Source: Acidobacteriota bacterium
GTDB taxonomy: Bacteria > Acidobacteriota > Thermoanaerobaculia > Thermoanaerobaculales > Thermoanaerobaculaceae
DNA: 42,538 nt
Direction of reading: 5' to 3'
NCBI GenBank assembly: GCA_004298115.1
Contig: SCRJ01000028.1
Location: 1 to 42,538, forward strand
Shown: piece by piece, positions 1-42,538 of the stretch
Position numbering within the stretch: the first letter of the stretch is position 1
Layout: the number at the start of each line of letters is the position of its first letter
Program-made: the position numbers and the translations under genes
The notes under the pieces: generated by a model
Seen by the model: the letters and a program-made list of their open reading frames with translations, nothing else
The model's database searches: none
What the model was told of the DNA's origin: nothing

Positions 1-621
1 AGACTCCTTTGCCGGGCCGGAAACGGCGCCGTCGAACACCACCTGGACGAGACGGGCAAGGCGCGCGCGTCCGAACTCCACCTCGGGGTGGCACAGGCTC
101 ATCCCACGCGCGACCTCGAACGGCCCGACGAGCGCCCACGCCACGTCCTCGGCATCGCCGGGGCGCAGCTCTCCCGCGGCCATCCCCTCCCGCACCAGGC
201 CGGCCAACGTCTCGATGAAACGCTGGTGGATCGTCTCGAAGTCGAAGAACGGCGCCCCCTGCGGGGGCCCGTAGTAGATGGCGTCGATCACACGCATCAC
301 GTCGAGGTGCTGGAGCACGAGGTCGAACATCCGGTCGAGAAAGCGCGCGATGCGGTCCCGCGACGTCCCCGGCTCGCCCACCGCCGCCGTCGCCGTCGCC
401 TCGAACTCGGCCACCGCTTCCCGCATCATCGCCAGGAAAATCCCTTCCTTGCTGCCGAAGTGGTAGTAGAGGACGGGTTTGGTCACCCCGGCGGCGGCCA
501 CGATCTCGCGGACGGTGGTGGCCGCATACCCCTTGCTCGCGAACAGGGCGATCGCACCGGTCATCAACCGGCCGCGCACGCTGTCCTCGTGGTGCACGGG
601 GACCCTCCGAGTCTGCTCCAT
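1..621 (-). CDS. TetR/AcrR family transcriptional regulator (3' end cut by contig edge)
   Basis: The reading frame is open for 207 codons from an ATG at 621 down to base 1 without a stop, so the gene runs off the left edge. By the usual TetR length only a few residues should be missing. The N-terminus holds a typical TetR helix-turn-helix at about residues 12-58, with the pieces GAIALFASKGYAATTV, REIVAAAGVTK and LYYHFGSKEGIF. The C-terminal ligand domain includes RVIDAIYYGPP and is not specific enough to name a ligand. GGAGG lies nine bases before the ATG. The start region carries a strong promoter overlapped by palindromes (separate entries), which points to autoregulation. A divergent neighbour target is not obvious, because the next gene is read in the same direction. 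The family call is secure; the target genes are unknown. Confidence 0.93.
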   Translation of the reverse strand, partial: MEQTRRVPVHHEDSVRGRLMTGAIALFASKGYAATTVREIVAAAGVTKPVLYYHFGSKEGIFLAMMREAVAEFEATATAAVGEPGTSRDRIARFLDRMFDLVLQHLDVMRVIDAIYYGPPQGAPFFDFETIHQRFIETLAGLVREGMAAGELRPGDAEDVAWALVGPFEVARGMSLCHPEVEFGRARLARLVQVVFDGAVSGPAKES

Positions 622-666
622 CCCGACCTCCGTCCGGACGTAGGCGCCGTTTGAGTCACGGGCTCC

Positions 667-682
667 TACCTACCGGTAAGTA
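667..682. promoter_or_regulatory. Palindromic operator candidate 1 (over the -10 box)
   Basis: TACCTACCGGTAAGTA is an inverted repeat with one mismatch pair, centred at 674.5. It overlaps the -10 box and the likely transcription start of the tetR promoter. Its size and position are typical of TetR autorepression sites. That TetR is the binder is inference. Confidence 0.6.
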
Positions 683-706
683 TAGCAAGCCTGGTGAACC
701 TGTCAA
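679..706 (-). promoter_or_regulatory. Sigma-70 type promoter of the tetR gene
   Basis: On the minus strand a perfect TTGACA (706-701) is followed after 16 bases by TATACT (684-679). The predicted start of transcription is near 672, about 50 bases before the ATG at 621. Such a match in very GC-rich DNA is unlikely by chance. Two palindromes overlap its two boxes. Confidence 0.8.
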
Positions 707-712
707 CAGGTT
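697..712. promoter_or_regulatory. Palindromic operator candidate 2 (over the -35 box)
   Basis: AACCTGTCAACAGGTT is a perfect inverted repeat of two 7-base arms with a 2-base spacer. It contains the -35 hexamer of the tetR promoter. Confidence 0.5.
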
Positions 713-723
713 ACCGAGCGGTA
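712..723. promoter_or_regulatory. Palindromic operator candidate 3 (upstream of the -35 box)
   Basis: TACCGAGCGGTA is a perfect inverted repeat of 5-base arms with a 2-base spacer. It shares TACC/GGTA half-site character with candidate 1. The two centres are 43 bases apart, close to four helical turns, so one face of the DNA could hold two dimers. Confidence 0.45.
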
Positions 724-821
724 GGCCACCAACACCGCATTGTACGCACCGTCTTTGCCGGGGTTTCGCCGTCGTCGCCCGGCCGGCGTCCGCGGCGGGT
801 ATGGGCGTTTCCCCGCGGTCC

Positions 822-1319
822 TCAGCGCAATCGGGCGTCGAGCGCGGCGAGCACCGCCCCGACCACGCGGCGCCCCTGGGCGAGCAGGAGCAGGTTGTCG
901 CGCGGTCGCGCCTCCCCGCCGACCGGGTCGTCCGCCGCGCACCCGCAACCGGTGCGGGCGGTGGAGTCGCCGCCAGCGCGAAGGAGGGCATCGACGAACG
1001 CGTCGGGAGCGTTTGGGGCGGGTTCAGCGAGCACCGCGACCCGCACCGCCCCGGCGCCGGGGTCGACCCTGACCTCCACCAGGAACGGATGCCGCTCGTA
1101 GCCGCCCGCAACCAGCACCGCCCGGATCACGGCCCGCCCGTCGTCGGCGCCGGGGTGGACCGTCGCGTCCTGGACCCCGGCCACCGCGAGGGCGTCGAGC
1201 GCCGCCGCGACGACCTCGGCCGGCGACCGGCCGTGGACCGTCCGCACCGACGGCTCGCGCGCGGCCGACACGCAGCCGGCCGCGACGAGCACGACGATGG
1301 CTGTCCTGAACGGGCGCAT
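822..1319 (-). CDS. Small predicted lipoprotein of unknown function
   Basis: This gene encodes 165 residues from the ATG at 1319. A GTG at 1346 would add nine residues before the signal peptide and is less likely. The N-terminus MRPFRTAIVVLVAAGC is a short lipoprotein signal with a lipobox ending at Cys16, so the product should be membrane-anchored outside the cytoplasm. The rest alternates alpha and beta stretches and has a late CGC motif in a Gly/Asp-rich segment (RTGCGCAADD). I recognise no family. It is read leftward, 62 bases from the divergent ketosynthase pair, and lies upstream of tetR in the same direction. A link to the ketosynthase products is possible but unsupported by motif. Confidence 0.75.
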   Translation of the reverse strand: MRPFRTAIVVLVAAGCVSAAREPSVRTVHGRSPAEVVAAALDALAVAGVQDATVHPGADDGRAVIRAVLVAGGYERHPFLVEVRVDPGAGAVRVAVLAEPAPNAPDAFVDALLRAGGDSTARTGCGCAADDPVGGEARPRDNLLLLAQGRRVVGAVLAALDARLR

Positions 1320-1367
1320 GGCGGCGGTTCCCGGCGCAGCATACACCGGCGAGCTGCGCCGCTCCGC

Positions 1368-1373
1368 TATACT
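1368..1373 (+). promoter_or_regulatory. -10 box directly before the ketosynthase start (leaderless candidate)
   Basis: TATACT ends eight bases before the ATG at 1382. No Shine-Dalgarno-like sequence sits between them, and no good -35 box is visible. If this box is used, transcription would begin at or just before the start codon. Confidence 0.4.
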
Positions 1374-1381
1374 TCGACCGC

Positions 1382-2599
1382 ATGAGCGAGGTCTGGATCA
1401 CCGGCATCGGGCTCGTCACCGCCCTGGGGCCGGACCGGGAGACGACGTGGCGGCGCCTGGTGGCGGGCGAGAGCGGTATCGGCACGGTCACGCTGTTCGA
1501 CACGGCAGGGTTCCGGACCAGCATCGCCGCCGAGGTCGACGCCGCCGGGCTCGCGCTTCCGGTGCTCGACCGGACCGTCCTCGGCCACGCCAGCCGGGCC
1601 AGCCGGTTCGCGCTGGCGGCCGCCGCCGAAGCCGTCGCCGACGCCGGCCTGGCGTCCGGGCGGCTCGATCCCCACCCCTGGGCGCTCGTGCTCGGCGGCG
1701 GCACCGCCGGTCTGTTCGAGGCGGAGGCGTTCGTGGCGCGGCGGCTGCGGGGCGGCGCCCGCGTGCGCGGCCTGGGGGAACTCGTCGATGTGCCGCAGGA
1801 TGCCCCCTCCGACCGGCTCGGCCTGGCGTTCGGCCTGACCGGCCCTCGCATCACCGTGACCACGGCGTGCTCCTCGTCCACGATCGCGGTCGGGCTGGCC
1901 GCCGAGATGATCCGGGGCGGGGAGGCGACGGTGGCGCTCGCCGGCGGCGCCGACGCCCTCTGCCGCCTGACCTACGCCGGGTTCAACTCGCTCCACGCCG
2001 TCGACGCCGAACCGGCCAAGCCGTACGACCGGCGCCGGCACGGGCTCTCGCTCGGCGAGGGTGCGGCGGTGCTCGTGGTCGAGGACGCCGGTCATGCGCG
2101 CGGCCGCGGCGCCCGCCCGTACGCGCGGGTGCTCGGGTACGGCGCGACCAACGACGCATTTCACATGACCCAGCCGGAGCCTTCCGGCGCGGCATGGGAG
2201 CGCACCCTGCGTGCCGCGCTCGCCGACGCCGGCGTCGGCGCCGACACCGTGGATTACGTCAACGGCCACGGCACCGCGACGGAGCAGAACGACCCGGCCG
2301 AGTGCGCCGCCTACGGGCGGGTCTTCGCGGGGCGCCTGGCGGACGTACCGGTGTCGTCGGTCAAGGGCGCGCTCGGCCACTGTCTCTGCGCTGCGGGGGG
2401 GATCGAGGCGGCGATCACGGCGCTCGCGATCGCCCGTGCGACGCTGCCTCCGACGGTCGGTTTCGCCGCGGCCGATCCGGCGTGCCCGGTCGATCCGGTT
2501 GCCGGCACCGGCCGGCGCGGGTCCGTCGACGTCGCGGTGTCCGCCTCGTTCGCGTTCGGCGGTAACTCCGCCGCGCTGGTGCTCGGGGGCGCCGCGTGA
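1382..2599 (+). CDS. Beta-ketoacyl-ACP synthase, catalytic subunit (KS-alpha type)
   Basis: This 405-residue protein is a thiolase-fold ketosynthase that would condense malonyl-ACP with an acyl chain. All catalytic residues are visible: nucleophile Cys163 in TACSSS, His296 in VNGHGTAT, Lys328 in SSVKGALGH and His333. The second histidine motif reads GHCLCAAGG instead of the usual GHxxGAAG. The length matches FabF-like and type II polyketide KS-alpha proteins. The stop overlaps the GTG of the next gene by four bases (GTGA), so the two are translationally coupled and probably form a heterodimer. No acyl carrier protein, ketoreductase or dehydratase is in the window, so the product cannot be named. 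Fatty acid, aryl polyene and type II polyketide systems all remain possible. Confidence 0.93.
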   Translation: MSEVWITGIGLVTALGPDRETTWRRLVAGESGIGTVTLFDTAGFRTSIAAEVDAAGLALPVLDRTVLGHASRASRFALAAAAEAVADAGLASGRLDPHPWALVLGGGTAGLFEAEAFVARRLRGGARVRGLGELVDVPQDAPSDRLGLAFGLTGPRITVTTACSSSTIAVGLAAEMIRGGEATVALAGGADALCRLTYAGFNSLHAVDAEPAKPYDRRRHGLSLGEGAAVLVVEDAGHARGRGARPYARVLGYGATNDAFHMTQPEPSGAAWERTLRAALADAGVGADTVDYVNGHGTATEQNDPAECAAYGRVFAGRLADVPVSSVKGALGHCLCAAGGIEAAITALAIARATLPPTVGFAAADPACPVDPVAGTGRRGSVDVAVSASFAFGGNSAALVLGGAA

Positions 2600-3741
2600 G
2601 CGCCGCCAGGGTCTACGTCCGCGCGGCCGGCGCCGTGACGCCCGCCGGCACGGGCGTCGCGGCGTTGCGGCGCGCCGCGGCCGATCCCGGCTGGCACCCG
2701 GCACTCGGTCTGCCCCGCCCGGACGCGGAGCCGCTCCCGGTCGCCGTGTGCCGCGAGTTCACCACCAAGGACATCGTGCCGCCCCTCCTGGCCAGACGCC
2801 TCGACCGCCCCTCCCGCCTGCTGGCGGTGGCGGCCCGCGAGGCGCTGCGGGCGGCCGGCGAGCCGCTGCCGTGGGCGCCGGAACGGGTCGGGGTCACGGC
2901 CGGCACCTGGAACTCCGGGACGTCGGCGCTCGTCGAGGTGCTGCGGGCGGTGTTCCTGACCTCCCCGGACGAAGCCCCGCCCGCTCAGTTCCCCTCCACC
3001 GTGGCCAACGCGCCGGCGAGCCAACTCGGCATCCTCGACAAGCTCGGCGGTCCCAACATCACCTTCGCCGAGAAGCAGGTCGGCGGCTTGCGGGCGATCG
3101 TCGAGGCCGCCCGGCTACTCCTCGCCCGGCGGGCCGACGCGGTGGTCGCCTGCGGCGTCGACGAGGGGGACTGGCTCAACGCCGAGGGCTACGCCCGCCT
3201 GCGGGCGCTCGCGGCGCCGGGCCGGGCGGGCATGGTGCTGGGCGAAGGGGCCGGCGTGCTCGTCCTCGCGGGCGATCCCGGCCCGGCGCCGATCGCGGCG
3301 GTCGCCGGCTGGGGTTCGGCGTCGGCGCCCGCCCCACCCCACCGCTACCCGGCGGACGCCGCGGCGCTGGCGGCCGCGTGCGTACAGGCGCTCGCACGCG
3401 CCGGCATCACCGCCTCCGAGGTCGACCTCGTGGTCAGCGCGGCCAACGGCATCCCGGCCCTCGCCGCCCTGGAGCTGGCCGCGATGGACGCCGTCTTCGC
3501 CGGCCACCGCCCGGCCGCCCTGGGGGTCGCCGAGCGCCTCGGCGAAGGAGCCGCCGGCGGGGCGCTGCGGGCCGTCGTCGCGGCGATGACGGTAGCCGGC
3601 GCCGTGCTCCCCGTCTGGGGGTGCCCGGCCCACCTCGCGGCGGCCGGCTACCCGGCGCTCCTCGGCCCCGCGCGCGTCGCCCTGGTCGCCGGCCAAGCCG
3701 GGGGGGGCTCGGCGGTCGCCCTCGTGCTCACCGCCGTCTGA
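2596..3741 (+). CDS. Ketosynthase-like partner without catalytic residues (KS-beta / chain-length-factor type)
   Basis: This 381-residue protein starts at a GTG that overlaps the stop of the upstream ketosynthase. It keeps the ketosynthase fold signatures FPSTVANAPAS, LGGPNITF and VLGEGAGVLVLAG. An ungapped alignment to its partner puts Gln161 at the nucleophilic cysteine position, Ala283 at the first histidine, Ala312 at the lysine and Glu317 at the second histidine, so it should not condense on its own. Cys-to-Gln replacement is the known mark of chain-length factors in type II polyketide synthases, and aryl polyene clusters also carry a cysteine-free partner. Its likely role is to shape the product length in a heterodimer with the upstream protein. 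The Gln assignment depends on my hand alignment. Confidence 0.85.
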   Translation: MSAARVYVRAAGAVTPAGTGVAALRRAAADPGWHPALGLPRPDAEPLPVAVCREFTTKDIVPPLLARRLDRPSRLLAVAAREALRAAGEPLPWAPERVGVTAGTWNSGTSALVEVLRAVFLTSPDEAPPAQFPSTVANAPASQLGILDKLGGPNITFAEKQVGGLRAIVEAARLLLARRADAVVACGVDEGDWLNAEGYARLRALAAPGRAGMVLGEGAGVLVLAGDPGPAPIAAVAGWGSASAPAPPHRYPADAAALAAACVQALARAGITASEVDLVVSAANGIPALAALELAAMDAVFAGHRPAALGVAERLGEGAAGGALRAVVAAMTVAGAVLPVWGCPAHLAAAGYPALLGPARVALVAGQAGGGSAVALVLTAV

Positions 3742-3756
3742 ACCGCCGGTGTCCGG

Positions 3757-4221
3757 TCACGCGCCCAACCACGCCTCGAGCTGGCGGGCGATCCGGGCGG
3801 CGTGGGTCCCTGGCCAGTAGAGCCGGCCGCACCGGTCGCAGGACACGAACCGAGGCGCGTTCGCGGCGACGTACGGCGGCACCCGGTCCCGCACCGTCTC
3901 CCTCGCGACCTCATCCAACGCGCCGTTGCAGCGCGAGCAGCGCGTGAGGAACCGCGCCGGCTCCACCGTCAGCGGCACGCGCCCCCGCAGCTCGCGGATC
4001 TGCGCCGCCACCCCGGCGCGGCGCAGGAGCACCACCCGCGGGCCGGCGAGCGCCGCGAGGCGGCCGTCGCAGGTGAGCAGCCAGCGCCCCTCCCCCCTCG
4101 CCCGGCCCGCGAGCGGAAGGCCGGACAGTGCCGGGTCGAACGACACGTCGTAGCCGGCGAACCGTAACCAGCGGGCAAGACGCCCGAGCATGGCGTCGCA
4201 GGCGAACCGCAACTCCCCCAC
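3757..4221 (-). CDS. Mut7-C (DUF82) RNase-domain protein with zinc ribbon
   Basis: This 154-residue protein starts at a GTG at 4221. Its N-terminal half is a PIN-like domain with FACDAMLGRLARWLR and LLTCDGRLA, the usual conserved acidic positions of the Mut7-C family. The C-terminal half carries a zinc ribbon with CSRC at about residue 94 and CDRC at about residue 130. The family was named from the C-terminus of the animal Mut-7 exonuclease, and its bacterial substrates are not established. It is convergent with the ketosynthase pair (15 bases between the stops, no hairpin seen) and divergent from the DUF465 gene. The family call is secure; the role is unknown. Confidence 0.88.
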   Translation of the reverse strand: MGELRFACDAMLGRLARWLRFAGYDVSFDPALSGLPLAGRARGEGRWLLTCDGRLAALAGPRVVLLRRAGVAAQIRELRGRVPLTVEPARFLTRCSRCNGALDEVARETVRDRVPPYVAANAPRFVSCDRCGRLYWPGTHAARIARQLEAWLGA

Positions 4222-4288
4222 GCCCCGATTCTAGTGTGCTAGCATTCCTGTGGATGCGGCCCACCACCCAACAACCTCGGAGGCGTGC

Positions 4289-4507
4289 ATGACTTCAATG
4301 CAGCAACTGCGCGACCAGATGGCGGATCAGGACCCAGAGTACCGTCGGCTCCTCGAGGAACACCACAAGCGGGCGCAACGCCTGGAGGAGCTCTCCCGCA
4401 AAGGCTGGCTGACCAACGAGGAGGAGCAGGAGGAGAAGCGTCTCAAGAAAGAGAAGCTTCAGCTCAAGGACCAGATGGAAGCGCGCGCCCGCAGCCACGG
4501 CGCGTAG
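4289..4507 (+). CDS. DUF465 / YdcH-like small coiled-coil protein
   Basis: This gene encodes 72 residues, almost all charged helix, with the typical DUF465 pattern HKRAQRLEEL followed by EKRLKKEKLQLKDQ. The ATG at 4289 is chosen because GGAGG sits five bases upstream. An in-frame GTG at 4250 would add 13 unrelated residues. Proteins of this family are small, cytoplasmic and of unknown function. The gene lies seven bases before the phosphatidylserine decarboxylase gene and is probably the first gene of that operon. Confidence 0.85.
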   Translation: MTSMQQLRDQMADQDPEYRRLLEEHHKRAQRLEELSRKGWLTNEEEQEEKRLKKEKLQLKDQMEARARSHGA

Positions 4508-4514
4508 AACCCCG

Positions 4515-5159
4515 ATGGTGCCGTTCGCCCCGGAAGGTTACCCCTTCGTGTTGGTCCCGGCCATGGCCGGGATTCTTGCCTGGGTCTTCGGATATCCGAT
4601 CCTGGCCTGGGCCTGCTGGCTCGCCATGGTGGCGTGCGTCGCGTTCTTCCGCGACCCGGCCCGGCGTTCCGATGCCGCCCCCGAGGTCGTCCTCGCCCCC
4701 GCCGACGGCAAGGTCCTCTCGGTGGGTGCCGCCCCCGCGGCGCTCGCCGAGCGCGGCCTGCCGCAACAGGTCTCGATCTTCATGTCGCCCGCCAACGTCC
4801 ATGTCAACCGGGCGCCGGTGAGCGGCTGGGTGCGCGAGGCGACCCACACCCCGGGAAAGCACTTCCCGGCGTTCCGCGACAAGGCCTCGGACCTCAACGA
4901 GCACAGCTTCGTGCTGATCGAGGGTGACAACGGGCCCGTCGCCTACAAGCAGATCGCCGGTTCCCTCGCCCGCCGGGTCGTCTGTGACCTCGCCGCCGGT
5001 CAGCGCGTCGAGCGCGGCCGCCGCGTCGGCCTCATCAAGTTCGGGTCGCGGGTGGACCTCTTCCTGCCGGCCGGCGCGAGCGTCGAGGTCGCACCCGGCC
5101 GCATCACCCGCGCGGGCGTCACGCCGGTCGCGCGTTTCGCGCCGGGACCCCGGCCATGA
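4515..5159 (+). CDS. psd: Phosphatidylserine decarboxylase
   Basis: This 214-residue enzyme is of the short, archaeal-like type and converts phosphatidylserine to phosphatidylethanolamine at the membrane. Two hydrophobic stretches lie at residues 12-45. The conserved blocks APADGKV, SPANVHVNRAPV (His96) and LIKFGSRVDLFLP are present. Gly177-Ser178 is the expected self-cleavage site that makes the pyruvoyl cofactor from the serine. Its stop overlaps the ATG of pssA by four bases (ATGA), and the two enzymes act in sequence, which strongly supports both calls. Confidence 0.95.
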   Translation: MVPFAPEGYPFVLVPAMAGILAWVFGYPILAWACWLAMVACVAFFRDPARRSDAAPEVVLAPADGKVLSVGAAPAALAERGLPQQVSIFMSPANVHVNRAPVSGWVREATHTPGKHFPAFRDKASDLNEHSFVLIEGDNGPVAYKQIAGSLARRVVCDLAAGQRVERGRRVGLIKFGSRVDLFLPAGASVEVAPGRITRAGVTPVARFAPGPRP

Positions 5160-5980
5160 GGGTGGGGCCGCCCCGCCGGCGCACCCCCAGGCGACCGGCC
5201 CGCGAGTCGTTGCGGCGCGGGATCTATGTGCTGCCGTCGCTGTTCACCGTGGGCAACATGCTGTGCGGCTTCGCGGCGGTGCTGTACGCCATCCACGACC
5301 AGCTCGAGCGGGCGGGGTGGCTGATCGTCCTCGCCGGTTTGCTCGACGGCCTCGACGGACGGATCGCGCGCCTGACGCACTCCACCTCGGAGTTCGGCAA
5401 GGAGTACGACTCTCTGGCCGACGTCGTCAGCTTCGGCGTCGCGCCGGCCATCCTCGCCTACCAGTGGGGGCTCCGGGGCGTCGGCCGCTGGGGCTGGGCC
5501 GTCGCGTTCATGTTCCTCGTCGCCGGTTCGGTGCGGCTCGCCCGTTTCAACGTCAAGGCGGGGGTGGGCGACCGCCGCTTCTTCACCGGCCTGCCGATTC
5601 CGGGCGGGGCCGGTGCGCTGACGATGATGGTCCTGGTGGCCCTCAACTTCGAGCTCGCCGTGCCGCGGGCGCTCGCGGTCGTCGCGTCGGTGTTCGTGTT
5701 CCTGGTTTCGATCCTGATGGTGTCGACGATCCCGTACCGATCGTTCAAGGAGTACAGCCTCCGCCAGCGCTGGCCGGCGACCGCGTTCTTCGTGATCGCT
5801 CTGATCGTGGCCGTGATCGCCTTCACGCCACTCCCCGCGATGGCGTTGTTGCTCAGCGTCTACCTGGTGGCGGGACCGGCCGAGTACCTGGTCCGCCACC
5901 TCCGGCGGCCCGCCGTCGTGCCGCCACCGCTCCAGCCGGCCGCCAAACCGGCCCCGCCCGCGCATGCTGACCATCCTTGA
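5156..5980 (+). CDS. pssA: CDP-diacylglycerol-serine O-phosphatidyltransferase
   Basis: This 274-residue integral membrane enzyme makes phosphatidylserine from CDP-diacylglycerol and serine, the substrate of the upstream decarboxylase. The CDP-alcohol phosphotransferase motif is complete: Asp67-Gly68, Ala71-Arg72, Gly81, Asp85 and Asp89, with a further Asp64 before it. SFGVAPA follows, as is typical of PssA. Several hydrophobic helices follow up to about residue 250, then a Pro/Ala-rich tail. It overlaps psd by four bases and the next gene by 17 bases, so the operon is tightly coupled. Confidence 0.95.
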   Translation: MRVGPPRRRTPRRPARESLRRGIYVLPSLFTVGNMLCGFAAVLYAIHDQLERAGWLIVLAGLLDGLDGRIARLTHSTSEFGKEYDSLADVVSFGVAPAILAYQWGLRGVGRWGWAVAFMFLVAGSVRLARFNVKAGVGDRRFFTGLPIPGGAGALTMMVLVALNFELAVPRALAVVASVFVFLVSILMVSTIPYRSFKEYSLRQRWPATAFFVIALIVAVIAFTPLPAMALLLSVYLVAGPAEYLVRHLRRPAVVPPPLQPAAKPAPPAHADHP

Positions 5981-6917
5981 CCCCACCTCGCTGCTCGGAC
6001 GCGAGATCATGGCGCGGCTCGCGCGGGTGTCGCCGGGCGTTCGCCCGCGGCTGCTCCACACCGCCGCCGATCCCGAGCACCTGATCGCGGAGGTGGCGGG
6101 CGAGCCCGCGCTCGTCGCACCGCTCACGGACCTCGACGAGCTCGAGGGGAGCGCGATCGTCATCCTCACCACCCCGCCCGCCGTCGCGGCGGCGGGTGAG
6201 CGCCTCCTCGCCTGGCTGCGCGCGCACCCGCGCGTGGCTTTTGTGGACTGCACGCAGCCCGGGATCGCGGGGGGCGCGGCGCGGTGCGTCGTCGACGTCG
6301 TGCCGCCGGTGCGGCCGTCGCCGCCGTGGTACCACCTTGCCGACCCGGCCCTCGCCGCTCCCGCGCGGCTGCTCGCGGCCCTCGCCCCGATCGCGCCCGA
6401 GACGGCTCGCCTCACCGTGCTGTGCCCCGCGGCGGGCTTCGGCGCCGAGGGGCTCGAGGAACTGGCGGCCCAGGGAGCGGCGCGCCTGTCCGGGCACCCC
6501 GAACGCAAGGCCGTCCACCTCCCCGGCGTGCTGGCGTTCGATCTCGTTCCCGCGCCGGACGAACGTTCGCGGTATCTCGAAGCCCAACTCGCCGAGGTCT
6601 TCCCGCGCCTGGAGACGAGCGCGACCGTGATCGACGCCGGCGTATTCCACGGCCACCTGGCGACGGTGACGGCCACCTGCGCCGAAGAACCCGGCCTCGA
6701 GCGCGTCCGCGCGCTGATACGATCGACCCCCGGGATGCGCCTGCCGCGCCGCAACGAAACCACGAGCGTGGCCGGCGCCGTCGAGCGGGGGGGAATCGTC
6801 TGCGGCGGCCTCCACGTGCGGGGCCGGACGGTGAGCGCGTGGCTGTGTGCCGACGGGTTGCGGGTCGGCGGCGCCGAGGCCGTGGCCGACCTCGTGACCT
6901 CCATCACCGCTTCGTGA
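5964..6917 (+). CDS. Aspartate-semialdehyde-dehydrogenase-like protein without catalytic cysteine (USG-1-like)
   Basis: This 317-residue protein has the family layout: a Rossmann N-terminus (LDPTSLLGREIMARL), a VFHGHLATVTA block matching the GHS-like substrate segment, and a late dimerisation domain. The segment that normally reads NPNCST is ADPALAAPARLLAAL here, so the nucleophilic cysteine appears to be replaced. The same loss is known in the Usg protein of enterobacteria, whose function is not settled. The start at 5964 overlaps pssA by 17 bases, linking it to phospholipid synthesis by position. It ends inside the 3' end of the convergent exported-protein gene (14-base overlap). A dehydrogenase role in lysine or threonine synthesis is unlikely. 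Confidence 0.72.
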   Translation: MLTILDPTSLLGREIMARLARVSPGVRPRLLHTAADPEHLIAEVAGEPALVAPLTDLDELEGSAIVILTTPPAVAAAGERLLAWLRAHPRVAFVDCTQPGIAGGAARCVVDVVPPVRPSPPWYHLADPALAAPARLLAALAPIAPETARLTVLCPAAGFGAEGLEELAAQGAARLSGHPERKAVHLPGVLAFDLVPAPDERSRYLEAQLAEVFPRLETSATVIDAGVFHGHLATVTATCAEEPGLERVRALIRSTPGMRLPRRNETTSVAGAVERGGIVCGGLHVRGRTVSAWLCADGLRVGGAEAVADLVTSITAS

Positions 6918-8265
6918 GCGCCACGCCCTCCAGCGGTCCCGTCACCGTGCTGCCGTCTCCGACGCGCATCCCCCAGCGGCTCTGAACGCCCCGCGGGGGC
7001 GAGATGAAGGTCACGAGGGCACCGGCGACGCGCGTCCGCGGCGGAACGAACGCAAGGTAGAACCGGAGCGCGGATGCGCCCCGCGCCGCCGTCCGGCGCC
7101 AGACCCCGTCGGCGCCGACCGCCCCGTACTCCATCCCGGAGAACGCCCCGAGTTGCGCATCGCGCACCTCGGTGCCGGTGAACCGCACCTCGACCCAGTT
7201 GCCGGTCGTCGCGAGCGCGCTGGCCTGGGCGGTCGGGTTTGCCAGCGCGACCCGCATCGCCGCGGGCCCGGCCCACTCCACGACCACCCGCGGCAGCGGG
7301 TAGGGACTGCCCCCCTGCAAGTACTCGAGGAACGCCGCAAGGCTCATCCCCAGCGCGGGCTCGCTGGCCGGCAGGCCGACGGTGTCCCAACCTTCCAGCG
7401 CCGGACGGACGGGCCGCAGCAACAGGCCGAGGTCGCGGTGGTACCGGGCGGTGTCGACGGCTTCCACGGTGATGGTCCTCCCCGCCTCCACCTCGACCCC
7501 TCCCCAATCCACGGGCTTGCGCAACCGGAAGGTGTCGCCGCGCTCGCCCGGCGAGTACACGGCCGTCTCCCCGTCCGCCAGCATCGCCAGCGAAGCGCCG
7601 GCGGGCCCCGGGGCCGGTTGAGCGCGGGGTGCGACCACGATCGCCGCTCGGTACGGCATCACCATCGCGTCGAGCCGGCCGAGCGCGGCGAGATCGTCCT
7701 GGAGCGTGGCGGCCGGGAATCCGAGCGCCCCGGGGTTGCCCAGGGCGACCGCCACCGGGCGCACGTGCGGCCATCCCCGCGGCGGAAGGTGCGCGGCGAG
7801 GTCCTGCGCCGGCGCCGCCAGCTCAACCGTCTGCTCGAGGCGGGACGCGACCCGGACCGCGAAGCCGGCGAGTCCGGGGAAGAAGCGCCGCGACGCGAAC
7901 AGCAGCCGCGGCGGCCCGGGGATGCCGCGCTGGACGGGCGCGAACTGCGAGGCGAACATCTGGGCATCGCCGCTCGCCTTGTCCGTGCCCTCGACCCAGA
8001 CGAGGACGGTCAGCGGCCAGCCGGCGAGCGCGTGCAGATCGGGAAGCGGCGCGAGGGTGAAGCGCGACGAACCGTCGCCTATCTCCACCCGCCCCACCGG
8101 AACGACCAGCCCGTCCACCCCGGCCGCCCGCAGGGCTGCGAGCGTTCCCGCCTCCGGAACCCCGGAGAGCAGCCAGACGCGGTGCGTCAGTACGCGAGCC
8201 GGCTCCGCCGCCGCTGCGGCCGCGGCCAGCAGGGCGACGGCCAGGCCGATGCGACCCTTCACCAT
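6904..8265 (-). CDS. Exported protein of unknown function
   Basis: This gene encodes 453 residues from an ATG at 8265, chosen because AGGA lies about eight bases upstream. A second ATG at 8274 would add three residues but has no spaced ribosome site. The N-terminus MVKGRIGLAVALLAAAAAA is a clear signal peptide. The N-terminal half has a motif series reminiscent of a TIM-barrel-like DUF (LAALRAAGVDGLVVPV, PLTVLVWVEG, DAMVMPY). The C-terminal half looks like a beta-rich domain (FRLRKPVDWGGVEVEAGRTITVEA and later). I cannot assign a family. It is the last gene of a leftward series after the large histidine kinase, 138 bases from that gene's stop, and its 3' end overlaps the convergent gene by 14 bases. 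Confidence 0.8.
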   Translation of the reverse strand: MVKGRIGLAVALLAAAAAAAEPARVLTHRVWLLSGVPEAGTLAALRAAGVDGLVVPVGRVEIGDGSSRFTLAPLPDLHALAGWPLTVLVWVEGTDKASGDAQMFASQFAPVQRGIPGPPRLLFASRRFFPGLAGFAVRVASRLEQTVELAAPAQDLAAHLPPRGWPHVRPVAVALGNPGALGFPAATLQDDLAALGRLDAMVMPYRAAIVVAPRAQPAPGPAGASLAMLADGETAVYSPGERGDTFRLRKPVDWGGVEVEAGRTITVEAVDTARYHRDLGLLLRPVRPALEGWDTVGLPASEPALGMSLAAFLEYLQGGSPYPLPRVVVEWAGPAAMRVALANPTAQASALATTGNWVEVRFTGTEVRDAQLGAFSGMEYGAVGADGVWRRTAARGASALRFYLAFVPPRTRVAGALVTFISPPRGVQSRWGMRVGDGSTVTGPLEGVALTKR

Positions 8266-8403
8266 CGTCGTCATCCTACCAGCCTGTTCCGAAAATGCCG
8301 ATCCCTCCTCCCCGGCGATCCGCGCGCGGGGTCGGGCGGCCTCCCTCGCCGCTGCGCGGACCGGCCTCCTCGCTCACCACCGGCGGCGGGCCGCCGCGGC
8401 GCC

Positions 8404-11400
8404 TCAGGCCCCGGCCGGAAAGAGAATGCGCACCTCGAGCCCGGCGCCGACGTTGCCCGCTTCGACGCTGCCGCCCGCCCTGACCGCCACGCGGCGGACC
8501 ACGGCGAGACCGAGCCCGCTCCCCTCGCTGGTCGTCGAGAAGTGCGGCTCGAACAGCCTGCCGAGCAGCTCTGTCGCCACCCCTCCGCCGGTGTCGCGCA
8601 CGGCGAGCGCCACCTGGCGATCGAGGCGTTGCACCCGCACCTCGATCGCGCCCTCGCGACCGGCCAGCACGCGGGTGCTGTTCTCCAGCAGGTGGCGCAG
8701 GGCGCGGCGGACCCACTGCACGTCCGCCACGATCACGGCGTCGTCGTCTCCGGCCAGGCGGATGGCGACGCCCCGCTGCCGCAGCACCTCGTACTCGGCG
8801 ATCACCTCGCCCGCGAGCGCCTTGAGCGCGATCGGCTGCGGCTCCCAATGCTCGAGCGCCACGAGGTTCGAAAACCCCTGTGCGACCTCGCGCAGGTGCT
8901 CGACGCGCTCGAGGATTTGCGGCGCTGCGACCTGCGCCACGGCCACCACCGCGGCAGGGCCTTGGGCGAGGGCGGCCTTGAGCTCCTCCGCCCAGAGCCG
9001 GATCGGCGTCAATGGGTTCTTGACCTCGTGCGCGGCGATGCGGGCCAGCTCCGCGAACGACGACAACCTCTCGGCGCGCGCGAGTTCGGAGAGATCCTCC
9101 ATCACGACGAGGACTCTGGCGCCGCCTCCCGGGAGCGGCAGCGCGGTCACGCGCCACAGCGCCTCCGGCGACGCGGCGGGGTGGACGGTGCCTTCCACCC
9201 GCTCGCCGGCGCCGGCCCGGGCCGCCAGGTGCGCGATCTCGGGCGCGAACCGGGCCGCGAGCGCGGGGATCGTACCCGTTTCGCCCAGGAGTCGGCGCGC
9301 GGCCGGGTTCGCGAGGTTGACGCGGCCGTCGCCGTCCGCTGCCACCACAGCGGCCGAAAGCGTTTCCAAGACCGTCTCGAGGAAGTTCCGGCCGCGGCGC
9401 AGCTCCTCCTCGCGCCGCTGGACCTCGTGCGCCATCGTGGAGAACGCGTGTCCGAGCGCCGCCACGTCCTCGTCGCCGTGCGTGTCGAGACCGGCGACCG
9501 GTTCGCCCCGCTCGAGGCGGTGAGCGGCCGCGACCAGACGGCGGAGCGGCTTCCCCAGGCGCTGGCCGAGGCGCTCCGCCATCCCGAGCGCAACCAGCAT
9601 GGCGAGGACGCCGGTGATCGCGAACCACTCGCCGGGCGAGGGGCTGCGCCCGAGCGCCTGCAGGCGCAGGCCGACGACGCCGACCACGACCGGCTCGCCG
9701 CCGCGCATCGGTGCGAAGACCGCGGTCTCCTCTCCCGAGCTCACGACCACCGGCTCCTGCCAGCCGCGGATCGAGCGGACGTAGGCCTCGGGCGGGGGCA
9801 TCCAGGGGATTTGGCCAAGCGCGGCGAGGTCCGGCCGGGTGGACGAGACGAGCTTGCCGGAGCGGTAGACCACCACGGCGCCGCCGAGCTCGCGGACGAG
9901 CCATGACGTTCCTTCCTGCCACCGCTCCGTGGCCAGCAGCTGGCTCACCGCCCGCGCGAACTCCAACCGCGCCTTCTCCTGCTGCCGATCCCACTGCTGC
10001 GGCAGGAGCTGGCCCAGGAGGAGGACCGGCAGCACGGCGGCCGCCACCGACAGGACGCGCATCCGCCCGCCGAACGTGCGCCGCTGCGCCCACCACGCGA
10101 GCCAGCGCCGGCGACGCTCCCACAGCGTCAACGGGAAAAGGCCCCACAGCGTGAGCCCGGCGACCATGAGGCCGGCTTCCGCCTCGGGCGCGCGCACCCA
10201 GGGAACGACGAGGACGGCGTCGCGGCGGGCGTGGAAGTACGCCTGGAACTCGCGCTCTCCGACTCCCACCCGCAGCCACCCCCGGCCCGCGGCGAGCGCG
10301 CGCCCGACGACGGACGGCGAGAGCGGCCGGAACGTCGCGCCACGGCTCGTCGGTGCGCCGGAACGGTCGAACACGGCCACCGGCGCGGCGACTCCGGCCG
10401 CACCGAGGCCGGCCAGCAGGTCGTGCGGCGGTGGCGGGGCGAGGACCGCCAGCTGCCAGCCGCCGCGCAGCGCCCGCGTCGCCAGTTCCTGCGGCCGTCC
10501 TTCGGTCTCGATCGCCGGTCCGCCCCAGCTTCCCGCCGGCTCGCCGCTCGGGTCGGTGAGGTCGAGCGATGCGCCCGGCAGCGCCTGCCGCAGCCCCACC
10601 CGCGTCGCGAGCCGGCCGAGGACGACCAGCCGTTCCCCGGGATCCAGCCGCACCATTCGCGTCAGGCGGGCCTCGGGGAGCGCGGCCAGCAGCGCGCGCG
10701 CCGGGGCCTGGACGTTCTCGAGGCGCGCCAGGGTCGCCTCGGTGGTCGCCACCAACCCGGTCCGGCGGGCCGCGTCGCCGGCGCCCATCACGATGCCCGC
10801 CGCCGCCAGCGCGGGCAGGAGCAGGCCCCGTCCGGTCAGGCCGAACAGGACGACCGCCGCCACCCCGAGGGCGAGAAGGATCGGATCCGCCCTCGCCACA
10901 CCCACCGCCAACGGCAGCCAGCTCGCCAGGCCGAGCGGCCACGGCACGGCGCCGCGCCCCTTGCCGGCGTTGCGGAGCAGCACCGCGAGGGCGGCCACCA
11001 GCGCCCAGCGCATCGCTCCCGGCCACACCAGGCTCGGCGGCAGCCCCGCGATGCCGAGACGGTCGAAGGCGCCGGCGAGCGCCCACGCGGCCGCTCCGAC
11101 GCCGACCGCGACGGCCGAGCGCCAGAGCCGCCCTCGGGGCACGTCGCTGACCGCCAGGGCGCACGCCGCCACCGCGCCGACCAGCCACCAGCCGATCGGG
11201 AGCCACCCGAGGAGCGGCAGGCCGGCCACGACGGCCGCCGCAACCGCGACCACGGCCCACGCCGGCCCACCGACCACGAGCACGAGAGCGGCGACCAGGA
11301 CGGCGAGGCCGGGCGCGCTCCACGGCGCGGCCCGCACCGGCCGGACCACGAACCCCATCGCCGGCGCCGGCCCGGGCGAAAGGCCGGGCCCCCACCCCTC

Positions 11401-11964
11401 GAGGTGCGCCGCCGCCACGGCCGCGCGCCCGGCCCACACCCCGAGGACCCTGCCGGTTCCCCGTTCCGGGATCTCGACCCCGGCCAGCACGGCGCCGAGC
11501 GACCGCCCGCTCTCGAACACGCTCTCCCGCCACCACAGCCAGACGGAACCGATCCCCGGCTCGGCCGCCACCGCGCGCTCGCCCAGCGGCCGCAGGTGGA
11601 CGGGAAGGCGGGCGGCCGTGCCCGCCCACGCGACCGGGAGGCCGTGCTCGTCCACGACGACGAGGGTGTCCACCCGGAACGGCAGCGACCGCCACCCTTC
11701 GGCGACGAGGGGGAACGGGGCTTCGGGCTCGGCCTCGCCCCCACCGGGGTACAGCAGCCGGTGCAGGCGGGGGTCGCCGGCCAGGGCGGCCAGCCGGCCC
11801 TGGAGTTCGGCGGAACGGGCGTTGGCCAGGGCGGCGAAATCCGCCGAGCTCCGCCCGGCCGGCAGGAGCGCGTCGAGCAGCAGGGCGACGAGCGCCACAC
11901 CCGCCAGCCACGGCGCGCGGCGCGGCAGTCGGCGCCACGCGAACGCGAGGGCGACGGCGGCCAC
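8404..11964 (-). CDS. Large membrane-bound sensor histidine kinase (NtrY-like, HAMP-PAS-HisKA-HATPase)
   Basis: This gene encodes 1186 residues from a GTG at 11964. The first half is hydrophobic, with an N-terminal anchor, a soluble loop and a cluster of membrane helices at about residues 215-420. A second soluble loop and more helices follow to about residue 800. Then come a HAMP linker (about 800-848), a PAS domain (about 855-945, VLETLSAAVVAADGDGRVNLANPAA), the phosphoacceptor His near residue 979 in AAHEVKNPLTPIRLW, the N box LRHLLENSTRVL, and the G boxes RDTGGGVA and GSGLGLAVV. The layout resembles NtrY but is much longer. No response regulator is adjacent. The frame stays open upstream into hutU without an ATG or GTG, so the start is uncertain and could lie further upstream. 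Confidence 0.9.
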   Translation of the reverse strand: MAAVALAFAWRRLPRRAPWLAGVALVALLLDALLPAGRSSADFAALANARSAELQGRLAALAGDPRLHRLLYPGGGEAEPEAPFPLVAEGWRSLPFRVDTLVVVDEHGLPVAWAGTAARLPVHLRPLGERAVAAEPGIGSVWLWWRESVFESGRSLGAVLAGVEIPERGTGRVLGVWAGRAAVAAAHLEGWGPGLSPGPAPAMGFVVRPVRAAPWSAPGLAVLVAALVLVVGGPAWAVVAVAAAVVAGLPLLGWLPIGWWLVGAVAACALAVSDVPRGRLWRSAVAVGVGAAAWALAGAFDRLGIAGLPPSLVWPGAMRWALVAALAVLLRNAGKGRGAVPWPLGLASWLPLAVGVARADPILLALGVAAVVLFGLTGRGLLLPALAAAGIVMGAGDAARRTGLVATTEATLARLENVQAPARALLAALPEARLTRMVRLDPGERLVVLGRLATRVGLRQALPGASLDLTDPSGEPAGSWGGPAIETEGRPQELATRALRGGWQLAVLAPPPPHDLLAGLGAAGVAAPVAVFDRSGAPTSRGATFRPLSPSVVGRALAAGRGWLRVGVGEREFQAYFHARRDAVLVVPWVRAPEAEAGLMVAGLTLWGLFPLTLWERRRRWLAWWAQRRTFGGRMRVLSVAAAVLPVLLLGQLLPQQWDRQQEKARLEFARAVSQLLATERWQEGTSWLVRELGGAVVVYRSGKLVSSTRPDLAALGQIPWMPPPEAYVRSIRGWQEPVVVSSGEETAVFAPMRGGEPVVVGVVGLRLQALGRSPSPGEWFAITGVLAMLVALGMAERLGQRLGKPLRRLVAAAHRLERGEPVAGLDTHGDEDVAALGHAFSTMAHEVQRREEELRRGRNFLETVLETLSAAVVAADGDGRVNLANPAARRLLGETGTIPALAARFAPEIAHLAARAGAGERVEGTVHPAASPEALWRVTALPLPGGGARVLVVMEDLSELARAERLSSFAELARIAAHEVKNPLTPIRLWAEELKAALAQGPAAVVAVAQVAAPQILERVEHLREVAQGFSNLVALEHWEPQPIALKALAGEVIAEYEVLRQRGVAIRLAGDDDAVIVADVQWVRRALRHLLENSTRVLAGREGAIEVRVQRLDRQVALAVRDTGGGVATELLGRLFEPHFSTTSEGSGLGLAVVRRVAVRAGGSVEAGNVGAGLEVRILFPAGA

Positions 11965-12056
11965 CGGCGCGCGCCACAGCAGCGAGCCCTCGCCCAGTCC
12001 AGGCCACGGCCCGGCAGCGCACGCTGCGATGAGCGCGGCGAGGGACCCCGTCAGCC

Positions 12057-13727
<1,671 letters not shown>

Positions 13728-13750
13728 CGCTCGACCTCCGAAGGCCGGGG

Positions 13751-14812
13751 TCAGCCCCGGTCGGATGACATCGTAGCGCGTCCCGAGCGCACCGTGGCAC
13801 CCCTCGCGGCGACGCCGCCGGCGATCTCGAACGCGCCGGGCGCCGCCGCCACGGCCGCCGCGCGCACCGCCCCCCGCCGCCCGGGCGGGACCCAGAACAG
13901 CACGCTGCCGCCGCCGCCGGCGCCGCACGCCTTGCCCGCCAGCGCGCCCGCCGCGGCGCCCGCCGCCAGGACCGCGTCGAGCGCAGGGCTGGTCACCGCG
14001 GACGCCAGCTCCCGGCGCGCCCGCCACTCCGCCGCGATCGCCCGGCCCACCGCGGTCTCGTCGCCCGCGAGCAGCGCCAGGCGGCATGCGATCGCCGCCC
14101 TCGCGATCGCGTCGAGCCTGCGGGCGACGCCGGGGTCGCCGTCGATGCGCGCGCGGTAGACCTGCCAGTTCACCATGCCGGAAGCGTGTGTGATCCCGGA
14201 GTAGACGACGACGAGGCGCGCGGCGAGCCAGCCGCGGTCGATCCCGATCCGCTCGACCCGCTCGCCGCCCGGCTCCAGGTGAATCGCCAGGATGCCGCCG
14301 AGCAACGCCGGCAGGTAGTCCTGCACGCCGGCCGGAACCCCCAACACCCTGGACTCGAGGTCGCGCAGCAGCGCCACCAGTCCGGCCACGGGGAGCCGCC
14401 GACCGGCGAGCGCCAGGCAGCCGCGCGCGAGCGCCACGGCCAGGGTCGACGATGCGCCCAGCCCCGAGCCGACCGGCGGCTGGTCGATCACCTCGACGGC
14501 GAAACCGCCTGCCGGCGCGATGTGAAAACCGACCGCGGCCGCGAGGTGGCGAGCGGCGTCATCGGGTCCGAGGACGCGTGGCGCGGAACCCGGCGCCGAG
14601 AACGTGATCGACCCGGCCGGCGCACCGCCGGACGTGAGCCGGAGGCGCACGCCGCGGGCCAGCGCCGCGTTGATCGTGATCGCGCCGGGGTGGAGGCAGT
14701 ACAGCGGCCAGAGGTCGAGGGTGCCGCCCGCAAGGTCCGCCCGCAGCGGCGCGAACACCTCGACGGACGCGCGCCCCGGTGCGGGCGGGCGCGGCGAACC
14801 GCGCCTACCCAT
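13751..14812 (-). CDS. GHMP-family sugar kinase
   Basis: This 353-residue protein has the three GHMP motifs: [10 protein letters not shown] near residue 25, the ATP-binding [11 protein letters not shown] at about residues 112-122, and [14 protein letters not shown] near the C-terminus. The shape is closest to the D-glycero-D-manno-heptose 7-phosphate kinase / fucokinase / galactokinase-like branch, but the substrate cannot be read from motifs. It is cytoplasmic. Its start overlaps the upstream M23 peptidase stop by eight bases and it is followed by hutU after 23 bases. A role in envelope sugar supply would fit the peptidase neighbour; this is inference. Confidence 0.85.
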
Positions 14813-16076
14813 GGAACGGGGCCGGCGCGGCGGCCTGCAGGGCGGCCACCCGCTCGCCCGCGAGCGGACCCGGCGTTCGCAGCAGCGGCAGCACCCGGCG
14901 CGCCCAGGCCGCGAATCGCGCTTCCTCCGCCCGCGGCAGCGGCGGCGCCGGGTCGCGGCCGATCGTGAGGGGGTTCAGGTGCTTGCCGTTCTGCGTGATG
15001 CGGTAATCGACGTGCGGCCCGGTCGCGAGGCCGGTGGCGCCGACGTAGCCGACGACCTCCCCTTGCGCGACGCGCTCGCCCGGGTGAACCCCTGCGGCGA
15101 AGCGGGAAAGGTGCAGATAGGCGGTCACGTAGCCGCCGGCGTGGCGGACCTCGACTGTCTTGCCGCCGCCGCCGCGCCAGCCCGCGTACGTCACCACGCC
15201 GTCCGCGGTGACCATCACGGGGGTGCCCACGGGCGCTCCATAGTCCACGCCCCAGTGCGGCAGCCTCACGCCCAGGATCGGGTGCATCCGGGCCAGGGAG
15301 AAGCGTGAGGTCAGGCGCGAGAACTTGAGCGGCGCGCGCAGGAACTGCTTGCGCAGCGGGCGGCCCATCTCGTCGTAGAAGCTCGCACCGCCGCCGTCGA
15401 AGGCGTACCGCACCGCGGTGAAGCGCTTGCCCCGGTTCTCGTAGCTCGCCGCGACCACCGGGCCGTACCCGACGGTCCGCCCATCGGAGCGGATCCGCTC
15501 CACCAGGATCGCGAAGGTGTCGCCGCTGCGGACCTCCCGGTGGAAGTCGATGTCCCATTGAAACAGGTCGGCCAGGGCCACCGCGAGCGTGTCGCCCTCG
15601 CCCGCCGTAGCGACGGCGTCGAACAGGCTCGAGCGGACGGCCCCCCGCACGACGACGAGCTCGCGCTCGACGGGCCGCGCTTCGCGTCGGCCGACCAGCG
15701 CACCCCCCGAGCGTTCGACCACCACGGTGGAACGCCAATCCGGCGTGAGGCGCAGCGCCTTGACCGCGCCGTGAACGTCGTACACCGCCTCCGCCACCAG
15801 CCCGACCGGAAGGGCGCGCGGGTCGATCTGGCCGCCGACCGCGGCCAGCCACGCCGGCAACTCGGCGGGCGTCATACCGAGCCGGCCCACCAGACCCGCC
15901 AGGGTCTCGCCGCTCGCGAGCGCAGCCTTCCGCACGACGGTCGGCAGGGTCAGAGGAGGAACCGAGAGGTGGGGCCGCGGCGCGGCCGGCGCCACCCCGA
16001 CGGTGGGGGTGGTCCAGCCGGCAAACGCCAGGATGAGAAGGGCGAGGCCTGCCAGGAGGCGGTCCGCGGACCTCAC
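14805..16076 (-). CDS. M23 metallopeptidase (MepM-like cell-wall endopeptidase)
   Basis: This 423-residue exported or membrane-anchored protein starts at a GTG that overlaps the stop of the upstream gene (GTGA). A hydrophobic signal or anchor covers residues 7-20. Residues 45-150 contain a LysM/opacity-like segment (GETLAGLVGRLGMTPAEL). The C-terminal peptidase carries the LytM zinc ligands His274 and Asp278 (PHWGVDYGAP), His322 (AYLHLS) and His355 (GPHVDYR). The family cuts peptidoglycan cross-links in the periplasm. All zinc ligands are present, so it should be active. Confidence 0.93.
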   Translation of the reverse strand: MRSADRLLAGLALLILAFAGWTTPTVGVAPAAPRPHLSVPPLTLPTVVRKAALASGETLAGLVGRLGMTPAELPAWLAAVGGQIDPRALPVGLVAEAVYDVHGAVKALRLTPDWRSTVVVERSGGALVGRREARPVERELVVVRGAVRSSLFDAVATAGEGDTLAVALADLFQWDIDFHREVRSGDTFAILVERIRSDGRTVGYGPVVAASYENRGKRFTAVRYAFDGGGASFYDEMGRPLRKQFLRAPLKFSRLTSRFSLARMHPILGVRLPHWGVDYGAPVGTPVMVTADGVVTYAGWRGGGGKTVEVRHAGGYVTAYLHLSRFAAGVHPGERVAQGEVVGYVGATGLATGPHVDYRITQNGKHLNPLTIGRDPAPPLPRAEEARFAAWARRVLPLLRTPGPLAGERVAALQAAAPAPFHG

Positions 16077-16519
16077 CTCCGTGCCATCTCCCGCACGATC
16101 GCTGCGACCTCGGCCGGATCCGGACCGCAGCGCGACCGCACCTTGCCGTCTCGCCCGACGAGGAGCACGGCGGGCGCCTTCGTCACCTGGAAGCGGCGCA
16201 GCAGCTCGCCGCGGCGATCGAACACGAACGGCAACGTGTCCCCGAGCGCCGGAAAGTCATGGCCGACCTCGGAGCGTCTTTCCTGGAAGACGATCACCGC
16301 CCCCGGCCATCCGTGCTGCTTGGCCGCCGTCTCGACACCGGGCAACAGCTTCGCGAACTCGCCGGCGCCGGGCAGCCACGTGTTCCAGAACACGAGCACC
16401 ACCGGGCCGCGGGACAACAGGTCGGGCAGCGAGAACGCGGCCCCGCCGGCGGTCTGCAGGTCGTCGCCGCCGCCCATGACGGCGGCGGCCACGATCAGGG
16501 GAACGGCCGCGAGCTTCAT
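16073..16519 (-). CDS. Thioredoxin-fold (TlpA-like) exported protein without the CxxC motif
   Basis: This 148-residue protein begins with a short hydrophobic signal (MKLAAVPLIVAAAVMGGG), so it acts outside the cytoplasm. The thioredoxin-like core is clear: VVLVFWNTWLPGAGEFAKLLP, a cis-proline region KAPAVLLVGRDGKV, and a helix at the C-terminus. The active site that should read WCxxC is W-L-P-G-A, so both cysteines are gone and no disulfide chemistry is expected. The only cysteine lies late (RSRCGPD). It overlaps the M23 peptidase gene by four bases and may help that enzyme fold or bind; this is inference. Confidence 0.8.
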   Translation of the reverse strand: MKLAAVPLIVAAAVMGGGDDLQTAGGAAFSLPDLLSRGPVVLVFWNTWLPGAGEFAKLLPGVETAAKQHGWPGAVIVFQERRSEVGHDFPALGDTLPFVFDRRGELLRRFQVTKAPAVLLVGRDGKVRSRCGPDPAEVAAIVREMARR

Positions 16520-16567
16520 CGCGTCATGCTAGCAAATCCGGCAACCCCAGGGGCGGCGGCACCCCTG

Positions 16568-16593
16568 CCGCGGCCGGACGGCGCCGGCCGCGG
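16568..16593 (-). terminator. GC hairpin directly after the ECF sigma gene
   Basis: A perfect 10-bp stem (16568-16577 with 16584-16593) encloses a 6-base loop two bases past the sigma stop. A second smaller hairpin (16548-16553 with 16562-16567) follows. There is no T-run, so these may slow or stabilise the transcript rather than end it. Confidence 0.4.
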
Positions 16594-16595
16594 GC

Positions 16596-17246
16596 TCAGT
16601 GCAGCCGGGTCGCCGGCGACGGCTCGGCGGCGGGGGCGAAGATCGCGTCGACGTCGAGGTTCTCCGAGCGCAGCCGGTGCGGCCGCTGGTGCAGGTAGTT
16701 GTAGCGCACGCCGAAGGAGAGCAAGGCACTCTCCAGCAGCCGGCGCCCGCGGTAGAGACGCGACATCACGGTGCCGACGGGGATCGCCAGGATGTCGGCG
16801 ATCTCCTTGTAGGCGTACCCCTCGATGTCGGCGAGCAGCACGACCACCTTGTAGTTGTGCGGCAGCGCCGTCAAGGCGTGGCGCACCTCGCCGTCGAGCG
16901 AGGCCTCCATCAGCTCCTCTTCCGGGGTTCGCGTGGCGGTGGCGGCCGTCGGGAGCACCGCGGACTCGAACGTCTCCTCGAGCTCGGCGAAGTCCACCTG
17001 CGCCGGGAGCTGCTTGCGCCTCCGGTATTCGTTGATGAACGTGTTCTTCAAGATCTTGAACAGCCATGCTTTGAGGTTCGTTCCGGGGGAGAACGACGCG
17101 TAGTGACGGTAGGCCTTGAGGTACGTCTCCTGGAGGAGGTCTTCGGCGTCCTCCGCGCTGCGCGCCAGGCGCAGCGCCGTCTTGAACAGTTGGTCGCGGT
17201 AGGGAAGCTCGGCGTTCTGAAAGTCCCAAAAGCCCTGGTCGTTCAT
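16596..17246 (-). CDS. ECF-type RNA polymerase sigma factor
   Basis: This 216-residue sigma factor starts at the ATG at 17246 after GGAGGCGAGT. Region 2 is at residues 14-85 (LFKTALRLARSAEDAEDLLQ, then WLFKILKNTFINEYRR). Region 4 is at about residues 130-180 (ALPHNYKVVVLLADIEG, YKEIADILAIPVGTVMSRL). A tail of some 35 residues after region 4 carries no domain I recognise. The gene has its own housekeeping-type promoter upstream. No anti-sigma factor lies next to it; the following gene is the exported thioredoxin-fold protein 76 bases on. The type is certain; the regulon is unknown. Confidence 0.93.
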   Translation of the reverse strand: MNDQGFWDFQNAELPYRDQLFKTALRLARSAEDAEDLLQETYLKAYRHYASFSPGTNLKAWLFKILKNTFINEYRRRKQLPAQVDFAELEETFESAVLPTAATATRTPEEELMEASLDGEVRHALTALPHNYKVVVLLADIEGYAYKEIADILAIPVGTVMSRLYRGRRLLESALLSFGVRYNYLHQRPHRLRSENLDVDAIFAPAAEPSPATRLH

Positions 17247-17266
17247 ACTCGCCTCCACTGCCGCCA

Positions 17267-17296
17267 ATCGTAATTGAGTCAGAGTTCCAATGTCAA
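17267..17296 (-). promoter_or_regulatory. Promoter of the ECF sigma gene
   Basis: On the minus strand a perfect TTGACA (17296-17291) is followed after 18 bases by TACGAT (17272-17267). The start codon lies 20 bases beyond the -10 box. The region is AT-rich compared with its surroundings. Confidence 0.6.
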
Positions 17297-17348
17297 GATG
17301 TCGACAAAACATGGACGCGGTCGCATCGATCGGCCGGGCACGGACGGC

Positions 17349-17395
17349 GGGGGTGGAACCGGGGTTACGGCGGCCGCGGGGGGACGCAGGGGGGG
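17349..17395 (+). other. G-run cluster (G-quadruplex potential) between atpE and the sigma gene
   Basis: Four runs of 5, 4, 6 and 7 G on the plus strand (17349-17353, 17361-17364, 17378-17383, 17389-17395) are separated by 7, 13 and 5 bases. The region has no gene that I can support. It lies about 50-100 bases upstream of the sigma promoter. Confidence 0.35.
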
Positions 17396-17429
17396 CCGGC
17401 GGCCGGAGAGGCGCCGGCGGCGAGGGGGC

Positions 17430-17471
17430 AAAAAGCGGACACGGCCCGGCCCGCCGGAGCGGCGGGCCGGG
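17430..17471 (-). terminator. Rho-independent-like terminator of the nuo-atp operon
   Basis: A perfect 12-bp GC stem (17445-17456 with 17460-17471) with a GAG loop lies 40 bases after the atpE stop. A run of five T on the minus strand (17434-17430) follows after ten bases. The stem is very strong; the T-run is short and displaced. Confidence 0.6.
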
Positions 17472-17512
17472 TGGATTACGTCAGTTCCGGTGCGGCCGGG
17501 CGGCCGCGGGGG

Positions 17513-17836
17513 TCACTTGCCGAGGATCATGAACGCGATGACGAGGGCGTAGATCACCAGCGACTCGATGAACGCCACGCCGAGCAGCATCGTGATGCGC
17601 ACCGGGCCCGCGGCGCCCGGGTTCCGCCCCATGCTCGTGCACGCCGAGGCCACGGCCTTGCCCTGGCCGAACGCTCCGGCGAACGCCGCAACGCCGAGCA
17701 CCAGGGCGGCCGCGATGAACTTCCACGCGTCGCGCATCCCGGATGCCGCCGCGCCGCCCTCGTCGGCCGCGAGTACCGGAGCCGCCAGGCTCAACAGAAC
17801 GAGTCCAACCATCACCACCAGCAACGTCTTCCTCAT
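17513..17836 (-). CDS. atpE: F-type ATP synthase subunit c with N-terminal signal peptide
   Basis: This 107-residue proteolipid forms the membrane rotor ring. Residues 1-23 (MRKTLLVVMVGLVLLSLAAP onward) look like a cleavable signal peptide before the two-helix hairpin, which is longer than the usual 75-85 residue subunit c. The polar loop is R71-N72-P73 and the ion-binding carboxylate is Glu91 in FIESLVIY. Gln58 (in GQG), Ser92 and Tyr96 sit at positions that coordinate sodium in the Ilyobacter-type ring, while the neighbouring Thr is Leu93 here. Ion choice is therefore open. A strong ribosome site (AAGGAGGG) precedes the ATG. It is the last gene before the terminator. Confidence 0.95.
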   Translation of the reverse strand: MRKTLLVVMVGLVLLSLAAPVLAADEGGAAASGMRDAWKFIAAALVLGVAAFAGAFGQGKAVASACTSMGRNPGAAGPVRITMLLGVAFIESLVIYALVIAFMILGK

Positions 17837-17866
17837 CGAGGTCCCTCCTTCGGGGTTTGGCTCTTG

Positions 17867-18613
17867 CTAGTGCTCCTCGGCCACGGCCCCGGATACGTAG
17901 ACCGTGGTCAGCATGACGAAGATGAACGTCTGGATGAGGGCCCCGAGGACCCCCAGGCCCATCATCGCGGGAACGAAGAACGGCAGGATCACGAGAAACA
18001 TGCCGGTGGCGGTGTGCTCGCCGAAGATGTTGCCGAAAAGGCGCAGCGCCAGCGAGAGCACGCGCGCCAGGTGCGAGATGATCTCGATCGGCACCATCAG
18101 AGGGAACAGCCACCACACCGGCCCGACGAACTGCTTGGCGTACTTGATCGGGCCCAACCGGCGCAGGCCGACGATGTTGTAGAAGAGGAACGCGGTCAAC
18201 GACAGGGCGAACGTCGTGCTCGTGTTGGCCGTCGGCGGCTGCAGGAAGAAGATCAACCCGAATGCGTTCGAGAGGAAGATGAAGAACGTGAGGGCCAGGA
18301 TGAACGGCACGAACTCGCGCCCGCGGCCGTGGCCGACCACGTCCTCCGCCAGGTTGCCAAGACCCGAGAGCAGCATCTCGAACGCCTGCTGCAAACCCGA
18401 CGGCCGCTCGAGCGAGTAGCTCCGCCGGGCGGCGAACACGAGCGCCGCCACGAGCACGACGACGAGCAACGCCATGATCACGTGATCGGGGAGCCAGACG
18501 CCCGCCTCGCTCTCGATCCCCATCGCCTTCTGCCACGCGGCCGAGGGCATTCCCAACAACGCAACGAGCAACGCGTTCACCGGGTGGAAAAGGATCGAGA
18601 GCTCGTGATGCAC
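17867..18613 (-). CDS. atpB: F-type ATP synthase subunit a
   Basis: This 248-residue membrane subunit forms the ion half-channels against the c ring. It starts at a GTG at 18613, five bases after the stop of the atpI-like gene. The essential arginine is Arg191 in LSLALRLFGNIFGEH, preceded by PIEIISHLARV. Five or six hydrophobic helices are visible. It lies 30 bases before atpE. The peripheral-stalk and F1 genes are not in this locus. Confidence 0.96.
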   Translation of the reverse strand: MHHELSILFHPVNALLVALLGMPSAAWQKAMGIESEAGVWLPDHVIMALLVVVLVAALVFAARRSYSLERPSGLQQAFEMLLSGLGNLAEDVVGHGRGREFVPFILALTFFIFLSNAFGLIFFLQPPTANTSTTFALSLTAFLFYNIVGLRRLGPIKYAKQFVGPVWWLFPLMVPIEIISHLARVLSLALRLFGNIFGEHTATGMFLVILPFFVPAMMGLGVLGALIQTFIFVMLTTVYVSGAVAEEH

Positions 18614-18618
18614 CGGCC

Positions 18619-18987
18619 TCACCCTTCCTGCGGGCCGCGCGTAGCGGACCCCGCGCTCGCGATGCCGAGCGCCGCCAAGGAACACGCGACGCCCACAGCG
18701 ACAGCCCATAGCTCGATGCGTTTGCGCATCAGGTACCAGACGACGAACAGCAGGCCCCACAACGCCCACCGGGCAGCCAGCGCCCCGATGGCTCCACGCG
18801 TCAGATGGGGCGCGCCCGGCTGCAGCACGCCCCCGAGCAGCCCTTCCAGCCAAATCGCGTTGATGATACCGACGGCGGCCGCGACGGTCAAGGCAAGCGC
18901 GTTCCACGGCTTGCCCAACCAGACGACGACCGCCGCGGCGGCGAGCGTGAGCGGGATCCCGGGCCGCAGCGCATCGCGCGCCAACAC
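18619..18987 (-). CDS. ATP synthase subunit I-like membrane protein
   Basis: This gene encodes 122 residues from a GTG at 18987. Four hydrophobic stretches fill most of the protein (about residues 10-24, 28-52, 68-90 and 92-110). Size, topology and its place just before atpB fit the AtpI family, which helps assemble or supply ions to the c ring. Sequence identity to the family is weak by eye, so the call leans on context. One base separates it from the preceding gene and five from atpB. Confidence 0.7.
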   Translation of the reverse strand: MLARDALRPGIPLTLAAAAVVVWLGKPWNALALTVAAAVGIINAIWLEGLLGGVLQPGAPHLTRGAIGALAARWALWGLLFVVWYLMRKRIELWAVAVGVACSLAALGIASAGSATRGPQEG

Positions 18988-18988
18988 G

Positions 18989-19255
18989 CTAGGCCCCTCG
19001 CCCGTCGTTCTTCGCCGCGTCGTCCTCTTCGCGGCCGATCCGCAGCGCGGTCCGGATCGCGTTGAGAAAGCCGCCCGCGACCCCGAAAAGGGTGAACACG
19101 ATCATCAGCCACGGCGCCGTCGAAAACAACCGGTCGAGCCAACGTCCGAAGAAGTACCCGATCGCCATGGCGATCGGAAAGGCGAGACCGATGGAGGTGG
19201 CATCGGCGATGCGCCGGATCGAGGCGGCGGAGCGCCCGCGGCGCTCGTCGCTCAC
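18989..19255 (-). CDS. AtpZ/AtpI-family small membrane protein
   Basis: This 88-residue protein starts at a GTG that overlaps the nuoN stop by four bases (GTGA). It has two membrane helices, IGLAFPIAMAIGYFFGRWLD and APWLMIVFTLFGVAGGFLNA, with the FGRWLD and GGFLNAIR pattern typical of AtpZ. AtpZ and AtpI can form an ion channel next to the ATP synthase in some bacteria. The overlap ties the ATP synthase membrane genes to the complex I operon. Confidence 0.82.
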   Translation of the reverse strand: MSDERRGRSAASIRRIADATSIGLAFPIAMAIGYFFGRWLDRLFSTAPWLMIVFTLFGVAGGFLNAIRTALRIGREEDDAAKNDGRGA

Positions 19256-20703
19256 AACAGTCCCACCGCCCCCGCCATGGCGCGGGCCGCCGCCAGGAAC
19301 GGCGCCGGCAGCAGCCCGATCACCAGGACGGCGACGCCGCACGCCCAGATGACGCGTTCCGTCCACGGCGCGGCCACCAGCGTCGCGGGTTCCGCCCCGT
19401 CGCCTTCACGCAGGTACATCTGCAGCACGATGCGGAGGTAGTAGTAGAGCGAGACGGCCGACATCAGCACCGCGACGACGACCAACCAGACGTACCCCGC
19501 GTTGACGGCGGCGGCGAACAGGTAGAGCTTGCCCATGAAACCTGCGGTCGGCGGGATGCCTCCGAGCGAGAGCATGAACAGCAGCATACCGAACGCGGCC
19601 GCCGGGTGACGGCGCGCGAGACCCGCGTAGTCGGCTACGGTCTCCCCCGCATACCCGCGCGACTCCAGCAGGATCACGAAGCCGAAGGCGCCGATGTTGG
19701 TGACCGTGTACACCAGCATGTAGAAGAGCACGCTGTTGACGCCGGCCGGACCGCCGGCGACCAGACCGACGAGAGCGTAGCCGGCGTGGGCGATCGAGGA
19801 GTACGCCAGCATGCGCTTGACGTTGTCCTGGGTCAGGGCTGCGACGTTCCCCCAGATCATCGTGAGCGCCGCCGCGACCCCCACGAGCCAGATCCACGAC
19901 GCGGCGAGCGGCGCGAGGCCGCCGATGAAGACGCGCAGGAACATGGCGAACGCGGCGGCCTTGGGGCCCACCGACATGAACGCGGTGATCGGCGTCGGGG
20001 CACCCTCGTAGACGTCCGGCGTCCAGACGTGGAACGGCACCGCCGCCACCTTGAACAGGAAGCCGCAGGCGAGCAGCGCGACCCCCACCAGGGCCGACGG
20101 GCCGGGCTTGGCGCTCGCGAGCACGCGGGCGAGCGTGGCGAGGTCGAGCGTCCCGGTCGCGCCGTAGATCAGCGACAACCCGTACAGCAGGATCCCGGAC
20201 GACATCGCTCCGAGCACGAAGTACTTCGCGGCGGCCTCGTGCGACTTGACCTCACGGCGGAAGTACCCGGCGAGGATGTACGTCGAGAGGGCCATGAGCT
20301 CGAGCCCGACGTAGATCACCGCGAGGTTGACGCCCGAGGCCATCGTCATCATGCCGACGGTGGCGAACATGACCAGGGCGAGGTACTCGCCGGGCCGGTA
20401 GTCGTTGCGCTTCAGGTAGTCGTGCGACAGCAGCACGACCAGCGCGGCGGTGAGCAGGAACAGCGCCTTGAAGAAGATGGCGAAGTGGTCGAGCACGAAC
20501 ATTCCGGAGAAGAAGTGCGCGCCCGGGTCGGTGGCGCCGGCGGCGAGCCAGAGCGTCACCCCGGTGGCGGCGAGGGCAAGCACGGCGCCGGCGCCCAGGA
20601 GGCCGTGCCGGGCCTTGCCCGAAGCCAGCCCGGCCAGCAGGACCGCCATGGCCAGCGTCGCCAGCATCAGCTCGGGGAGCAGGGCGATGAGGTCCGCGCG
20701 CAT
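19252..20703 (-). CDS. nuoN: NADH-quinone oxidoreductase-like subunit N
   Basis: This 483-residue antiporter-like membrane subunit of complex I starts at an ATG at 20703, four bases after the nuoM stop. About fourteen helices are visible. Family marks include FLFKVAAVPFHVWTPDVYEGAP, NVKRMLAYSSIAHAGY and GGIPPTAGFMGKLYLF. It carries one proton-pumping unit. Its stop overlaps the atpZ-like start. Confidence 0.97.
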   Translation of the reverse strand: MRADLIALLPELMLATLAMAVLLAGLASGKARHGLLGAGAVLALAATGVTLWLAAGATDPGAHFFSGMFVLDHFAIFFKALFLLTAALVVLLSHDYLKRNDYRPGEYLALVMFATVGMMTMASGVNLAVIYVGLELMALSTYILAGYFRREVKSHEAAAKYFVLGAMSSGILLYGLSLIYGATGTLDLATLARVLASAKPGPSALVGVALLACGFLFKVAAVPFHVWTPDVYEGAPTPITAFMSVGPKAAAFAMFLRVFIGGLAPLAASWIWLVGVAAALTMIWGNVAALTQDNVKRMLAYSSIAHAGYALVGLVAGGPAGVNSVLFYMLVYTVTNIGAFGFVILLESRGYAGETVADYAGLARRHPAAAFGMLLFMLSLGGIPPTAGFMGKLYLFAAAVNAGYVWLVVVAVLMSAVSLYYYLRIVLQMYLREGDGAEPATLVAAPWTERVIWACGVAVLVIGLLPAPFLAAARAMAGAVGLL

Positions 20704-20707
20704 GGTC

Positions 20708-22297
20708 TCAGTGCTCCTGGGTGTGGGCCGCTGGCGGCGCCGTGGGGAGCTCGAACGCCGGTCGGTTCAGGTAGCCGGGGTCCACGACCTCGACGACCCG
20801 CTTGATCGACGGCTCCAGGATCCGGAAGAACGGCTTGGGGTAGATCCCGATCCAAAAGCACAGCGCGATGAGCGGAATGAGCGTCCACTGCTCGCGCAGG
20901 TTGACGTCCTTGAGCGTCTTGTTCTCCTCGTGCGTGATCTCGCCGAAGAAGACCCGCTGGTAGAGCCAGAGCATGTACCCGGCGCCGAGCACCAGCGAGG
21001 TGGCGGCGATCACGGCCCACGTCGTCGAGCGGTTGAACACGCCCACCAGGATCGTGAACTCGCCGATGAAGCCGTTGAGCGTCGGCAGGCCGATCGAGGC
21101 CATGGTGATCACCATGAACATCATCGCGTACACGGGCATGACCTTGGCGATGCCGCCGTAGTCCGCGATCATGCGGGTGTGGCGGCGTTCGTACACGATC
21201 CCCACGAGCAAGAAGAGACCGCCCGTGGAGAGACCGTGGTTGATCATCTGGAGCACCGATCCCGTCAGACCCTGCGGGTTGAGCGCGAACATGCCCAGCA
21301 TCACGAACCCGAGGTGCGAGACCGACGAGTAGGCGACCAGCTTCTTCATGTCCTTCTGCGCCATCGCCACGAGGGCGCCGTAGACGATGCCGATGATCGC
21401 CAGCGCCACGACCCACGGCACCGCCTTGCGCGTCGCGTCCGGGAGGAGCGGCAACGAGAACCGGATGAAGCCGTACGTCCCCATCTTCAGCAGGACGCCC
21501 GCCAGGATCACCGACCCGGCGGTCGGCGCCTCGACGTGCGCGTCCGGCAGCCAGGTGTGGAACGGGAACATCGGCACCTTGATCGCGAAGCCGACGAAGA
21601 ACGCGAGGAAGACCCAGAACTGCACGCCCGGCGGGATCTGGGTCGCGATCTTGAACAGCTCGGTGACGTCGAACGTCGGGGCGTGGCCCAGACCGGGGAG
21701 GCCGATCGCCTTGAGACCGGTCGAGTTGTAGAAGTACAGCGCGAGGATGCCGACCAGCATCAACACCGATCCGAACAACGTGTACAGGAAGAACTTGATG
21801 GCGGCGTAGAGCTTGCGCGGGCCGCCCCAGATCCCGATCAGGAAGTACATCGGGACCAGCATCGCCTCCCAGAACAGGTAGAACAGGATGAAGTCGAGGG
21901 AGATGAAGACGCCGAGCATGCCGGTCTGCAGCAACAGCAGGAAGACGTAGTACTCCTTCTGCCGGTGCGTGATCGCCGTGAACGAGGAGTACACCGCGAT
22001 GAACCCGAGCAGCGTCGTGAGCAGGATCAGCAGCACCGAGATCCCGTCCACGCCCACGTGATAGCGGGCGCCGACCGCGGGGATCCAATCGTGCACGTAG
22101 CTGAACTGGAAGGCGGGACCGGCCGGGTCGTAGAGGAACCACAGCGGCAGCGAGAGCACGAAGTCGAGCCCCGCCACCACCGTGGCCACCGTCTTGATCG
22201 CCGCGCTCTGCTCCTTGCGCAGCAGGAACACGATCACCAGCGCCCCGAGCAGCGGCACGTAGCAGATGACGTTCAGCAGGTTGGTAGCAAAACCCAT
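20708..22297 (-). CDS. nuoM: NADH-quinone oxidoreductase-like subunit M
   Basis: This 529-residue antiporter-like membrane subunit starts at an ATG at 22297 after GAGGGGGAT. Marks include GVDGISVLLILLTTLL, FYLFWEAMLVPMYFLIGIWG (with the conserved Glu), KVPMFPFHTWLPDAHVEAPT, KLVAYSSVSHLGFV and GLPTLNGFIGEF. It lies between nuoL and nuoN in the standard order. Confidence 0.98.
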   Translation of the reverse strand: MGFATNLLNVICYVPLLGALVIVFLLRKEQSAAIKTVATVVAGLDFVLSLPLWFLYDPAGPAFQFSYVHDWIPAVGARYHVGVDGISVLLILLTTLLGFIAVYSSFTAITHRQKEYYVFLLLLQTGMLGVFISLDFILFYLFWEAMLVPMYFLIGIWGGPRKLYAAIKFFLYTLFGSVLMLVGILALYFYNSTGLKAIGLPGLGHAPTFDVTELFKIATQIPPGVQFWVFLAFFVGFAIKVPMFPFHTWLPDAHVEAPTAGSVILAGVLLKMGTYGFIRFSLPLLPDATRKAVPWVVALAIIGIVYGALVAMAQKDMKKLVAYSSVSHLGFVMLGMFALNPQGLTGSVLQMINHGLSTGGLFLLVGIVYERRHTRMIADYGGIAKVMPVYAMMFMVITMASIGLPTLNGFIGEFTILVGVFNRSTTWAVIAATSLVLGAGYMLWLYQRVFFGEITHEENKTLKDVNLREQWTLIPLIALCFWIGIYPKPFFRILEPSIKRVVEVVDPGYLNRPAFELPTAPPAAHTQEH

Positions 22298-22307
22298 CGC
22301 ATCCCCC

Positions 22308-24377
<2,070 letters not shown>

Positions 24378-24380
24378 CGG

Positions 24381-24683
24381 CTATCCCTCCATCACGTTGA
24401 CCTGGTCGAGGTTCACCGTCTGCTTCAAGCGGACGAGCGCGACGATGATGCCGAGGCCGATGGCGGCTTCCGCGGCCGCGATCGTGATCACGAACACGGC
24501 GAACACCTGTCCGGTGAGGTCCCCGAGCTGGCGGGAGAACGCGATGAAGTTGAGGTTGGCGGCGTTGAGGATCAGCTCGACGCACATCAGGACGGTGATG
24601 AAGTTCCGCCGCACCGCCATGCCGACGACGCCGAGCGTGAACAGCGCGAGCGAGAGCACGAGGACGTGCGCGGTCGAAATCAT
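24381..24683 (-). CDS. nuoK: NADH-quinone oxidoreductase-like subunit K
   Basis: This 100-residue, three-helix membrane subunit starts at an ATG at 24683 that overlaps the nuoJ stop by four bases (ATGA). Conserved glutamates sit in the helices (VLMCVELILNAANLNF and AAAEAAIGLGIIV), as in the proton path of the family. The length is normal. Confidence 0.97.
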   Translation of the reverse strand: MISTAHVLVLSLALFTLGVVGMAVRRNFITVLMCVELILNAANLNFIAFSRQLGDLTGQVFAVFVITIAAAEAAIGLGIIVALVRLKQTVNLDQVNVMEG

Positions 24684-25234
24684 GCGGCTCCCCCCCTCCC
24701 CGATTCCTTGCGGCCCATCACGATCGCACCGATCATCGCGACCAGCAGCACGATCGAGACCACCTCGAACGGCAGGAGGTAGTCGCGGTACAGGCTCCAC
24801 CCGACCGCCTCGGTGTTGCCGAGCGGCGCGCCGGCGACCATGCGCAGCGCGGCGCCGTCGGCCGGGAGCCCGCCGGAGGCGGCCCAGATCCCGACTCCGA
24901 CCAGCGCCGCGAGCAGGGCGCCGAGACCGACCGCGGCCGGCACCAGGCGGCGCACGTACTGCGGCTCGTCCGGGATATCCCGCGCCTTCACCAGCATGAT
25001 CACGAACAGGAAGAGCACCATGACCCCGCCGGCGTAAACCAGGACCTGGACGGCGGCCAAGAACTCGGCCTGCATCAGCACGAACACCCCGGCCACCGCG
25101 AGGAAGGTGCCGAGGAGCGAGAGCGCCGCGTGCACGGGACTGCGAAACGCGATGACGCCGACCGCGCCGGCGAGCGCGACCGCCGCCAGGGAGTAGAAGA
25201 CGATCTCGGCGAAGTGAACGAGGAACCAGGTCAT
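24680..25234 (-). CDS. nuoJ: NADH-quinone oxidoreductase-like subunit J
   Basis: This 184-residue membrane subunit has five helices. The start is the ATG at 25234, which overlaps the nuoI stop. The block FLAAVQVLVYAGGVMVLFLF is the family signature that includes the pi-bulge helix. An extended periplasmic loop lies at about residues 115-150. Confidence 0.96.
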   Translation of the reverse strand: MTWFLVHFAEIVFYSLAAVALAGAVGVIAFRSPVHAALSLLGTFLAVAGVFVLMQAEFLAAVQVLVYAGGVMVLFLFVIMLVKARDIPDEPQYVRRLVPAAVGLGALLAALVGVGIWAASGGLPADGAALRMVAGAPLGNTEAVGWSLYRDYLLPFEVVSIVLLVAMIGAIVMGRKESGRGGAA

Positions 25235-25779
25235 GGCTTGGCTTCTCCCCGCCCCGCCGCCGACCCGCCGGTGGGGTCGTCCGGCATCTGTCCGTCCTTC
25301 GGCGACACCACCCCGGGATAGGGGCGCACGCCGGTCCAGTCCTGCAGGCGCTCCTTGGTGAAGTACAGGCGTTCGTTCCGCTCGTACGCCGACGCCTCGT
25401 AGCTCTTGGTCGTCAGCCAGATCGCGAGCGGCTTGGTGGGGCACGCCTCCTCGCAGAGGCCGCAGAACATGCAGCGCTTGACGTCGATGTCGTAGCGGTC
25501 GAGGACCTTCTTCTTGCGCTTCTTGCCGTCGACCTCGATCTCCTCGAAGTGATCCTGGATGTGGATGATGTCGATCGGGCACGCCTTGGCGCACGAGTGG
25601 CAGACGATGCAGCGCTCCTCGGAAAATCCGAACATCCCGCGGAAGCGGTCCTTGGGGACCGGCTTGACCTCGGGGTACTGGATCGTCGCCTTCTTCTTGA
25701 AGAGGAAGCGTCCGGTGACGCCGAGCCCCTGGGCGAGCTCGAACGGCACGAGCGATGCGAGGAAGCCCCAGAAACCCAT
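25231..25779 (-). CDS. nuoI: NADH-quinone oxidoreductase-like subunit I (two 4Fe-4S clusters)
   Basis: This 182-residue subunit passes electrons through two ferredoxin-type clusters. Both motifs are complete: CIVCHSCAKACP and CMFCGLCEEACP. The start ATG at 25779 shares one base with the nuoH stop (TGATG). A charged Lys-rich stretch (DGKKRKKKV) separates the two clusters and the C-terminal tail is Gly/Asp-rich. In a complex without NuoEFG, the N-side of this arm is where another electron donor would dock. Confidence 0.97.
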   Translation of the reverse strand: MGFWGFLASLVPFELAQGLGVTGRFLFKKKATIQYPEVKPVPKDRFRGMFGFSEERCIVCHSCAKACPIDIIHIQDHFEEIEVDGKKRKKKVLDRYDIDVKRCMFCGLCEEACPTKPLAIWLTTKSYEASAYERNERLYFTKERLQDWTGVRPYPGVVSPKDGQMPDDPTGGSAAGRGEAKP

Positions 25780-26831
25780 CACTTCCCTCCGATCAGCAGC
25801 ACGCCGAGCCCGACCGCCATCAGGTTGACCAGACTCACGGGGATGAACACCTTCCAGCCGAGGTCCATGAGCTGGTCGAAGCGGTAGCGCGGGAAGGTGC
25901 CGCGGAACCAGATGTAAACGAAGAGGAACGCCGCCATCTTGAGGACGAACCAGGCGATGGGAGGGATCCACGCGAGTGCCGGCAACGCCCACACGGCCGC
26001 CAGCCAGTTCGGGAACGGCGGCAGCCAGCCGCCGAGGAAGAGCACGGTGGCGATCGACGAGACCACCACCATGTTGGCGTACTCGGCCAGGAAGTAGAAC
26101 GCGAACTTCATCCCCGAATACTCGGTGTGGAACCCGGCCACGAGCTCCGATTCGGCCTCGGGGAGGTCGAACGGGTTGCGGTTGGTTTCGGCGACGCCGC
26201 ACACGAAGTAGATGAAGAACGCCACGATGCCGGGGATGAAGTACCAGACTCCCGCCTGCTTCTGCGCCTCCACGATCTTGACCAGCGACAGGCTGTTCGC
26301 CATCAGGAGAACCGTGACGACCGAGAGGCCCATCGGGACCTCGTACGACACGAGCTGCGCGGCCGAACGCAGCCCGCCCATCATCGAAAACTTGTTGTTT
26401 GACGCCCAGCCGCCGAGGATCACGCCGTAGACCCCGACCGAGGAGACCCCGAGGATGAACAGGATGCCGATGTTGACGTCGGTCAGGTACGGCGTCACCT
26501 CGTAGCCGAAGAGCTTGAAGGCGGGCCCGAACGGGATCACCGAGAACACCAGCAGCGCCGGCGCCACGACCAGCACCGGGCCGAGGAAGTAGACGAACTT
26601 CTCGGCGCGCGCCGGAACGATGTCTTCCTTGACCAGGAGCTTGAGCGCGTCCGCGATCGGCTGCAGCCAGCCGCGCGGACCGACACGGTTCGGCCCGATC
26701 CGGATCTGCATGTATGCCAGGATCTTGCGCTCGAAGAAACTCATGTATGCCGCGATCAGGATGACCGCCAGGAGGATCACGACGATCTTGATCAGCGGCA
26801 CCAGGAGAAACGCTACCCAGGGGTTCGCCAT
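25779..26831 (-). CDS. nuoH: NADH-quinone oxidoreductase-like subunit H
   Basis: This 350-residue membrane subunit forms the quinone-site lid. Marks are ERKILAYMQIRIGPNRVGP, ALKLLVKEDIVP, RNPFDLPEAESELVAGFHTEY and the late RGTFPRYRFDQLM. The start ATG at 26831 lies nine bases after the nuoD stop, exactly where nuoE, nuoF and nuoG stand in a 14-gene operon; they are missing. Confidence 0.98.
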   Translation of the reverse strand: MANPWVAFLLVPLIKIVVILLAVILIAAYMSFFERKILAYMQIRIGPNRVGPRGWLQPIADALKLLVKEDIVPARAEKFVYFLGPVLVVAPALLVFSVIPFGPAFKLFGYEVTPYLTDVNIGILFILGVSSVGVYGVILGGWASNNKFSMMGGLRSAAQLVSYEVPMGLSVVTVLLMANSLSLVKIVEAQKQAGVWYFIPGIVAFFIYFVCGVAETNRNPFDLPEAESELVAGFHTEYSGMKFAFYFLAEYANMVVVSSIATVLFLGGWLPPFPNWLAAVWALPALAWIPPIAWFVLKMAAFLFVYIWFRGTFPRYRFDQLMDLGWKVFIPVSLVNLMAVGLGVLLIGGK

Positions 26832-26840
26832 GGCCGCTCC

Positions 26841-27965
26841 CTACCGGTCGATCTCGCCGAGGACGATGTCGAGCGTGCCGATCACCGCGATGAGGTCGGC
26901 GACCAACAGCCCGCGCACCATCTCGGGGAGGGCCTGCAAGTTGATGAAGCACGCGGGACGCACGTGCAGGCGGTACGGGTGGGCGCCGCCATCCGACACC
27001 ACGTAGAAGCCGAGTTCCCCCTTGGGACTCTCGACCGAGAAATAGGCTTCGCCCTTGGGCGGCTTGATCACCTTCGGGACCTTGGCCATGACAGGGCCGT
27101 CCGGCAGCTTGGCGAGGCACTGCTGGATGATCCGCACCGACTGCCGCATCTCCTCCATGCGCACCAGGTAGCGATCGTACGTATCGCCGTTCGCCCCGAC
27201 CGGGATCTCGAAGTCGTACTGCTCGTAGCGGTCGTAGGGGAACACCTTGCGGATGTCCCACTTCACGCCGGAACCCCGCAGCGGCGGTCCCGTCAGCCCC
27301 CACTCGACCGCGTTCGCGGCGGAGATCACGCCGACGCCGACCGTGCGCAGCTTCCAGATCCGGTTCGTCGTGAGCAGGCGCTCCCACTCGGCGACGCGCG
27401 CCGGGAACTGGTCGACGAACGTGCGGCAGCGGTCCGTCCAGCCGTCGGGCAGGTCGTAGGGCTGGCCGCCGACCCGCATGCTGTTCAGGGTGAGGCGGGC
27501 GCCGCAGTACTCCTCGAAGAGATCGAGGATCTTTTCCCGCTCCTCGAAGGTGTAGAAGAACGGCGACTGCGCACCGATGTCGAGGGCGTGGGTGCCGAGC
27601 CAGATGGTGTGCGAGGCGATGCGCTGCAGCTCGGCCAGGAGCACGCGGACGGCGGACGCGCGCGGCGGCACCGTCACCCCCATGATCTTCTCGACCACCC
27701 CGACGAGCGCCTGGTTGTTGGTGGCGGCCGCCGTGTAGTCGAGCCGGTCGGTGTGGGGGATCGTGCCGTTGTACGTCTCGCGCTCGAAGATCTTCTCGGT
27801 GCCGCGGTGCAGGTAGCCGATGACCGGCTTGGCGTCCACGATGCGCTCGCCGTCGAGCCTGAGGAGCACGCGCAGCACGCCGTGCGTGGCGGGGTGCTGG
27901 GGACCGAACGAGATCTCCATCTCCTCGCTGTCGGGGAACGGCTTGAGGGCCTCGAGGTTGCCCAT
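26841..27965 (-). CDS. nuoD: NADH-quinone oxidoreductase-like subunit D (49 kDa)
   Basis: This 374-residue subunit forms the quinone pocket with NuoB and NuoH. The ATG at 27965 shares one base with the nuoC stop (TGATG). SFGPQHPATHGVLR contains the conserved histidines, and HRGTEKIFE, HTDRLDYTA and LGEIDR at the C-terminus are typical. It is a separate protein from NuoC. Confidence 0.98.
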   Translation of the reverse strand: MGNLEALKPFPDSEEMEISFGPQHPATHGVLRVLLRLDGERIVDAKPVIGYLHRGTEKIFERETYNGTIPHTDRLDYTAAATNNQALVGVVEKIMGVTVPPRASAVRVLLAELQRIASHTIWLGTHALDIGAQSPFFYTFEEREKILDLFEEYCGARLTLNSMRVGGQPYDLPDGWTDRCRTFVDQFPARVAEWERLLTTNRIWKLRTVGVGVISAANAVEWGLTGPPLRGSGVKWDIRKVFPYDRYEQYDFEIPVGANGDTYDRYLVRMEEMRQSVRIIQQCLAKLPDGPVMAKVPKVIKPPKGEAYFSVESPKGELGFYVVSDGGAHPYRLHVRPACFINLQALPEMVRGLLVADLIAVIGTLDIVLGEIDR

Positions 27966-28597
27966 CACTCCCCCTCCCCGCCGGCGACCGGGCCGCCCCC
28001 GGGCGGGAAGACGTCCGGGTAGACCGCGGCGCCGGTGTCGATCCCCTCGAGGGGGAAGTCCTTGCGCAGCGGGTGACCGGAGAACCCCTCCCAGGTCAGG
28101 ATGCGCTCGAGGTTCGGGTGGCCCCCGAAGTAGATGCCGAACATGTCGAACACCTCGCGCTCCATCCAGTCGGCGACCTTCCACACCCCGGTCACGGACG
28201 CCACCTCGACGTCCACCCCCACCTGCAACTTGAGGCGGAGGCGGACGGAGTCGGCGTGGCGGTGCAGCCAGTAGACGACGTCGAAGCGCCCCTCGGGCCG
28301 GTCCTGCCAGTCCACCGCCGTGAGGTCCACGAGGAACGCGTACCCCAGCGTCTCCTTGCAGGCGCGGCCGACCTCCACGATGCGCTCGCGATCGACGGTG
28401 ACCGTCACCTGGCCCGCGAACTCGACCGCTGCGATCACGGCGCCGGGAACGGCCGCAGCGATCTCCCGCACCTGAGCGTGTTCGCGCGCGTCCTGGGGAA
28501 CCGGCGTCACCGGCTTCTCCTCCCAGGGCGGTTTGGGCGCCGCCGGGGGCTGGGCCGGGGTGTCCGCCGGGGCCGTCGGTTTGTCCTGTTCAGTCAA
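27965..28597 (-). CDS. nuoC: NADH-quinone oxidoreductase-like subunit C (30 kDa)
   Basis: This gene encodes 210 residues from a TTG at 28597 with AGGAGG six bases upstream. The first 45 residues are a Pro/Ala-rich extension (TAPADTPAQPPAAPKPPWEE) not found in typical NuoC. The core has DLTAVDW, VWKVADWMEREVFDMFGI and GHPLRKDFPLEG, which define the family. A gap of 60 bases separates it from nuoB. Confidence 0.95.
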   Translation of the reverse strand: MTEQDKPTAPADTPAQPPAAPKPPWEEKPVTPVPQDAREHAQVREIAAAVPGAVIAAVEFAGQVTVTVDRERIVEVGRACKETLGYAFLVDLTAVDWQDRPEGRFDVVYWLHRHADSVRLRLKLQVGVDVEVASVTGVWKVADWMEREVFDMFGIYFGGHPNLERILTWEGFSGHPLRKDFPLEGIDTGAAVYPDVFPPGGGPVAGGEGE

Positions 28598-28657
28598 GGC
28601 CGCCTCCTCACGAGCGAGTCGCCAGTCAAGAGTCCACAGCTGCCTGGCGCATCCCGC

Positions 28658-29143
28658 TCAGACCGCCTTCTTGGCGATGGTCATGCGGTCGATCTTCTTC
28701 TGCAGCTGCATCAGCCCGTAGATGAGCGCCTCCGGGCGGGGCGGACAGCCGGGCACGTAGACGTCCACCGGGATCAACCGGTCGACGCCCTGCGTCACCG
28801 CGTAGGTCTTGTACGGGCCGCCGCAGGTCGCGCACGAGCCCATCGCCAGCACCCACTTCGGCTCGGGCATCTGGTGGTAGAGGCGCGTGACGATCGGCGC
28901 CATCTTCTCGGTCACGGTGCCGGCCACGAGCATGAGGTCCGACTGGCGCGGCGTGCCGCGGAAGACCTCCATGCCGAAGCGGGAGAGGTCGAAGCGCGGA
29001 TCCATCGCGGCCATCATCTCGATCGCGCAGCAGGCGAGCCCGAACTGCATCGGCCACACCGAGCCGCGGCGGGCCCAGTTGATGACCGCGTCGTAGGTGC
29101 TGATCAGGACGTTGGATTCGAAGCGGTTCTCGATCACACCCAT
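28658..29143 (-). CDS. nuoB: NADH-quinone oxidoreductase-like subunit B (N2 cluster)
   Basis: This 161-residue subunit holds the last 4Fe-4S cluster before quinone. All four ligands are visible: the tandem pair in [10 protein letters not shown], one in GSCATCGG and one in PGCPPRPE. The start ATG at 29143 overlaps the nuoA stop by ten bases. Confidence 0.98.
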
Positions 29144-29490
29144 TGCAGCGCTCCCCGCCGCCAGGCGTAGACGTACCCCACGACGAGGATGCCGATGAAC
29201 ACCAGCATCTCGACGAAACCGAAGAGCGCGAGCTTGCGGAACATCACCGCCCACGGGAACAGGAACACGGTCTCGACGTCGAACACGACGAACAGGACCG
29301 CGATCAGGTAGTACCGCACCGAGAAGCGGTAGTCGTGGGCCTCGCTCGTGATCGGGTTGCCGCACTCGTACGGTTCGAGCTTGATCGGATCGTACCGCCC
29401 GGCGCGGAGGATCCAGGCGAAGACGAACGTGATCAAGGGGAACGCGATGGCAATGACGATGAAGAGCAGGACGGGTATATATGCGTTCAC
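29134..29490 (-). CDS. nuoA: NADH-quinone oxidoreductase-like subunit A
   Basis: This 118-residue, three-helix subunit is the first gene of the operon. The GTG at 29490 is preferred: GGAGG lies four bases upstream, the length is normal for the family, and the promoter -10 box (29510-29515) rules out the ATG at 29511 and the TTG at 29544 for this transcript. Marks are [33 protein letters not shown] and FLFPWAV. Confidence 0.95.
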
Positions 29491-29509
29491 TCCCCCTCCC
29501 CAGCGCGTC

Positions 29510-29537
29510 ATGATAGCGTCATGTTTCACAAAGTCAA
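29510..29537 (-). promoter_or_regulatory. Promoter of the nuo-atp operon
   Basis: On the minus strand TTGACT (29537-29532) is followed after 16 bases by TATCAT (29515-29510). Each box matches consensus at five of six positions. The predicted start of transcription is near 29503, about 13 bases before the nuoA GTG, so the leader would be short. Confidence 0.65.
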
Positions 29538-29603
29538 TCAACACAATGGAATTTGAGCATCATTCTCGGCAATGGGAGGGGTGGATGGGGGGCGCGCCGC
29601 CGG

Positions 29604-30407
29604 CTACAGCGACGGCAGCAGGCGGTTGAGCGACCCCGAGCGCAGCCCCTCGAGGTCGAGCGCGACGAAGGCAAAGCCGGCGGCGCGCACGGCCCGGACG
29701 ACCTCGTCCGCGAGACCGTCCGCGAACACGCGCGCCATCTCCCGCTTCGGAAGCTCGATGCGCGCCGTGCTGCCGTGGTGGCGAACCCTCACCTCGCGGA
29801 AGCCGAGTGCGGCGAGCGCGGCCTCGGCGCGACCGATCTGCTCGAGCTTCGCCCGGGTGATCGGCTCCCCGTACGGCACGCGCGAGGAGAGGCACGGGCT
29901 CGAGGGCTTGTCCCACACCGGGAGGTCGAGCGCCCGCAGCGCCTCCCGCACCGCGGCCTTGCCGATCCCGAGCTCGGCGAGCGGCGAGCGCACCGCGAGC
30001 TCCGCCACGGCCCGCCTCCCGGGGCGGTAGTCGGTGCCGTCGTCGGCGTTGCTGCCGTCAAGCACGGCCGCAAGACCGCGGTCGCGCGCCAAGGCGGACA
30101 GTCGGCGGAACAGCTCCCCCTTGCACAGGTAGCAGCGGTCGGGCGGGTTGGCGGCGTAGCCGGGGACGGCGAGCTCCGAGTACGCGATCTCCTCGTGGGC
30201 GATCCCGATGCGTGCGGCGAGCGCGGCGGCGGCATCCGCCTCGCCCGGGGCGAGGCTCTCGGAGCGCGCGGTGACGGCGAGCGCCCGCCCGCCGAGCGCC
30301 GCGTGCGCGGCCCACGCCACGAGCGCGGAGTCGGCGCCGCCGGAGTACGCGACCAGCGCGCTGCCGAGAGGTTCGAGGTGGGCGACCAGCCGGTCGTGCG
30401 TTGCCAT
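29604..30407 (-). CDS. larE: LarE-type ATP-dependent sacrificial sulfur transferase
   Basis: This gene encodes 267 residues from an ATG at 30407; a TTG at 30416 would add three. LarE adds sulfur to the pyridinium dicarboxylate precursor of the nickel-pincer cofactor of lactate racemase and related enzymes. The PP-loop reads SGGADS (Ser22-Ser27). NPPDRCYLCK near residue 90 and SSPCLSSRVPYGE with Cys172 match the family; the latter cysteine is the one that donates its sulfur in the Lactiplantibacillus enzyme. larB, larC and a LarA homologue are not in the window. The MscS-like gene ends 33 bases upstream of this start and is read in the same direction. Confidence 0.9.
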   Translation of the reverse strand: MATHDRLVAHLEPLGSALVAYSGGADSALVAWAAHAALGGRALAVTARSESLAPGEADAAAALAARIGIAHEEIAYSELAVPGYAANPPDRCYLCKGELFRRLSALARDRGLAAVLDGSNADDGTDYRPGRRAVAELAVRSPLAELGIGKAAVREALRALDLPVWDKPSSPCLSSRVPYGEPITRAKLEQIGRAEAALAALGFREVRVRHHGSTARIELPKREMARVFADGLADEVVRAVRAAGFAFVALDLEGLRSGSLNRLLPSL

Positions 30408-30440
30408 CCCAGCCAAGTGTAACCGCCGGTCAGACGGCGT

Positions 30441-31886
30441 TCATCCCGCGACGAGGCGGAGCAACCGCTCGCGCAGGAACGCTGCGAGGCCCTTGCGGCC
30501 CTGGCCCGCGCTCGCCACCGCCTCCTGCGCCGCCAGGTCCTGCTGCCGGGCGGCCATCCGCTCGGCGAGCTCCTCGGCGAGTTCCGCGTGCTCGGCGAGC
30601 AAGGCCGCGAGCGAGCGGCTGTCGACCTCCACCACGCCGAGCGCGCGGCCGGCCCGGACGGTGGCGGCGCGGGGAGCGCCGGAGAGAAACGCCATCTCGC
30701 CGAAGACGTCGCCTTTGCCGAGGCGCGCGACCTCCGCGCCGCCGCGTTCCACCACCGCCTCGCCTTTTGCGATCACGTAGAGGGCGCGCGAGTCCTCGCC
30801 CTCGCGCACGACCGCCTCACCGGGGACGTACTCCTGCCAGCGCGAGCTCCCCGCCAGCGCCGCGATCGCCCCGCCGGGGAGGCCGGAGAAGAGCGCGCAG
30901 CGGGCGAGCGTCGCCCGGCTCATCCCCAGGGGGTCCGCCTCCGCCTTGGTGGACGCGACCATGCGCACGCTGCGCTGCGGGAACGGGATCTCCATGCCCG
31001 CGCGCCCGAGGGCGGCGTGGGCCCTGGTGTAGAACGCGTCCGCCAGATCCGACGCCCGCCACGGCTCGTGCGTCCACAGCCGGCACTCGTACGCGACCGC
31101 GTTGTCCGCGAACTCGCGCGCCAGGATCTGGGGCGCCGGCCGGGCCAGCACCCGCGGCAGGTCGGCGGCGACGCGCGCGAGGAGCTCCTTGACGGCGTGC
31201 GGCGGCGCCTCGTACGCGACCCCCAGGCGCAACGCCACCGCCACCGCCTGGTCCCCCTCCCCGAGCAGCTGGACGCGCGAGCGCGCCACCTGGGAGTTCG
31301 GGATCAGCACGCGCTCCCCGAGGGTGGTACGCAACATGAGCGAGCGCCAGCCCAGCTCCTGCACCTCGCCGACGATTCCGTCGATCTCGATCCAGGCGCC
31401 GGCCTGGAAGCGCTGCTCCCAGGTGAGCGCGAGCCCCGACAGCAGTGTCCCGAGCGTCTCCTGGAGCGCGAAGCCGAGGACCACCGTGAGGACGGCGGCC
31501 GACCCCAGCAGCGTGCCGACCTCGATCCCGAGCGACGCGCGCAGGATCGCGGCCGCCAGCAGGAGGTACACGACCAGGGCGATCACATCGCGCGCCAGGC
31601 GCGGCACCTGGATGTCGAACCGCCGGATCAACAGCCACTCGAACAGGAGCAGCAGCGCCAGCCGCATCAGGAGGTAGCCGAGGGCGAGCAGGACGAGAAC
31701 CGCGGACCAGTCCTCCCAATTCCCGCCCACCCCGGTCGAGCGTACGACCCACTGCGCGACCGCAGCAGCAGCGAGAAACGCCAGCCCGCCCGCCAGTCGG
31801 CGCACGAGGCCGGAGCGCAGCAACCGGCCGAGAACGAGGGTGGTCAACGCCGCCGCGCCGACGATCAGGATCAACGTGTCGCTCAT
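30441..31886 (-). CDS. MscS-family mechanosensitive channel with C-terminal cyclic-nucleotide-binding domain
   Basis: This gene encodes 481 residues from an ATG at 31886. Hydrophobic helices at about residues 5-20, 32-46, 58-80 and 95-150 precede the MscS beta domain (FQAGAWIEIDGIVGEVQELG, TTLGERVLIPNSQVARS). The C-terminal 130 residues form a cNMP-binding domain (YVPGEAVVREGEDSRALYVI) with an intact phosphate-binding cassette FGEMAFLSGAPRAATVRA, including its arginine. The layout matches the bacterial cyclic-nucleotide-gated MscS subfamily (bCNG). It should sit in the inner membrane and be gated or tuned by a cyclic nucleotide. It is divergent from lacI. Confidence 0.92.
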   Translation of the reverse strand: MSDTLILIVGAAALTTLVLGRLLRSGLVRRLAGGLAFLAAAAVAQWVVRSTGVGGNWEDWSAVLVLLALGYLLMRLALLLLFEWLLIRRFDIQVPRLARDVIALVVYLLLAAAILRASLGIEVGTLLGSAAVLTVVLGFALQETLGTLLSGLALTWEQRFQAGAWIEIDGIVGEVQELGWRSLMLRTTLGERVLIPNSQVARSRVQLLGEGDQAVAVALRLGVAYEAPPHAVKELLARVAADLPRVLARPAPQILAREFADNAVAYECRLWTHEPWRASDLADAFYTRAHAALGRAGMEIPFPQRSVRMVASTKAEADPLGMSRATLARCALFSGLPGGAIAALAGSSRWQEYVPGEAVVREGEDSRALYVIAKGEAVVERGGAEVARLGKGDVFGEMAFLSGAPRAATVRAGRALGVVEVDSRSLAALLAEHAELAEELAERMAARQQDLAAQEAVASAGQGRKGLAAFLRERLLRLVAG

Positions 31887-31967
31887 GCTGGGCCGATTGT
31901 ACGGCCAACCCCCCGCGAGGCCGCGGCCCCGGCGCCTCACCCTCGCTCTCGGCCGCCCCGGCCCACC

Positions 31968-31996
31968 TTGACAGGGGCACGAGCCGGGCCTAGATT
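31968..31996 (+). promoter_or_regulatory. Promoter of lacI and the glucan-uptake genes
   Basis: A perfect TTGACA (31968-31973) is followed after exactly 17 bases by TAGATT (31991-31996). Transcription should begin near 32003, directly at the left edge of the operator. Confidence 0.75.
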
Positions 31997-32004
31997 ACAA
32001 GGAG

Positions 32005-32018
32005 TGTAAACGTTTACA
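32005..32018. promoter_or_regulatory. LacI-family operator
   Basis: TGTAAACGTTTACA is a perfect 14-base palindrome with the central CG typical of LacI/GalR-type operators, and it also fits the published cre consensus. It lies just after the expected transcription start and 23 bases before the lacI start codon, so the regulator should block its own promoter. I found no second copy in the window. Confidence 0.85.
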
Positions 32019-32040
32019 TCACGTTCGTGGAGGAGCGATC

Positions 32041-33168
32041 GTGACCACCGGACGACCCAAGACGCCTGCCCCGCCCGGGCGCGGCCAACGCGCCACGAAC
32101 GTCACCATCAAGCAGGTGGCCCTGGAAGCCGGCGTCTCCGTTGCGACCGTCTCCCGGGTCCTCAACGACAAGGGGCCCGCCAGCGACGCGACTCGCAGCC
32201 GCATCCGGTCGGTCGCCGAGCGGCTGCGCTACGTCCCTCACGGCGCCGCCCGCAGCCTGATCACGAACCGGACCAACGCCTTCGGCGTGTTGCTCCCGGA
32301 CATCTACGGCGAGTTCTTCTCGGAACTGATCCGCGGCATCGACCTGGCGTCGCGCCAGCTCGGCTACCACCTCCTGGTGTCGAGCTCGCACGGCGATCGC
32401 GGCGAGATGGAAGCCGTGCTGCGAGCGACGAGGGGACGTGTGGACGGGCTGATCGTCATGTCCCCCGATCTCGACACCGAGATGCTGCACGCGAACCTTC
32501 CCGACACCTTGCCGGTCGTGCTGCTCAACTGCCGCAGCGACGGCTTCGGTTTCGACTCGATCACGATCGACAACTTCGGCGGCGCCCTGGCGATCGTCCG
32601 GCACCTGGCCGGTCTCGGGCACCGGCGCATCGCGCTCGTCAAGGGCCCGGCCGGCAACTACGACGCGAGCGAACGGCTGCGCGGCTACCGCAAAGCCATG
32701 CTCGCGTTGCCGTGCGGCTGGTCGGAGGAGTTGGAACTCGAGGGCGACTTCAGCGAGGAGTCCGGCGCCGCGGCGGGACGACGCGCCCTCGCGCTCCGGC
32801 CGGTCCCCTCGGCGATATTCGCCGCCAACGATTCGATGGCGATCGGCGTCCTGTCGGTGCTGTGGAATGCGGGTCTGCGGGTACCCGAGGACATCTCCCT
32901 CGCCGGTTTCGACGATATCCCGATCAGCCGGTTCACCGCGCCGGCGCTCTCGTCGGTGCGGGTCCCGATCGCCGACCTCGGGGAACGCGCCGTCGCGAGG
33001 TTGCTGCACGCGATCGCCTTGAAGAACCAGCACCGCCGCCGCCACGAGACGCTCCCGACGAAGGTCGTGGAGCGGCGCTCCTGCGCCGCGCCCGGCGCCG
33101 CGGTCGGCGTTTCACGGACTCCGGGTCGGGCCGCGCCGCGACGGTCCGGACCGAGGGGGGCGACGTGA
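32041..33168 (+). CDS. LacI-family transcriptional regulator
   Basis: This gene encodes 375 residues from a GTG at 32041 with GGAGGAGC upstream. The helix-turn-helix is at about residues 22-45 (VTIKQVALEAGVSVATVSR), followed by the hinge VPHGAARSL and a periplasmic-binding-like sensor domain (FGVLLPDIYGEFFSELIRG, AANDSMAIGVL, SLAGFDDIPISRF). The last 25 or so residues after VVERRSC are a Pro/Arg/Gly-rich extension that typical LacI proteins lack. The operator upstream implies autorepression; the likely effector is a sugar taken up by the genes that follow. Confidence 0.94.
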   Translation: MTTGRPKTPAPPGRGQRATNVTIKQVALEAGVSVATVSRVLNDKGPASDATRSRIRSVAERLRYVPHGAARSLITNRTNAFGVLLPDIYGEFFSELIRGIDLASRQLGYHLLVSSSHGDRGEMEAVLRATRGRVDGLIVMSPDLDTEMLHANLPDTLPVVLLNCRSDGFGFDSITIDNFGGALAIVRHLAGLGHRRIALVKGPAGNYDASERLRGYRKAMLALPCGWSEELELEGDFSEESGAAAGRRALALRPVPSAIFAANDSMAIGVLSVLWNAGLRVPEDISLAGFDDIPISRFTAPALSSVRVPIADLGERAVARLLHAIALKNQHRRRHETLPTKVVERRSCAAPGAAVGVSRTPGRAAPRRSGPRGAT

Positions 33169-33219
33169 GCCCCGCACCCCGCGACCGGGTCCGCCCGGCT
33201 CGCTGCTCTGTTCCCGGTC

Positions 33220-33243
33220 GCGCCGCGCGACGCCGCGCGGCGC
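33220..33243 (+). terminator. Hairpin between lacI and the TonB receptor gene
   Basis: A perfect 10-bp GC stem (33220-33229 with 33234-33243) has an ACGC loop. Only a weak T-containing stretch follows, so it may act as an attenuator or RNA-processing signal. No clear separate promoter is visible before the receptor gene. Confidence 0.45.
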
Positions 33244-33284
33244 ACTGGCCGATTCCATCTTGTCCATCGAAAGGAGGAAGAGAC

Positions 33285-36260
33285 ATGCGAAGAAAGGAAG
33301 GGAACCACTGGCTAGTCGTAGGGCCGGCGCTGCTGCTGCTGACGCTTCTCGTCTGCAGTCAGGCCGGCGCGCAAGGGACCACCGCCAGCATCGGGGGGAC
33401 GGTCAGCGACAAGAGAGGGCCGCTCCCGGGCGCCACCGTGGCCGCGAAGAACGTCCAGACGGCGTTCGTCTACAAGGTGACGGCCGGCGAGGACGGGAGG
33501 TTCCTGCTGGGCGGCCTCCCCCCGGGCACCTACGAGCTCATGGTCTACTCGGAGGCGTACAAGCCCGCGAGCCAGACCGTGACGGTGTTCCTCGGCCAGG
33601 CCAACAAGGTCAACTTCGTGCTGACGCCGGAAAAGGTGTTCGTCGGCGAGGCGACGGTCGTCGGCGAGGCGACGAAGGTGCTCGTCGACACGCGTTCGTC
33701 GGTCGTCGCCACCAACATCACCCCGGAGCAGATGCAAACCCTGCCCATGAACAACCGCAACTTCCTCGCTTTCTCCGCGCTCGCCCCCGGTATCTCGTTC
33801 ACGCAGGACACGGACGCCCAGGGGCAGTACTTCAGCAGCGGCGGGGCGAAGCCGGAACAGGTGAACGTGTTCATCGACGGCCTGTCGTACAAGAACGACA
33901 TCATCAAGGGCGGCGCCTTCATGCAGGACTCGGTCCGCGGCAACCCGTTCCCGCAGAACGCGGTCCAGGAGTACCGGGTGATGACGCAGAACTTCAAGGC
34001 CGAGTACGAGCAGGCCTCGGCCGCGGTGATCACCGCGGTGACCAAGTCGGGCGGCAACGTCTTCCACGGCGACCTCTTCTTCCTCTACCAGAACAAGAGC
34101 ATGGTCACGCAGGACGACTTCGCCAAGGCGCGCGGCGACGCCAAGCCGCCGTACACGCGCAAGCAGTTCGGCCTCTCGCTCGGCGGGCCGATCATCAAGG
34201 ACAAGCTGAACTTCTTCGTCTCGTTCGAGGGGACCAACCGCGACGTCGTCAGCTCGGTGTTCCACGGCGGGAGCTACGGCCAGGCGCCCGCCAACGTCAA
34301 GGCGATCCTCGACCCGTATGGGACCGGTGCCCTGTCCTCGCCGTTCACCTCGAGGCTCTACTTCGGCAAGCTCTCCTGGCAGCCGTCCACGGCGCAGACC
34401 CTGGACCTCTCGTACAACAAGCGCGACGAGAGCGACATCCGCGGCTTCGGCGGCCAGACCACCAAGGATGCGGCGCAGAACTTCAAGGTCAAGACCGACG
34501 CCGCCGTCCTGCGGCATCAGCTGATGGTCGGCAACAACACGCTCAACGAGGGCAGCCTCACCTGGCAGAAGATGGAGTGGATCCAGGGGACGCCCGCCTC
34601 GAACCAGCCCGAACTGAACTACCTCGGGCTGCTCCAGGTCGGCGGTTCGCCTACGACCCAGGACCTGACGCAGAAGAAGGTCGGGCTCCGCGACGATCTG
34701 ACCTACTTCGCCGACTGGCACGGCAGCCACACGCTCAAGGTGGGGTTCACGGCCAACTGGATGAAGTACGACATGGTCAAGGACCAGGTCGGAAACCCGC
34801 TCTTCGAGTTCCGCAGCGACGACAACTGGCAGTACCCGTTCCACGCCCAGATCGGCTTCGGCAACCCCGCGCTCGCCTTCGACAACACCCAGTACGGGCT
34901 GTACGCCCAGGACGACTGGACCATCGCCAGCAACCTCACGATCAACGCGGGCGTGCGCTGGGACTACGAGACCAACATGCTGAACAACAACTGGGTCACG
35001 CCCGCCAGCGTGATCTCCGGCCTCCAGTCCGCTTGCCGCCACTACGACCAACCGATCGGCGGTAAGAACGACTGGTGCCTCACGGACGTCTTCAACATCA
35101 ACGACTACATCTCGACCGGCAGCAACCGCAAGTCGTACAAGGGCATGGTGCAGCCCCGCCTGGGGTTCAGCTGGGACCCCAGCGGCAACGGCAAGACGGT
35201 GGTGTTCGGCGGCTGGGGCCTGTACTACGACCGCATTCCGCTCAACGACATCTACGACGAGCAGTTCCGGCACAGGTGGGGGATCTACGACTTCTGCTTC
35301 ACGAACGACCCGGCCAAAGTCGGGGTGCCGGGGGCCGTGGGGGGCTGCAACGCGGCTCCGATCCTCTGGGATCCCTCGTACCAGTCCGCCGCGGGGCTGC
35401 GGGGATTGATCGCGAGCGGCGTGCAGCAGGGTTACGAGCTCTTCCTCCTCAACAACAACACGCACCCGCCGCGCTCCACCCAGTGGAACCTCGGGCTGCG
35501 CCAGCAGCTCGGCGACTGGCTCGCCTCGTTCACGTACGCGAACTCGCGCGGCTACAACGGCCTCGTGTGGAGCTTCGGCGCGCTGCCCCCCGGGACGCCG
35601 TTCAACGACCGCTGGGGCGACTCGATTCCGATCCCGGGGTACGGATTCACCATGCGCGGCTACGACCTCCGCAAGACCTGGTACGACGGCTACATCCTCA
35701 CCCTCGACAAGCCGTACACCAGCGACTCGAGGTGGGGCTTCGACCTGGCCTACACCTATGCGGACGCCAAGCAGCAGGCCTCGACCGACGACGGCGTCGC
35801 GTTCGCGTTCGACTCCCTGCCGCCCCACTTCGCGACGTTCCAGTCCGTCTACACCGAGAAACAGAAGCTGATCATGAGCGGCACCGTCGGGCTGCCGGCC
35901 GGGTTCACGGTTTCCGGCATCGTCACCTTGAGCTCGGGCCTGCCGTTCTACTACACCGACTGCAGGAAAGGCTACGACCAGTGCTTCACGGCCGCTCAGG
36001 ATCCTCCGAAGCAGAGCTTCCTCGGCATCAAGCAGTTCGCCTACCGCAGCGTGGACCTGCGCGCCGAGTGGGACGCCAAGGTGGCCGGCGACTTCCGCCT
36101 CGGCCTGATCGGCGAGGCGTTCAACGTCTTCAACTTCGCCAACGACAGCTGCTTCGACGGCTGGACGGGAGGGCCCGGGGGGCTCAACGCACACTTCTCG
36201 CAACCCACCTGCCAGTTCAACACGCGCCGCTTCCAGGTGGGCGCCAAGGTCAGCTTCTAG
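33285..36260 (+). CDS. TonB-dependent outer-membrane receptor with carboxypeptidase-regulatory-like domain (Oar type)
   Basis: This gene encodes 991 residues from the ATG at 33285, preceded by AGGAGG. A signal peptide ends near AGAQ at residues 27-30. A carboxypeptidase-regulatory-like beta domain follows at about residues 35-115 (GGTVSDKRGPLPGATVAAKN, GGLPPGTYELMV). Then comes the plug (LPMNNRNFLAFSALAPGISF, DGLSYKND, QEYRVMTQNFKAEYE) and a long barrel that ends in FQVGAKVSF with a terminal aromatic residue. Such receptors import large ligands with TonB energy and are abundant in Acidobacteriota. There is no SusD partner. The neighbours suggest an oligosaccharide ligand. GC hairpins flank the gene on both sides. 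Confidence 0.95.
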   Translation: MRRKEGNHWLVVGPALLLLTLLVCSQAGAQGTTASIGGTVSDKRGPLPGATVAAKNVQTAFVYKVTAGEDGRFLLGGLPPGTYELMVYSEAYKPASQTVTVFLGQANKVNFVLTPEKVFVGEATVVGEATKVLVDTRSSVVATNITPEQMQTLPMNNRNFLAFSALAPGISFTQDTDAQGQYFSSGGAKPEQVNVFIDGLSYKNDIIKGGAFMQDSVRGNPFPQNAVQEYRVMTQNFKAEYEQASAAVITAVTKSGGNVFHGDLFFLYQNKSMVTQDDFAKARGDAKPPYTRKQFGLSLGGPIIKDKLNFFVSFEGTNRDVVSSVFHGGSYGQAPANVKAILDPYGTGALSSPFTSRLYFGKLSWQPSTAQTLDLSYNKRDESDIRGFGGQTTKDAAQNFKVKTDAAVLRHQLMVGNNTLNEGSLTWQKMEWIQGTPASNQPELNYLGLLQVGGSPTTQDLTQKKVGLRDDLTYFADWHGSHTLKVGFTANWMKYDMVKDQVGNPLFEFRSDDNWQYPFHAQIGFGNPALAFDNTQYGLYAQDDWTIASNLTINAGVRWDYETNMLNNNWVTPASVISGLQSACRHYDQPIGGKNDWCLTDVFNINDYISTGSNRKSYKGMVQPRLGFSWDPSGNGKTVVFGGWGLYYDRIPLNDIYDEQFRHRWGIYDFCFTNDPAKVGVPGAVGGCNAAPILWDPSYQSAAGLRGLIASGVQQGYELFLLNNNTHPPRSTQWNLGLRQQLGDWLASFTYANSRGYNGLVWSFGALPPGTPFNDRWGDSIPIPGYGFTMRGYDLRKTWYDGYILTLDKPYTSDSRWGFDLAYTYADAKQQASTDDGVAFAFDSLPPHFATFQSVYTEKQKLIMSGTVGLPAGFTVSGIVTLSSGLPFYYTDCRKGYDQCFTAAQDPPKQSFLGIKQFAYRSVDLRAEWDAKVAGDFRLGLIGEAFNVFNFANDSCFDGWTGGPGGLNAHFSQPTCQFNTRRFQVGAKVSF

Positions 36261-36290
36261 GGAGGCTCGACCGAAGCATCGCAGCGACCG

Positions 36291-36328
36291 GCGCGGCACG
36301 GATCCCGTCATTCGGGTCCGTGCCGCGC
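36291..36328 (+). terminator. Long hairpin after the TonB receptor gene
   Basis: A 16-bp stem with one bulged T (36291-36307 with 36313-36328) and a TCATT loop lies 30 bases after the receptor stop. It is followed only by weak T-containing sequence. It may end part of the transcripts or protect the receptor mRNA 3' end. Confidence 0.6.
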
Positions 36329-36373
36329 ACCTTCGTTCGCGCCTCCGCGCCGGCTCGTTGGCTGGAGTAGCCT

Positions 36374-37921
36374 ATGTCTGAGATGTCCTCCTCGACACCG
36401 ACCGTCCCGCGGCCGCGCCCCTCGGCGGCGCGCCTGCTCGGGCTTTCCTTGGCGCTGCTCCTCGCCGCGTGCGGCGCCGCGCCGGCCGGCCCCGCCGCCG
36501 GCCGCACACCGGCCTCCCCGGCGGCGAGCGCGGAGTCCGGGCTCTCCTCCGCCGTCCGGAAGCCGCGGCTCAAGCTCACCGCCGTGCGTCTCGACCCGCT
36601 CCTCGACGACCTCGAGGCGCGCTCGTTCAGGTACTTCTGGGAACTGGCCGATCCCGTGAACGGGCTCGTGCCGGACCGCTGGCCCGACGGCAGGCTCCCC
36701 AACTTCTCCTCCATCGCCGCCGTCGGCTTCGGCCTCACGGCGTATCCGATCGGCGTGCAGCGTGGGTATATCTCGCGCGCCGAGGCGCGCGACCGCGTGC
36801 TCGCGACGCTGCGCTTCTTCACCCGCGCCCCGCAGGGTCCCGAGCCCGCCGGGAAAGCCGGCTACAAAGGGTTCTTTTACCACTTCCTCGACTCCGGCAC
36901 GGGCGCAAGGTACGGGAGCGACGTCGAGCTCTCCAGCATCGACACGGCGCTGCTCCTGGCCGGGGCGCTCGCGTGCCAGAGCTTCTTCGACGGCGCCGAC
37001 CCCGGCGAGACCGAGATCCGGAGCCTGGCCGACGCGCTCTACCGCGGGGCGGACTGGACCTTCCTGCAGCCGCGGCCGCCGCTCGTCGCCATGGGCTGGA
37101 CGCCGGAGCACGGCCTGCACGACCACGACTGGCGCGGCTACGACGAGGCGATGATCCTCTACGTGCTCGCCCTCGGCTCGCCGACCCACCCGGTGAGCCC
37201 GCAGGCGTGGCAGGCGTATACCCGGACCTATACCTGGGCCGACTGGTACGGCCAGGAGTACGTGGCGTTCCCGCCCCTGTTCGGGCACCAGTACTCCCAC
37301 GTCTGGATCGACTTCCGCGGCATCCAGGACGACTACATGCGGGCGAAGGGGATCGACTACTTCGAGAACTCGCGGCGGGCCGTCGTCGCGCAGCGGGCGT
37401 ACGCGATCGCCAACCCGGGCGGCTGGGCGGGTTACGGCGAGAACGTCTGGGGCGTCACCGCCTGCGACGGGCCGGCCGACGCGACGCTCACCTACAAGGG
37501 CTCGCCGAGGAGGTTCTACACCTATGCCGGGCGCGGGGCCGGGGCCACGTTCACCATCGACGACGGCACCGTTGCTCCGACCGCCGCCGCCGCGTCGCTC
37601 CCGTTCGCCCCGGAGATCGCCGCCCCGGCCGTCCGGGCGATGTACGAGCGCTGGGGCAACGACCTCTGGTCGACGTACGGCTTCCTCGACGCCTTCAACC
37701 CGACGTTCACGTTCGACGTCAAGCCGGCGATGGGGCGCATCGTCCCGGGCGTCGGGTGGTTCGCCACCGACTACCTCGGCCTCGACCAGGGCCCGATCGT
37801 GGCGATGATCGAGAACTACCGCAGCGGGTTCGTGTGGAGCCTGATGCGCACGAACCCGTACGTCGTCTCCGGCCTGCGCCGCGCCGGCTTCGCCGGCGGC
37901 TGGCTGGACCGCGCGCCCTGA
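36374..37921 (+). CDS. GH144-type (PF10091 'glucoamylase') lipoprotein, putative beta-1,2-glucan hydrolase
   Basis: This gene encodes 515 residues. A lipobox (LLLAAC) puts Cys33 at the lipid anchor, so the enzyme sits on the outer face of a membrane, most likely in the periplasm. The catalytic (alpha/alpha)6-type domain starts at about residue 75 (LEARSFRYFWELADP) and includes HDHDWRGYDEAMILYVLALG, FGHQYSHVWIDFRG, FENSRRAVVAQRAY, NVWGVTACDGP and YGFLDAFNP. These blocks are typical of Pfam PF10091. The family contains the endo-beta-1,2-glucanase of Chitinophaga pinensis that founded GH144, so the older name glucoamylase is probably misleading. The exact linkage cannot be proven from sequence. 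Confidence 0.88.
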   Translation: MSEMSSSTPTVPRPRPSAARLLGLSLALLLAACGAAPAGPAAGRTPASPAASAESGLSSAVRKPRLKLTAVRLDPLLDDLEARSFRYFWELADPVNGLVPDRWPDGRLPNFSSIAAVGFGLTAYPIGVQRGYISRAEARDRVLATLRFFTRAPQGPEPAGKAGYKGFFYHFLDSGTGARYGSDVELSSIDTALLLAGALACQSFFDGADPGETEIRSLADALYRGADWTFLQPRPPLVAMGWTPEHGLHDHDWRGYDEAMILYVLALGSPTHPVSPQAWQAYTRTYTWADWYGQEYVAFPPLFGHQYSHVWIDFRGIQDDYMRAKGIDYFENSRRAVVAQRAYAIANPGGWAGYGENVWGVTACDGPADATLTYKGSPRRFYTYAGRGAGATFTIDDGTVAPTAAAASLPFAPEIAAPAVRAMYERWGNDLWSTYGFLDAFNPTFTFDVKPAMGRIVPGVGWFATDYLGLDQGPIVAMIENYRSGFVWSLMRTNPYVVSGLRRAGFAGGWLDRAP

Positions 37922-37924
37922 GCG

Positions 37925-39253
37925 ATGGCCACCGGCGAGGGCACAGCGCGCCGTCTCACCGGGCCCGCGGCCAGGCGCGCGGTGCGTGCGGCCTTCGCGG
38001 CGGGCGCCGTCCTGCTCGCCGCCTGCGGCGGCGGGGGGCGCCGGACGACGCTGCAGTTCTGGGCGCTCGGGCGCGAGGGCGAGGTGGTCCAGAAGCTGAT
38101 CCCGGATTTCGAGCGCGCCAACCCCGGCGTCCACGTCGAGGTGCAGCAGATCCCCTGGACCGCCGCCCACGAGAAGCTGCTCACCGCCTTCGTGGGCCGC
38201 TCCACGCCGGACCTCGCCCAGCTCGGCAACACCTGGATCCCGGAGCTGGTCGCCCTCGGGGCCCTCGAGCCCTTAGGCGATCGCCTCGCCGGGTCGCGCG
38301 TCGCCCCGCGGGATTTCTTTCCCGGCATCTGGGCCACCAACGAGATCGCCGGCGTGCCCTACGGAGTCCCCTGGTACGTGGACACGCGCGTCCTGTTCTA
38401 CCGCAGCGACCTGCTCGCCCGGGCGGGCGTGCAGCGCCCGCCGCGCAGCTGGGAGGAGTGGCGCGCCGGGATGCGTGCGGTCAAGGCGCTGCCCGGAGGG
38501 GAGCACTACGCGATCCTGCTCCCGACCGACGAGTGGGCGCAGCCGGTGGTGCTCGCGCTGCAGGCGGGCGCCGATCTCTTGCGCGACGGCGGCCGCCACG
38601 CCGACTTCAAGGAGGCCCGCTTCCGTAAGGCGTTCGAGTTCTACGTCTCGCTGTTCGCCGAGCGCCTGGCGCCGCCGCTCGGCAACGCGCAGGTGGCGAA
38701 CCTGTACCAGCAGTTCGCCGACGGCTACTTCGCGATGGTGATCACGGGGCCGTGGAACCTCGGCGAGTTCCGCCGGCGGCTCCCGGCCGACCGCCAAAGC
38801 GACTGGGCCGTGGCTCCGCTTCCGGCCGAGACGGCGGCCGACTACCCCGGGACCTCGCTGGCGGGCGGGTCGAGCCTGGTCCTCTTCGCCGCCTCGCGCC
38901 ACCAGGACGCGGCGTTCCGCCTCGTGGAGTTCCTCGCCGACGAGCGCCAGCAGGCGAGGTTCTACGCGCTCACGGGAGACCTGCCGGCGCGGACGGCCGC
39001 GTGGGCGGACCCCGCTCTCGCCGGCGACCCCAAGCTGCGGGCGTTTCGAACCCAGCTCGAGCACGTGCGGCCGATGCCCAAGGTCCCGGAGTGGGAACGG
39101 ATCGCCACCGCGATCGCGGAGGCGGCCGAGCGCGTCATCCTCGGGCGCCAGAGCGTGGACGGCTCGCTCGACCAGCTGCAGGCAGACGTCGACGCCATGC
39201 TCGCCAAGCGCCGCTTCCTCCTCGACCGCGCCGCCGGAAAGGGACCGCGGTGA
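37925..39253 (+). CDS. ABC sugar transporter, substrate-binding lipoprotein
   Basis: This 442-residue family-1 solute-binding protein has a lipobox LLAAC (Cys34). Marks are LQFWALGREGEVVQKLIPDF at the start of the mature domain, STPDLAQLGNTWIPELVALG, and GIPYGVPWY-like GVPYGVPWYVDTRVLFYR. It would deliver oligosaccharide to the two permeases that follow. It lies three bases after the glucanase stop, and its own stop overlaps the first permease by four bases (GTGA). Confidence 0.95.
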   Translation: MATGEGTARRLTGPAARRAVRAAFAAGAVLLAACGGGGRRTTLQFWALGREGEVVQKLIPDFERANPGVHVEVQQIPWTAAHEKLLTAFVGRSTPDLAQLGNTWIPELVALGALEPLGDRLAGSRVAPRDFFPGIWATNEIAGVPYGVPWYVDTRVLFYRSDLLARAGVQRPPRSWEEWRAGMRAVKALPGGEHYAILLPTDEWAQPVVLALQAGADLLRDGGRHADFKEARFRKAFEFYVSLFAERLAPPLGNAQVANLYQQFADGYFAMVITGPWNLGEFRRRLPADRQSDWAVAPLPAETAADYPGTSLAGGSSLVLFAASRHQDAAFRLVEFLADERQQARFYALTGDLPARTAAWADPALAGDPKLRAFRTQLEHVRPMPKVPEWERIATAIAEAAERVILGRQSVDGSLDQLQADVDAMLAKRRFLLDRAAGKGPR

Positions 39254-40161
39254 CCGCCGCCGGCGGGAACCGCTTCTCCCGGTCGCGGCGCGAGGCGCGC
39301 GCGGGGCTCGCGTTCGTCGCGCCGGCGCTCGCGCTCATCGCGGTCTTCTTCGTGGTCCCGGTCGTGGCGGGCTTCCTCCTGGCCGCGACCGACTTCGACA
39401 TCTACGCCGTCGGCGACCCGGCGACGACGCGCTTCATCGGGTTCGGGAACTTCGCGACGCTGCTCCACGACCCGGTGTTCTGGAGAGCGCTCGGCAACAC
39501 CTTCTACTTCGTGCTGGTCGGCGGGCCGCTCTCGGTGGCGGTGTCCCTCGGCGCCGCGCTGCTCGTCAACGCGCGCCTGGTGCGCTGCAAGGGGCTGTTC
39601 CGCACCGTCTACTTCGCTCCGGTGGTGACGACGATGGTGGCCGTCGCGGTGGTGTGGCGCTACCTCTACCACCCCCGCTTCGGCCTGCTCAACCAGTTGC
39701 TCGCCGTCGCCGGCATCGGGCCGGTCAACTGGCTCGGCGACCCGCGCTGGGCGATGCCGGCCGTGATCCTGATGGCGGTGTGGAAGAACTTCGGCTACAA
39801 CATGATCATCTTCGTCGCCGGACTGCAGAGCGTCCCCGTCACGATCTACGAGGCCGCCCGCGTCGACGGCGCCGGCGCCTGGCAGCAGTTCCGCCGCCTC
39901 ACCCTCCCGGCACTGCGGCCGATGCTGGTCTTCGTCGGCGTGATCACGATGATCGGCTACTTCCAGCTGTTCACGGAACCGTACGTCATGACCAACGGCG
40001 GCGGCCCCTTGAACGCCACGCTCTCCGTCGTGATGTACATGTACAAGCAGGGCTTCCGCTGGTGGAACATCGGCTTCGGGGCGGCCGTCGCCCTCGTCCT
40101 CTTCCTCATCATCCTGGCGGGCACGCTGCTCCAGCTCAGGCTGCAGAAGGGACGCGAATGA
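39250..40161 (+). CDS. ABC sugar transporter permease (MalF/UgpA type)
   Basis: This gene encodes 303 residues from a GTG at 39250. Six helices are visible. The cytoplasmic EAA loop that contacts the ATPase reads YEAARVDGAGAWQQFRRLTL. It overlaps its neighbours by four bases on both sides. The carbohydrate-type family is clear; the sugar is inferred from the operon. Confidence 0.96.
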   Translation: MTAAGGNRFSRSRREARAGLAFVAPALALIAVFFVVPVVAGFLLAATDFDIYAVGDPATTRFIGFGNFATLLHDPVFWRALGNTFYFVLVGGPLSVAVSLGAALLVNARLVRCKGLFRTVYFAPVVTTMVAVAVVWRYLYHPRFGLLNQLLAVAGIGPVNWLGDPRWAMPAVILMAVWKNFGYNMIIFVAGLQSVPVTIYEAARVDGAGAWQQFRRLTLPALRPMLVFVGVITMIGYFQLFTEPYVMTNGGGPLNATLSVVMYMYKQGFRWWNIGFGAAVALVLFLIILAGTLLQLRLQKGRE

Positions 40162-40979
40162 GGCGCTGGCCGGCACTCGTCGGCGTTCATCTCGCCCTGG
40201 TGATCGTGGCGGTCGCAACGCTGCTGCCGTTCCTCTGGATGCTCTCGGCGTCGTTGATGCCGGCCGGGGAGGCGAGCCAGTGGCCCCCGTCGTTCCTGCC
40301 GAGCCGGCCGACGCTCGCGAACTACCGCGCGCTGTTCCAGCGCCTCGACCTCGGCCGCTGCTTCCTCAACAGCGCGTTCGTCGCGGTGGTCTCGACCGCG
40401 CTCGCACTCCTCGTCGTCTCTCTCGCCGGCTACGCGTTCGCCAAGCTGCGCTTTCCGGGGCGGTCGCGGCTCTTCCGCACGCTGCTCACCGCCATGGTGA
40501 TACCGGCGCAGGTCGCGATGTTGCCGCTGTTCCTGCTGTTGCGCGAGGTCGGCCTGGTGAACACCTACTGGGGCGTCATCATCCCGGCGCTGGCCCCGGT
40601 GTTCGGCATCTTCATGGTGCGCCAGTACGCCCTCTCGCTGCCCGACGAGCTGCTGGACGCCGCGCGCGTCGACGGCGCCGGCGAGTTCACGATCTACCGC
40701 AGGCTCGTCCTCCCGTTGTTGCGGCCGATCCTGGTCACGTTCGGGGTGTTCAGCTTCATCGGCGCCTGGAACGACTTCATGTGGCCGCTCATCGTGCTCA
40801 CCGACGACCGCCGTTACACGCTGCCGGTGGCGCTCGCCAACCTGATCGGCGAGCACGCCCAGGACATCGAGCTCATGATGGCGGGCTCGGTCCTCACCGT
40901 CCTGCCCGTGCTCCTCCTCTTCCTCGTCCTGCAGCGCACCTACGTCGAGGGGCTCACGATGGGGGGGGTCAAAGAGTGA
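40158..40979 (+). CDS. ABC sugar transporter permease (MalG/UgpE type)
   Basis: This gene encodes 273 residues from an ATG at 40158. Six helices are visible. The EAA-like loop reads DELLDAARVDGAGEFTIYRR. WNDFMWPLIVL is typical of the MalG group. No ATP-binding subunit gene follows; the transporter probably shares a multi-use ATPase encoded elsewhere. The stop overlaps the next start (GTGA). Confidence 0.96.
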   Translation: MRRWPALVGVHLALVIVAVATLLPFLWMLSASLMPAGEASQWPPSFLPSRPTLANYRALFQRLDLGRCFLNSAFVAVVSTALALLVVSLAGYAFAKLRFPGRSRLFRTLLTAMVIPAQVAMLPLFLLLREVGLVNTYWGVIIPALAPVFGIFMVRQYALSLPDELLDAARVDGAGEFTIYRRLVLPLLRPILVTFGVFSFIGAWNDFMWPLIVLTDDRRYTLPVALANLIGEHAQDIELMMAGSVLTVLPVLLLFLVLQRTYVEGLTMGGVKE

Positions 40980-42538
40980 GAGACGTGGTCCGTGGTCCGT
41001 GGCCCGTGGTCCGTGGAGCGGCGGTCTGGCTGTTCGGCTTCGCCGTGGCGGCGAGCGGCGGGGCGCAGACGAGGGTGCTCGACGACTTCGCGAGCGTGGC
41101 GGGCTGGAAGGCGGCGCCCTCGGAAGGGGTGGCGCTCGCGCTCTCCTCGCAGGCGACGGCCGCGGGGCACGCGATGCGGCTCGACTTCGACTTCCGGGGA
41201 CACGGCGGCTGGGCGGCCGTACGAAGGCCGGTGGACCTCGAGCTGCCGGCCAACTACGAGTTCACCTTCCGCGTCCGGGGCGAGGCGCCGGCCGAGAACC
41301 TCGAGTTCAAGCTCGCCGACCCGAGTGGGGACAACGTCTGGTGGTCGGTGCGGCGCGACTTCGCGTTCCCCCGCGAGTGGCAGACCGTCCGGATCAAGAA
41401 GCGGCGGATCTCCTTCGCGTGGGGCCCCGCCGGCGGCGGCGAGCTCAGGCGGGCCGCCGCCATCGAGCTCGCGGTCACCGCGGGGAGCGGCGGCAAGGGC
41501 GTCGTGTGGGTCTCCGACCTGAGGTTCACTCCGTTGCCTCCGGACCATCCGTACACCGGCACGCCGGTCGTGACCGCCTCGTCCTCGCGGCCGGGGCGCT
41601 CGCCCGCGCAGGCGCTGACCGGCGCCGGCGGCGGCTGGCACAGCGACCCGAAGACGACGGGTCCGCAGTGGCTCGCGATCGACTTCGGCGAGCGCCGGGA
41701 GCTCGGCGGACTCGTGATCGACTGGGACAACGAGCCGGACGGCTTCGCGGTCGAGACGTCGGAGGACGGCGCAGCGTGGACCTCGTCATGGCAGGTTCGA
41801 TCGGCGCGTGGCGGCCGCTCGTTCGTGCCGATGCCCGAGACCGATGCCCGTTACCTCCGCCTCGTCCTCACGGGCGTTCCAACCGACGGCGCCGGCGTGC
41901 GCACCATCGGCGTCGAGCCGCTCGAGTTCGCGGCCACGCCGAACGATTTCATCGCATCGGTCGCGAAGGACGCGCGCCGCGGACTCTACCCCCGCGCCTT
42001 CCTCGGCGAGATGACGTCGTGGGCTCTGGTCGGGGGTCCGGCGCCGCGGCGTCCGCCCGGGCTGCTCGGCGCGGACGGCGCGTTCGAGCCGGCGCCGGGC
42101 ACCTTCTCGATCGAGCCGTTCGTCTGGCTCGACGGCGCGCTCGTCACCTGGGCGGAGGTGACGACGGAGCAGACGCTGCGCGCAGGGTACCTGCCGATCC
42201 CCACGGTGACCTGGCGGCATTCGGCGTTCGACCTCGAGATCACCGCGTTCGGCGACCCGGTGCCGGCCGGCGGGGACCTCCTGGTTCGCTACCGCCTGAC
42301 CGACCGCACGGGGCGCGGGATCGCGCCGCGGCTCTTCCTGGCCGTGCGGCCGCTCCAGGTCGACCCGCCGGCGCAATTCCTCAACCTCGCGGGCGGCGTC
42401 ACGCCGATTCGCCGGGCCGTGAGCCGCCCCGGCGGGCTGACGGCGGCTGGTCTCGCGATCGAGCCGCTGACCGCCCCGGTTGCTGCGGGCGTCGTCGGGT
42501 TCGACGGCGGCGACGTCGTCGAAGCAGATCGGAAGAGC
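40976..42538 (+). CDS. Exported protein with jelly-roll and discoidin (F5/8 type C) domains, 3' end missing
   Basis: The frame is open from a GTG at 40976 to the contig edge (521 codons). A signal peptide covers residues 1-30, partly encoded by a heptamer repeat. Residues 32-180 form a carbohydrate-binding-like jelly roll (DDFASVAGWKAAP, FRVRGEAPAENLEFKLADPS). Residues 185-310 form a discoidin domain (SSSRPGRSPAQALTG, WLAIDFGERRELGGLVIDWD, ARYLRLVLTG). A beta-rich region after it (TWAEVTTEQTL, RYRLTDRTGRG) resembles the N-terminal sandwich of some large glycoside hydrolases, so a catalytic domain may lie beyond the edge; this is inference. The last 13 bases are adapter, so the terminal residues are false. 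Confidence 0.85.
   Translation, partial: MRDVVRGPWPVVRGAAVWLFGFAVAASGGAQTRVLDDFASVAGWKAAPSEGVALALSSQATAAGHAMRLDFDFRGHGGWAAVRRPVDLELPANYEFTFRVRGEAPAENLEFKLADPSGDNVWWSVRRDFAFPREWQTVRIKKRRISFAWGPAGGGELRRAAAIELAVTAGSGGKGVVWVSDLRFTPLPPDHPYTGTPVVTASSSRPGRSPAQALTGAGGGWHSDPKTTGPQWLAIDFGERRELGGLVIDWDNEPDGFAVETSEDGAAWTSSWQVRSARGGRSFVPMPETDARYLRLVLTGVPTDGAGVRTIGVEPLEFAATPNDFIASVAKDARRGLYPRAFLGEMTSWALVGGPAPRRPPGLLGADGAFEPAPGTFSIEPFVWLDGALVTWAEVTTEQTLRAGYLPIPTVTWRHSAFDLEITAFGDPVPAGGDLLVRYRLTDRTGRGIAPRLFLAVRPLQVDPPAQFLNLAGGVTPIRRAVSRPGGLTAAGLAIEPLTAPVAAGVVGFDGGDVVEADRKS
40985..41018 (+). repeat. Heptanucleotide tandem repeat GTGGTCC
   Basis: Four 7-base units (GTGGTCC, GTGGTCC, GTGGCCC, GTGGTCC) and a partial fifth (GTGGAG) lie within codons 4-15 of the exported discoidin-domain gene. 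The unit length is not a multiple of three, so a change in copy number would shift the frame. Confidence 0.85.
42526..42538 (+). other. Illumina adapter sequence at the contig end (not genomic)
   Basis: The last 13 bases read AGATCGGAAGAGC, which is exactly the common start of the Illumina TruSeq adapter. They should be trimmed. Confidence 0.93.

Follow-up and report, generated by a model that had tools for sequence, protein, structure and literature searches.

An overlapping ketosynthase gene pair with a catalytically dead partner in Thermoanaerobaculaceae, and its probable carrier protein at an unlinked locus

What is the function of two overlapping genes that encode an intact ketosynthase and a ketosynthase homologue without a single catalytic residue, and with which carrier protein would they work if none is encoded beside them? 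The question is raised by the window, the whole stretch of 42,538 nucleotides analysed here. It corresponds to contig C74 in the draft genome (G000, 3.97 Mb) of an acidobacterium of the family Thermoanaerobaculaceae. The initial annotation had described an overlapping KS-alpha/KS-beta pair at 1382-3741 whose left side was cut off; both reading frames and their GTGA overlap are present as described, and the window does begin at the contig end, so that the left context had to be taken from relatives with longer contigs. The features needed for the argument are the following.

1382..2599, plus strand: KS1, the KS-alpha, a FabF-like ketosynthase of 405 aa with an ATG start and with Cys163-His296-Lys328-His333 intact
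1868..1870, plus strand: TGC codon of the KS1 nucleophile, Cys163
2596..3741, plus strand: KS2, the KS-beta or chain-length-factor-like partner, 381 aa with a GTG start, no catalytic residue left
2596..2599, plus strand: four-base GTGA overlap of the KS2 GTG start and the KS1 TGA stop, probably coupling their translation
2794..2799, plus strand: codons of KS2 Arg67-Arg68, aligned with FabF Arg68/Lys69 and invariant in the KS2 proteins of the clade
3076..3078, plus strand: CAG codon of KS2 Gln161, at the nucleophile position

The overlap, as GTGA or ATGA, is kept at 11 other loci of the clade. Since the genes on both sides (822-1346 on the left and the Mut7-C RNase-like gene 3757-4221 on the right) lie on the minus strand, the transcription unit can hold at most KS1 and KS2; a search for promoter and terminator patterns found none. 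Further into the window, a nuo-type (NADH dehydrogenase) operon occupies 18989-29511 on the minus strand, as judged only from the first residues of the translated sequences.

KS1 matched PF00109/PF02801 at 5e-37/4e-33 in the Pfam search and FabF structures at about 1e-72 in the PDB search; the KS2 matches to the same two Pfam families were weak, yet above the cut-offs (57 and 27.5 bits). Both proteins fall below the 493.75-bit cut-off of TIGR03150, the housekeeping FabF model (KS1 344.7 bits, KS2 73.4 bits), FabF being the best, sub-threshold NCBIfam match of KS1 and a remote one of KS2. An alignment of 106 KS proteins bears out the full Cys-His-Lys-His set earlier ascribed to KS1 (C163, H296, K328, H333) and places Q161, A282, A312 and E317 of KS2 at the same four columns. 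In every genome KS1 retains all four catalytic residues and KS2 lacks them. The earlier view of KS2 as a dead subunit with glutamine at the nucleophile, as in chain-length factors, therefore stands as far as the loss and Gln161 itself are concerned, no cysteine being found there, but the likeness to chain-length factors does not extend past the window's own family (f1): KS2 orthologues carry glutamine in f1 only, aspartate in f5, f10 and f11, which are families of the same class, and glutamate in the more distant f7. This variation means that Gln161 is not a conserved glutamine of the CLF or KSQ type, and it speaks against a conserved KSQ-type decarboxylase.

The same residue bears on the idea that KS2 supplies a different chemistry, either as a starter-making decarboxylase of the KSQ type or as a cyclization factor like the one proposed for AmcG of cispentacin biosynthesis. 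Gln161 does occupy the nucleophile position as in KSQ, and the AmcF-AmcG (KS-CYF) pair likewise joins a ketosynthase to a motif-less partner (PMC10698177). However, not only is the residue exchanged for Asp or Glu in relatives, but the partner histidines are lost as well; KS1 scores 230 bits against the AmcF model, well under its cut-off of 325, and no AmcH-type starter enzyme was found at either this locus or the second one described below. Moreover, the cyclization factor is reported to lack secondary structures (PMC10698177), while the fold predicted for KS2 is that of a full-length KS. We regard such a chemistry as improbable.

A KS2 that does no chemistry itself could conceivably be a decaying FabF paralogue without function, which would fit the disappearance of all catalytic residues and its faster evolution (mean distance 0.53, as opposed to 0.40 for KS1). 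Its dN/dS against the closest relative is nevertheless about 0.25 (0.245), which indicates purifying selection (KS1 0.18, neighbouring genes 0.19-0.23); no orthologue contains an internal stop, 13 columns including Arg67-Arg68 are invariant, the gene overlap has been retained and the split from KS-alpha is ancient, all of which makes decay hardly credible. In a tree of 49 sequences, alongside which a quick tree of 75 rows was also built, KS-alpha and FabF are set apart from KS-beta and the CLF references (95/99, 96% of bootstraps), which gives KS2 a branch of its own rather than making both proteins unrelated single FabF-like enzymes. Both sides of the tree repeat the same order, with f1 sister to f5 with f10/f11, followed by f7 with f13/f14, and KS1 and KS2 distances correlate with r = 0.95, as expected if the pair was inherited vertically. 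The earlier assignment of the pair to a polyene or polyketide type is supported as regards its KS lineage, which differs from the housekeeping FabF; the latter is encoded separately, at G000:C41 next to the FAS ACP.

The nearest named relative found is 37-71-11, a metagenome-assembled genome of an Acidobacteria bacterium, whose KS2 is 85% identical; the relatives are Acidobacteriota MAGs, and the lineage had rightly been called little studied. All 17 f1 genomes compared contain KS2 orthologues or fragments (56-85% identity over whole genes), and identity drops to 35-40% in f5, f10 and f11 and to about 30% in f7. No orthologue is present in f2, a family of the same order as f1 that was represented by 20 genomes. 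Among 396 genomes sampled across the phylum, the KS2 type (E <= 1e-131) is confined to f1, f5, f10 and f11, and all further matches are at 1e-75 or weaker; a census of 149 genomes of the class added one partial match, in family f90. Genes of the relatives were called with our own ORF scorer, which may have misplaced some starts and miscalled some short genes. The class also contains a second KS-alpha/KS-beta lineage (L071, L073, L074, L075 and L078, in f12, f13, f15 and f6), which groups with chains B and C of the solved pair 9s5h; in its KS-beta proteins the nucleophile position is occupied by P, C, T, S or L.

What, then, could a dead partner contribute? The predicted single-chain model of KS2 (pLDDT 90.8) has a complete double thiolase (FabF) fold. 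Its best structural match is to FabF (Z about 50), closely followed by the act and ishigamide KS/CLF entries (Z 48.6-48.9; 48.9 for 6kxf), and it superimposes on the act chain-length factor, 1tqy_B, with a TM score of 0.83; these matches are tied, and the fold thus does not discriminate FabF from CLF. The invariant Arg67-Arg68 of KS2 correspond in the alignment to Arg68/Lys69, residues at which E. coli FabF docks ACP. In that enzyme K65E and K65A/K69A weaken ACP crosslinking (PMC7138838), and an arginine pair of ApeC has been proposed to bind ACP (PMC8358021). A strict division, in which KS2 would dock the ACP and KS1 would not, was considered and dropped, as KS1 of f5, f7, f10 and f11 has basic residues there too.

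In f1 the pair is flanked on the left by MscL, ankyrin or TetR and RND efflux genes, and on the right mostly by Mut7-C, DUF465, psd and pssA. None of the f1 genomes has an ACP, KR or DH gene adjoining it, so the statement that no carrier or tailoring gene lies next to the pair holds true locally. TetR was discarded as a candidate regulator, since in relatives it sits with the RND efflux operon. The phospholipid genes psd/pssA lie near the pair, beyond an opposite-strand gene, in part of f1 only and are absent beside it in f5, f10 and f11; the proposed link to the phospholipid operon was accordingly abandoned. In f5, f10 and f11 a 4HBT thioesterase gene usually follows the pair, often overlapping it, and in f11 the genes for exosortase H and an associated membrane protein come next; exosortase H is found 0.6-9 kb from the pair in f11 and in part of f5. 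The f11 order KS1-KS2-thioesterase-exosortase H may be the ancestral arrangement. A dependence of the pair on exosortase H is kept only as a lead, because f2 genomes encode exosortase H but lack the pair, and a literature search for a link between exosortase H and ketosynthases found none. Exosortase H and its associated protein also occur in the window's genome (L090, G000:C24:1-12000, at 318-1784), and in nine f1 genomes a 4HBT thioesterase is encoded at a distance of about 1 kb from them.

The arrangement in f7 is of a different kind: a FAD-dependent halogenase-like protein, an ACP and a 122-aa hotdog protein are encoded directly upstream of KS-alpha and KS-beta, with GT2 following. The protein encoded first in this cluster (L061, 4989-7379) has 796 aa, and its second half resembles a flavin-dependent halogenase/monooxygenase domain. 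Homologues of the f7 ACP and hotdog protein are present in the window's genome, away from the pair. Of its three ACP genes, one is the FAS ACP at C41, one belongs to a type III PKS cluster at C172, and the third, at C199:71.9-72.2 kb, overlaps the gene of a 127-aa FabZ-like hotdog protein, after which a STAS-domain gene follows. The C199 ACP is 43% identical to the ACP upstream of KS-alpha in f7, and the adjacent hotdog protein is 29% identical to that of f7. PRK09184 is the best family match of the C199 ACP (61.5 bits, cut-off 70), and the ACP of a sister family shares 35% identity with an APE ACP of E. coli; the one APE hotdog gene compared could not be aligned with the C199-type hotdog protein. 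Against their closest relative, the C199 ACP and hotdog protein have dN/dS values of 0.05 and 0.21, respectively.

The 127-aa protein has a predicted FabZ-like fold (pLDDT 80), and its match to the NCBIfam FabZ model (E 3e-9) is far below the cut-off. Across the aligned members the FabZ glutamate is nearly invariant, while the HFPG histidine, which is catalytic in FabZ, is missing in every one; the loss of the histidine makes dehydratase activity doubtful. Such a hotdog protein is encoded in all families with the second locus, which in f5, f11 and partly f10 additionally holds GT2, an XrtA-type polysaccharide deacetylase, an acyltransferase and a FabG/FlxB-like ketoreductase; the ketoreductase and the dedicated acyltransferase are limited there to f5, f10 and f11, candidates for the latter in f1 being FabD-level matches only. 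In f1 and f5/f11 the STAS-domain gene (L125, 7162-7512; homologues L182-L201, 48-96% identical) stays beside the ACP and hotdog genes, in f5 together with a PilZ response regulator, and its product is possibly a regulator or an ACP binder. In f5, f11 and f14 the ACP/hotdog locus adjoins nuo genes. The C172 cluster (L126, G000:C172:50000-64000, at 2704-8845) combines a chalcone-synthase/DpgA-like type III PKS gene and its own ACP with an AMP-binding ligase, an ICMT-type methyltransferase and a FAD oxidoreductase; it is a separate, natural-product-like cluster of the same genome.

We compared the occurrence of KS2 (E <= 1e-80, plus the fragment-only genomes G003 and G004) with that of the hotdog protein (E <= 1e-28), through which the adjacent ACP was judged. 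Among the 149 genomes of the class, both are present in 32, neither in 112 and one only in 5. The exceptions are G002 (74% complete), G057 (with a merely FabZ-level hotdog match) and G492 with KS2 only, and G075 and G093, both highly fragmented, with the hotdog protein only. As presence follows families, this co-occurrence amounts to few independent gains or losses, and a shared pathway is better supported by the linkage seen in f7. The system is consequently small and stand-alone, as initially proposed, only when viewed locally.

These findings can be weighed against a simpler scheme, in which KS1-KS2 would work only with the housekeeping FAS (ACP, FabG, FabZ, FabI) and provide membrane lipids with a special chain length. 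The bare surroundings of the pair in f1, the proximity of psd/pssA in part of that family, the want of a dedicated acyltransferase there and the core-gene-like retention in 17/17 genomes would all agree with it. Yet the genome has a probably dedicated ACP and a hotdog protein that co-occur with the pair, psd/pssA are no neighbours outside f1, and f2 manages with FabF alone; we thus consider this scheme unlikely, though less so than a separate chemistry of KS2.

How does the pair relate to known systems? Like a type II PKS KS-CLF in the broad sense, it combines an intact Cys-His-His ketosynthase with an adjoining homologue that lacks the nucleophile, the KS-beta branch being apart from both KS-alpha and FabF, and such pairs of non-actinobacteria, including Acidobacteria, have been catalogued before (PMC10132072). 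Aryl polyene (APE) systems, represented by ApeO-ApeC (E. coli CFT073 in L107; Acinetobacter and Xenorhabdus structures), likewise join a KS to a non-catalytic KS-like partner with an arginine pair proposed for ACP docking; their small dedicated ACP of the PRK09184 type and, in the wider system, their FabZ-like hotdog protein, thioesterase, KR and GT2 have probable counterparts here. In contrast, an APE pathway is encoded in one cluster uniting ACPs, KR, DH, KS-CLF, the second ketosynthase ApeR, ammonia-lyase/ligase or methyltransferase-type starter genes and export genes, whereas f1 has no such cluster, the present system is split over two loci where no starter or export genes were seen, and KS2 is of full length (381 aa) rather than about half a KS, as is ApeC (240 aa in CFT073). 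In highly reducing type II PKSs (ishigamide Iga11-Iga12, PDB 6kxd/6kxf; 9s5h B/C), a KS-CLF makes polyenes with ACP, KR and DH, but Iga11 and 9s5h_B group with the other KS-alpha lineage of the class (f12, f13, f15). Aromatic KS-CLFs (actinorhodin, PDB 1tqy; the Streptomyces pair in L108) share the overlapping genes and, with f1, the Gln at the KS-beta nucleophile position; they are far off in the tree, though, that Gln is unconserved in the orthologues here, and aromatase/cyclase genes are absent. Finally, FabF shares its fold and active site with KS1, and is its best NCBIfam match, but KS1 stays under the FabF cut-off, FabF has no dead partner and the genome has its own at C41.

Taken together, we think it probable that KS1 and KS2 associate as KS-alpha and KS-beta in one heterodimer, the condensing enzyme of a highly reducing, aryl-polyene-like type II system whose genes are divided between two loci; the heterodimer, its use of the C199 ACP and a lipid or polyene product are what we infer. 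KS1 would load the acyl chain on Cys163 and condense it with malonyl-ACP. KS2, without chemistry of its own, would complete the dimer, wall the chain cavity and offer its Arg67-Arg68 patch for ACP docking, a division of labor suggested by the fold, the arginine alignment and the FabF and ApeC literature. The dedicated carrier would be the unlinked ACP at G000:C199, beside the FabZ-like hotdog protein, and housekeeping FabD and FabG presumably replace the acyltransferase and ketoreductase missing in f1. The initial observation was right, its interpretation half so: the KS-alpha/KS-beta pair exists, but it very likely belongs to a two-locus pathway untied to phospholipid synthesis. More speculatively, this vertically inherited, dispersed pathway might fulfil a core function for envelope lipids or surface glycans in four families of a single acidobacterial class, as opposed to classical secondary metabolism; its KS-beta would then chiefly dock the ACP and shape the cavity, and would be tied in f5/f11 to the thioesterase and exosortase H.

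KS-CLF systems are usually found through clustered genes, and in this genome the likely carrier is encoded away from the condensing pair; we found no earlier report of such a dispersed two-locus arrangement in the open-access literature. If it holds true, split systems such as this one escape gene-cluster miners. The natural Gln/Asp/Glu exchange at the dead nucleophile of KS-beta orthologues bears on the long-standing question of the role which chain-length factors assign to that residue. From the arginine pair that KS2 has retained, a simple and testable docking hypothesis follows. Last but not least, the retention of the pair and of the ACP locus in nearly all members of the family suggests that these bacteria, a lineage known almost only from metagenomes, make the product as a regular constituent of their cells.
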